From Antennarius striatus (Eukaryota > Chordata > Actinopteri > Lophiiformes > Antennariidae): a stretch of DNA of 64,000 nt. The position numbers were made by a program, and so were the translations under genes. The notes beneath the pieces were generated by a model, which searched no databases, was not told the origin of the DNA, and saw only the letters and a program-made list of their open reading frames with translations. Positions 1 to 64,000 of this stretch are shown one piece after another; positions within the stretch are counted from its first letter, which is position 1, and every line of letters starts with the position of its first letter. Location of the stretch: assembly GCF_040054535.1 (NCBI RefSeq), contig NC_090783.1, positions 1,020,001 to 1,084,000 of the forward strand, given 5' to 3'.

Positions 1-97
1 TCCCGCAAAATCCAAACACGCGTCCTAGTGGGATATTTCTCAACTAGCGACCAGCTAATGCTAAAGTGTTTCAGTAAAAGTTGTTCCACCATTATCA

Positions 98-200
98 TAC
101 AGGTAGTCCTCAACATACGAACACAACTGTTTGCAAGTTGAATTGTTTGGAAGTTGTTAATTTTTGAATTTGATTTTTTGTCTTAAATTTATTGAATTTT
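98..200 (-). mobile_element. Terminal-inverted-repeat element, copy A (truncated)
   Basis: It begins with CAGGTAGTCCTCAACATACG, the terminal sequence shared with copies near 22.0, 24.5, 33.1, 37.2 and 42.9 kb. The following bases match the reverse complement of the right end of those copies. The inner part is lost after about 100 bp. The termini and a probable TA target suggest a Tc1/mariner-pogo (Tigger-like) nonautonomous element; that family assignment is an inference. Confidence 0.55.
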
Positions 201-1099
201 ACTGGGTTTACATCCTGATCCAGATCTACAACCACCACACCCCCAAGAACCACCTCCCTACAAAATATCTGTCTAAAACTTTTGAACCAAAGTTCACGGT
301 GACCCAACAACCTAACGCTGATGTTCTCGACAGATCTTCTGTAACATCTTCCATCTTGTATTTTTCTTCTTCTTTGGTTTAATAGTGACGGTCGTGTTCC
401 TGTCCCAGACAAAGACAGTCCGGTCCGGATAGTTGATCCGGCAATTTTGGTCCAGAGGTGAGGAGGTCCCGACATCCTGGAGGGTCTTTTTGGAGAATCC
501 AAATGTTTCTTCAGCTGCTGGAGCTGACAAACAAAAAAACATGCGTGGTGGCGTCAAGGCTGGTGTAAAACCAGTCATTTAAACAAATCTGGCCGTGAGT
601 CGTCAGAATGCAGCCATCCCAAAATGACTGTTTATTACCTGAAACACGCAGCGCGACCTTGAAGACTGGATCCCAGCCTTTCGGACGAAGAACCGGAAGG
701 TTGAGTCTGTGAGGGAAGACGGCGTCCTTCAACAGCGCCAGCACGGCGCTGGTGTCACAACGACAACCAGGAAGTTAAACCAGGAAGTTAAACCAACAAA
801 GTTCAAACGTAGAGCTGGGTCCGCCGGTCCGGTTCAGGACGGACGGAAGCGACGCCAACGAGGCGACGATTTGGCATCTCATTGATGTTTCAGGCACATC
901 CTCCAAAGGGAGGCGTCTAGCCGTTTCAGCAGGTGTCCCACCAACAGGTGTGGGTTGGGTCAAAGCCCGGAGGCAGCAGACGTGATTGGACATCCATTCG
1001 GAAGGAGATTGTCACAGCCAATAACGGAAAAGAGTAGATAACGTACAAAATTTGCCCGTTTTTAATTGTAATGAGCCGATAACGTAATAAATATTACTA

Positions 1100-1192
1100 A
1101 CCCCGAACCCATGACCCCATAACCCTAACCCCAATCCGTAACCCCTAACCCCTAACCCTAATCCTAACCATAACTTGATCCCTAACCCTAAA
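1100..1192. repeat. Interstitial telomere-like tract
   Basis: Degenerate CCCTAA/CCCCTAA units (cctaacccctaaccctaatc and similar) form a short array, the C-rich strand of the vertebrate telomere repeat. Units are imperfect, with accc and ccat interruptions, so this is an old interstitial tract rather than a chromosome end. Confidence 0.6.
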
Positions 1193-1763
1193 TCTATTCA
1201 AAATTAGACTGGACTAGATTAGAGAGACGGTCTCAGATTAGAAAATGTGACTTTTCAGCCACAGTTCAGCTTTTATTAGCTTTAGCGTTAGCTTTAGTAT
1301 CTTTACGTTTGGAGCTGAACACACTTCCTGTTGATCCCGACCGTCTCCCACGTCCATCCAGCTGCAGCAGATTAACATCTCTTCCCTTTTCCCCTTCCTC
1401 CAACTCGACCCCCCCTTCCCAAATAATCTATTCGAGGTGGCGATGACGGACATGACCTCCGTCGCCACGGCTACCATAGAAATGACACCATAAAGCAAAA
1501 AGAACCCCGTTCTGACTGGGATTGACGGGGTGTGCCTACCTGACAGCTGGTTGGTTTATTGAATGTGGAACCCGGCGCTGGTGCGAGAGGGGTGGGGGGG
1601 TCATCTGAGGCGTGGAACATTTGATTCAGACGTCTGTCCCCTGATTGGTCATTGTTTCACTCGGGAGACTTTAATCTCCGCTGCGGAAACGATGGAGGCA
1701 GTGACGGAGTTAATTACGTTTTCCATTGATGAATCACCGGGAAGTGTTGGTGAACCCATTAGA

Positions 1764-1905
<142 letters not shown>

Positions 1906-2311
1906 TCGTACACATTAACAGGCGATGACAAGTACACTGTAAAAAAAACGGCGACGTGAACTCAGGGTGACCTTTGGACGGGAACCAACTGGATCGCACC
2001 TCAAGGGAGTCTCATTATTTCCAGAAATACTCTCTAAACTTACACCTATCCTCTTTACCCATGATGCCTTGCTGTTTGCATTGCTGTTTATTGTACATAA
2101 TGGGATGCTGGGGTGCGTTGTTTTACAGTGCGCCGTGGGTAAAGCCCTCTTATTCTCAGCGTTGCTCCATTTCGCCGCCATTTGAAAAGATTAAGAGGCC
2201 AATTAGTAAAGCTCTCACGGTGGTTGTTACCACGCTGGGAACGGGAGGCAGAAGAAATCCCCCTGGCTCCTCTTCCAGAAGAAGGATTTCTGTGTTATTG
2301 TCGCGAGGAGG

Positions 2312-2416
<105 letters not shown>

Positions 2417-2529
2417 GAGGGCTGCTGCTGTGGTAATGTTGGCGCGGAAACAATGGTGCGCTGTCTAAAGAGGGGTAATGGAGGGAAGCAGCGGAGGTAG
2501 TGTTTGGCCTGTGTGTGAACACATGCGAT

Positions 2530-2531
<2 letters not shown>

Positions 2532-2571
<40 letters not shown>
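2532..2571. repeat. (CA)n microsatellite
   Basis: About 20 CA units. Together with the TG array at 2312-2416 it forms an imperfect inverted pair. Confidence 0.95.
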
Positions 2572-2573
<2 letters not shown>

Positions 2574-3837
2574 AGGTGACATCATGCCAGATAAAAGAGG
2601 AAGCATCGCATTAACTCGTATTAACTCGAGACGACGTGTGTGATTGGACCGAGCGGCAGGAACGCCGGAGCGGAACCGAGGGCGCGGCTCAAGGTGCGCC
2701 TGGATTAAAGGTCAAAGGTCTCAAACATTCTGTTTGAAGGGGAATTTCTTACGTCGAACCAAACAGCATCAGGCTGAGGTCAGGATGATGGACCGCTTTT
2801 AGGATGCGTTTGTGTTGTGTTCCCAACCTTACCGAACAGCGGCGGTCTAAATGTCAAACGGCGGCTGCAACTTGTGATTGGCTGGATCTGCTGAACTGTG
2901 ATTGGTTATCATTGCCTAGAAACGAGAATGGAAGGGGCCGGAATATTTATAGGGGTGATAATATTACAGGAAGTTGTGCTGACAGGGGCCTGTTGGTGGT
3001 GGTTGGGGCTAGAAGAGGTAAAGTCCGTCTATGGCGAGGAGCTCCCCGTTTCGTGTTGTTAATCCGTGTTTGGCACCAGGAGCCGCCTCCGTTAAAACTC
3101 GATGATGGAATGAATCCACTGTAAACGATGCTTGATAGACTTTAAAGACTTAAACGTAAAGCTCCTCGGATTTATCTTTGCATTCCTTCACGTTCAATTA
3201 AAGACTCTGTCTGAAGGCGAGTCTGTCCCGAGCCAGAGGATCGTCGTTATTCTGGTGAACCCACTTTATTTAGATGATTATTATTATTTTAGCAGCTTTA
3301 GAATTTATACTAACTAAAAGGAGACAAGAGAAGATCAATATTGGCTCCGTATTAAAGTTAATGGTGCATTGGTTCAGTTTAATTTGAAAATAAACAACTA
3401 TTTGCTAAAAAGGTCTTCAGAGCAACCATTAAAATAATAATTCTGTGTTGACAGTTTGTCCCATTTTCCTTAAAAATGTGTTTTATTAGAGATTTAATAA
3501 AGTCTAACTTTTTAACTGTGATATTTTAAACACAATCAATTTTAAAAAGCTGAAAAGATCAGATTCTTGAACAAAAATAGTCTGAAAACATCTTTCTGGA
3601 AAGGTTTGTGAAGAATCTTTAGACGTCTTTTCAGTAGAGTTTTGTGGGTTTTGTCACACACATCTCAGGTGTGTCTACTCTTCTGTAATGTTGGATGTAA
3701 GATGAAATAAATGTCTTTGCTTTTAAACAGAATGACAATGCAAGAAGTGTTTGGCTGATTTTTGTAGAAAACGACATGTCATAAAGGAATACATGCTTCT
3801 GTCACATTTCATAACATTTGCCCACCTCTGTTCGCCG

Positions 3838-5716
3838 TAGCCGAGACCATCTGTGCCTCGAAAGGCTCCTCGGTGGATCTGCCCGTCCTTCGGCGGCGTC
3901 CCAAATTGAGACGACGTGGATCACCGTTCACTGGTTTGAGTCTCGGCTCGACTGGAAGGAGCTCCTTCCAGATGGACACGTCCAGCGAAGAGAGACACTA
4001 TCTCACTATCAACGACCTCAGGGAGGGCGATTCCAATGCGTACTGCCCCAAAGACAAGGGAGACTTCTCTGGAAAGTTCTGAGATACCGAGAAAGTCAAA
4101 CTCCAGGTCACAGGTACATCTACAGCCTACACCTGGTACCAGAACAGAGACTTCCTCTATCAGGACTGGTCTTCTGGGTACCAGCAGCTGGTCGGTGCCA
4201 AGGAAGCCGTCAGATACTCCTGTTTCATCGAAGGCTATGAGGACCTCCAAGCCCCCGAGGTCTCTGTGGGCGAGGGAGGACAGTCAGTTTAAACCTTCGT
4301 TACCTTCACGAGTATTATTCTTCTGCTCAACCAGACTCCATCACCCAGACCTGCTTCAATGTGACCCCCATCAGGAGACGACGAGGGTCGAGTCCTGCTC
4401 CGTTTCGTATCCCAGAGATCAAGTTTCTCCAACATTCCCAACGCATCAACAATCCCTTTAAAGTCTGAAACCTACCCCGTAGATGAGTGTTTTACCTAAA
4501 CTTCATAATCTGATTGTCCCAACAGGAATCCATGTTGAAAGGCGTCCTAAGGTGAACGGTCATGTGACGCTGAGCTGTAATACCCGCTGTCCTCCCACTG
4601 CTCCCCTGGAATGGTACAAAAATGGGGTCTTCTACACACCCCAGGGGGAATCTGGGTTGACCGTTTCCACGATCTCCGAGGAAAGATTCTCCTGTGGTGT
4701 GAGGAACTACGAGGAACTTGTCTCCGTGGAAGCCTGTGAGTATTGATCAACTTAAGATTCTTCCTTGTAGGTCGCCAGCGAGAACCAATGGATGGCTCTT
4801 TCAGGCTTTCCCATCTCCTCCAACAATCCAGTTGTCTGAACGCTGACCTGAAGAAGACTCGTGTTACGTGTTCAGCAGCCGAGGAGTACCCGGGGTAACT
4901 TTAATCGTCACAGGTAGTTCCTCACATGAAACGCATAATTCTGTAAAACGGGTTTTAATTTCATTTCAAACACATATTGACTCCATATTTGCACCAAGTT
5001 TTAAAAAAAAGGGATTTCTTTTATTAAGGAGCAGCTCCAGAGCGCCCTCTAGGTGAAGTACAGCTGCATTACAGCTTAATGGCGTTAGGCTCCTTTAACC
5101 TTGCTGACCTCTCAGGTCTGAAAGTGATGGCAGCTCCTTCTGCAGAGGCGATGGAAGGTCAAAGGTCACGTTGACCTACAGCAGCAACTGCCCTCTGGCC
5201 GACGCCCCCGACTACATCTAGTACCTCAACCGTTGACCTTTGACCCTCCTGGAGAAGAAGAGCAAACACCTGGTGCTGGGGACAGCAGGCAGGAAACCTC
5301 TCCTGCGCCTTAAACCGACCAGGAAACATGATGACCGTGAAGAGCACTTCCTGGGCGTGTCCGACGGCGGCGGGACGCGTGGCTGGTGCGGTTCTCCTGA
5401 TTTCAGCAGTCCTTGCTAGTTTCTGCTGGATGAGGTGAGCAAACCTGCGCTACTGCGTCGAAGCTCCGATCGGGTGTCGATTTAACTTAAGGTTCACTCG
5501 TGTCACCAAACAGGAAGTCCAGTCGACTTCCAGGAAGTGGAACCAGCCTGGAGCAGGAAACCTTTTTCCGTGAGGAAGCTGAAAGATCACAAGATCTCAT
5601 GGAGGTCATCTGGTCTCAGGTGAACCCTGACCCGCCTCACTACTGCTGACTCCGATTCTCTTCCACCATCCCAGCAGGACGTCCATCAGTACGACCAGGA
5701 TAGCAGGTCAAACTGA
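3838..5716 (+). pseudogene. Broken immunoglobulin-superfamily receptor (CD22-like)
   Basis: I see remnants of a surface receptor with several Ig domains. A V-like first domain (3838-4110) opens with ETICASKGSSVDLP and ends with an RHYLTINDLREGDSNAY stretch, where the family has a Y-x-C core. A second domain (about 4111-4270) has YTWYQNRDFLYQDW and VRYSCFIEGYEDLQ. A third (4525-4737) has HVTLSCNTRCP and EWYKNG. A fourth starts near 5160. A hydrophobic segment (AGAVLLISAVLASFCW, about 5372-5432) ends at a splice donor, and a possible tail exon follows at 5515-5620. Damage: the conserved HWFE core of domain 1 lies in another frame, so two offsetting indels are needed; a TGA falls at 4080; and the fourth domain has a TAG where tryptophan is expected (about 5218). 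No signal-peptide exon was found. In fish such genes form large, fast-changing families. Sequencing error could mimic part of the damage. Confidence 0.55.
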
Positions 5717-6617
5717 TGAAGACGCTCTTAAAACACGTTTTTACTGGTTTTACTTAGTTTTTACAAAATTTTTACAAAATTAAGACGGAATTAAGGCTGA
5801 AATTTTGGTTATGGAGCAAAATGTTGTAGTTCTGTGGATGAGGAAACCTGAAGCTGACTCAGCTCTTTCAAACATGTGCTTGTTAAAACCAATGACGCAA
5901 CAACATCCCATAATGGAATAAATTTCACATTTTTGAAACGTAATAAATAACTGGTCAATAAAGTAATAAAGTCCTGAATCAATAACATAATTATTTGCTC
6001 AGTTATTACATTTGCAAAGTTTCTTTCTTCTACTCGGCCAATAACGTAATAAATTATGTAATAGATTACTTTATTAGCTAAAAGGTATCAGTTATCAGTT
6101 CAGGAAGTTTGTTACATTTCAAAAATGTAATAAATTTCAAAATGTATTACATTATCAGCTGTTATTGCATTATTGGCTTCAACATGTGATGAATTATTTC
6201 ATTAGTAATTTCTAAAATCCAGCCAAAAATGTGGAATTTAAGACATTTAACAAAGTGAATGTGACATCAAAGTCCACGTGTTATTTAATGTTATATTAGA
6301 CACTTCAGGAATAAATCCAAATACAAACAGAAACGGTATTAAAGGTCTTTAAGTCCCTCTTTTCAGTCCAGGCGTGACTTCCTGCTCAGACGTCAGAGGG
6401 AGGAAGTGAAGAGGCTTAAATATGAGAACGTGTTACGGTGGAGGAAAGGACTCGACTCTGGTCCCAGACATCAGAGCGCTTCATCGTCATGGGTACCGCT
6501 TCCTGTCGCCCGTCCCTCCTCTTCCTCACCGACTCACAGCTGATTTGATGACCTGTGGGGGTCACAAGGTCGACGATGGCGTCGCGTTATGCTACTTTAG
6601 CGGTTAGCCACCTGGCG
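5717..6617. other. Intergenic interval, AT-rich
   Basis: The interval lies between the Ig pseudogene and the stop codon of pla2g6. From 5940 to 6200 there are degenerate repeats of the type ataatgtaataaattat, with no coding signal. It should hold the 3' untranslated end of pla2g6 on the minus strand, but I found no clear polyadenylation signal. Confidence 0.5.
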
Positions 6618-8349
6618 TCAGGCGTCCAGCAGCGTCTTGGCGAGCGTCCGGAGGCTCTCCCGCTTCTCGTAGAGGAACATCTGGGTCTCCCACAGCATGT
6701 CCACCAGGACGGCGTCGCTCACCTCGTCCAGCATCACCTCCTGGGACAGCTGGGGGCTCCACCTGCGCAAAAACAGTCAGTAGGCCGCCGCCCACCCACA
6801 GATAGACCCCAGTGGTCCGGAGGGGGCTGACCTGTGGTAGGTGGTGTCGACCATCTCACACCAGGCTCTGGCTCGGTCCACCGCGCATCCGTCAGAGTCC
6901 GTACACTGTCCAATCAGAGACCGGCAGCCGTTACCGTCAGAAACAGGAAAGCGCCGTCATTTCCAGCAACAGGAAGTGGGCTGCGAGCGCGTGGCGGCGC
7001 GGCGGTACTCACGCAGTCCACCAGCATCTTGCCCAGCTCTTTGGCGCCGACGAAGCTCTTGGCCAACTCCAGGGGGTTGGAGGGTCGGAAGACGTCCACG
7101 GAGCTCACCACCACCTGGGGGGGTTTACCTGGACGGGAAACACGTCACCACGTGTTAGCCTGGCGTTAGCCTAGCGTTAGCCTGAACCAACCACTTTCTT
7201 TGGGTAGAAGAAACAGGACACAGGAAGTGGCCTACCTGTACCCAGAGAGACCACGACGCCCAGCTTCTTGGTTTCCGCCCCGCGACCCTGTGAGACAGAC
7301 GAGGGTCAAAGGTCAAAGCGGAACGGCAACAACGGCTGAATGTTAGCAACACACAAGCCCCGCCCACCTCTGCTCTCAGGGCTCGGTTGTACTGATGGAT
7401 TTCCGCCATGGCGTCTAGCGTCGGATTATTGGACAGCAGCCCTCCATCCAGGAAGCGTCCCATTGGCCGGAAGTAGGAGGGGGCGGCGCCGCTGGAGCGG
7501 GCGGCTCGCCAGACCAGTTGCTCTGGTGTAAAAATCATAAAGGAAAGATTTGATTGGCTGTGATTTCGTTTCAATTCACCCCCCCGTTGTGTCAGAATGG
7601 AAACACCGGCAGCAGTGAGAGGCTAATTTAGCTAAGTTAGCTTAGCATAAAGACAGAGGGAATAGATGGAAACAGCTAACACCTCAGCTACGCTAACGAC
7701 ATCAACAGGAAGTCAAAACTATTCCTGTATACATGTAAGCAGGAAGTGGTGCCGCCCACAAACGGTGACCAATAAAATGTTTTTGCCGCATTTCCACCAA
7801 TAGGCTTCGGTCGCCCCGGAAACCGAACCCAGAGCAGATTTAACCCCTGAGCGATGGGAGGAGCCTACTCGCTCCAGTCGACGAATCAGCTCCAGATCAG
7901 GGTTTTAGGAATCACGGCAGAGGGTCAACAGAGAACCTGCAGCTGCATACGTGACCGGTGGGTCGGGAGGGACGTGTGTGAACCGGACTGAACCAGACTG
8001 GACTGAACTAAACTGGAATGAATTCGACTGAACCAGACTAAACCGGATTGAACTGTACTGGACTGAATTGAACCGGACTAAGTCAGACTGAACTGGACTA
8101 AACTGGACTGAACTAGACCAATTTGGACTAGATGAAACTGGATTAAACAGGACATAACTTGACTGGACTGAGCCGGTCTGAACTGAACCGGATTATACCA
8201 GACTGAACCAAACTGGACTAAACTGGATTTGAACTGAATGGGACTGAACTGGACTAAATCAAACTGAACCCGACTAAACTGACCTGAAGCGGTTTCTTGG
8301 TGGAAACGAGGCCTTTGTGAACCCACTCCTTTCACGTCTCCCACTCATA

Positions 8350-8448
<99 letters not shown>

Positions 8449-8572
8449 TCATCCGTCACCTTCCTGAGCTTTCTTGGGGGGTCCTCTGTGTATCCCACTA
8501 CCAACACATCCTCATCCTCCCATCCTGGAACAACAGCGTTTATGGTGGGGGGGGCTCATCCAGGAACACGGT

Positions 8573-8606
<34 letters not shown>

Positions 8607-10191
8607 GGTTCCTCCGTTTCCTGGACGAGCGTTTGAACAATGTGACTTTAGCGCAGGCGAGCGGCGGGCACCACGCTACCTTGTGGGACGGTGAGGGGCT
8701 TGAACGCGGCGGTGGTGGCGTAGGGGGGCTCCCTGTGGACGGAGGGGGGGTCGTAGTTCCTGAAGATGTGCAGCTCTCCTGGATGTCTGTCGGCCAGGAC
8801 GCTGGTGACCATCACCCTGCAGCGAAGATGTCGTCGTTAGCGCGTCATCTTTAGCGTATGCTAACGAGGGCGGGTGTGCGGCGCTCACCGGGGGTGCTGC
8901 ACGTCCGTCATCTTGGTGTTCTCTCCAAACTCTTTCTTCAGGAAGTCTTCCAGCGGCGCCGACTCGTAAGGTCGTGACCCCTTGAAGACCTGCTCCTTCA
9001 TCCTGAAGTACAGGCAGCGCAGGTACTCCATGGACTTCCCTAGCAGGACCGGGAATGCTAGCGTTAAGCTAATGCTAACACAAAGACATTCAAATAAACA
9101 GGAGGCGGGACCGACCGTGGATGATGGCGAGTGCCAGGATTCCCCCCGTGCTGGTGCCGGCGACCCAGTCGAAGAGTTCTCTGGTGGGACGACCCGCCTC
9201 CTTCTCCAGAGCGATCAGCATCTGGATCAGAACCAGACCCTTGATGCCCCCCCCGTCCAGACAGAGCAGCCGGTCCAGCCTGGGGGGGGACACATCAGGG
9301 GAAACAGACTGAACTCGTATCTCGAGGTATTTATTTCTCCTGAAACACAAACTGTGACATTTTCACTCACTTCCTGCCGCCCCCCCCGGGTCCGTCCACC
9401 ACAGCCTGACCTCCGCTCATCGCGCTCGCCGCCACCCCCAGATGCAGGAAGTCCTCGAACCCTGTTGGTCAGTTTTAACCATTAAAGTCAGAATAACAGG
9501 AGGAACAGGAACGTAACGGAGCTGCGACCGGCAGATGAATAATCCCACTCATTTAATCTCATTGAATGAGTGGGATTATTGGAACTCCTTTAATCTCACT
9601 TTCATTTAATCTCATTGACAAATCAGTTGTTTGTCACTCAAAAGAAAAAATATTAAAAACACAAATTAAAACAAAAAACATTAAAAAACTAATTAAAAAC
9701 TAATTAAAATTAAAAACTTACTGAAAAAAATTACAATTAAAAACACAAATTAAAACAAAAACTAAAAAAACTAATTAAAAACTAAAAAAACAAAAATTTA
9801 AAAGAAAAATTAAAAACAATTAAAACTAAAAGCTAAAAAAAAAACTAAAGAATTAAAAACTAATTTAAAAAAATTAAAAAGAAAGTTTTAAAACACAATT
9901 AAAACAAAACACACAAAAAACAAATAAAAAAATAATATTAAAAAAATAAAGAAAATTAAAAACACCTTTTTAAAAAATTTCTGATGACGGTTGGCTGTAA
10001 AACGGTTATAAAACATGAAGAATAAAACGCGTCAGAGCGTCTGGAGGGCGTGGCAGTGGGCGTGGCCTTGTTACCTATGCCAGCAGGCCTGGAGGTGGGG
10101 GGAGGGCTGGCGGGGGAGGGTGGGAGGCAGCGCTGGACCCCCACACTACACAGCATGTCCAGCAGTATCTTTCTGTTAGGACCTTCGGTGG

Positions 10192-10228
<37 letters not shown>

Positions 10229-12024
10229 CGTTAGACATGCACACACACCGAGCAGCGAGGAAGAGGAGAGGGACGAAGACGAGTGAGCTGTTAGCCTTCA
10301 TCATGCGTGAGCTGAACCAGTGCCTGACAGGAACCAATCCGATGGAGCGATTCCTCTCCCTCACCTTTGCTGGAGCGGGCGGCGACGAGTCCCGGCGTCT
10401 CCCCCAGGTCGTTGTGGATCTCCACGTCGGCCCCGAACACGATCAGAGCTTTGATCAGCTCCATGTGGTCCATCTGAGCCAATCAGCATCGGTCGACACA
10501 CGGTCACATGACTGCGTCACTAAGCAGAGCCCACAGAAACAGGAAGTACCTTCATGGCCAGGTGCAGCGCCGTGTTGCCGTCCCCCCCCCTCAGGTTGGC
10601 GTCGGCCCCGTGGGTCAGCAGCACCATGGCCGCCTCGAAGCGCCCCCTCCTGGTCAGGATGTGGAGGGGGCTCTCCCCGGTCTTACTGAGGTAGTTGACG
10701 GCGCAGCCGCGCTCCAGGAGCAGACGACACATCTGGGGAAAAAAGTCAGACAGGAAGTAGAATTATTACTTCCTGTTTCAGAGCGGTGACGTGTTGTGTC
10801 TGCGTTCGTCTTTACAACTGTTTTAGATAGAAAGATGACAGGAAAAGCACATGACTCAGGATAAAAATGAGATGACCTTGAGAAAAATAGGTCAAGGTCA
10901 AATTTTCACTCTAATACCTTTTTCGTTACACATCTCTGAATCACAAAACAAAAAACAAACATTTTCAGGAAGCCGGAGACACACACACGTGTAGGTCGGG
11001 GTCAAACGTTTTGTTCTGGGGTGTCGCAGGATGTTTGTCTCTGAACAGGTGATTCACCTCAGCGGTTTTGGCCCAATGTAGCGGCGTCCCCCCGTACAGA
11101 GAGTCCTCCGCCTGGAGCTGACCCGGGTCGGCCCCCAGGATCTCCTCCACACAGCTGACCCCAAAACAAACAAACAAACAAACAAACTTCTTTATTATTT
11201 ACTGACATCAAAGTACAACCGCGTCAAGCGCCTTTTATTCTGAAGGTGAACTTCCTCTTACCCCTTCTCGCTGTACTTCATGGCGCTGTGGATGGGGTAG
11301 CCCGCCCCACCAACGACGTCACACTTGGCCCCGCCCCCTAGCAACGCCTTGACGGCCTCCACGCGTCCCAGTCGGCAGCTGACGTGGAGCGGCGTCTCGC
11401 CGGCGTCGTTCAGCTCGTTCACGCCCACGCACAACCGGGAGCACATGACCTGAGGAAGGGGGGAGGGGGGTGATGGCGGGTGCTTCCTGATTGGATGGGT
11501 CACATTGCTCCACTCCCCCAGTCTCACCTGGATGACGGTGGGCGAGTCCTGCTTGGCGGCGGCGTGCAGCGCCGTCTCCCCCTGGCGGTCTTTGATGTCG
11601 GTGCGCGCCCGGCTCTCCTCCAGCAGCTCCCGGACGCACGCCGCGTCGCCGCGCTCGCAGGCGCGGTGCAGCGGCGTCTGGCCCGACGCGTCGCGACTGT
11701 TGATCTGACTGGAGCCGGACACGCCCACTCAGTCGTTCGTTTGCGTTCGCATCAGAAAAAACGGCGTTCCCCCGCCTACCTCTGGATGTAGTTGTGTTTC
11801 AGACACTCCCTCAGCCCCGTCTCCACGGCGACGTGGGCCGAACTCCAGTCTGGGTGGTTGCGAATGCAGTCGACGATGGGCTGCGACGTCTCCGCCTTCA
11901 GGGGGAGGGTCTCGTAGAAGGGGCGGAGCTTGAGAGCGTACTGCGGGAACCAGTTCATGGCGTCTTCTTCCGACGCCACCTGGAAGAGCCTGGAGACGAA
12001 CGCAGCGTCACGCCTGCCCGCCTG

Positions 12025-12076
<52 letters not shown>

Positions 12077-12295
12077 TGACCTCAGGGTCACAGAGGGCGT
12101 GTCCGGACACATGAGGAGGCAGTCCCACGACTGACACGGGCCGTTCCGGTAGAGCACCAGCCGCCCCTCCTCCCTCAGCACCACTCTGCCCCCCCCGCCG
12201 TAGTCGGACAGCGCCACCTCCCGGACCCGGTAGGGGTTGGTGAACAGGGTGGACACCGAGGACACGGTGTCCAACAGCCGGCCGAGGAACTGCAT
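6618..12295 (-). CDS. pla2g6: Calcium-independent phospholipase A2 beta (group VI)
   Basis: This enzyme hydrolyses the sn-2 acyl bond of phospholipids and acts in membrane remodelling. Seventeen minus-strand exons join in phase to 2,376 nt (791 residues; human about 806): 12295-12081, 11989-11780, 11708-11528, 11449-11262, 11154-11058, 10732-10550, 10473-10365, 10182-10075, 9461-9371, 9279-9116, 9039-8889, 8816-8680, 7522-7368, 7287-7236, 7128-7013, 6905-6832, 6762-6618. The N terminus [13 protein letters not shown] matches the family start. Ankyrin repeats fill exons 3-7 ([29 protein letters not shown]). The patatin-like domain has the oxyanion loop DGGGIKG and the nucleophile motif GTSTGG (exon 10), and the catalytic Asp in DGGLLSNNP (exon 13). 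No stops or frameshifts were seen. Introns carry CA arrays, a roughly 10-bp minisatellite (7981-8283) and an A-rich tract (9640-9980). The human splice-variable region lies near exons 8-9, and here exon 9 is short and glycine-rich. Confidence 0.96.
7981..8283. repeat. Degenerate roughly 10-bp minisatellite in a pla2g6 intron
   Basis: Variants of ctggactgaa / accggactga are repeated about 30 times, running up to a long CA array. A similar but distinct array (tagaactggg units) lies in a dynein intron at 62.6-62.9 kb. Confidence 0.85.
8352..8446. repeat. (CA)n microsatellite
   Basis: About 47 uninterrupted CA units inside a pla2g6 intron. Confidence 0.95.
8573..8602. repeat. (CA)n microsatellite
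   Basis: About 15 CA units in the same pla2g6 intron as the longer array upstream. Confidence 0.9.
9538..9580. repeat. Perfect inverted repeat (hairpin)
   Basis: AATAATCCCACTCATT and its exact reverse complement are separated by 11 bases in a pla2g6 intron. A further AATCTCATT-like motif follows. No gene is associated with it. Confidence 0.8.
9640..9980. repeat. A-rich low-complexity tract
   Basis: Irregular taaaaac / aattaaaaac units cover about 340 bp on the + strand, which is T-rich on the coding strand of pla2g6. It is intronic, between exons 8 and 9. Confidence 0.85.
10193..10226. repeat. (CA)n microsatellite beside a pla2g6 exon
   Basis: About 16 CA units lie only about 10 bases from the acceptor of pla2g6 exon 8. 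On the coding strand this is a TG tract next to the splice site. Confidence 0.9.
12027..12073. repeat. (CA)n microsatellite in pla2g6 intron 1
   Basis: About 23 CA units begin roughly 8 bases after the donor of the first coding exon (minus strand). Confidence 0.9.
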
Positions 12296-12689
12296 TGTGG
12301 TCTACAGGGAGACATGGACGTGAGACAGCAGGCCCCGCCCCCCTGGATCATGTTTGATATTAATGAGGGACTGATTTCAAAACCAATCAGGGATCAATAC
12401 AGACACAGAGTGTAAAATGACAAACACCACAAAATTTTAAAAAACAACAACACTTTTTATCTAAAAAATTTGATATAAAAAATAAAATATATATTTTAAA
12501 TATATAAAATATATAAATATACAATTTATACATTTTATATATACACACACAAATATATATAATTATATAAAATAAATATATATATCTATAGCTTTATAGA
12601 TATTAAAAAAATCAATGTTTAAAATCGGTTTGAATCGTGAAGAAATTACTTTTTCTTTCGGTTTCATTTTGAGGTAACTTTCACCTTAA

Positions 12690-13015
12690 TGTTATATTAT
12701 ATTGTTAATGTTATATTATATTGTTAATGTTATATTAAATTGTTAATGTTATATTACATTGTTAATGTTATATTATATTGTTAATGTTATATTATATTGT
12801 TAATGTTATATTACATTGTTAATGTTATATTACATTGTTAATGTTATATTGTTAATGTTATATTATATTGTTAATGTTATATTATATTGTTAATGTTATA
12901 TTATATTGTTAATGTTATATTACATTGTTAATGTTATATTATATTGTTAATGTTATATTACATTGTTAATGTTATATTACATTGTTAATGTTATATTACA
13001 TTGTTAATGTTACAC
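12690..13015. repeat. 19-bp minisatellite (gttaatgttatattatatt)
   Basis: About 17 near-identical units, varying between ttatattatatt and ttatattacatt, lie inside the first intron of pla2g6. The array is AT-only apart from the G of each unit and occasional C substitutions. Confidence 0.95.
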
Positions 13016-14349
13016 TAGCAGCTCTTCTTGCTAACACTTTCCAGCATCAGTAAATGTAAAATGACTCCAGTCCTGTTTTCAGGAACATTAACCGCTTCCA
13101 TTCATGCTAATCACGAGTTCTCACATAGACAGAATCAATTCGCTTTGAGGAGAACGAGGAAAACCCGGGGAAATGTCGGTAAATTCCCGTCGGTTTTTGA
13201 CCCACAGGTGTCGGTTCGCCGCCGTGTTGCCGTTAGCATCACCGGGCTAATCGCCTTAGCTCCCGGTAGCTCCGCTTACCTGTTAGCTCTCCGCTGGCCG
13301 GCTGACTTCTGACGGGGACATCAACAACCACTGCGGTGCAACCGAACCTGCTACCAAAGCATGACGGACCGCAGCTGGTCCAATCACAGCGCGGAGAGCG
13401 ATACATTTAAAAAGAAGAGGAGGGGTATAAACAGAAATCATCGCTGTATGTCCTCACATTGGAAAGTCACGTTAGAGAAGGAGTTTATCGAACACGTGAC
13501 CTTTGTGTACATTTATTGAATTAAAGAATGATTACAAAAGAAGAATACAAATGTTAAAAAATATTTAGAAAAAACACACAAATCGTAAATGTCACAGAGT
13601 AAATCCTCTTGAATCATTTAAAAAAAAGATTAAAAAAAAAGTTCTATTAAATTGAATTAAAATTCTATTTAATTGAGTTGCTTTGCATTGATTGTTTCAA
13701 TCTCAATATGTCCTCGGATCTAGAGTATTACCGTGACGCTGAGTATTTTTTAAAGCTTTTTAATGAATGTCATTTTCTAGTTTTTCCAGTAACTTTTCCA
13801 ATAACGTTTTTTTCTATATTAGTCACAGATTTTTGGAGGGAGTATTTTCGTGGGAATAGAAACAGGAAATTGTTTGAAGTCTATTTTTAGAATGGTCATG
13901 ACTCTATTTTTAAATGAGTTTGTGCTGTCATCATCTGAAAGCATAATTATACGTTTTATGTTCCCTGCTTTTAAATTCACAGCAGGATTCTGTCAAAATT
14001 ACATGAAGCTGTTTTATTGAAAAAACAGCTAAATATAGTTGTAATGAAGAAGACACTGACATCATGTAATTTCCATTTTGGCCTGAACATTTCTGTAATT
14101 TAACCATAAATAGAAAGTTAAAGAGTTTTCTTGAGATCGGTAAATAAAATGGTCGACATTTACAGACTGGTTGTATTATTAATTTTATTTTTAAATGTAT
14201 TAATTACGAATATTGCTGAATAAATAAAGTTAAAAAGTTCAAATATCGATCCATAACCCCTGATTCGCTATTGAATCGGATGCTAATGTGAACCGTCAGA
14301 TCAGAATTCTTATGGCGCGGTTATTCGCATCCTCGTGAGTGTCCTCACG

Positions 14350-14363
14350 GTTGCCAGGACGAC
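14350..14363 (+). promoter_or_regulatory. Weak X-box-like match near cbx6
   Basis: GTTGCCAGGACGAC fits the loose RFX consensus (RYYNYY, 2 bases, RRNRAC) about 200 bp before the cbx6 start codon. This consensus occurs by chance roughly every 4 kb, so the match alone means little. Confidence 0.2.
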
Positions 14364-14558
14364 TGAAGGGGGCGGGCCCGGGTCACGTGACGGATCCGCG
14401 CCGCCGCAGCTGTTGTTGTAGTGCTTGTGTGTGTGTGTCGGTGTGTGTATCCGTGTCGGTGTCGCGTCGGTTCGGCCCCAACGGAGCAGACAGGCACCAG
14501 CGGCCGACGTCTGGAGCGAGGAACGCGGACACAGGTCGCTTCAGCTCGGGCGGGAACG

Positions 14559-17300
14559 ATGGAGCTCTCAGCGGCGGGAGATCGCATTTTCGCCGCGGAA
14601 GCCATTCTGAAACGCCGCGTTCGGAAGGTGAGCTCCGGCCGCGGAAGTCCCGCCGGTGTCGGCCCGGCTCGGGGCCATCGGCTCGCGGCTCCTTTCCTAC
14701 GCCAGCGCGGTGCTCGTGAAGGCCTCACTTCTGGCGCACGGGCTGGAATGGCGAACCGGGGCTAACGAGGAGCTAATTAGCTAACTCCGTCACGGCTCGT
14801 ATATTCAGGAGTTAGCGGGGCAATAAAAGCAGCGACACAAAGAAAGGGGAAGATGGAGGGAGAGCTGGGGTGGGAGTGGAGGAAGAAGCTGATGCTAGCT
14901 GATGCTAACTGATGCTACACCGGGACGCCAGCAGCCCGTGAAGCAGCGGAGTTGTGCTTATCACCCGCAGGACAGGCTGCAGGCGCGTTACCCCGCAGAT
15001 TGTTGCGGGAGGTTCTCCTAAATCTTCCACTGGAGTCACGCAAAAACTAGTGGGGAAAGTTTTTTTGCTGTTTTTTAAAATTTATATCGGTTTTATTTCG
15101 GTGGGTAATGAGGAAAAGACCCTTGAAACCATGATGGGGTACCGTTTGACCCAGCAGGCCCACCGGGCCTCCGTTTCCAAATTACCTCTTTTTTTTCTTT
15201 CTTAAGTTATACATGAATAGAAATTTATATAAATATATAAATCTTGTTCACATCATGTATATATGTTTCTATGGTAACGTTAAAAGCGTGGAGTAAACAG
15301 TTCAGTGACATTTTACACACCTGACAGACAATCCTCAGGGCTAAAAAATAAAAGACAAAATGCAGGATGAGGATGTTGGATTAAATTTTATTAAATCTCA
15401 GTAAATCTCAGGAGAAGATGCTGCAAACCAGATCCAGATTGAAGAGGTTTTCCTGAACATATCAAAGCTGTTTTGTTTTAAATCTCCTGTCTGTGTTTTT
15501 TTCCTGCAGGGACAACTTGAATACCTGGTGAAATGGAAAGGATGGGCGATGAAGTAAGTGGCACGTTTTGGATTTGAAGCCTGGTTCTCTTTCGCTTCAG
15601 GCGTCTCGCTTGAAGTTAAAAATGTGGGTAAATTCTGTTGTGGTGTGAAATAACTTAGCGTTCCGCTCTGGTTTTCAGGCACAGCACCTGGGAGCCCGAG
15701 GAGAACATCCTGGATGACAGGCTGATTCTGGGCTTTGAGCAAAAGTGAGTCCCGTCACGAGGTCGTGAGTTCATTGGGAGTCTGTCGCCGTCGGTTACGC
15801 TTTGGATTTCAGCCCCGAGCATCAAATTTGAATTCTTTCACCCACTTCCACTCATTTCATGTTGTAGTTTAGAGTGTTGTCACGTTCCTCCTCCTCTCTT
15901 GAGATTAGATATCTTTAAATCTTCTGCCAAACTACTTCAATATTTACCGTCAGATAAAATTGGGGTCATTAAACAGACAAAACTGACACGTCCTTTCTGT
16001 AGGGAACGGGAACGGGAGCTGCACGGACCGAAGAAGCGGGGGCCCAAACCCAAGAGCCTCGCCATGAAGGTGCGTTTGGTGCTAATTTGATGTTTTATCT
16101 CCATGTTTTATCTAATTCCGGTTTCAAATTTGGACGTTAATCCCTGTTTATTGCCTGGAATAAAGCAGGAGCCTGTCAGCCTCAGTGAAGGGTTTAATAA
16201 CACGTCCGTCATGTTCTTTCGTTTTTTTCGTCTTTCAGGCTCGTCAGAAACGAGAGGGGGGCAGCCAGCCTTCATCCCGCTCCTCATCGTCGCCGTCTAG
16301 CCGAGCCGCTGCTTCGTCCTCTTCCTCGCCGTATCACGCAGGCTCCGCCTCTTCCTCCGCAGCGGCGCCGCCCACCCCCAAACTCAACTCCCTCGCCGCC
16401 ACCCACAAGCTGAAGAAGGACATCCACCGCTGCCACCGGATGTCCCGGCGACCTCTCCCCCGCTCGGACCCCACGGCCCCCGCCTTCTCCTCCCCCGGCG
16501 GCTTCCCCCCCCGCCCGCACGTCTCCCCCTTCTCCGAGACCGTCCGCATCCTCAACCGCCGCGTCAAACCGCGGGAGGTCAAGAGAGGTCGCATCATCCT
16601 CAACCTGAAGGTCATTGATAAGGCGGGGCGGGGGGGCGGCGGGGGGGGCAGAAACGTGGCACCGGGGCGCCAGAACATCCCGTCCCGCAATCGCATCATC
16701 GGGAAGAAGGGGGAGGCGCCCTACCGGCCGTTCCAGCCCCCCCTGAAGATGCTGGGGTTCCCCATGTATGGGAAGCCATTCGGGCTCCAGTGCGGGGGCC
16801 CTCTGTCCTTCCAGCCCCCCCCGGGGTCCGCCGTCGGGGGCCGGGATGCCCGCCCCGCCTCCTCGAAGTACTCTCAGCGCAACAAACCCCCCGCCGCTCC
16901 ATCCCAACCCCCAGCAGGAGCGTCGGCGTCCAGCGAGGCCCCCGAACCCCCCGGGGCCCCAGCGGCGTCCTCCCTGGACGACGAAGAGGACCAATCCCTA
17001 CCCCCGAATGGATGCACGGAAACCCCCCGCCCACGCCGGGGCCAACGCCAGCCGCCCGTCGCCCCCGAGGCCCCTGTCGCCCCCGGGGGGGCCGAACCCA
17101 AACGCGTCCCCGCCGAGGGTGACCCCGACTGGCACCCCCAGATGGCGCCGAGCTGCAAAGACGTGGTCGTCACCGACGTCACCACCAACCTGCTGACCGT
17201 CACCATCAAGGAGTTCCCCTCCCCCGCCTCCTGCCCCGCCTCCCCCAACCCCGAAGACTCCTCCCCTGCTGCCTCGGGCCCCGCCTCCGACGAGCCATAG
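14559..17300 (+). CDS. cbx6: Chromobox protein 6 (Polycomb CBX)
   Basis: CBX6 is a Polycomb subunit that reads methylated H3K27 through an N-terminal chromodomain and links to PRC1 through a C-terminal Cbox. Five exons (14559-14627, 15510-15553, 15679-15744, 16003-16069, 16239-17300) join in phase to 435 residues (human about 412). The start MELSAAGDRIFAAEAILKRR, then YLVKWKGW and STWEPEENILD, is the chromodomain with its aromatic cage residues. ERERELHGPKKRGPKPKS is the AT-hook-like tail typical of CBX4/6/7/8. The last exon has SRNRIIGK and RILNRRVKPREVKRGRIIL, then long proline/alanine-rich low-complexity sequence. It ends with the Cbox DVVVTDVTTNLLTVTIKEF. NRIIGK and the Cbox wording favour CBX6 over CBX7 and CBX8. 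Exon 5 is extremely GC-rich. The gene is divergent from pla2g6 and followed by nptxr, as in human 22q13.1. Confidence 0.93.
15265..15278 (+). promoter_or_regulatory. X-box-like motif in cbx6 intron 1
   Basis: GTTTCTATGGTAAC matches the RFX dimer consensus with one departure from the symmetric form (CT in place of CC). Function is unknown. Confidence 0.3.
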
Positions 17301-18480
17301 GAGAACCGAAGCCCCACCCACCTTTAACCATAAAGGTGCGTTTGTTTTACCGATTAAAGAAATGTAACCTGACCCCCCCGGCCGGTTAGCAAAGAGCATT
17401 TTAACGGCTACAGGATGCTAACACGCCCCCCCCCTTTGACTTTAATGGCCATATGTCGTCCTCTTGCACAGCACTGATGCCTGAAGGCGGCGTCGGCGCC
17501 GAGGGTGTTCCCTTTCTATCGCTCGTACGTGACAGAAGCGAACTCCGTTCGGAGTCGCGCCTTCAGGCAGGAAGTCAACCCGTCGGCCGGTCGGCGTGGA
17601 AACGCGAGGCGACGGGTTTATTTGCACGTTAACGCCGTCGAATTCTCCTGCAGGTAAACGCGACGCATCGGACAGGAAGACCGCCCGTTTCCTGGATCCA
17701 ATCCGGTTCTCCAGGCCTTTCCCCGTTGCTCTCCTGAACGCACACGCGTGTCCGCTCCGTGTCCGTATGCGTCGGCGTCGACACGCACAACCTTTAAACG
17801 ACAGGCGACGGCGGTCGCTTCCCCTTCCTGTTGCGTCCCCCCCGCCGGCCCGTCGTCTCCTTCGACTCCGTGACGTCCGCCAAGACTCTAAACTGGCCCG
17901 AAGTTTCGTTTTCAACGTTTTTCCTTGACGCCACATTTTTCACCGTCTAACTTAAAAACTCAATGCGGTCTAGAAGAACACGCCCACACCTTCGCTCGTT
18001 GGATGCTGCTCGTTTCCCGCCTGAGTTCTCGACGCCGTCCGGTGGATCCGACCACCTGGGGCACCTGAAGTACCTCAAAACCCAACTCTGGATCCCCCGT
18101 TTGCCCCCCGCGCACCTGCAGTTCAGTACGTAAGAATCCTGCTCATGCGTTGCCTTACAGCCGCTCCGCTCCACCACCTACCTGGTCTGACTCCGCCTAC
18201 CTGACTCCGCCTCCTTCACGCCCAAATCAAGGAACGCTTCAAGACTCGAGAAGGAGAAACGTTTCCGTCGTCTGGTAGGAATGAAACGGAGACGGACCAT
18301 CAATGCCGTCCCGTTTAGACGGAGCAGTCAGAAACAGGAAGTTGCCCCCCCCCAGTCGAGCTCGCCGTTTCGGACCCGACCGGTTTTCTCTTCGCTATCT
18401 TTCGTGGTGGGTAGACGTGAGTCTTATTTCCTCTTTTATCTCTTCTTGAGCAGCACAACTCAACGCCGTGGCCTACCTTT

Positions 18481-18695
18481 GATTCGTTTGGCTTCTCATT
18501 TCGTCGTTTGGTTTCTTGTTTTCGCGTTTGACTTTTCGCTTCGCCATTTAGCTTCTCGTTTTGCCGTTTGGCTTCTCATTTCCCTGTTTTACTTCTCGTT
18601 TTGCCGTTTGGCTTCTCATTTCCCTGTTTTACTTCTCGTTTTGTCGTTTGGCTACCCATTTCGCCAGTTGGCTACCCATTTCGCCGTTGACTTTC
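18481..18695. repeat. Minisatellite in the cbx6 3' untranslated region
   Basis: Imperfect roughly 20/40-bp units contain tttggcttctcatttc and acttctcgttttgccg. It probably lies within the cbx6 transcript. Confidence 0.75.
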
Positions 18696-19187
18696 TTAAA
18701 CTTTAGCTTTCTTGACCGAACTGCTTTCCGTTTTTACGTGACGTAACGTTGAAGCGCTAGATTGTCGCGGCGCCGACGGAAACTAGAGGAAGGATCCTGG
18801 TTTAAATGTATTGATGAAGACGCTCCACCAATTTGTGCTTTTTAAGCATTTTTTTCCTTTGTACTGTATTTTAATACTTTTTTTAAATATGCATAATGTT
18901 AATGTGATGCTGGTTTATTTGAATGTTATTGTTTGATAGTCCAATTCGGGTTTGATCTGAAGTCAAACCAGCAGATTTTAATGTGTCACGACTGCAGTTT
19001 TGTTTAATGCTAATATGAATTATGTACAATGTGTTGATGGGAATGATGAGGATGAGGAGGACGAAGACTATTGTAACGTATCCCAGCCTCTGAAGCATGT
19101 TTTACAAACCCTTCCTGTACAGATGATGTATTCAGTGTTTCCTGTTACAGTCGTCGCTTCCTGCGTGTTTCTCCTGTGAGGCTTTGA

Positions 19188-19193
19188 ATTAAA
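19188..19193 (+). terminator. Polyadenylation signal of cbx6
   Basis: ATTAAA is followed about 20 bases later by a GT-rich stretch (tctgtggcgttggtgggcgt). This is the first convincing signal of this kind downstream of the cbx6 stop codon. Confidence 0.5.
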
Positions 19194-19635
19194 AGCTATT
19201 TAAAAGCCTTTCTGTGGCGTTGGTGGGCGTTTGTTTTCCACTTCAAGTCGATGATGTGGGGTGGAGTTAACCTGGTTACCGTGGATTCAGACGCACCAGA
19301 GCAACAGCAGGGATCCAGGATGGAGAACCGAGACCGACCAGGGATTCTGAAAACCTTTTTTAAACCTGTTTCCGGTATTAAAATCTACACGGATGATCAT
19401 TTAGACCCTGAATCTGAGCGGAGGGACTGATTTAAAGAAAACCATCCACTTAAAAAAAGTCCAGCAGCTCCTTTAACGCGAAATTTAACGAATCGTCCAC
19501 CGCCGAAGTCAATTCACTGCTGTCGTTCCCCAACGCACCACCGGGGGGCGCTGTTGATCCACGAGCAGCGGTGCGGCAAGATCCACACGCGTGTCATGAA
19601 CCAGATAGATCGAAAACTCACGCGCTGGTGGTGGC

Positions 19636-19638
<3 letters not shown>

Positions 19639-19672
<34 letters not shown>

Positions 19673-19901
19673 CAATCAGCCACCCCTGGAGATTAATCCA
19701 TAATCTAGGCTATTGGTCTCTGCAGGGGGGTTGTGGTGTGTGTGTGTGTGTGTGTGGGGGGGGGTGTTAAAGCTTCAGACGCAGAGTCGTTCGTAACACG
19801 AGCCCGTGGGTTTGAAATGCATGATGGGTAGACTCGTATCCCCGTGTCTGGGTGGGTACAGGAGTGTGAAGAAGAAACACGAATTAATTCACAAGGAGAG
19901 G

Positions 19902-19957
<56 letters not shown>
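19639..19957. repeat. Cluster of TG and CA microsatellites
   Basis: Three arrays are present: TG at 19639-19666, TG at 19735-19756, and CA at 19903-19957. They lie in opposite orientation upstream of nptxr. Confidence 0.9.
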
Positions 19958-19959
<2 letters not shown>

Positions 19960-20069
19960 TCGATCCCTGTTTGCTCACGCGGCAGCTGGAGCCTCACCTT
20001 TCGCGCTGAGTGACTCGTGCCCACATCCTGGCCCCGCCTCCCCTTCCTCTCTCCATCTCTCTCTCCACC

Positions 20070-20083
20070 GTCTCCATGGTAAC
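20070..20083 (+). promoter_or_regulatory. Strong RFX X-box in the nptxr promoter
   Basis: GTCTCCATGGTAAC is a near-palindromic X-box with the full CCATGG core. It lies 166 bp upstream of the nptxr start codon in CpG-rich sequence. RFX factors act in both ciliated cells and neurons; regulation of nptxr by them is an inference. Confidence 0.55.
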
Positions 20084-20249
20084 GCGCGGAGGAGAGCAGC
20101 TTAGCAACGGGGAGACGGAGCGGCAGCATCTCCGGTACAGACAGCTCGGTGCCACCGCGTCCGGTGAACGTCTTACCGGAAGATTCCCGGGTAGAGTTTA
20201 GTTAGTCCGACGGGTCGGTTTAAGTTGAGTCCGGATTAAGTTAGCCCTC

Positions 20250-20997
20250 ATGAAGTTCATGGTGGTGCTCGTGGGCGCGGGGAGCCTGGCCTTCCTCGGC
20301 GCGATCGTCTGCATCATCGCCAGCGTTTACCCGCGGAAGCGCGCCGCGCCTCCCGGTGAGAACGGAACCGTGACCCCGGAGACCGACCTCCAGCCGCTGG
20401 AGCCCGGGCCGCTGGGCGCGCTGACCGGCGCCGAGTCCTACGGCGGCGGCAACGGCATCGGCGGCGGCATCGGTCTGGAGGTGCCCGCGCTCAACGAGCT
20501 CCACCTCGGGGAGAAGTCGAGCGGAGGCTCCGGGAAGACGTTCGGCTTCTCCCGGTTGATCTGCACGCCGGTCCCGGTGGGGGAGTGCGGCGCCAAGGAG
20601 CTGCGGCAGCGGCGGGGGGAGCCGCGGCAGCAGGCGGACGAGCCGTCGCTCGGAGCCGCGGAGGAGGAGGACTGGAGCCGCCTGCGCTCCGCCGCGGAGG
20701 AGCTCCGGCAGACGGTGCTGCAGCAGAACGACCAGATCCTCATGGACCACCGGACCATCCGGGAGCTCACCGGCAAGCTGAGCGAGTGTGAGAGCGGCCT
20801 GGAGGACGAGCGGAGCGTCCCGGAGCGGAGCGTCGGGGTCTGGAGCGGCGGCCGCCGGGTCATGGCCGGGGACGAGGTGGGCTCGTCCGCCTCGGCGCAG
20901 CTGCAGACGGCCCGGGCGGTGGAGGAGCTGGCCCGGGCCATCATGGAGCTGAAGGACCGCATCGAGAAGCTGGAGGTAGCTCCGGGCGGAGGGGGGC

Positions 20998-21036
<39 letters not shown>

Positions 21037-21372
21037 TCACCGTTTGTTTTAGTAAACAAACGGTGACATCTTGTGTCACGTGATTAAAAACTAGGGAGGG
21101 AATAATGTGCGACTTCACCCTGACAAACATACAGAACCTCCTCCTCCTCCTCCTCCTCCTCCTCCTCCTCCTCCTCCTCTTTTCATTTTACTCCCCTCTC
21201 TTACCTCCACCTCACCTTCTCATATCTCACTCACACCGCATGGACCCCTGGGAAATCTCCCCACCTGCTGGCTCTGAAAGCCCCCCCTCCCTTCCCACAA
21301 TCCATCTGACAGCAGAGGCATAAATAAAAGATGAAGCTGGACAGGAAGGATGGAGGTGGGGAGTCAGGCTCT

Positions 21373-21415
<43 letters not shown>

Positions 21416-21449
21416 TGTGTGTGTGTTATGAGCCTAACTATACGTCTCA

Positions 21450-21520
<71 letters not shown>

Positions 21521-24500
21521 TTGCTGTGCTTTGGTATGAATTTATATCCCAGCTGTCCAGATGCTGTCCTGCCTCAGAACCCCCTCAACCCCCCCATGAG
21601 GTCACCGCCGTCGCAGCTGTCTCACCTACACCAGCATCATCATCATCATCATCTGCTTTCACCCAGCCAACAACACCTTCACCCCCCCCCACCAGGGCCT
21701 CGACGCCGTCACCAGATTTCTCATCCAATTGTCCACCTTTTTATAAAAAAATAGAGACAGAGGAATGAGAATATGATGAAACAGGAATAGAATAAAGGAG
21801 ACTAATCGTGATGATGTAATCCAGAAGAACGTGTTTAAATCCAGCAGACGGACTTTAATTAATGCTAAAGCTAGGAGTGATAAAATATTCACAGCCGTCC
21901 TGATATATTTATAGTATTCTGACTGGAGCTGCAGAGTTTCTGTTAAAATGAATGTTAAAACCAGGTAGTCCTCAATTTACGAACATTCAGAGATATGAAC
22001 AAACTCACACCGCCACCGACCAAAGCTAAGCTGCACGCTACATATGTTCTTAAATTTACAAATGTTTAGCTGCAGGTCGTCCTCAACTTAGGGACATTCA
22101 GAGATATGAACAAACGTGCTTCACCATATCCACATATCCAAATGTTGTGCTGCAGTTCCCCTTTCTGCCACAACCCATGCTGAGCAGCACCTCTGCGTTC
22201 ACGCATCTTCAACATTCATCTCTACATGCTATATGCTAAAGTACCTGCAGTGGATCATCAACATCAACAGCATACTCTTAATGGAAGCTACATGCTACAT
22301 GCTACTTAAACTTGATTAAAAAATTTTTGTGTATTTTTTAAAACGGACGTATAATCAGAACGACTGAACTCTAAATGACCAGAATCTGTATTTTATTTAC
22401 TTGTGTTGTTTTAAATGACCTTAAATGGAGACTATAGATTGAAATTTAATAAATAACAACTTATGAACAATTCAACTTATGAACAACTTCTAGGAACCAG
22501 TTGTGTTTGTATGTTGAGGATCTCCTTTTCCTCGTGACCTTCGTCTTCTTCCTCCTCTTCCAGGCGGAGATCGGCCCCGCAGCCCTGAACCTCACTGATG
22601 CCTCTGCGAGTACCAGCAACAGTGGTGGTGGGGGCAACCCCGCCAGTAACGCCGCCAAGGCCTCTGCCCCGCCCACCGGCGGAGGCGCTTCCACCCCGTC
22701 TGGAGCGGCCGCCCCGGGAGGACGCCGCCCCGTCTCCCCAGGCGCCAAACCCCCGTCTAAACCCTCCCCCGGGCGGGGGAAGGTCACCTGGAGGGTGGAG
22801 GACCTGGAGGGGGAGCTGGAGAGGAAGATCAAGATGCTGGAGAAGGAGCGTCAGGCCATGAGGAAGGAGACGCAGGGCCAGCACCAGAAGATCAACCAGG
22901 GCATCGACAGCGTGACCCACCGCGTCGCCGAGCTGGAGCACAGTGAGTCCCAGTGGGGGGGCGGGGCTCCACGGGAGGTGGGAGTGGCTTAATGAGCTGT
23001 GGGTTGTTCCCCCCCAGCCCTCACCGAGCCGCCGTTCCCCGAGGGCTTCGTCCTGTCCTTCCCCATGAGGACCAACTACATGTACGGCCTGGTGAGGAAG
23101 GAGATCAGCGAGATGTACGCCTTCACCGCCTGCGTGTGGCTGAAGGCCCGGGAGGGGGGCATCGGGACGCCGTTCTCCTACTCAGTGCCGGGGCAGCCCA
23201 ACGAGCTGGTCCTGCTGCAGGGGGTGCACAACCCGGTGGAGCTGCTCATCAACGACAAGGTAGGGGGGACAGTCTCCTGGAGGAGCCGGGGAGGTTCGCT
23301 GGAGGTTGATAGCTTAACGGGCGCTTCTAATTGGTTCATTAAAGCAAACGACGGACTGCACGTTTGCTCCTGTCGTCAGGGCGACCTGTTACCACGACGA
23401 CAGCATCCGTATCAACGGGGATGTGATGTCGTTTAGAGGTTTAGCGGCGGTTCTCCGTTCAGGAGCGTCACCATCCGTCTGATCGTGGCGATTTATTCCC
23501 AGGGAAAAAAACGGCTACCTGTCGCCATGACAACGCTGGTTGGATGCCATCGTTCTGCGAGCTGCAGGCCGGTGGCGTCCAACCGATCGATACAAAAAGC
23601 GTGGTCTGTGGCGTGTTCTGTGATGTACCGCTGTCTAGTCTGAAGCTAATGGGGCTAGAGAGGCGTGTCGTGGTCCTGGTGGTCTTTAGAATGTAGGACA
23701 AGAACTTGGACCTCGTCTGGAGGCCTGGCCTAAGGTTCTCCTGACCCAGTTCTCCTGACCCGGTTCTCCTGACCCGGTTCTCCTCCACGGGTTCTGACTT
23801 CTTCCTCTGGCCTGCAGGTGGCGCAGCTGCCTCTGGTCCTACCGCAGGACGCCTGGCAGCACGTCTGCGTCAGCTGGACCCTGAGGGACGGCGTCTGGAA
23901 GGCCTACCAGGGGGGCAAGATGAAGGGCCGGGGGGAGGGGCTGGCTGCCTGGCACCCCATCAAACCAGGGGGGGTCCTGATCCTGGGGCAAGAACAGGTG
24001 AGAGGATGGATGGATGAGGATGGATGATGGATGGATGATGGATGGATGGATCTGCTAACTATCATCCATTAGTGAAACCCCCCCACCTCACATGCCCGTT
24101 ATGAATTCAGACCCCCCCCCCAGCATTAGAGGACTGTGTTCATGAATGATGGGTGTTCTCCTGTCCTCCTCGCCCATGATTGGAGGAGAAAATCTCTCCC
24201 AGAATTCCTCTGCTGGGGATCAGCGCTCTAATCTGGCTTTGGGGGAATCATCTAAACTGCGTTTCTACGTATGGATAAAGCTTCAGCTTCAGTTTCCTGC
24301 TCCACTGAGGGAGGTGTTTACTCACCCGTTGACTCCCCCCTGGTCTTCAGAGGGTTGTGATGGAGTGTGTTAAAGTTTACGAGGTTTAATCCGCCGTAAT
24401 AAACAGAAGGTTTACGGCTCGCAGAGGTTAGTCAGACCTGCAGGAAGAAAAACCCACGAGGCCGACGTGCAACGCAGCTAAAGTAGCTAGAAGATAGAAA

Positions 24501-26194
24501 TGTTTCACTACAGCTAGTCCTCAACTTATGAACATTCAGACATACGAACAAATGCGCAATACCCGACTACCGCGCCGAAGGTGTTGTTGATGATTTTAAG
24601 AACTGGTGGAGAGTTCCTTGAAGTGTTTTTCTTCTTCTCCTTAAGGATTGAATTATCAGGATTAAAGTTTATCGTAAACTAATCTGGATTAAAATGTTCA
24701 TGTGTCTCATGAGTGACGCTTGACTGTAGATATCGGAACTATACGTACGTATTTTAATATGATTACGTGTTTTTATTCTGATCTATTGTACAGTAACATG
24801 AGATCATGAACTCTGAACGGTTTTCTAGTGATTTCTAGAGTCCAGTATCTGTGGTGGACAGACGTTAATCCAGAGAAACGACCGAAACTACAGTTTTATT
24901 TTTAAACTGGCGTAAAATCAGAACAACTGAACTCTGAGCGACCTGAACCTGGATTTTATTTATTATGGGATGTTTTAATGACCTGGAATTGTTTCTGGTC
25001 AGTCTGAGTGAATAGAACTGTAGTATTTAGAGTAGTAATGAGATTACTATAGTATTTAGAGTAGTAATGACATTACTATAGTATTTAGAGTAGTAATGAC
25101 ATTACTATAGTATTTAGAGTAGTAATGACATTACTATAGTATTTAGAGTAGTAATGACATTACTATAGTATTTAGAGAAGTAATGACATTACTATAGTAT
25201 TTAGAGAAGTAATGACATTACTATAGTATTTAGAGTAGTAATGACATTACTATAGTATTTAGAGTAGTAATGACATTACTATAGTATTTAGAGAAGTAAT
25301 GACATTACTATAGTATTTAGAGTAGTAATGACATTACTATAGTATTTAGAGAAGTAATGACATTACTATAGTATTTAGAGAAGTAATGACATTACTATAG
25401 TATTTAGAGTAGTAATGACATTACTATAGTATTTAGAGTAGTAATGACATTACTATAGTATTTAGAGAAGTAATGACATTACTATAGTATTTAGAGTAGT
25501 AATGACATTACTATAGTATTTAGAGTAGTAATGACATTACTATAGTATTTAGAGTAGTAATGACATTACTATAGTATTTAGAGAAGTAATGACATTACTA
25601 TAGTATTTAGAGTAGTAATGACATTACTATAGTATTTAGAGAAGTAATGACATTACTATAGTATTTAGAGTAGTAATGCCATTACTATAGTATTTAGAGT
25701 AGTAATGAGATTACTACAGTATTTAGAGTAGTAATACATTTAAATGACCTCAGATGGAGGTTATAGATTTAAATTGAATGAATAACGACTTACGAACAAT
25801 TCAACTTACAAATAACATCATGGAGCCAGTGTTGTTCTTATGTTGAGGACCACCTGTATTGAGCTACCTCCATCAGAGCGTGACTTCCTGGCTATCCATG
25901 CTACCGATGTGACATCACCCCTCTGTTTTCTCGACCCTCCCCCCCCAGGACACCCTGGGCGGACACTTCGACGCCTCCCAGGCGCTGGTGGGTGAACTCT
26001 CCCAGTTCAACCTGTGGGACCGGGTCCTGAAGCCCGCAGAAGTCGCCGCCCTGGCCGACTGCAGCTCCTCGGCGCTGGGCAACATCGCCCCCTGGACCGA
26101 CCACGACGTGGACGTCTACGGCGGCGCCACGAAGGAGTCCCTGGACCCGTGTCATGCCGCCGACCGATCCAACCCCTCCAGCCCCAAACAGTGA
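20250..26194 (+). CDS. nptxr: Neuronal pentraxin receptor
   Basis: This is a type II membrane pentraxin that clusters AMPA receptors at synapses with NPTX1/2. Five exons (20250-20975, 22564-22942, 23018-23259, 23818-23997, 25949-26194) join in phase to 590 residues, longer than human (500), mostly through the extended stem. The N terminus MKFMVVLVGAGSLAFLGAIV, with further hydrophobic residues after it, is the uncleaved signal anchor that sets NPTXR apart from secreted NPTX1/2. The stem has coiled-coil heptads in exon 1 (RTIRELTGKLSECESGL; ELKDRIEKLE) and exon 2 (ELERKIKMLEKERQ). The pentraxin domain covers exons 3-5: YAFTACVWL, TPFSYSVPGQPNELVLL, the signature HVCVSWT, NLAAWHPIKP-like AAWHPIKPGG, LILGQEQ, ELSQFNLWDRVL. 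Exon 5 ends with GGATKESLDPC and a short serine/proline tail. Intron 4 holds the satellite-bearing element at 24.5-25.9 kb. Intron 1 holds another copy, ending 38 bp before exon 2. Confidence 0.95.
20998..21033. repeat. (ATTG)n tetranucleotide repeat
   Basis: About nine ATTG units lie just after the donor of nptxr exon 1. Confidence 0.9.
21138..21180. repeat. (CTC)n trinucleotide repeat
   Basis: About 14 CTC units in nptxr intron 1. Confidence 0.9.
21379..21517. repeat. Facing (TG)n and (CA)n arrays
   Basis: TG units at 21379-21426 and CA units at 21455-21517 are separated by about 28 bases. The two arms are complementary and could form a long hairpin in RNA or DNA within nptxr intron 1. 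Confidence 0.9.
21961..22526 (+). mobile_element. Terminal-inverted-repeat element, copy B
   Basis: The left end is CAGGTAGTCCTCAATTTACG. The right end is TTGTGTTTGTATGTTGAGGA, complementary to the left end of other copies. An internal second left end at 22071 (gtcctcaacttagggacatt) suggests a tandem or nested insertion. The element ends 38 bp before nptxr exon 2. Between lies only a pyrimidine tract (ctccttttcctcg to tcttccag) and the acceptor. Confidence 0.7.
24508..25858 (+). mobile_element. Terminal-inverted-repeat element, copy C, with satellite
   Basis: It starts TACAGCTAGTCCTCAACTTA and ends ATGTTGAGGACCACCTGTA, so both ends are present and flanked by TA. Inside, 24763-24885 is nearly identical to 43095-43227 of copy F. 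A large 29-bp tandem array follows. No transposase frame was found, so it is nonautonomous. It lies in nptxr intron 4. Confidence 0.75.
25017..25738. repeat. 29-bp minisatellite with a palindromic unit
   Basis: About 25 units, each holding TAGTAATGACATTACTA, a perfect 8-bp inverted repeat around one base, joined by a tagtatttagag linker. Units differ mainly at gtagtaa/gaagtaa and ga/gc positions. There are no unique spacers, so this is not a CRISPR-like array. Confidence 0.95.
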
Positions 26195-27092
26195 AGGTCG
26201 ACGGGGAGGGAGGTGGCTTATGATTTAGCACATTCTTTAGCAGATGTATAACGATGTTCCACATTGGGGTTTGCAGTATAGTTGCGGATGGGAGGCTGGC
26301 GGTTGACTGAACGGTTGACGGAGTCTTGAAGAGCGACGCGTCTGTATAGTCTTTGGTGTTGGTGTCCACACTCATGTGTTTACAGCCGGTTTAGCTGCAC
26401 TAAAACGTTGCGGGTGGGTCAACCTGTGGCACGACAAAGACGCCACGGGTTGAAGAAGGTGGTTCAGGCATACGGGGCGAAATCTTAAAGATGACTTATC
26501 GAGGGTTTCGTCTTTCTACTAAAAAAGGGACACAAAGTTTGGTCTTTGCTCGTCTCGTGTCCAGCTGGTCGTGTTTCATGCGTAGAAGTTATTGATTTCA
26601 GCACTTCGGGAAGCAAAATGATGTTTTATTCTTAGTTGAAACTGTATATGAACTCGTCCAGTAGCGTTTATGTACCTTCACATTTTCTACACGGTATTGT
26701 GGTCTTATTAATGTGAACCGTGTGATGTATCTTAGCTAATGTTGCTCTGTCTGTCTGCTCCACCTCCCTCGTCTTTTCATTGGCTGTTTTCCCGACTTTT
26801 GCGTCTGAAATTAAATCCTGATGTCCATCCGAGCGCCGTTCAGACACCGACATCCGAGTAGTGGATTGTTTTACGCTCGAGACCCGTTTGCATGACCCGT
26901 TTTTTCCTTGCATTCTGATAAAGTTGGGTGTTTTTAAGACGATTCTGCTGTAATGTGGACTCCAGGGCAGCAGGGGGCGGTGTAACGTCTCATAGTCTGA
27001 CCACCATCACGATTTTAGGAAATCTACGCCAGATCAGGGTTATTGAAGTAAAGTCGAGTCTCGCCGCTGCAAAGCAGGACAGTGATGTCATC

Positions 27093-27106
27093 GTTTCCAT
27101 GGCAAC
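27093..27106 (+). promoter_or_regulatory. Strong RFX X-box downstream of nptxr
   Basis: GTTTCCATGGCAAC has both half-sites and the CCATGG core. It lies in the probable nptxr 3' untranslated region, 3.5 kb before dnal4. It could be an enhancer or chance. Confidence 0.4.
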
Positions 27107-27777
27107 GGTAGCTCGTCTTTTTCAAAAGTTTGCGTTCTAAGCATCCAAAAAAAGGCAAATGAAAAGTTTTATTTATTCCAGGAACGCTCTGTTATTACCT
27201 GAACTGACAAATCAAACAATTTAAATTAGATTAAATAAATTTAAATAATAATTTAAAATGTGAAACTGTTGAATGTTTCCAGACTTGTTTATCGAAGGAA
27301 TTTTAAAAAAAAAGAAAGATTAAAATAGCTATTAATTATTTATAAATGCCATTAAAATGAGATCCAAAGTCACTTTACTGGGGATGTAAATTTTATTTGA
27401 CAGATTTCCACACGATATGAAGGGATCTTAGCTCTGGAAATAAAACAACAACTATTATGTAATTTTAAAAAAAAGTTATTTTTTTGACAAATACTCGATT
27501 TGAAACGATGGTGGATCAAACATCTCTGCGTGATATTTGAACCAAACGTTAACGTTGACTTTCTGCCCAAACGTCAGGGTTTGATTCCGACGACACTGAA
27601 TGTGTTTCCTGCTGATGCTCCTCCCCTTTTTGACCTCATGACCCACCCCTTATGATTTGTTGTAAAGTGCCTGCATGGGCGGTGAGCCCGACACACTAGT
27701 GACCGTCTCCTGTCTCTCTCTCTGCCTGTCGTTGTTGTTCTTCTCTCTGCTGTGAACTCGGTGGATTAAAACCTGTA

Positions 27778-27783
27778 AATAAA
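27778..27783 (+). terminator. Polyadenylation signal, probably nptxr
   Basis: AATAAA lies 1.6 kb after the nptxr stop codon, followed by T/G-rich sequence within about 40 bases. Earlier weak signals cannot be excluded. Confidence 0.4.
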
Positions 27784-27899
27784 GGAAATTCTGACGACTC
27801 GTCGCTTCTGTCGGTGAAACCCAACGTCTGATCCCACAGACGTAATAGATTACTCAGCGTTTGAATGAAGACGGCGCTGATTCGTGACTCCTCACCTGC

Positions 27900-28361
27900 C
27901 CACACACACACACACACACACACACTTCCTGGCGTCGGCTGACTGAGGTGATGAGTAACCTCCTGTCAACAGGGACTATTTTTACTGGTTCAGCTTGATT
28001 TTAGTTTATTTTTCTGTCTTCGCTCTAACACCTGCTCACATTTTTAGCTTCTGACGACTAAAAGCTAATGAATCACACCTTCAGATCTGATTTCAAACAG
28101 ATCAGCTGCAGAGAAATGGATGAGTTTCCAGGTTTCTTTAAAACACAACCCCTAGAATTAACAATTCCTGTTCGTATTTACAAAATTTATATCATTTAAA
28201 TCACATCAGCAGATACAATAGATTCTTTTTTATTTTTTTGCATTTCTTTTATTCATGTTTCACAACGCAAAAATGTTTTATTAGGTGACCAAGAAACAGT
28301 TTATTATAAAAAAAAATAAGCCGATGATGTGAGTTCAAACGCCACAAATTAGTTTTCATGG

Positions 28362-28392
<31 letters not shown>
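27900..28392. repeat. Two short CA/TG microsatellites
   Basis: CA units at 27900-27925 and TG units at 28363-28392, in intergenic sequence. Confidence 0.9.
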
Positions 28393-28393
<1 letters not shown>

Positions 28394-30150
28394 ACTGCTG
28401 ACGACAATAAAAACTAACGCGATGCAACAGCATTTGCATAAACTACATGAATTATTCCCCCGTCCTGCAGCGACTCATTGATCAGCGACCGAACGACCAA
28501 TCAGCCGATGAGTAAATCGTTGATGAGTCATCAAACGCTGAGTCAGCGTTCGCCGGGCCTGTCAGCGGGTGAATCAGCGGTAAAGGTTTCCCATCGCTGA
28601 TCTCCATCAGGGCTCACACACACACCCAACAGGGGGATGAATTATTAATATAGTTTAATTACGTCTCGTGGGGGGGATCCTGGCGTGACCCCCGACACGT
28701 CAACACATCCGTGTTCGCTGCAGATCTTCATCCTCCTCATCGGCGTTCATCTCGACAGCGGATCTCCGATGTATTCTTCCCTTCCCTGTCTCCTCATCCT
28801 CAGCTGCTCGGTCCTTCACCTTTGACCCCCCCATCGTTGTCATTCAGACAAGTTTTCTCACTTTTTTTCCCCCAAAGAGCTTCAGAATCTTCTGTTTTGT
28901 TCAGGATTCAATCACAAAATGTTGATAGAACATTTTCCCGTCTGAATGAATGAATACTCCCCTCAAGGTCTCCTCTTTTTTTTATTTTATTTTTTAACCG
29001 CTACCACCTCCTCTTGTCTTTTATTCTCTGCTCATCCTTTCAGGTTTGGCGGCTGCTGTCAGCAGCAGCTCTTTCTCCTTCCTCCATCTATTCCAGCTGG
29101 TTCTGACGCTCCTTCCTGCCATCCAGCACTTCTTTTTGTGAGGCTCTCGGTGTGCTTTGAGACGTGGAACACTCGATCTGAGCGGAGTGCACACACCCAC
29201 ATTCACCAGTTGTAAAAATCATTGTCACTTTTCTAGTTTTTATCAATAAACTATAAACTCAAGGACAGCAGGATGCAAACGATGGAGCGTTTGTTTTCCT
29301 GTCCTGTGGGAACACGTTTTTTTGTGCACACATTATTATCTTATTGGAATAAATTATTATTGTGTGCGCATCTGATGATCTTATGGGAATAACATAATGA
29401 TTTACATGCATAATATAAAAACTAAACAACTTATACCGACTTTATGGACTCAGTAAACAATGCAGGAAATAATGGATGTAAATATCTGCACCTTCCTCAG
29501 AGCTTTAAAGCACCGCTAATGTTAATGCCTGAGAGGCAACAGCATCCATTCTTGATGGTGAATATATATTTGTTCCAGATCAGAATCAAATTGCAATGTT
29601 AATTCTCATGGTTAAAAATATTATAAATTAATATTAATATTGTTATTATCATTATTGAGGAGAAGAAGAAAAAGATTTAAAAAAGAACAAGAAAAAAACA
29701 TACTTTATTTATTGCTTTGGGGAAATTATTAAATTACTTTAACATTTTAATTTTAAATCAAGAAATTAAACTAAAATTAAAATTAAATTTCAATGAAATG
29801 AAATGAAATTTAAATTCAATTATTTATCTCCTTGGGGAAATTATTAAATTATATTATGCTATTATTTATAAAATTATTTTGTGCTATTATTTATTAAATT
29901 ATTTTATGCTATTCTTTATTAAATTATTTTATGCTGTTAATAATTTAAAAAAACTGTGAGAGATAGGATTCAAATGAGTCTAAAAAGACTAGAAAAAAGA
30001 AGAAACAAAAGAAATCTTAAATATAAATAAAGATTGAGTCAAAATGGGCTTGGCTTCCTTCCGGTTGATTGGCAATCTCTGAACCAATAGGAATAGAGCT
30101 GTGCTGAGGTGGGAGGGGCCTTCTATGTACTGACATCATTTGTTAAAGAT

Positions 30151-30164
30151 GTCTCCCTAACAAC
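30151..30164 (+). promoter_or_regulatory. Candidate X-box in the dnal4 promoter
   Basis: GTCTCCCTAACAAC fits RYYNYY-N2-RRNRAC exactly. It lies about 45 bp before the end of the probable noncoding first exon of dnal4. A ciliary gene is the expected context for an RFX site, which raises its value above a chance match. Confidence 0.45.
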
Positions 30165-30635
30165 CGACGGGAGTCTAGCAGCGAACTTTCCGCTGGACTG
30201 ACGCCTGGTAAGTCGCTCCCGTTCACGGTCTCACGTCTGCCGCTGCGCACCGACCGGAGCCCGACGGCACGACGCGTCCGGATCACCCGCCGGTTAACGG
30301 AACCGATCCGGTTCTGAGCTGAAAATCCGAGCTAAGCTAACTAGCTAGTCAGGACCTGCTTCCGTTTGTTCGTTTCGATCCGTTTTCCGGTAAAAAGCCG
30401 TGACGTCATCAAAACATAATAAAAACAAACCGTTAAAAACAACCGGATAAACAGATGCTACCACATGCTAGCCGATGTTGAGCTAGTGGAGCTACCTAGT
30501 TACAGTGTCGTTAGCTACGGGGGTTAGCTGGCATTAGCCTTCCGGTCTTAGCATGCTAATGTTGTCAGCTGTGGGAGTTGGCTAGCGTTAGCTTTCCGGT
30601 GTTAGCATGTGTGAACTGTGTCCGCAGGAGTCGGG

Positions 30636-32018
30636 ATGGCGGCGACCGGAGAGGGCAAGAAGGACGAGGCGGACTACAAGAGGCTCCACAGCTTCCCCCT
30701 CATCCGGGTGAGACCCGCGGGACCCGGGCTCCTCCACCGGGGGACCCGCGGGACGGGGCTCCGCTGGTTCCCCCGCTGGGTCCCCGTTAGCTCCGGCCTC
30801 CCACTGGAATCATTTCATATATACACCTATAATTTATTATAATTAAAATAATTTATAATTTTATAATTAATATAATTTTATATCTATTGTATTAATAATT
30901 ATTATAATTTTTTTTTAATAAATATAAATTATAATAATTACTCGGCATCCTTCTACCAGTGAATATATGGGTAGAAGGATGTCGAGTATTGTAATTTATA
31001 TTTATTATACCTTTTAATCCTGATGATTCATTAAAGTGAACAAAGTGATGAGGCTGAAACATGAACTGTCAGATGGAACTAATAAATGTAACTAACTCCA
31101 TGTAATGTAAAATAAATAACTAGTCGTTAATGTTAAATAACTCTGAAGTTATTACTTATTCAAGTTACAAACATTACAGATACACAGAAAAAACATAAAT
31201 ATAACATGAATCCTTTTAATCTGTCAGGTTATTAAACCCACAGAACTCCATCAATCAAGGATCAAACTCAGTGAATAAAGAAAAATAACATCAAACACAA
31301 GTTAGGACATTAACTTTGTTCAAAATCTTTTTGTCAAAGTTAAAATGGGCTTAACTACGGCATTGTGGGTAATGTAGTTTTGGTTAAAGCACACTTTTGA
31401 TCTATTTATTTTTAGACACTCTGACCTGTTATGCTCTCATGGGCCACATAAAATGATGTGGAGGGCCACATTTGGCCCCCGGGGCTTCAGTTTGACTGAG
31501 CAACTTTCTTGCTGCTTTTCTTTTGCTGTTTAGTTGATTTTTCCCTGTGGAACGTTAAATATCTGAATTCATGATGATTACTTCACTTTTTTTGCGGCTC
31601 CTTTACGTAGCTTCACGTAGCATGAACCAATTGCGTGCTAACTGGCGTGTTTGTTACCAGCACACGGATATGCCAGAGGAGATGCGGGTGGAGACCATGG
31701 AGCTCTGCGTCACAGCCTGCGAGAAGTTCGCCACCAACAACGAGGTGAGCGTTCGTCACACACGCAGTTCCTTATTGGCTGTTTCCTGTTGACTTGTACG
31801 TATTGGTACGTCTCGGATCGTTCCGTTTGATGCTGGTTCTCCTCGTTCCTCAGAGCGCCGCCAAGATGATCAAGGAGTCGATGGACAAGAAGTTCGGCAG
31901 CTCCTGGCACGTGGTGATCGGAGAAGGCTTCGGCTTCGAGGTCACGCACGAAGTCAAGAACCTGCTCTACATGTTCTTCGGAGGGAGTCTGGCTGTGTGT
32001 GTGTGGAAGTGCTCGTAG
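30636..32018 (+). CDS. dnal4: Dynein axonemal light chain 4
   Basis: This is an LC8-family light chain of axonemal outer-arm dynein. Three exons (30636-30707, 31661-31744, 31854-32018) join to 106 residues, against 105 in human. MAATGEGKKDEADYKRLHSF is followed by the family core MPEEMRVETMELCVTACEKF, then AAKMIKESMDKKFGSSWHVV and GEGFGFEVTHEVKNLLYMFF, and it ends in LAVCVWKCS. Conservation with the human protein is very high and no damage is seen. The start follows an acceptor at 30627 by nine bases. A noncoding exon lies upstream, and a polyadenylation signal is at 32606. Intron 1 carries a long fold-back and a hAT-like remnant. Confidence 0.97.
30916..31007. repeat. Long fold-back palindrome in dnal4 intron 1
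   Basis: The two arms are about 40 bases each. The core CTCGGCATCCTTCTACC pairs with GGTAGAAGGATGTCGAG, extended on both sides by complementary AT-rich sequence, around a loop of about 12 bases. It looks like a small inverted-repeat transposon or its remnant. Confidence 0.75.
31437..31502. mobile_element. hAT-like transposon end (remnant)
   Basis: GGGCCACATAAAATGATGTG, followed by ggccacatttggcccccggg and cttcagtttgactgag, resembles the widespread hAT (Charlie-type) terminus that reads CAAACTCAAGGCCCGGGGGC on the other strand. Recognised from memory of the motif only. Confidence 0.5.
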
Positions 32019-32370
32019 CGGCTCCTGGCCACGCCCCCTCTCCCTCTCTGACACGCCCACTTGGGCCGGCGACCACCAACCAGCAGCCTTTAAATACGGG
32101 CAGGTTAGTCCCATCACCTCCAGCCCAGCAAACATCCGTAGAAGCTCTGGTCCGGGTTCAAACGTGGACTCGGTTGGAAAATGGAGTCCCATCGGCTGAG
32201 AATAAACGCCGCCGCTTCCCTCCGAGTCTTTTTTCTACTCTCCGTCCGTCTGAAGCCTCCGTGGTGCCAGCGTTTGTGAGCGAGTGTGAAAACGAACGTG
32301 AGCGCAACTTTTACAAAGACGACAGCCAGCCAGGGTCCCCAAAGGTCCTTAATCCTCATTCCTCTTCAGG

Positions 32371-32380
32371 GAGTGTGTGT

Positions 32381-32437
<57 letters not shown>

Positions 32438-32470
32438 TGTGTGTATGTGTGTGTGTATGTGTGTGTGCGT
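32371..32470. repeat. (TG)n microsatellite
   Basis: About 50 TG units with TATG interruptions, within the dnal4 3' untranslated region. Confidence 0.95.
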
Positions 32471-32605
32471 ATGTGAGTGACTCTATGTTTTGTGTGTGCT
32501 GGACACACACCGTTTCTATGAAACACTTCACCCTCACCTCCCTCAGCGGTTTGTCCTCACCATCTGTGACTTCTCTCTCTTCCTTTTCGACGGCGCTGGT
32601 CTTTC

Positions 32606-32611
32606 AATAAA
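32606..32611 (+). terminator. Polyadenylation signal of dnal4
   Basis: AATAAA lies about 590 bp after the stop codon. A TG-rich element (gtttgtaagattttgtatgtg) follows immediately. Confidence 0.65.
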
Positions 32612-32945
32612 GTTTGTAAGATTTTGTATGTGTACATATTTTGATGCAACTTGAAGAACTTGTTTTTAAAGACTTTGGTGTCGTCAGCGTACGGCCGGAG
32701 GCTCAGAATCCGCCGAACGAACACGCGTGTCCTCCTGTGACGATCCCTCACCAGATCTCCTGCTGGGCCAAAGCAGCAATGTGATTGTTTTCATGTGGAT
32801 TTGAGTTGTAATGATCGTGTGCGACGGATCGTTTGTCTGAACTGACCTGACTGCAAAATAAACTCTGCAATGTGGTGGAATATAAAGTTTGATTTAGAGT
32901 ATTTCTTGTTGGCTGAGGAGGTTCACATGCGTTTACTACAGTTAA

Positions 32946-33172
32946 GTACAGGAAATCCTTGACTATCAACCTGCAGTTCCTCTTTCTGCCACAACCCCTG
33001 TGGGGGCAGCACCTCATTGTTCACGCAGCTCCAAAAATCGTCTCTGAATTAAAAAGTGATTTTTAAATGAACTTATAGATTGAAATTTAATAAATAACGA
33101 CTTGCAAACAATTCAACTTACAAACAGCCTGTCGTAACCAGTTGTGTTTGTATGTTGAGGACTAGCTGTCAA
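32946..33172 (+). mobile_element. Terminal-inverted-repeat element, copy D (short)
   Basis: The degenerate left end is acaggaaatccttgactatc and the right end TTGTATGTTGAGGACTAGCT. The interior (tgcagttcctctttctgcca...) is shared with copies B and E. The satellite is absent. Confidence 0.65.
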
Positions 33173-35084
33173 TCCTTTGGGGTCAGCTGGATCTCATGTT
33201 TCTTCATCTCTGCATCTCATTCTTTGTCACTGGTTACATAACTTTGGAAAGGGGGACATAAAACTCCTGATTTCTTCTCAGAATTGGTGGTTGTGATTAA
33301 AACGAGTGAACATGTGAGGACTGGAACGCTCCGTGGGGCTCCTGTGGGGGATGGAGACTCGGCACGACTCAAACCGCCCAAAATAAAAGCGTCACGCGGA
33401 GGAATACGTGGCCGCCTTTAAAAACACTTTGCAAATAAGAAATCTTGCAAACATGAGTCGAAAAATATTCCTGACAAAAAGTTTTGGGTTCATAAGGAAC
33501 AAGATGGGACGCGTCGGCGCGGATGGTGACGTCTGGATGAGGCCGATTCATCCAAAGGAACTGGAAGAAGAGATTTTGAAAAGATGCTGCATTAAAATTT
33601 AAATGTTTTTCTCTAAAAGCCAGCTGACAAAGTTTCTCCGACTGTCAGCTTTGCTTAAACGTCTTTGTAGCGACGCAGGGACAATTTTAAGCGTGTTCCT
33701 ACACATTTAAGCACAAACAACCCCTCCGTTTGAACCCGTTTGCGCAACGACATTGTTTAGGACGCTCTGACCCGGCAGCAGAGCCACACGGGGCGCCATT
33801 ATTGACATTTAAACACAATCTGGTGACCCAAACAGCCTGAATGGAGTCGGCTTCCTTCTGGCTTCAGAAGCAGAGGACTGCCCATGTTTACCCCTCGTAA
33901 ATGAGAAGAAAGAAATGCTGCGCTGACATCCTACCACAATAAAAGCACAGCGGTAACCAGCAGCAGGTAACTTCTAACCAGCATCCAGTTGTTGGATTTA
34001 AAACGTAAAGCTCATCCAAACATCTCCTGGTTCGATTTAAATGACATGGAAAGTTATTCTGCTTCTGCCTGGTTTCATCCCCGGTTCTTTCTTGCTCCTC
34101 CGTTGCATCACCCCCATCATGACCCCCCCTGTCCTGATCAATTGCCCCAGGAGACGGTGCCACCAGAAATAATCTGGCTGTTTTGTAGGTGTTGATCTCG
34201 GCTGTCAGACGTTATCCCTGGAGGAACATGACGGGTGTGTCCTCACGGGTTTGGATGGAGGCTCAGGTGCCTTCAGACGAGGTTCAGGAAGCAGCTGGAG
34301 CTTCAACCAATCACAGAACTCTAAATCCCTCATTAGAGCACCGGTTCTGTGTCTACTAGCGTGAATAATCTGGAAAACAACCAGACTTGTTTAACACAGA
34401 TTCCACATCTGCTTCCAGGTGTTCCTTCACCTGGTCGACCCGCTTCACTCAGCCCAGCTTCCACTTCCTGTCATTAGCGGAGGAAGCGTCTGATGAATGC
34501 GGCGGGTCGTGTGTCGGTAAACACGGTGCCACCCTGCGACGCTCGCCATTCATTATTCACATCAGACACTCTTTATAGACCCCCCCCCCCTCCATCTCCT
34601 CCACATTGTTAAATATTCATCCACAGAGTCGCAGGAGGGGCTCTGCTGTGTTTCCAGTCGGATCAGAATGTAGAGCCGTTAGCTTCAGGCTTCATGAGAA
34701 GCTCTCCACACGTATCGATGGGCTTGTTTTTAACACAGCGACCTGCTTCATTCACGCCTCTCTCCATCCACCATTACATCCTAAAGACTAACCAATAACT
34801 TCCCTACGGGGATCATTAGAGTACGTTACATTTACATTTACGAACACCCGTTACAGTAAAAGTAAGGGTTTAGCCTTGTTATGAGGCTGAATCTTAGCTA
34901 TGCTAGCTTGCTACAGAAGTTTTTAAGCTTTTTTCAGGCTAAGACTTGGCTCTGCTAGCTTGCTAAGGAAGTTTCTAGCCTTGTTAAGAGGCTGTCTTGG
35001 CTCTCTAGTTCATTACAGAAGGTTTTAGCTTTGTTATAAGGCTGAGTATTGACTCTGCTAGCTCACTACAGGTTTTATCTTCAA

Positions 35085-35300
35085 TCAATCTAGTTTTATT
35101 TATATAGCGCTTAATCATGGCAACGGACATTTCAAAGCGCTCTAACAGACAGAGAAACCCGACTGAACCCTCCAGGGCATCAGAGACAGTGGTGGGAAAA
35201 ACTCCCTCATTGAGGAAGAAACTCCGGGCAGGACCCAGACTCTTTTGGGCGGCCGTCCGCCTCGACCGGTTGGGTGGAAAAGAAATAAAAATAAGGTAAG
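35085..35300 (+). mobile_element. Dispersed teleost repeat (tttatatagcgc type)
   Basis: The segment starts near tttatttatatagcgcttaa, continues with gtgggaaaaactccctcatt and ggcggccgtccgcctcgacc. I recognise it as a repeat seen across many fish genomes. The family is not certain. No frame in it is a real protein. Confidence 0.5.
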
Positions 35301-37216
35301 AACAGGGTCAGAGAGAGAGACAGAGAGACAGGGTGTCAGGTAGTCCAGATAGAGTCAGTGTCTCTATGGTTACAGGTAGACCATTTGATGCTGGAGCTGG
35401 ATTGGGGACCAGAAAGTCAGGCTGTCTTCATACATGTTCCCCATCATGTTGTTGGTGAATTCAAGGCACAATTACAGCTGCGTGGACGACTGTATAGTGG
35501 AAGGAGGACGAAAGGAACCCCAGACGATGGATAGATGGGGGGTGGTACTGGTGGGCTCAATCTGTCTCGGACTTTTATAAGACACAAAAGTGCTTCAAAC
35601 AGTCTATCAGAGTGTGGGAAAAGGTAATACAGATAGAAGGTGGTTTGAGAGGGTTCATAAAAATTTAAATTACCGTAAATAATAAAATTAATAGATCTCG
35701 ATCGAGGATTCCTCAATCGCGTGTCGTTCCTGGAATGCGCACTCTCTCCTAATGGTGAGTCTTAGCCCTGCTAACGTTCTACACAAGGTTTTAGCCTTGT
35801 TACTAGCATCTCATAAATCTGTTTTTAAACAGTTGTCTATTTGCATATGAAGCAGACGTGGGTCAGCATTAGCATTCAGCTGGAGTCTGGATCCGGCCCA
35901 TGATGAATGAACTCTCTTTAGCTCCCGGGTTAAAATGCAAACATGGAATATTTGAGATTTTTCATCTTTTAGCTCATATTTCAGTTTGTTGTGGAGGAAT
36001 CTCAGCCGCTGCTTCCATTCAGAGGACGGATGCTGATTTTTTTTGTGCATTCTGGGACCTAAAGTTCATTTTACAAATTAGAAACTCAAGGTGGTTTGAG
36101 GTGAGGATGAATAATGACTTGCTGGAATCAGAAACCACATCTTCAGAGCCAATAACATCGGTGTTTTTGTGAAGTCCGGCCTCATGAGGTTCGTGTTGCT
36201 TCAGATTGAACTTCTAATGTGCGGCGGGGGCGTTGGTGACCTCGTGCACATTTTCTAGTATTGACACAGAAATAACTCGTTGGGTTTCAATCACTGGTCC
36301 ATTGCCGTCATATCCGAAGCATCTCCACGGTGAAGTTCAGCGGCGTATCTTAGCAACCTCCTCACCACCTGCAACGATATGTGAGAGGAAGGTTGCAGCC
36401 TGGCTGTGTGCGAGGAAGACGCCCGACATAAAAGGAGGAAGACATCCATCAGAGATGAAAGATGGAGTCAAGGAAAAGTCGCAATCCAACAGGTGGAAGA
36501 GAGAAAAGACACGTCGTGAAGGGTTTTTGAGAGATTTGTGATTGAAAAATGAAAGAGCGCAAGAAAGGGAGCGGTGGAGGAGTAGAGGAGGGTCAGAGTC
36601 ATCAGAGAGAAGGGTTTAAGATCGTAGACTGCAGGAACCATAGAGGCTTCAGTGAATGTTGCTACTGGGCGTCTTTAATGGGAGAGACCGCCCAGTTTTA
36701 GCACCAGTGTCTGTCCATCGCCGCTATCTCGTCTCTGCAGTCATGGAGGATGTTTCATCAGCTCGTTTCCAGGCGGGAATCAAAGACAGCCTTAAGTTTT
36801 GGGAGCGGGGGGAGGAGAGCGATGAAGAGGCGGGGGGGGGGGGGGGTGATGAAGATGAATGTCTGCTGGAGCGCAGATCAAGCTGGAAGCTGTGCTTCTA
36901 TAAAACATCAGTGCGGCGCAGAGATGGAGGGAGTGCTCGAGCAAAAAATAGACAACAAACAGGAAAATACCGAGAAAACGAGTGGGCGAGCGAAACAGAG
37001 AGATATTGATCCTGTCTGCTGATTGATTTGTGTTATCAAAAGCTGACCGTCCTTGAGAATATTGAGCATCTCTGGTAACATTGGTAGGAAATGAAGTCTT
37101 TATTCCAGCTGGAAAGGCCTCGAAAAATAAAAGAAATGCGTTAAAAATCATTTAAAATGAGTAAAGAAAACATCAGAAGATTGATGGTATAAACAAATGC
37201 AGTTAAAGGATTTAAA

Positions 37217-37475
37217 GTACAGGTAGTCCTCAACTTACGAACACAACAGGTTCCTAGAGGTTGTTTGTAAGTTGAAAAGTTCACAAGTTATTTATTAAAT
37301 TTCTATCTATAATGAGATTTTCTGAGTCATGTTAACATGACAAGTGAAATCTGAATCTATGGGGTGTTGATGTTTCGCTGCTCGGTGGGGGTTGTGGCAG
37401 GAAGGGGAGCTACAGTCATCCTTTTTTTTTTTTTCATATTTACGAATGTTCATATCTTGAGGACTTCCTGTTTTG
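37217..37475 (-). mobile_element. Terminal-inverted-repeat element, copy E
   Basis: It starts ACAGGTAGTCCTCAACTTAC and ends CATATCTTGAGGACTTCCTG, in reverse orientation relative to copies B and D. The interior matches them in reverse (gttgtggcaggaaggggagc). No satellite. Confidence 0.65.
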
Positions 37476-38109
37476 GATAAATCGCCAACAGAGAAACAGC
37501 ATGAATGTTTTTATACAGCTGATTCCAGACCAGCTTCACCTTTAAAAACAGTAATGGAAAGATTTTCAGATGTGTCCTAATCATTAAATTCATATTTTTT
37601 GCTTTCCATCCATTTTCAGTCCGACTGCCGTTTCTAAAACGTTCTCTTTTCTTTTTTTTGACATCATTAGCATGGAGCTCATGCTGTGATCTGAAGCATT
37701 CATGTTTTATGAGTCCCGCTAAATAATAAATGAACCTGAGCACCTGCGTGAATACAGAAACATACCTCCACTAAATCAGTGCTCTGCAGTCCATTAAGCT
37801 TCCACAGACGAGTCAGGTGATGTCAAAACGCGTCACGGAGACGGCGGCAACTACACTGAGCCACACGCCGCGGGACAAAACACGTGTCCTGCGGGACGCC
37901 GCGCGGCGTCTGAGGCTCATGAATCAAACTGCTGTATATAAAGGAAACACAGCAGGTGATTTATCCTCCTGCACGCATACGTGAAGCCGTTTACCCCCCA
38001 ACCCCCACCGACTGACTGATGCGTCATGCGTCCGCTTCCTTATCGACAGGATCGTTATTTAGAATTATGCCTCCAAGAATTTTCAGAATAAGGTCAGAAA
38101 TCCTTTCCT

Positions 38110-38425
38110 TCATTCATTTTCCAATCATTTTTCCACTTTCGTGGGTCACGGGGGTTGCTAGAGGCAATCCCAGCGGACCTACAGGCAGGGAGACGCTCTG
38201 GACACTGAACCACATGAAGGACGCACACCCACTGAGGTACACACTCAGGTACACCTACGGGCAATTTGGGACCGACCAATCCAGGTGAAGCGCATGGCTT
38301 TTGGAGGTGGGAGGAAACCGGAGAACCCGGAGAGAACCCACGGAGACACGGGAAGAACACGCAAACTCTATACAGAGAGGACTCGAACCCACAACCTTGT
38401 GCGACGAAAGCGCCACCCACCTTGT
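38110..38425. mobile_element. Dispersed teleost repeat (retrotransposon 3'-tail type)
   Basis: ttggaggtgggaggaaaccg, ggagaacccacggagacacg and cgcaaactctatacagagag are hallmarks of a repeat very common in fish genomes, usually attributed to non-LTR element tails. A fragment (tgggtcacgggggttgct) recurs at 60.1 kb. Apparent minus-strand protein frames here are artefacts. Confidence 0.6.
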
Positions 38426-38964
38426 TGCCCTAGTCAGAAAAAGTCACATGTTAGAAATATTTTCTCCTACTTCAGAAACAGTAGCCAAATTATTTCATTT
38501 TATTACAGACACGCATTTTGAGATCTTGGGAAGTTCCAGCATTTTCTACTGTTGAACTTTTCCTCACCTGTAAACAACAGCAACTCCTGTCTGACTGTTT
38601 TCTGACTGTTTTTCTCAGAAATCCAACCACGGCTGGAGATTCTGAGCGTTTCCTTCTCGTTTTTTTGCGTTCAGGAGTTCATGTCTGTTGGTATTCGCCT
38701 GCGAGCTGCAGTTGGATGACATTAAAGGTCAGGCGTAACGTAGAACCTGTGCTTTTCCGCTGGATGTCGTGTTAAATCGGTTGTGAAAAAAGGTGTTTGT
38801 GGAAGTGAAGGATGTGTGTCTGCTGACAGATCCTCCGTCTCTGTATTGTCATCTGGAGTGCAATAGAAAGTGAAGGTTTTCGCTCAAGGGCAGTGGAAGG
38901 AAAATATATCCAACCCACGGAGGCAGAAGCAGAGCGATGCTAAAACGGACGGGTGCAAAGAGAA

Positions 38965-39366
38965 ATACAGCCGAACCTGGAGATACGAGTTTAATCTGTT
39001 TCGTGACTGGACTCGTAAATGAAAGAACAATCACTGTTTAGAATAACTAAAATCATTTTCATCTGTTCCAGCCTGTAAAAATAGCCCAAACCCCCTGAAG
39101 TATGAAGAAACAACATAATTGTATCAACCAATAAACACGCAGACTTTACCTGTGTATAATTAATTATATATAAGTTACCTAAACAATGATTAAGAATGAA
39201 AAGAAACGCCAAAAATCATGAGAACACACGAGCTACGTCTTTACTCCACCAACGAGAACGAGATCCGGTCTCACTGATGTCGTATCCAACCGCCAACTAG
39301 TGGTGGTGTCCAGGATTTTTGTTTGTATCTAGAATAACACGTTACTCGAGGTACTACTGTTTTCCT
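38965..39366. mobile_element. Second terminal-inverted-repeat element family
   Basis: The left part cctggagatacgagtttaat pairs imperfectly with the right end gttactcgaggtactactgt. An internal piece (acgagatccggtctcactga) is the source-like sequence of the 49-bp array in a dynein intron at 47.2-47.6 kb. No transposase frame. Confidence 0.5.
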
Positions 39367-40023
39367 TTTCGGTATAAATACGCATCCATACTGCTCTGAT
39401 TCAGTCTTAATGAAATCAACTTTAATGAGCTGTGATTCTGACACCAATCATCCTTTAATTTGTATAATTAGCTTCATTAGCTTCAAACACGGGTTGACAG
39501 TCTGATCAGAATCTCTTCATGAAGCATGAAATTCAATCCTGACCAAGGGTTTAATAGTTGAAGGCACACAACAAAGGACAGGCAAGGCAAATAAAGAGGC
39601 AGAAACAGACTAGGAGAGGAGATAGAGAGTAAACACACCGATCAATGTCCAGATCACGCTAACCTGGCGCTGGGATCGGAGCCCGGCTACAACCAGCTGG
39701 ACAGGGGATCCGTTTCTGTCTCGTTAGCAGCAGCAAGGAAAGACTTTCAAGACAGGAAACTGGGTGTGAGTTCCTTTTTACTTCCCTCTTTAAACCTCTA
39801 AGATGATTGATGAGGTCAGAAAGGTCGTGTGAGAGCAAGGGCTGATGGGAGTAGACTGACTTTACACCTCGGGTGTATTTACCAACTCGTTCTTGTTCCG
39901 TTGGGCGATCCTTTGTTCTAAACGTCTTTACAGCAGCTCGCCTCATCTTCTCCAGACTCGTTTAACTTTTCATTCCATCTTTTCCTCGTCTCTCCGTCTG
40001 GTCTTCCTCCTCTCAGGCCAATC

Positions 40024-40728
40024 ATGTGGCGCGTTCGCAGTCGCAGGAAGATAGGTGTGTTCCTGGCCTTCCTCACAGTCTTCCTCTACCTCCTCATGGC
40101 TCTTATCTCTCTGCCCGCTAACCACCAGCCCTGCGAACCCCTGTCGTTACCCAACCTTCGGGTTCTGCGAGATCTGGCAAACGCCAGCTCCGTCTCCACG
40201 GGGACGAGGGGTCTGGCGGCGCCCCCCACCGACGCCGCACATGGCGATTCTTCCAGTAAGGATGCCAAAGATCGAGGGCAAGCCGTGATTGATGGGTTCT
40301 TAGCGCTGAACGAGGGCGGGAACGCTTCGGCGAACACGTCACTACCTTTGATGTCCAAACTGGAGGCTCTGTTTGACCATCCTCTCTACAATCTGCCCCG
40401 GCCCCCCATCCCTGAAGAAGACTGGCTGCTGAGAGTCAAAGCCAAGATGGAGTCTCCTGAGAAGAGCTCCCAGCGATGGTCGGTATAGTCAACATCCATC
40501 GCCCTCTGTCGGGCCTCCTACCTGTGACCCACGCCCGCCTGTCTTTCCAGGGTGGGCGACACCGAGGAAGACCTGGACGCCGTACCGTGGACCAGCGACA
40601 GCCACACCCATCCCCCCTGGCTGCGCCTCCACCTGGGCATCTCGCGTTGGCAGCTGTACGCCCATCGCGACGCCAACGTGGAGCCACTGATTGAACAACT
40701 CGCCACGCAACCCATCGTCAGCACAGGT

Positions 40729-40789
<61 letters not shown>

Positions 40790-41693
40790 ATCATGTATAA
40801 CAGAGGAGGTTCAAACGATGGACGGGACAATCTCGATGAAGGAACGAACATTCCAGACCAGAAAGGAAAGACTATGCTGAAGTCAAGTCTGTCGGAAACC
40901 AGACTAGTTTTACCCCAAATCCTGGTGTGGGAGGAGGGTGGGCTTCAGGGAGGAAGAGCGAAGATGAAGAGGAGCGTTGTTGTGCTTGTTTGCCACCTGA
41001 GGTTTTCGGGTTAGACTTTCAAATCCAGGCTGACCTTGAAGTCGTGAAATGAAAGCTGACTGTGAAGCTTTGAGCGCCGTCGGCGGAGGACGGTCGGGGA
41101 TGCGTGAGTCACCGACGGTGTCAGTCACGTCTCCTCTTTCCTAAAGCCCGTCCTGGGTTAGCTCGCTGGCTATGTCATGTAGCCCCGGACACATTAGCGT
41201 CAAACGGTGGGGTAAAAACGAGTCTGTCGAAAGGTTTTTAGCGCGTTCAGTCTTCTGGGAGAACTTGGTGGTGGTGACGGCTGATGACTCTGCAGTGATG
41301 CAGCTGTGGAAGGCACGTCTGATAGCAGTGTGATGGGTATGGCGATATTGGAGGTAACAGCGATGCAGCGCCGCAATATATTCACGTTTAGCCGCTAACA
41401 CACACGCCGATGAGTCAGCACCTTCACCGCGGTCCAGATGAGTTCTTTACGACTGCAAATATAAAGAATCCAGCGAGTGAAAGGAGGAAAGAGTTTCAGT
41501 GCGGAAACTTTAGCGACAAATCCTTCTGAATTAATTTGATAAATTCTCGCCGCATCGTGACGGCGAGGGTAAAGCTTCCCCGTCGCCCCGCTAACGTTAG
41601 CAAAAAACACAAGGTGTGTGTGAGCCCATGTGAGTGAGTGATGTGTGTTATCTCAATGATGATTCACATATTGTCTTTGTCTTTTCAGTGTGT

Positions 41694-41745
<52 letters not shown>

Positions 41746-42874
41746 ACTATGTTGCTATGGAAACATTCTCAGCTTTGTTTTGCAGTGCAGAAGTCTGGGG
41801 GGACGCAGCTGAAGCTGGTGATGTCATTTCCCGACTACGGACAGGCCTTGTTCAAACCCATGAAGTGAGTCGGACGAGGGGAAAAACATCAAAGACGGAG
41901 CGTTTAGAACAAAATAAGATTAAAAAACGAGACGCGTTCACGTGAGTCCGGTAAATCATGACGCTGGATTGATCATACGGGTTTTTTTTAGTTCTGACGG
42001 TGTCGTGTGCCCCATCAAAGCTTCTGTTTGATGTACCTGTGAAAGGACTTCATGAATTATGAGCTCTAATTTGCCCCCCCCCCGACCCCCGACCCCCCAG
42101 GCAGGAACGAAACCAGGAAACCAGCTACAACCTCTACTACTTCTCCGATTTCGAGCGACACAACGCAGAGATCGCAGCTTTTCACCTGGACAGGTACGGA
42201 AGACGTAAAACAAGTCTTGCGTGAAACCAGATCTTCGACATTATCTTCTTGTTGATGCCCCCCTCCCCTGCAGGATCCTGGGTTACAGGAGAGTCCCCCC
42301 GGTGGTGGGCCGGCTGGTGAACGTGGTCACGGAGATAAAAGACATCACCACGGACCGCAAGCTGGCCCGAACCTTTTTCAACTCCCCCGGTGCCGCCCCC
42401 ACACGCGCCTGAATTATTCATCCAGCCTGCCTAAAATGTCCTTTCATGTCATCTCTCTTGTTTTTGTGGCCTCTCCCCCACCCCTCGCCGCTCCTCTGGC
42501 GCCCCCCAGTGGGCAACGTGTGCTTCTACGGTCAGTGCTCGTACTACTGCTCCACGGAACACGCGGTGTGCGGTAGCCCCGCCCACCTGGAGGCCTCGCT
42601 GGCGCTCATGCTGCCCGACCTGGCCCTCGCCAGCCGGAGGGCGTGGCGATCCCCGTGGAGGCGGTCCTACAGCCGCAGCAAGAAGGCAAAGTCAGTGGGG
42701 TGGGGGATTGGGGGAGGGGGCACCTCCCACAGTGTTTCCCGTGTCCATGAATGTTGTGTTTCAGGTGGGAGTCCGATCCGGACTACTGCTCCGGCGTGAA
42801 GACGACCCCACCCTACAACAAGGGCACCAGGCTAGTGGACCTCATGGACCTGGTGGTCCTGGACTTCCTGATGG
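40024..42874 (+). CDS. FAM20C-type secretory protein kinase, 3' truncated
   Basis: FAM20C is a Golgi kinase that phosphorylates secreted proteins on S-x-E motifs. Seven exons (40024-40478, 40551-40726, 41786-41864, 42101-42193, 42274-42389, 42510-42690, 42765-42874) join in phase to 403 codons. Residues 11-30 ([20 protein letters not shown]) form a signal anchor. [35 protein letters not shown] (with the lysine of FKPMK), [38 protein letters not shown] and [12 protein letters not shown] match FAM20C better than FAM20A or FAM20B. The frame ends in LVVLDFLMG at a good donor. The next family exons, which carry the catalytic DRHHYE and the metal-binding DNGRGFG, are not found before the next gene. 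As it stands the product would lack about 130 C-terminal residues and be inactive. Either the gene is broken by deletion or the exons lie elsewhere. Which teleost fam20c paralogue this is cannot be settled here. Confidence 0.85.
40730..40788. repeat. (CA)n microsatellite
   Basis: About 29 CA units start only three bases after the donor of exon 2 of the fam20c-type gene. Confidence 0.95.
41691..41745. repeat. (TG)n microsatellite
   Basis: About 27 TG units lie 40 bp before exon 3 of the fam20c-type gene. With the CA array at 40730 it flanks the intron with complementary arms. Confidence 0.95.
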
Positions 42875-42930
42875 GTAGGTTCACACTGGAGTCAGGGAGG
42901 GGGTTCAGTCTGCTGCTCAGAACACTAATG

Positions 42931-43745
42931 GTACAGGTAGTCCTCAACTTACGAACATTCAGAGATACGAACAAACGTGTTTCACCATACCCGACTACCC
43001 TACTGCAAAGTTTATCGTAAACTAATCTGGATTAAAACAATCACCTGAATCATGAGCAACGTTTAACGGTAGATATTGGAACTATACGTACGTATTTTAA
43101 CACGATTACGTGTTTTTATTCTGATCTATTGTACAGTAACATGAGATCATGAACTCTGAACGGTTTTCTAGTGATTTCTAGAGTCCAGTATCTGTGGTGG
43201 ACAGACGTTAATCCAGAGAAACGACCTTTATTGTTAAACTGACGGATAATCAGAACGACTGAACTCTGAACGACCTGAACCTGGATTTTATTTATTATGG
43301 GATGTTTTAATGTTCTGGAATTGTCTCTGGTCAGTCTGAGGGAATAGAACTTTAGTATTTAGAGTAGTAATGAGATTACTTTAGTATTTAGAGTAGTAAT
43401 GAGATTACTTTAGTATTTACAGTAGTAATGAGATTACTTTAGTATTTACAGTAGTAATGAGATTACTTTAGTATTTACAGTAGTAATGAGATTACTTTAG
43501 TATTTAGAGTAGTAATGACATTACTTTAGTATTTACAGTAGTAATGACACTACTTTAGTATTTACAGTAGTAATGACATTACTTTAGTATTTACAGTAGT
43601 AATGAGATTACTTTAGTATTTACAGTAGTAATGAGATTACTTTAGTATTTACAGTAGTAATGAGATTACTTTAGTATTTACAGTAGTAATGACATTACTG
43701 TAGTATTTACAGTAGTAATGAGATTACTGTAGTATTTACAGTAGC
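42931..43745 (+). mobile_element. Terminal-inverted-repeat element, copy F, right end missing
   Basis: The left end is ACAGGTAGTCCTCAACTTAC. The segment 43095-43227 is nearly identical to copy C. The element then runs into a 29-bp array and stops inside it. The right part present in copy C (about 120 bp ending GTTGAGGACCACCTG) is absent. Confidence 0.7.
43350..43745. repeat. 29-bp minisatellite, second array
   Basis: About 13-14 units related to the array at 25.0-25.7 kb but diverged: tttagtatttacagtagtaa with gagattac in place of gacattac, so the palindrome is mostly lost. Confidence 0.93.
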
Positions 43746-43869
43746 TGTACTTACAGCTGTACTTCCTGTAGTTCTACAAAATGAGTTCATTTCGTAAAAC
43801 TACAGGAGGTCAAAGGTCACCAACACGTCAAAGCAGACGCGCATGACCTTCAGCTCCGGTATGCGCTGC

Positions 43870-43883
43870 GTTACCATGGCAAC
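43870..43883 (+). promoter_or_regulatory. Perfect palindromic RFX X-box at the dynein gene start
   Basis: GTTACCATGGCAAC is the textbook symmetric X-box. It lies about 200 bp upstream of the probable first donor (44079) of the dynein heavy chain gene, in CpG-rich sequence. RFX2/RFX3 control many axonemal dynein genes, so this is the expected ciliary promoter element. Confidence 0.7.
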
Positions 43884-44129
43884 AAGCCGTCTCCCTGGCA
43901 GCGCCGACAACTTGTCCACAACCAGGTGAGAAAGCCTCGCGCGTCGGTCCGTCCCGCCCCCCCCCCCCGGGTCGCTCCGCTAACGTGTTTACTTGTTTAC
44001 CTGCGGACAACACGCGCGTCTGCGTCACGTGACGGACGTTTGAACGACGTCGTTGCTCAAGAAAACCCGGCGTTGAAGGTGAGTGACGCTCCGGTCTGCT
44101 CGTGACGTAGCTGACGTTAGCTGCTGTTG

Positions 44130-44195
44130 ACCAGGGTCACCTGGTGACCAGGGTCACCTGGTGACCAGGCTCACCTGGTGACCAGGCTCACCTGC
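44130..44195. repeat. Tandem palindrome GGTCACCTGGTGACC
   Basis: About four 17-bp units, each a GGTCACC/GGTGACC inverted repeat with an internal CACCTG E-box. It lies in the presumed first intron of the dynein gene. Confidence 0.85.
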
Positions 44196-44728
44196 GGGCC
44201 GCAGCTAACGTGAACCAGCGTGGAGAGTCAGCTCACAGGAACGGTAGTACCACTGAAGGTAGACACGTCAGAAGACGCTTTTACCGGGAATCACATCCGA
44301 TTTCCGGTTGATGTGAGATTTAATGTCGTTTATCTGATGGAAGATGCAATGAAAAAAAGAATTACAGCATCTGAAATAATTAATTAACATTTAAAAAGAA
44401 GAGTTTTTGCTACTTTTAGAGAATCTAAATCGTTTTTTAAAAATATTAGGTAATGGTTTTGAGATGCTGAGGACTTTGAAATGCTGAGTAATGATTTTAA
44501 GCTGCTATGTCATTATTTTGAAATATGAAGTCATTATTTTTGAGATGCTGAGTCATGATTTTAAGATGCCGAGTCATTATATTGATATGTTACATGTTGT
44601 ATTGAGATGCTGAGTCATTGTATTGATGTTACATTGTTGTGTTGAGATGCTGAGTCATTGTATTGATGTTACATTGTTGTATTGAGATGCTGAGTCATTG
44701 TATTGATTTATCACGTCATCATTTGGAG

Positions 44729-46595
44729 ATGGATCCAGACGACGTTTGCGGCACCAGAACCATGTTTTCCGTCTCTGCGGTCGACGGATCCGACGACGGC
44801 GCTCGTCAGAAATCTGGTAACGAATCAAGACTTAAGAAAGAGTCACGTGACCCTGAAGTGACTCTCCCACCTCTGTGCAAGGCGGCGCTATCTGGCCACG
44901 CCCCCCTGAACGGCCACGCCCCCCTGGACCGACCCACAGAGGCGGTGAAACTCCCTCCTCTGGTCGCGGTGGCGCAGAGGTGCCTGGAATCAATCGGGTT
45001 TTATATCCATCCCAGAATGAATAAATAAATAAGTAACACCTGAACTGGTTGCAGGTGTGTCGGGTCTACGGGGCAAGAAGAACCGCCCCGGGTCAGGTGG
45101 TCTGACGACAAAACGACGACGACGGTGAAGAAAGGGAACACCCCTCTCACCGGCGCCGAGGTGGTTCAGGTGCTCACTGAGAACAGAGCGCCGGGCGGTC
45201 CGGACCTCTACTACCTGAAGGAAGTGGGCGGAGCCTCCTACAGGTAGGCCAGGTGGGTGATTCCGTTCTGCTCGAACGCCCCGCATGAACATCGTGACTC
45301 CTCCCTCCAGACCGTACCACCTGCGAGTCGTCCGTTCCGGCGCCGCCGGGTCGGACCACTACGTCTTCTCCTCCAGGTCGGTTCTACGCGTGACAGGAAG
45401 CGGATTGGACGGACCCGTCGGCCTATCAGAGTGGAGCAGAGAGCGCCTCCTGTGGACGGCGCTGCAGGAGGTGGCGTTCTTCAGGAGCTTCAGACTGAGG
45501 AAGGCGTTCACCAGGTGAGCGCTGGTCTTCTCTCTGAAACATCTCCGCTTCTCAGGGCCGTCACGTTTCATCGCCGCCGTTCTTCTTCTTCTTCTTCTTC
45601 TTCTTCTTCTCCTCCAGGTGGAACAGGAACGTCCGCCGGATGTTGTTCCGTCGCAGGTGTGAGGTTCTTCAGGACGCTCTGCTCACGGCGGTACCTCGGT
45701 TCCAGGATGCTCTTCTTCTGCTCGCCGGGTTAGCTTCAGTTAGCTCCAGTTAGCTTCAGTTAGCTCCAGTTAGCTTCAGTTAGCTTCAGTTAACTTCAGT
45801 TAGCATGCATTGGTTGGTAGACGACCTCCTGGTGACGCTGCGCCTCCTGCAGGACCCTCGAGGAACTGACAGGAACCCCCCGGCTTCCTCTGGAGGCTTC
45901 TGGAACCTTCACGCTGCTGGGGTTCCAGGAGGCGCTGAAGAGGCGGAGTCAGGAGTTCCTGCGGGCGCTGCAGACGTTGTCGCGGCAACGCGCCACCATC
46001 CTGAACGCGGTACGAGCTCGACTTCCTGCCGCGAAGGTTTGGAGCAGCTCATTGGAGAAGGTTCTCTCCCCCCAGGTGAAGGAGGACGGCCATGAAGAGC
46101 GTCAGAACCTCCAGCTGCACAGGCAGTACGCCGCCCGGAGCCGGGGGCCCCTCCACCTCCACCGGGGGCCCCTCCACCTCCACCGGGGGCCCCTCCACCT
46201 CCACCGGGGCCACCAGCGCCACCTGGAGGAGGGTTCGTCCCGCTCCGAGAGCGTCCTGCAGAAGTTGGGTAACTTCGCCGCCCTGGTGGACGAGATGATC
46301 GTCCAGAGTCTCGTCTGGACGCTCCGGAGGGACGTCGACTCGCTGGTCAGCGGCGTCCTGGAGGTGAGGGGGCGTGTCGGGGGTCACGGGGGGCGTGTAG
46401 GGGGTCACGGGGGTCGCTGGAGCGTAAAGATGTTCTTTTCCCAGAGGAGGACCTCTCAGAGCCACGCCCTCTTCCACGCCGAGCTGCGATTCGCCGCCGA
46501 CGGTCAGCTGACCATTGACCCTCCGTTACATCGGTTCCAGGAAGTGATGAGTGAAGCTCTGCTAGCTGTTAGCGACTTGCTAATCCAGGTAATCT

Positions 46596-46651
<56 letters not shown>

Positions 46652-49600
46652 ATAAATCCCACCTTCCCCCCCCCTCCAGATGTGTGACACCTGTGGGTTG
46701 TTCCTGGAGACCAGCAGCTCTGATTTGACCTCTGACCCCCCCAGCGGGTCATCGGGTGTCGTCGAGAACGAGAACCTGAACGCCGTCCGTCACGAAAAGT
46801 TCTGCTGCTGGAAGTTCCGGAGGGGGGCGTCGTCTTCCTGCCCGGCGCCGCCCGACACGGCCTCCTCGCTGATGGTGCGGGGCAACAGGGCCCGCGTCTC
46901 CTATTACCCCCTCTCCAGGGGGTATCTGGAGCGACAGGTGAGCGTCGGTGACGTTACGCGTGTGGCGGAGCGGCTGGGCGGCGTGATGCGGGAGGCTGAG
47001 GAGGAAGTCCAGCGGCTCTACCGGAGCTACTCGTGGCTAACGGACGTTAGCGTCTTCATCGACCAATGGCGCGACGGCGCTGCGGAATCCATGACGGGTC
47101 AGCCGGCCTCGCTGTACGAGGAGCGCGTGAAGACGCTACGCCGCTGGACGGAACGAGTCAACGCCCTTCCCTCATTGGTCTGCACCTCCGATCGGCTCTT
47201 CATCATCGACGTCACCGCCGTGAAGGAACGTCTGAGTACGTTAACACGTGGTAAAGAACGAGATGCGGTCTCACTGATGTCGTATCCATCCGCCAACACG
47301 TGGTAAAGAACGAGATGCGGTCTCACTGATGTATCCATCCACCAACACGTGGTAGAGAACGAGATGCGGTGTCACTGATGTATCCATCCACCAACACGCG
47401 GTAAAGAACGAGATGCGGTCTCACTGATGTATCCATCCACCAACACGTGGTAAAGAACGAGATGCGGTCTCACTGATGTATCCATCCACCAACACGTGGT
47501 AGAGAACTAGATGCAGTCTCACTGATGTATCCATCCACCAACACGTGGTAGAGAACTAGATGCAGTCTCACTGATGTATCCATCCACCAACACGTGGTAA
47601 AGAACGAGATGCGGTCACAAGCATGACTCATATCTCAAATCGTAGCTCGTGTCTGGAGGTTCTACTTCACATACGTGTGTAAAGACGTGTAAGCAGTAAG
47701 CGTGTCCTGAACTGATGTTGGATCTTTTGCTGTTTGTTCTTCAAGGTCGGCAGCTGAAGGTCATGGAGCAGGAAGTGCTGGAACTACTTGTCTCGCAGAT
47801 AAAGCTGCGGTCTGAAGGCGTGGCGTTGGACCTGGAGGAGGTTTCTGCCCAGCTGGAGGCAGAACCGCGAGACTTACGTGATCTCTCCACGTACGCCCTG
47901 ACGGTACGCCGAATATTTAAACTTTACACGTTTGCACGAAAACTAAAGAATACAAAAGGGAAAAATTGAAAGAGAAACTGAAACGGCTCCCGCTGAAGCG
48001 CCTGAAGGGTAAAGACAGGATCTCTAATACCCCGGCGCTCCCCGTTTTACCTCTAGATCCTCGGTGGCTGCTTTTAGTCACACGGTGGCTTTAATTATTC
48101 ATCCCTGGGCTCTGGTGATGTGCTCTCAATTCAAATCCCATCATCCCCAAACCATCAGGTGACGCATCGCACATCAGCGAGGGGGGGCACGAGCGTGGAA
48201 GGAACCCTTTAAAAATCCATTTTCACGTCAGAGACGGTTCATTATGTGCTCATTTATGATCTGTTAATGTTTCAGGAGTTAATCATCATCACTTGTTTCC
48301 ATGGTTTCTGATCCCTAAAGCATCCAGGAGGTCGTTTGGCGTCGGGTCCTCGGTGACTTCAGGGTCAGTTACTGAGATGTGTGCAAAAAGATGTACATAA
48401 GTTGAAATTTGACCTTGACCTAGTTTCTCAAGGTCAAGGTCTTCATCTCATCTTCATCCCCTCTCCTGCCTGAGTCGTGTTCTTTTTGTTTCGTCTTTCT
48501 ATCTGCAACGGTTGTGGAGACACTTGGATGGATGGACAGACGGAGACACGGACACCGACATTCACAATACGTTAGCGACGTTAGCATTGTGACGCCGATC
48601 CGCTTCCTGTCCTCAGGTGAGGCGGTCGGGGGAAACGCTGGCGGACGTGCTGAAGCGTCGGGACTACATTCGCTCCCTGCAGGACGCCGTCGGCTCGCAT
48701 TACAGGAGGATGACTGAGGAGGAGGCGACGCTAGAAGGAAAGGTCAGCGCCCCCCAAACGACTCCATTTGGCCCCCCCGTTATCGTTTTATGACTCGTTG
48801 TCACAGGTTACGCCCCAACATTACAGCAGCTTAATTACATCTGAGTTTTATATTTTATCTGCCCTCGCCGTGAGATGATGGCAGGAAGTGGTCGTCAATC
48901 AAACGGCGTCTGTCTTGAGTGCAGCTAGAAGTTCTGACTTCAACAAACTGTCCATGCATGTAATTCTGTACGGTATGTTCTCTGCGTGTTCTTACGTAGG
49001 GGCTGCAGGCGTGGGCTCGTTTTATTCACCTCTTATCGCCGGCCGACGGGGTCGTGTGCCGCCGTCTGCCGGCGGCGTCGAACGCCTTGGACACAATGTC
49101 GTCCTTCTTGGCAGCAGCGGTTAAAGACGTAGTTGCTAAAGCTACGTCTGGAGCCGCCCTGGACCCGACCCAGAATCCACAGGAGATGGTCTCCGCCCTC
49201 ACCTACACCTGTGCGCACCTGCAGAGCCTCAAGGCAAAGCTGGATCAGCTGAGCGTCAACAGACAAAACCTACAAGGTCTCTTAGCAACTCGTACAACTT
49301 GATAAATGCAGAAGGTTGTGGCGGGAAGGGCATCCAACATAAAAAACTTTGCTAAACAAATAGGAGTTTATCTAAAATAAGAAAAAGGATGAGGTGCCGT
49401 GGCGACGCCCAACGGGACAAGAAGGAAGGACGTTTTATGACAACAGAAAGAAATGTTTCTGATGCCATAGCACCTGTAATTTGTGTTATTATACAGTCAA
49501 AGACAGGCTAATATTGATCTTGATTTCCTCTCGCCAGAGCGTCCGGTGGATCCGACCGTTTTGACAACAGATGTTCAGAAAGTGGAGGCCCGTAAGGAGC

Positions 49601-52600
49601 TGTGGGAGCTGATAGCCGAGTTCACGGAGTGGTTAGAAGAACGGAAACAACTCGTTTGTAGTGAGGTAATGTGTCAAATCGAGCGTTCTCTGCTTCTTCA
49701 TGAGATAATGAAACACGGCTAATGGCTAATTCGTTTGCACTCACGGCGATGATGAATCGATTTAGCTAAAATCTACTTGACCTTGACTTACGACAACATT
49801 TCATCTCAAAATCTATTTGTTAGACATGCATCTTTTGAAATGTCTCTCCATCAGGATGTGATGTCACAAGCTCAAGAGAAAATTACCAAGTGGAAAGCCC
49901 GAGCTGTGTCGCTAACAGATGTTCTTCCGACCCATGATGCTGTGCTGCAAGAGACTTTAACAAAGCTGGAACGTTTAAATGATCGGCTTGCCGTCATGAA
50001 CGAGCTCCGACATCCGGCGCTAGAACAAAAACACTTGAAAGTTATTTTTGAAGGTCAGACTCTGCACGGTTTGTTCTAATGTGTGGTTATGAGCAGAGCA
50101 CTAAAAATATGGAAATACATTCCATCTGGCAGGAACGGGCGTACAGATTGACCCTGAAAAGAAGTTGACTTTCGCTGAATTGATGCTTCAACAAGTTGAA
50201 ATTGACAATAAACTTGTTTCCAAGGTGAGCGCTGGAGACGCGTTGTGAAAACAAGCTGAACAGACGTTAAAAATCAACTTATTTTCCTGCTTGTACTCGT
50301 TACTCTATCAGATATGCAGGGATGCGCAAGCGGAGAGTATGGTGAAGCAGACATTTCACAAACTTCGACAGGGATGGGAGGCCAGAAGCTTCCGTCTGGA
50401 TGAATTCCGTGTCGGGCAGCAACACGAGTCCACAGAGGACAAGGCTTCACATCGCCAAACTGCCGGTCAACCGTCGTGCTTCACCATAACTGGTGAAACT
50501 GGATAGGAAACAAACGAATGTTTCACATGACATCATCGTGTTGTCGTCACTCTGTCTCTCGGGCGAAATGTAATCGTTTTGCATTTTGTGGCTCAGATCT
50601 GGACGTTCACCTTACCGAGGTAGAGAACGACTTAATGGCTCTGTCCACCGTGTTGAAGTCACCACACAGTGTTGACGCCAGGCTGGAAATGGAGGACTGG
50701 GTGCAGTCACTACAAGAACTTGGTAAGGTGAACATCTGGGGAAAAATATACAAGAATACAAGAAACTTCCATCAAACGCAGAAAGACAATGAATGCTGTG
50801 TCGTTTTTTACAGGGAACCTGCTCTGTTTGTTTGAAAGATACCAGCAATCCTGGACCTTCTTGACCAAGATGTTCAACCAAAACTGTAGTATTCCCACAT
50901 GTTTGGTATGTGCCAAAGCGATTAAAGTGGTTTAGTCCAGCACTTTGCTTCAGATTGACATCAGATTCTCTTTCAGCAGGAGCAGTTCCAACCGGTTGAT
51001 GAGACATTTAAGAAAATAATGTCCTCCGTAACAAATGACCCCTGTGTGCTGAACTTTGTTCGCTCCACAAACACAAATGACGGATTCCATGGCGACGGCC
51101 TGTGCCAGCTTCTCACTGTTGGTCTCTTTACAATGGATAGTATTTCCAACCAGATGCTGGATCTCCTGGATACCCTCTGTGAGGAGTTCCCAAGACTGTA
51201 CTTCTTGAGTTATAGGGAAGTGATTGAACTACTCTCCTTTTACGCGACTCCTTCCACGCTGCTTCCCTTTGTACGAAAATGTTTCATTGGGGTACGTTGG
51301 TTCAAAGTGGACGGTGAGGTTCCATGTAATGAACCAGATGTAAAGACTGGTCAAACTCATGGCCAGACGAGGGTACTGGGGGTGTTCGGCAGCCTTCAAG
51401 AACGCATCACCTTTCCGTCACCCTTAGAACCAGATTGCAGTGCCTTGGTTTGGCTTTGTGTCTTCGAGAAGCAATTAAAACTGACCATGAAACAGCTGGT
51501 GAGCCAATGTGCGGTTGTGGGAAACCAGCTCGGAAAACTCAGTCAGGATTTGGTTTGCGATAAGAAACTTAGAGAAACCCTGTGTCAAGTTCCTAATTGG
51601 AGAGAAGCAGCACAGCCTATGTTGGATCTGGTGTCTGAATATCCTCTCCAGAGTCTGCTGGTGGCCGAAGAAGCAGTTTGGTGCAAAGTTGTTCTCCACG
51701 CTTCCCGGGAAACAAATGCGACAAAGTTCAGCGACGTTAAAGCCCACAATACTGACAAACTGACAAACATCTGTCGCGTCATTCGAGACGGGGTCTCAGT
51801 ATCTAAGTATACGATGATGTGTCTTTGTGCTTTTGTGCAGCTTACAATTAATCACGAACGACAGCTATCTCGACTCTCAGAGGTAGGATCTGTTCCTATG
51901 GAGTTTTCTTTTGAGTGGATGAGTTTGATGAAATATCACATACACGTAGAGGACTGCAGTCTGAAAGGTGATACTGATCCAACATGTTATGTGGACGTTC
52001 TGGGCCATCGATTCAAATACGATTATGAGTATTTTGGGCCACGAGGATGGGAGATGGTTCATACTCCGGTCACAGATCAGGCAGTAATGGGGGTTCTCTT
52101 CGCTCTCAGAAGCTACAGGTGTGGGTTTGTGAGTGGGTCCCTTATGTCCGGGAAGAAAACCACCGTGGTTCAGTTAGGTAGGGCCCTGGGGCGACAGGTC
52201 GTCACTGTTCAATGTTCTCCAACCATGACAGCCAGTGTTGTTCAGCGGATGCTCTTGGGAGCCCTGCAGACCGGAGCCTGGCTCGTACTGGACTCTGTGG
52301 ACCTCCTGACACAAGGGGTTCTGTCATTCCTTGGACATCATTTGGAACACATTCACCAATACTTCTCTGACTTCTCGAGAAAAACAAGTCAAAGATTGAA
52401 CGAGAATCCAAAAGACACAACTGCTGAAAGTCTCCATCCTGCTTCTCCTATAGTTCTTGAAGGAAAAAGTATTTCTGCCAGGCAAAGCTATGGGTGTGTC
52501 GTCCTTTCATCAAAGAGCTACTCATCTGAGATTCCAATGAGTCTGCAATGTGCAACCAGACCTGTTGCATTGACCCGTCCAGACTACAGTATAATTGCAG

Positions 52601-55600
52601 AGGTGATGCTGACTTCCATTGGTTTCTCAGAGGCACCATCCTTAAGCCGGAATCTAGTGACCTTCTTTGACCTTGCCAAAGATATGTGCTGTCTTCCGGA
52701 GTTCCTCTCTGATGACCAGAGTTGCTATCTTGTTGTCTTGCAAAAGATCATCTCCGCCTCTCAAATACACTTACAAGAAAATATTAGGCAAAGGGAAAAG
52801 TCGAAACAGGCTGAAGGTGCTGCTGCTGATCGCAGCGATCTTCCATTTTCACGAAATTTGCAAAAGAGAATCACTGAAAAGGATGGAAAAGAAACTGCAG
52901 AGCAGTCGGCATTTCACAATTCTCATTTGTCAGTCGTGAGGGGGTTGATGGAGGAGACAGCTATTGTGAAAGCAGTTCTATCTGTCTTTATGCCGGTTCT
53001 TTATGAGCCCAAGAAAGTCTCAGAGTTCGACAGAATTGTCAAGGAAACATTCCTGATAGCCTGTCAGCTTCCTGTTTTTCAACAATCCATCGAGGAAGAA
53101 GAAAAGAACAAACTTACAGAGGCTGTTTCAGAAGAACTACAAAGAAAAGGGCTTCACGCTGACAAAAAAGTCCTTAGCAGTGCTCTCACGCTCTACCAGA
53201 CGATGAAAGGCTCTCAGGCAGTTATACTTGTTGGCCCGACAGGAAGTGGAAAGTCAACCTGTTACCGTGCTCTAGCCGGGGCCCTGAATGGTTTGGCTGC
53301 CGAAGGGTTTGAGAAAGGCAATACGACAGAAGGAGAATGTCCACAGGTGGATCCACACATGTCTGATTCAACCTGGAACTCTGTTGAGACCGTGGTCGTG
53401 TTTCCAAATGCCATGACCCATGAAGAATCGTTCGGCTACTTCTGTGAAAAGAGAGGATGGCGAGATGGAGCTGTTACAAAGGTGCTGAGAGATTCAGGAC
53501 GACGTGAACAAACTCGTTCAACAATCTGTGACGGTTCTGAGACTATTCAGCGATCCATCGTCAAATGGCTGGTAATGGATGGAGAACCAGTGGGGCAACC
53601 AAGCTGGTTAGATTACTTTAGCACCCTTTGTGGACTTGAGGACCCGTTCCTATGCCTGTCGTCAGGTGAAAAACTTCCATCACAATCCCAGTTTAAGTTA
53701 CTAATGGAGATGACTGACCTTTGTGAGGCTAGTCCCTCGGCGGTGACCCGTTGCAGCCTTGTTCATTTCTCAGGGTCTGACCTGTGGAAAGCAGTGTGGA
53801 AGAGTCAAGTCCTCGCTCTCTCTTCTGACCACCAACTGAATCAAGGAACCTTGAAAATGTGGAAATGCCTGGCAGAAGATCTGTTCTCCAGCACTCTGAG
53901 TTTGATCAAGCAACATGTTTTAACCTCCGCTATCCACAGTGGAGACTCCGTCGGTGGGTCCGTGTATGGACTGCAGGAAGTCCTGTCATGTGCTCGGATC
54001 CTACATGCCCTCCTGCAGCATTTTGGGAAGGAAGTGGAGAAAGCTGGGACTATATCACAAATAGACCAAAGAGGTACAAACATGAACCTTTACAAACACA
54101 GAGACTAGTGAGGTCATGGTTTATGTATGTCAGTAGTGCTTTCTCGCCTCTCCTCCCACCAGGTTCACCTTCAAACCGAAGAGACTCTCAGACTAGACAA
54201 GAGCTGCTGGTCAGGAACCTTTTCCTGGTGGCATATATTTGGGGATTTAGTGGACACCTCCATCCTCGGTAAGATAATCATTACCAAAATAAGTTGTTTC
54301 ATACCATTTCTCGTAATATATTTTGTTTTCTCTACAGCCACTGGCCACAATTTAGCGTACTAGCCCGCCAGGTGTTGTTTGCTTGCCGGTACAAAATTGT
54401 GGTCCCGGATGATCAGAGTGTGTTTGAGTACTTTTTCAACAAAGACATCAGGATTAACCCCAAGACCACACCGTTAACAACTTCTGTCACACCCAAGGTT
54501 TGTCCTGAATATTGATTCTGCTGTCATGAAGCCACTTATATGTAGAGATTCCATGATAAATAGAAAGTTTTTTAAATTTCTTTGTGTAGTACAGGTACTA
54601 CACCTACCTCCTGAACCTCATGTTGGAGGTCAACCAGCCCGTGCTTCTTGCAGGAGAACCCGCCTCTGGAAAAACTTCTCTGTGCAAAAGTTTGCTGAGT
54701 TTCGACAAGCCACATATCGTCCTCCCAGGAAGTCAACTCCTGGGTTCCAGAGACCTGCGCCAGATACTGAATAGCATTAGCTTCCGCAAGAACTGTGAAG
54801 GTAAAGTGGCATCCAATCGAAAACGGCCAAGACTACTTCTTTTTGTGGACGACTTGCATGAAGCCCCCAATGGTGAGTCAGGAGACTTATGCAGAAACAA
54901 CATGAATTTTTCGTCCAGTGTTGAAGCTTCTTGTGACTTCCTGTTTATAGATGTCTACGGAAAGACGTCAGTTGCCCTTGAGACACTACGACAGACTATT
55001 TCTACTGGAGAGATCCTAACGTTTGATACCTACCAATTCAAAATACTAACATCCAGAACCATCAAATACTTGGCTTCCTGCTCTGTCCTTGGACCAGGAA
55101 GTCCCTGCAGTAGTTCGCTATCCTCCAGGCTCTTGCGACTGTTTTCCATCTTTGTGCTTCCTAGCTTATCTCTGGACGTTATTTTGTCCATCCATTCTCC
55201 TCAAATGAAAATGTGGGTCGAAGAGCTGCACCTTGAGCAGAACATCGAGGACGTGGTTTGTTCTATAATCACCGGAACTAAACGTCTGTATGATGCAGTA
55301 CAGAGCCAGTTCCAGCCGACGGAGCAGAAGCCCCATTCCATATTTTCCCATCATGATATTCAGAAGGTGTTTTGGGGTATGTACCTGTGGAGACCTAAAC
55401 CCCCAAATTATGGAACGATGCAAGAAATGGAGACCTTGCTAACTCACTATCCTGCAGCATCATTTGCTAACATCGTGCACCTCTGGATGCACGAGTGTTT
55501 GCGGACGTTCGGCGATAGATTATCCTCAGGGGTCGAGAGCAGGGCTCTTGTGTCTCTCATATCCAACACAGCAACGACTCACTATGGAACCAGATTGGTT

Positions 55601-58600
55601 GATGAACTCCAACCCGTCCGTGTTGAGGACCCACCCCTCGTCTACGGTCCGGACGCCTCTGAGATCCTCTCATCAATGAATCAACAACATCCTGGAGGTG
55701 ATTTTTCTTATCGGCCCCAAAGTCTTGATTCCCTCCTGGAGGCGCTGCGTACGCTCATGGACAGGAAACAGGAAGACGACAAAGGTCCTAACGGAAACAG
55801 CTTGATGACCGGATGTGTGCTGCACCGACAAAGGCTAAATCAGCTGTTACGTGTCCTCAGGGCGTTGGCCATACCAGGAGGTCATGGCGTGCTGATTGGC
55901 TCGGACAAGGGCACAGGCCGTAAGACCACAGTGCGTTTAGCGGCGTACGCAACAGGCTACCAGTTGATGGAGGTGCATCCTGAGAATGAAAATGAGTTGC
56001 ATGAAATCCTGAAGGAGGCCGGGAATCGGGTGAGAGCAGATGGGGTTCACGTCATCGTACTGGTCCATGAAGGGATCAGCCGACCTGTCAGAGAGGAAGT
56101 CTTGGTGGCAATGGCTCGAGGAAAATACCCAGGATTCCACACGGACGAGGAGCTGAGGAAGCTGGTTTCCAGAGTGACAGATGAGAAGGCCTCCAGAAGA
56201 TACCGAATGGACACCTGGATGTTTGAGAAGTAAGAGGGTGTGGTTTAATTCATCCGTTAGACCTCTGGTGGTCTTCACAAACCGGATTTGAAGTAGAATT
56301 CTGAAGTGCGAGTTTGTTACCATCACAAACTATTTGGTTCTGTTCCCTTCAACAAAGGTACTTGAACCAAACCCACAGAAAAGTTCACGTGTTCCTGTTG
56401 TTTCCCCTCAACATGTCGGACAGCGTTGGGGTACCCGCCGGCGAGTTGTCCCACGGATTGATGGTAAGTAAACAATGACTTCAAATTAAAACACGCAAAT
56501 GTCAGAAATACCCTGAGGTGCAACGGAACCCAGATGGACGTGTTTCCTCCAGGCCCAGCTGATCAAAGCCCTGAGCTCCAGCTGTTGCGTGGAGGTTTAC
56601 CAGCCCTGGTCCAACCGCTCCTTAGCAGAAGTCGCTGCTCAGTGCCTCAAATTTGGTCCCAACAAGCGTAAGTCTTCCTTAAACTTCTTCGTGTCGGTCT
56701 TACCGGGTTCTAACGCAACATGTTTTCCCTTTCCCTCAGCGGACAGTGGATCTGCCATCAGCCTGTCGGCGGCGATGGTGGGGATCCATCAATCTTCTTG
56801 TCGATACGCTTCCGTCCTCCTGAGAGATCGTCCTTTCGATCCTCAGACTTACATGGCGTTCGTTGCAAACTTTGAATATTTCTGCAGCCATCTGGACCGG
56901 GAACGACGGAGCAGAACCAACAGGTGATTCCTCAACCAGCAGTCAGGATACTCTAGAAAACGTACCTGATTCTCCCGTGTGTCTCCAGACTCTCCTCTGT
57001 CGTAGCTCGCTTGGACGCCATGAACGACGCGGCCGCGAAGCACAAAGAGCATCTGATCCGGCTGCGGGAGACGGTCGCTGCGACCCAGCAGGTAACACGG
57101 AACAGTCCAGCATTGTGAGCGCAGATCGATAATGAAGCTGCAGCGGCATCGACCGCCGCGCTTTAAAAAAAAAAAAATCCAAATAAGTTGATTTGCAAGT
57201 AATAAACCCAGTGCAGGTGGAGGAGTCTGGTGTTCACCAATCGAATTCCAGCTACGCAAGACTTCCAAGAATCCATACTTGAATTAATTTCTAAAGAAAA
57301 CATGAATATCCCCCTGCAGACTCAGTTCAGCTCTGGTTACCGTAGAACGCATTGGCTTTTTGATGCTTTCATGAATCTCTGAGCTCCTCTTCATCCTGCA
57401 GAGCGAGGAAGACCTCCTTCGTGTCGTGAGCGTCCAGACGAAGCTGCTGGACGAGGCTAACCAGACGTTAGCGGCGACGGAGGAGAAGCTGCATCAGCTG
57501 GAGGAGCAGATAGATGGCGCCGAGGAGCAGGTGAACGGATTCCGATGCGTTACAGATCACGTGATCGGTCATGTGACACGCAGACATTATTTGAACAGGA
57601 TGTCGTTATCTCTTCCAGCTCAGACCTTTTTTCGCCTCGGGCCTCGAGCTTCTGAACTGTCTGGACCCGTCGGACCTGGAGGAAGTCCGTCGGTACAGGG
57701 ATCCACCGGAGGGCGTGGTCAAAGTCATGGACGCCGTTTGTTTGCTGTTCAACCGTCCGCCGGGATGGGAAAGTGCCAAACAGCTGATCGGACAATCTGA
57801 TTTCTTCCAGGTGTTCATTTATTTTTTATTTTAAAGCTACGCTTGTGCTAACGTCATGCTAACGGTCGGGCGTCTATAGGAGCTGGAATTCTTTGACCGC
57901 TTCACGCGGACGAACGAGGAACTGGAGCAGCTCGGCCGGATCGTCGGCAGCCCGCCGTTTGCGCGGCGTTCCGTGTCGGATGCCAGTCGGGCTTGCGAGT
58001 CTCTGTTGCGGTGGGTCCGGGTGACGTACGAGCGCTGCTGCCTGCAGCGCCACCTGCAGGTCAAGAAACAGCTGGAGGCGCTGGCCGGGGATGCACAGCG
58101 TCGGTTGCGCCTGGCCCGGCGGCGCCAGGGGGAGGCGCGCCGCCGTCTGGAGGAGGCGCAGCAGAAGCTTCTGCTGGCGCAACGAAAACGGAAGGAGCAG
58201 GAGGCGGAGCTATGGGCGGCGGAGAGGACGGAAACAGGCGCCGCCGCCTTGATTGGACGGTTGGAGATGCACGATCAAGACTGGCGGACCGCAGCTCAGG
58301 TAACCCGTCGCCGGTAAACGTCATCATTATTTGTTTTTATGTTTGCTTCAATCATGATTACTCTCCCCTCAGGAGGCGGAGCTATCTGTACGAGCGTCGG
58401 CGGGCGACGCCCTCATCCTGGCTGCCATCGTGTCCTATGCAGGCCCGTTTGGACCAGACGTGCGCAAAGAACTGCTGAGCAAATGGCGTTCGCTCTGTCA
58501 GACAGGAAGCATCGACAAGAAGCCCGAGGACCCCCGCGCCTCCCTGCTGGGGCCCCCTGACGCCACGCCCCCTGATCCTCTGCCGGGGTTCCCCATCCCG

Positions 58601-61600
58601 GTGTCTGAGGGGCTGCAGGAGCCCCTGAGTCAGGTGTTATATCTGCCCCTGGACGCCCCCCTGGGGCAGATGGTGGTGAAGCTGCTGCTGTTGGGCTGCA
58701 GGAGGGCGTGGCTTCAGCGCCCCCTGTTGTTAGCAGACACCGATCGACACGCAGACAGAAACGCAGGTACGACCGGCGTCTGGTGTCACCTGACCGGACA
58801 GGTGAACCTCAGGTCACGTCGTTACAGATTCGACGTCGGGTTTCCCAAAAAAATACTCAGAAAAATAAAAAATGCAAGTTGTCGTTATTTTAGTGCGCTT
58901 GTTTTTCGACTTACATCACGTATCCTGGAACCCATTAACAACGTTAGCCAGTTTCACCTGCATTTCCTGCCAGGTAAATGAGGAGAGCATCAAGCCCAAA
59001 AAACTGTTGTTAATATAAATCACTTTTTCCTGAATTTGAAAACCATGAATTTTAAATTGTGGTAAAAAGAAGTTGAAGCCAGTTTAATCGGCGTCTTCTC
59101 TGCAGACGAGACGTCCGGGCTGGAGAAAGAGGTGGATTGTGGGACGGTGGTTCGCGCCGACGACCCGGAGCTGCTGGACAAGCTGGACCAGGCTGCAGAG
59201 GAAGGTCTGCAGATAACACAAAACTAGTCTGAACTCGGATTTCATGAGTCCAGCTTAACTGAGTTCAAGATAAACTCGAGCTTTTTCGTTCCTCAGGTTT
59301 GAAAGTTCTCGTAACTCACGCGGAACGTTTGAGGCCCCGCCCACAGCTTGTGTCCCGCCTTCAGGGGTTAAAAGAAGACGTTCGGCCGCCCCACCCGGAG
59401 TTCCGTCTCCTCCTCAGCAGCCATCTGCCCGTCCAGCTGCTTCTGAACGGTAGGAAAGATCTGTGGAGTCGACACAGCGTTTCTGTTCAAGACGCTTAGT
59501 CAGCACTTTCCTCGGAACAGGAGTACGTTTAAATTAATTTGTCATCCCGGTCCGATAATCGTACACAAGTTTGTCTGGATGCCTAGATAGAGTCAGGAGG
59601 CGGTGATAACTTCACAGAACGCCACGGAAACGAGGGATGTGTAGCAGGAAACAGACCGTAGAAATGACCTCTGACCTTCATTAGTTCTCGCCTTTGTGCT
59701 CCAGAACTGCACCCGTCCATCCTGGCCCGGGTCCACGTGGTGGACCTGTGTTTGGGCTCGGAGGAGCTGCAGGAGCTGCTGCTGACGCGGCTGATGCAGC
59801 CGGCGTGTGGAAACCTGCTGAGTCGGCGCCAGCAGCTCCAGGAGGACAAACGGACGCTGGAGGAGAAGCTGATGGCGGAGGAGGTGACAGGGCGGGGCCA
59901 GACGGGCGAGGCGGGATCAATGTCAGCTTCAGCGTCTGATCAACCTGATCAGACAACAGCAGCGCTGTTATAAATGCATTTATTCATGAATGCATTTTTA
60001 TAATATTTGGTTAATATGAATCTATTTTAAGATGACAAAATTAGATTTTATTTTTTAATATAGCACAGAAAAGACGTCTCCGTCTCGTCTTCAGATGCTT
60101 TTCCTCATTGTGGGTCACGGGGGTTGCTGCAGGCTAATAATATGATATTATATGTTTTAATTTGATTTTTAGTACAGTAACTTGATATTACGAACTTTTA
60201 ACGGTTTACTAGTATTTTTTTTCCATGTTTTTATGTGAAAACTGACTTGAAATGACGTAACTCGAAACAACATAACTCGAAATTTCGTAACTTGAAAAGA
60301 TGTAACTTGAAATGACATCCCGGTAAGTCCAAATGATGTAACTTGAAAAAACATAACTCAAAATGACGTAAGTCGAAATGATGTTACTCAAAATGACGTA
60401 GGTCATGAAACACGTAACGAGATGACGTAATTCGAAAATGACATAACTCGAAACATAACTCAAAACAACGTAACTCGAAAACAACATAACTCGAAATGAT
60501 GTAACTTGAAACGGTGTAACTCAAAATGACGTAACTCAAAATGATGTAACTCAAAATGACGTAACTCGAAACAACGTAATGAGACAAAGTAATTCGAAAA
60601 TGACGCAACTCAAAACGTAACTCAAAACAACATAACTCGAAATGACGTAACTTTTAAAGACGTAACCTGAAATGACATAACTCAAAACGATGTTACTCAA
60701 AACGACGTAACTCAAAATGATGTAACTCGAAACGATGTAACTCTGAAGTGACGTAACTCGAAACAACATAACGAGATGATGTAATTTTAAATGACGTAAC
60801 TCGAAACGATGTAACTCAGAACGATGTACCTTTGGGTCTATCAGCGTGTCTGTAGATAATCAAGCTGTTGTTTTGGGCGGTTGTGAAACCGTTCCCGTCT
60901 CTTGTAGGACGCTCTGATGGCCGACATCCTGCAGTCGGACTCCTCCCTGCTGCAGGACTCGGGTTTCCTCCCCCGTGTGGCTTTGTGTCAAGAGGCAACC
61001 ACTGAGCTGCGTTCTGAGATCGGGCAGCTGAGTGAGGAGCTGCAGTACCACGAGTCCCTGCTGGCGGCGCCCCGACAGCTGGCGGCGCTGGCCGCCGCAC
61101 TCTACCGCGTCCTGCAGCAGGTGTCCCGTCTTCCCCCGGCCGGCTACTTCTCCCTCTCCGGTTTCATCACCGTCATGCAGGACGCCTTTGTCGTGAAGGG
61201 AAGGCCGTTGTTGTCATGTGACTACGGGCCGGTGCCAGGGGGCGTGGTTTCAGAGGTCACCAACCAGATGGTGACCCGGCTGCTGACCCAGTACCGACCT
61301 TGTCTGATCCAGAGTCACTTCTCGGTTCTGAAGTTGCTAGCATCCGTGGCTCTGCTGGAACACAACCAGCTCTGCTCCCAGGCCGAGAAGATGGTTCTCC
61401 TGGGGGGCCTCCAGGATCTAGAGGACCCCTGCCTCGCCCCTCCCACCACCCCGGCTCTGCCCGATTGGGTACTGCCTCATCTCCACACGGATCTTCTCCG
61501 CCTAGACAGGATCCCCGCCTTCAGCGGTTTAATCGCCTCTCTCTCCACGTCGCCCCTCCAGTGGCGGGAGTACCTGCGCTACCCTTCCTCGACTGTAGCG

Positions 61601-64000
61601 GGGGCCATTCCTTGCCCCTCCCACGCCCATTTGTCCCTGATTCAGCGGGCTGTCCTTTGGAAGACCATGATCCCCGACTGCACGGACAGGTTGGCCGACG
61701 ACATGGCCGTCTACTGCCCCTTACTGCCTGGAATACCGGAGGAGAGCGACGCCCCTCATGCCGGAAACCTGGAAGCCTTCTCGCAATATCTCAGCAACCA
61801 CGGGGGGCCCGTCATCCTTACCTGGCCCCGGCCCAGAGGAGGCACGGGGACGAGCATCCAGCCCCTTCACCTGATACACGAACTGGCCAAGGCGGCGATG
61901 ATACCAGTGGAAGTCGTGTCTCTGGGGGTCCTCAGAGACGACCGGGTTGTTCTGTCCACCCTGGGTGACGCCACCGCCGCCGGCCACTGGTTGGTTCTAA
62001 ACGACTGCCACCTGCTGGAACACTGGAGCGACGGGGTGTTGGCTCGCTTCGGGGATTTGATCGACTCCCTTCATCTCCCGGGGCGACAATGCACGATCCA
62101 CGCCTGCTTCCGCCTGTGGTTTGTAACCCGAGACGACGCCCCCTGCTGCATACCAGGTAGAGCGACGCACGACGACTTCCTGCAACCAGATTGTAGAACT
62201 AAACGTTCCTTCCGGCGGGTTTTCGTTCTCCAACAGGGGCGGTGAGGATGTGGGCGGTCCCTCTGGTCTGCGACGCCCCCTGGGACCTGAAGGAGGAGTT
62301 GGGCTACTCCCTGAGACAGGCTACATCCTTCACACGGCGCCGGGCGCTGTCAAAGGAGAACGCGGAGCTCCTCCACCGCTGCGCCATCTTCCACTCGGTG
62401 CTGCTGCAGAGACGGCTCTACGGACGCCCGGGGGGGACCTGCAGCTGGTGAGGAGATAGACCTACTGACCTGGTTTGACCACCTGCAACGGGTCTGAACG
62501 GTTCTGCCGGTGTGTCCTCCCCCAGGACCCAACAGGACCTGTCGTGTCTGATGGAGGATCACGTTTGGATCTCAGGTCTCTGCCAGGATGGAGCCAAGGC
62601 ATTGCGGTTTCTAGCGGGTGAGGTGTCGGAAGTGATCGGAATCGATCAGAACCAAGTAGAACGAGGTAGAACTGTTTAGAACCGACTAAAACCGGGTAGA
62701 ACTGACTAGAACTGGTTAGAAAAGACTTGAACTGGGTAGAACTGACTAGAACTGGGTAGAACCGAGTACAACCAACCAGAAACGACCACAACAGGGTAGA
62801 ACCATTTAGAACCGGGTAGAACAGACTAGAACCAGGTAGAACCTGGTAGAATCGGGTCCGCCCGCCATCACCTCAGGATTTAACCTCGTTATACTTTTCA
62901 TCCACAGCCCAACTCGTCCACGGGGGTCATGTTCTGGATTCTCCAGGTCTGGAGGAGGTGGAGGGCGTCGCCGCGATCTGTTTCGGCAGAGCTCCGCCCC
63001 TTAGTAGTGTTGTCAACCCGTCCGGTAACTGGGTCTCCTCTCCGCCCGTCCCGTGTGATTGAAACCCGTCGACCACGCCTGTGTTTCCTCCCAGATCTGC
63101 TGGAACAACTTCAGGACCTGGAGGGGCGTCTTCGGGATCCTGGAACCATCGACGACCCTCTGGCGTTGGGATTCGGCGCCGACGTGGCGGCCGAGACGAT
63201 CCGAATCAAGAGCCGCCGTCTGAACTTCTTGCTTCGGGCCTCGCAGACCCCTCAAGGTTCACCCGGTATTGACTCCGCCCACCTGAAGTCGCTCGCCGAT
63301 CCATCGTCCTGCGGCGAAGTCAGCACTAGGCTGCGGATTCTGAAGACTCGCCTGGAACGCAGGAGCGACAGCGCCGATACCGATGGCGTTCCTGGGAGCG
63401 CCGTCCATCACTTCCTCCTGACTGAGTGGGACGACCTGATGGTTTCAGTGTCGACGCTCCTCGCTCAGCTTCACCACCGGGTGCCGCCCTTCGCCTCCCA
63501 CCTCCGACTAGTTTCCTGGTTGGAGAGGAGGGCGGAGCTGCTGAGCGCCTACCTCTGGCGCCGCAGCGCTTCGGATCCACCCGGCGCCTACCGGCTAGCT
63601 GCTTTCAGGAACGCTAGAGGTTTCCTGGCGGCGGTGAGGCGAGAGGCTGCAAAATGTAATCGCACCTGCGTTGGCGACGTAGCGCTGCACCTCCAGGTAA
63701 TGCCCATAAAATATGGCGTCGTACGGAAACCGTTTGCTAATCACGAATTGTTCTTCTACCTCCAGGTCGTGGGCGAAGGCGTGGCCGACCTTCCCCCCAA
63801 CGGTGTGTATCTGTGCGGTCTGAAGCTCAGAGGTGCATCATGGGATGTGCAACACAGGGCCTTACAGGAAGTGACTTCACCACACCCGTGTCCGCTGCCC
63901 CTCGTTTCCATCCAAGCTAACGTCAGGAGTGCTAACGTCAAGAGCGCTAACGTCGGACGGGACTCCGCCTCCCCTCCTCTGGTCACTCCACAGTTACCCC
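44729..64000 (+). CDS. Axonemal dynein heavy chain, DNAH6/DNAH14 branch, AAA1 degenerate
   Basis: Heavy chains are the motor subunits of ciliary dynein arms. About 38 exons, nearly all in phase, give about 4,300 codons. The start (44729) is tentative and the 3' end lies just outside. Tail: exons 45055-50905 (DLYYLKEVGGASYR; WSRERLLW; FIDQWRDGAAESM). Linker: start of exon 50980-54073 (FPRLYFLSYREVIELL). AAA1 (52.0-52.7 kb): loop GSLMSGKKTT, Walker B VLDSVD, sensor I VVLSSKSY, all lacking catalytic residues. AAA2 (53.2 kb): GPTGSGKSTCYR, intact. AAA3 (54.65 kb): GEPASGKTS and LLLFVDDL, intact. AAA4 (55.9 kb): GSDKGTGRKTT, irregular. Stalk and microtubule-binding domain: 56989-58299 with coiled coils on both sides. 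AAA5: 58373-59204. AAA6: 60908-62156 (GHWLVLNDCHLLEHW). C-terminal domain: 62237 to the edge (FRNARGFLAAVRREAAKC; GVYLCGLKLRGASWD). It is very divergent from other heavy chains, so DNAH14-like is likelier than DNAH6, but this is unproven. Confidence 0.88.
45729..45805. repeat. 10-bp minisatellite (ttagcttcag)
   Basis: About eight units of ttagcttcag/ttagctccag start at the donor of dynein exon 4 (45618-45728). This makes the splice site GG-GTTAGC itself part of the repeat phase. Confidence 0.85.
46136..46208 (+). repeat. In-frame 21-bp coding repeat in a dynein exon
   Basis: Three and a half copies of the codons for RGPLHLH lie in exon 46076-46363. Each is 21 bp, so the reading frame is kept. 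They lie in the tail region, which tolerates length change. Confidence 0.85.
46598..46651. repeat. (CA)n microsatellite in a dynein intron
   Basis: About 26 CA units between the exons ending at 46588 and starting at 46680. Confidence 0.95.
47243..47615. repeat. 49-bp minisatellite in a dynein intron
   Basis: About 7-8 units contain cacgtggtaaagaacgagat and gcggtctcactgatgtatcc. The array begins directly after the donor at 47236. The unit matches the inside of the transposon-like element at 39.2 kb. Confidence 0.9.
49310..49445. mobile_element. Short teleost repeat tail in a dynein intron
   Basis: gttgtggcgggaagggcatc, followed by taaaaaactttgc and later gatgaggtgccgtggcgacg, is a familiar fish interspersed-repeat tail. 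It lies between dynein exons 11 and 12, whose phases do not match. Confidence 0.5.
50980..54073 (+). other. 3.1-kb single dynein exon (linker to AAA2)
   Basis: This uninterrupted coding exon of about 1,030 codons spans the linker, AAA1 and AAA2. In most vertebrate axonemal heavy chains this stretch is split into many exons of 100-250 bp. The exons just before it are of normal small size. Base composition is less GC-rich than the exons at 45-47 and 57-64 kb. Confidence 0.85.
60228..60835. repeat. Minisatellite with TGACGTAA units in a dynein intron
   Basis: About 35-40 imperfect 15-16-bp units of the type aactcgaaatgacgt. Many contain TGACGTAA, a CRE-like octamer. It lies between dynein exons 59705-59883 and 60908-62156. 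Confidence 0.9.
62632..62868. repeat. 10-bp minisatellite (tagaactggg)
   Basis: About 22 imperfect units of tagaactggg / tagaaccgac lie in a dynein intron near the C-terminal exons. Confidence 0.88.

Follow-up and report, generated by a model that had tools for sequence, protein, structure and literature searches.

In the 64,000-nucleotide stretch of Antennarius striatus DNA analysed here (contig NC_090783.1; hereafter the window), we identified a dynein heavy chain gene in which the Mg-binding, catalytic and sensor positions of AAA1 have all been replaced. Our main reading, to which we assign a probability of roughly 0.77, is that the product of this DNHD1-like gene is a "pseudo-motor", a long heavy chain under constraint that would act as a non-motor scaffold for the assembly of cilia and flagella. 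The predicted features of the gene are listed below in window coordinates.

44729..50727, + strand: N-terminal exons (tail and start of linker), 14 modelled exons with approximate boundaries, from the codon-usage and splice-site model only
50980..54073, + strand: large exon, 3094 bp and 1031 codons, with the linker end (DHC_N2), AAA1 and AAA2, from Pfam and PDB alignments
52135..52164, + strand: AAA1 Walker A, GSLMSGKKTT, in frame 0, with Lys at the Mg-binding Thr/Ser position
52285..52302, + strand: AAA1 Walker B, VLDSVD, with Ser (TCT) at the catalytic Glu position
52498..52566, + strand: AAA1 sensor I, VVLSSKSY, with Ser at the Asn position and two residues missing, followed by the kept RP arginine (TRP)
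53083..53802, + strand: AAA2 with an intact P-loop (GPTGSGKST) and a conserved SPSAVTRC motif, limits taken from PDB matches
54595..56229, + strand: AAA3 and first half of AAA4, two exons, from Pfam and PDB alignments
56358..57091, + strand: four exons, two placed by eye, with the second half of AAA4 and the beginning of the stalk base, from sequence and splice sites
57402..58299, + strand: stalk, with coiled coil 1 at 57402-57530, the microtubule-binding domain at 57619-57810 plus the start of the next exon, and coiled coil 2 within 57880-58299
58373..62156, + strand: AAA5 and AAA6 region, with uncertain exon boundaries from 58755 to 60907
62237..64000, + strand: C-terminal region, Dynein_C in the last exon (Pfam, 4.5e-13)

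Codon-usage and splice-site models placed the gene on the + strand, starting near 44.7 kb and reaching the window edge at 64 kb; a model of this interval patched by homology comprises 34 exons, with 4300 codons free of stops. Because codon usage was trained on the gene's own long frames, the openness of these 4300 codons is partly built in, and the drift argument given below is restricted to the single 1031-codon exon. All 33 introns of the patched model are GT-AG, a rule imposed by the method. Automatic models contained 45, 42, 33 or 30 exons according to the intron penalty; the figure of about 38 exons in the preliminary description was thus of the right order. The automatic models missed the microtubule-binding exon (57619-57810) and mis-cut the exons preceding it, and both were set by eye using homology and splice sites. 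The start of the gene is uncertain. Pieces from three of the 14 N-terminal exons were scanned against Pfam, and these gave no family above cut-off and no N-terminal tail domain. The last exon reaches position 64000 and the stop codon lies beyond the window edge. The protein is at least 4300 aa long (the N-terminus being modelled only and the C-terminus beyond the edge), against 4753 aa for DNHD1.

Several repeats were observed in the modelled gene. A perfect 21-bp tandem repeat of 3.3 copies (46141-46209) is in frame in a predicted coding exon, where it gives seven-residue HLHRGPL repeats. A minisatellite at 47243-47616 (49-bp unit, 7.6 copies, 95% matches) falls nearly entirely within the modelled intron after 47250, and a degenerate 15/30-bp tandem array at 60245-60817 occupies much of the modelled 1024-bp intron preceding the exon at 60908.

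The domain order is that of a dynein heavy chain: linker end, AAA1 to AAA4, stalk, AAA5/6 and C-terminal domain, with AAA5/6 weak. DHC_N2, AAA_6, AAA_7, AAA_8, MT and Dynein_C exceeded their Pfam cut-offs; AAA_9 and D6 stayed below theirs, and the region they cover was matched by PDB dyneins. As judged from the sequence, a gene that is open and collinear with dynein heavy chains is supported.

The AAA1 motifs lie within a stop-to-stop frame of 1049 codons (50959-54108), which contains all three of them together with DHC_N2 (1e-20) and the AAA1 module AAA_6 (6.6e-44), and along which PDB dyneins align with E-values down to 3.8e-45. The 3094-bp exon modelled in this frame has a weak right-hand splice site (score 2.6). 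It also includes a 117-bp stretch (52817-52933) that is unaligned to dyneins, and the models leave room for an intron splitting the exon there. Our first gene model interrupted the AAA1-AAA2 frame with four introns, of which one (51968-52075) covered residues aligned to other dyneins; stronger intron penalties dropped that intron first and then all four. The exon with AAA1 is the largest of all in the patched model (50980-54073) and keeps that rank in a looser model that splits it (51428-52816). It loses this rank in the loosest model, where a segment that aligns to other dyneins is cut as well. AAA1 is not known to lie within the largest exon in other dynein genes. In human DNHD1, the AAA1-site residue Gly1997 is encoded in exon 21, its largest exon (PMC9916431).

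AAA1 is the obligatory ATPase in the dyneins studied. The preliminary description had read GSLMSGKKTT, VLDSVD and VVLSSKSY at this site, with a retained TRP arginine downstream, and had concluded that AAA1 is catalytically dead. All three motifs are present at 52135-52521 in frame 0 of the + strand, and the arginine is retained in the alignment to five PDB dyneins, two of which are nearly identical in this region. Against these five, with Walker A and Walker B ungapped, GPAGTGKT has become GSLMSGKK and DEFNR has become DSVDL, and in sensor I TMNPGYAGR has become LSSKSYS, two residues short. Lysine in Walker A and aspartate in Walker B are kept, as is the RP arginine. An active motor carries GKT/S in Walker A, DE in Walker B and Asn in the sensor, and here the corresponding residues are GKK, DS and Ser. 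With the Mg-ligand, catalytic Glu and sensor Asn positions all changed, the sequence agrees with the earlier conclusion, and ATP hydrolysis by AAA1 appears very unlikely. The three motifs kept only 5 of 22 invariant columns, whereas the remainder of the compared stretches kept 36 of 68 (P-value = 0.015, Fisher test, which is indicative, as motif columns were chosen by hand, gaps were counted as lost and invariance was taken from five dyneins including the nearly identical pair). An AlphaFold2 prediction of AAA1 alone from the single sequence had a mean pLDDT of 38 and was left out of the interpretation.

The other nucleotide sites show a mixed pattern. The loops of AAA2 and AAA3 had been described as good, and in alignments to PDB dyneins both GPTGSGKST in AAA2 and GEPASGKTS in AAA3 are intact, as is the AAA3 Walker B (LLLFVDD). 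Pfam matches over 54595..56229 were AAA_7 (5.9e-11), DYN_lid (1.9e-7) and AAA_8 (4.2e-12). In AAA4 the P-loop is degenerate (GSDKGTGRKTT, one residue extra) and the Walker B Asp is unrecognisable in PDB alignments; over 56358..57091, AAA_8 scored 15.2 bits, under the cut-off of 25.6. The 78-bp intron between the AAA3 exons (54873-54950) is open and in frame, and its retention would insert 26 residues downstream of the AAA3 Walker B.

The microtubule-binding stalk is recognisable. It contains the MT domain (1.4e-13, 51 bits), its microtubule-binding domain aligns gap-free to DNAH6, and its best PDB matches are three DNAH6 sequences (72-73 bits, E = 1.9e-19). Scored against 8glv_Fm, AAA1 reached 86 bits here and 385 bits for the canonical 9e5c_6c, while the stalk reached 60 and 108 bits, ratios that are approximate given query lengths of 360 and 320 residues for AAA1 and 183 and 151 for the stalk. 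Identity in AAA1 columns is 34-37% here against 61-73% between canonical pairs, and in the stalk 28-35% against 44-55%. The relative loss is therefore greater in AAA1 by bits as well as by identity, and the wider bit-score gap of AAA1 partly reflects its higher baseline conservation. Of 37 stalk positions that are invariant in three canonical dyneins, 19 are retained here, a share close to the 36 of 68 of the non-motif part of AAA1, so only the catalytic motifs are clearly singled out.

Beyond the stalk, similarity is lower. AAA_9 scored 16 bits in the AAA5/6 region (cut-off 27.4) and Dynein_heavy D6 30.1 bits, slightly under its cut-off of 30.5, and a PDB dynein aligns across 398 residues of the region (E = 7.6e-14). 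Phmmer against PDB over the C-terminal region returned nothing better than E = 0.1.

The gene had been described as an axonemal dynein, with DNAH6 and DNAH14 named for comparison, and an axonemal dynein of that kind was not supported. The protein is distant from PDB dyneins in every part compared, and the best PDB match across AAA1, among the matches listed, reached 96 bits. Lists of the best 60 matches include DNAH1, 2, 3, 5, 6, 7, 9, 10, 12 and 17 and cytoplasmic dyneins 1 and 2, all of them weak; DNAH8, DNAH11 and DNAH14 are not named in these lists. DNAH6 scored 73-77 bits against AAA1, while a canonical protist dynein scores about 360 against DNAH6, and the orthologue of a vertebrate motor heavy chain should be far closer than this. 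DNAH6 was rejected as too divergent; DNAH14 was set aside by general divergence only, its sequence lying outside the comparison. With DNAH6 and the single-headed inner-arm dyneins the protein has the domain order in common, and its stalk is closest to DNAH6 (73 bits), but AAA1 is canonical in those motors, whereas this protein has altered loops in both AAA1 and AAA4 and resembles them little overall. The heavy chains of cytoplasmic dyneins 1 and 2 also have the same domain order, and their entries scored 83-85 bits in AAA1 (59-76 bits for the lower-eukaryote cytoplasmic entries listed); however, they are active AAA1 ATPases, and the protein here is without the catalytic residues. With the AAA1-AAA2 protein as query, one scan each of viral_contigs and genome_contigs yielded no relative: tblastn bore out none of the 7 and 51 pattern matches.

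The pattern fits the orphan DNHD1. Most likely, the gene is a very diverged DNHD1, set apart from the motors listed in PDB by its sequence and likened to DNHD1 by description, and hence a known orphan dynein and not a new axonemal type. The likeness consists in being dynein-derived, in probably standing outside the motor set and in having the AAA1-site residue in the largest exon, and DNHD1 has been tied to cilia and sperm flagella (PMC9916431, PMC9749982, PMC8754002). It has been described as a dynein-related orphan, termed a "ghost gene", which may be turning into a pseudogene (PMC8754002).

In the surroundings of the gene, Pfam families above cut-off were found in five of the ten neighbour pieces scanned (patatin, CBX C-terminus, pentraxin, dynein light chain and FAM20C). 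The corresponding exons are those of a patatin-like phospholipase (9093-9362, - strand), a CBX C-terminal region (16164-17297), a pentraxin (25913-26191), a dynein light chain (31749-32018; Dynein_light, 3.4e-20) and a FAM20C-like kinase (42413-43020, upstream of the heavy-chain gene; Fam20C, 9e-25 at 42413-42796). The light chain exon precedes the heavy-chain gene by about 13 kb, is on the same strand and presumably belongs to a DNAL4-like gene; the FAM20C-like exons past 42796 (to 43020) are likewise presumed from resemblance. We take these neighbours to resemble the human 22q13 gene set and not 11p15.4, so synteny gives the DNHD1 identity no support. Human DNHD1 is placed at 11p15.4 (PMC9916431).

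Other explanations of the altered AAA1 were weighed against a retained pseudo-motor. That the gene is not DNHD1 but a dead, lineage-specific paralogue derived from a DNAH6 or DNAH14 motor heavy chain seems unlikely: the three DNAH6 sequences heading the PDB matches of the stalk (72-73 bits) and the gap-free alignment of the microtubule-binding domain speak for it, but a recent vertebrate paralogue should score far closer to DNAH6 in AAA1 than 73-77 bits when a distant protist dynein reaches about 360. Decay would make this DNHD1 a pseudogene, either recent or slowly dying, with the AAA1 changes as early signs; it would agree with the "ghost gene" label and possible incipient pseudogene status given in passages on DNHD1 (PMC8754002) and with a very divergent protein, most of all in AAA5/6 and the C-terminus. 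However, the 1031-codon exon has zero stops. Its expected stop gain is about 127 per neutral substitution per site, so that, ignoring indels, the absence of stops has P < 0.05 past about 0.024 neutral substitutions per site. Divergence from the dyneins compared is far greater than 0.024, and most of it should therefore have arisen under constraint; a very recent release from selection would still be compatible with these figures. The dynein domains are also collinear, the stalk is recognisable, and the AAA1 losses are clustered in the motifs (5/22 kept against 36/68), which together make decay distinctly unlikely. The preliminary description, too, had held that this is not a decaying pseudogene, and the stop-free exon and the clustered losses speak for this view.

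A protein that still moves, either with AAA1 alive through non-canonical residues or with another site such as AAA3 now the main ATPase, would make sense of the kept Walker A Lys, Walker B Asp, RP arginine and AAA2 SPSAVTRC arginine and of the intact Walker A and B of AAA3. We consider it very improbable, since what textbooks give as the obligatory ATPase is altered at the Mg ligand, the catalytic Glu and the sensor Asn alike. An assembly or base-calling error would require that codons known from a single sequence copy be wrong. TCT stands at the Glu position, where all three bases differ from GAA/GAG, and TCA at the sensor Asn position, where all three differ from AAC/AAT, so a base miscall is not credible there; the Walker A Thr position has AAA, at least one change away. 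Several codons of a single open frame would each have to be wrong at more than one base, between flanking residues that are conserved, which makes such an error extremely improbable. The best reading is thus a non-motor heavy chain, as had been suggested at the outset, given the lost catalytic residues in what the sequence presents as an open, collinear gene.

For such a pseudo-motor, the AAA1 site would be unable to run the linker-swinging ATP cycle, and the protein would not walk. AAA2 and AAA3 may bind nucleotide, either keeping the ring folded or providing slow regulation, and the stalk would contact the microtubule. The heavy chain may then serve as a scaffold or regulatory tether while cilia and sperm flagella assemble. 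In zebrafish dnhd1 morphants, the cilia of Kupffer's vesicle are reduced in number (19 +/- 9 versus 62 +/- 9) and in length (3.03 versus 4.83 um), and ciliary motion is reported to be unimpaired (PMC9749982). Malformed sperm flagella accompany human DNHD1 variants (PMC9916431), and the same phenotype is attributed to Dnhd1-knockout male mice in a review (PMC12558365). An assembly or scaffold role would suit a heavy chain in which the stalk and the accessory nucleotide sites are retained and the engine is lost.

The source passages term the AAA1 site of human DNHD1 hydrolytic and contain no statement that it is dead (PMC9916431). Among the papers listed in a search with most subscription literature outside it, no title or beginning of an abstract claims a dead AAA1 in DNHD1 or another dynein. 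An open gene, losses in the AAA1 motifs and a recognisable stalk point to a retained pseudo-motor, as against the decaying "ghost" view of DNHD1, and a dead AAA1 would also matter for the interpretation of patient variants at this so-called hydrolytic site. More tentatively, and with somewhat less than even odds in our judgement, DNHD1 may be a conserved vertebrate pseudo-dynein in which the main ATPase is off, the stalk and the AAA2 and AAA3 sites are under selection, and the protein acts as an ATP-insensitive or slow-switching microtubule tether that templates the axoneme. If so, this would answer the "ghost gene" puzzle of DNHD1, and human AAA1 missense variants would act otherwise than by blocking hydrolysis.
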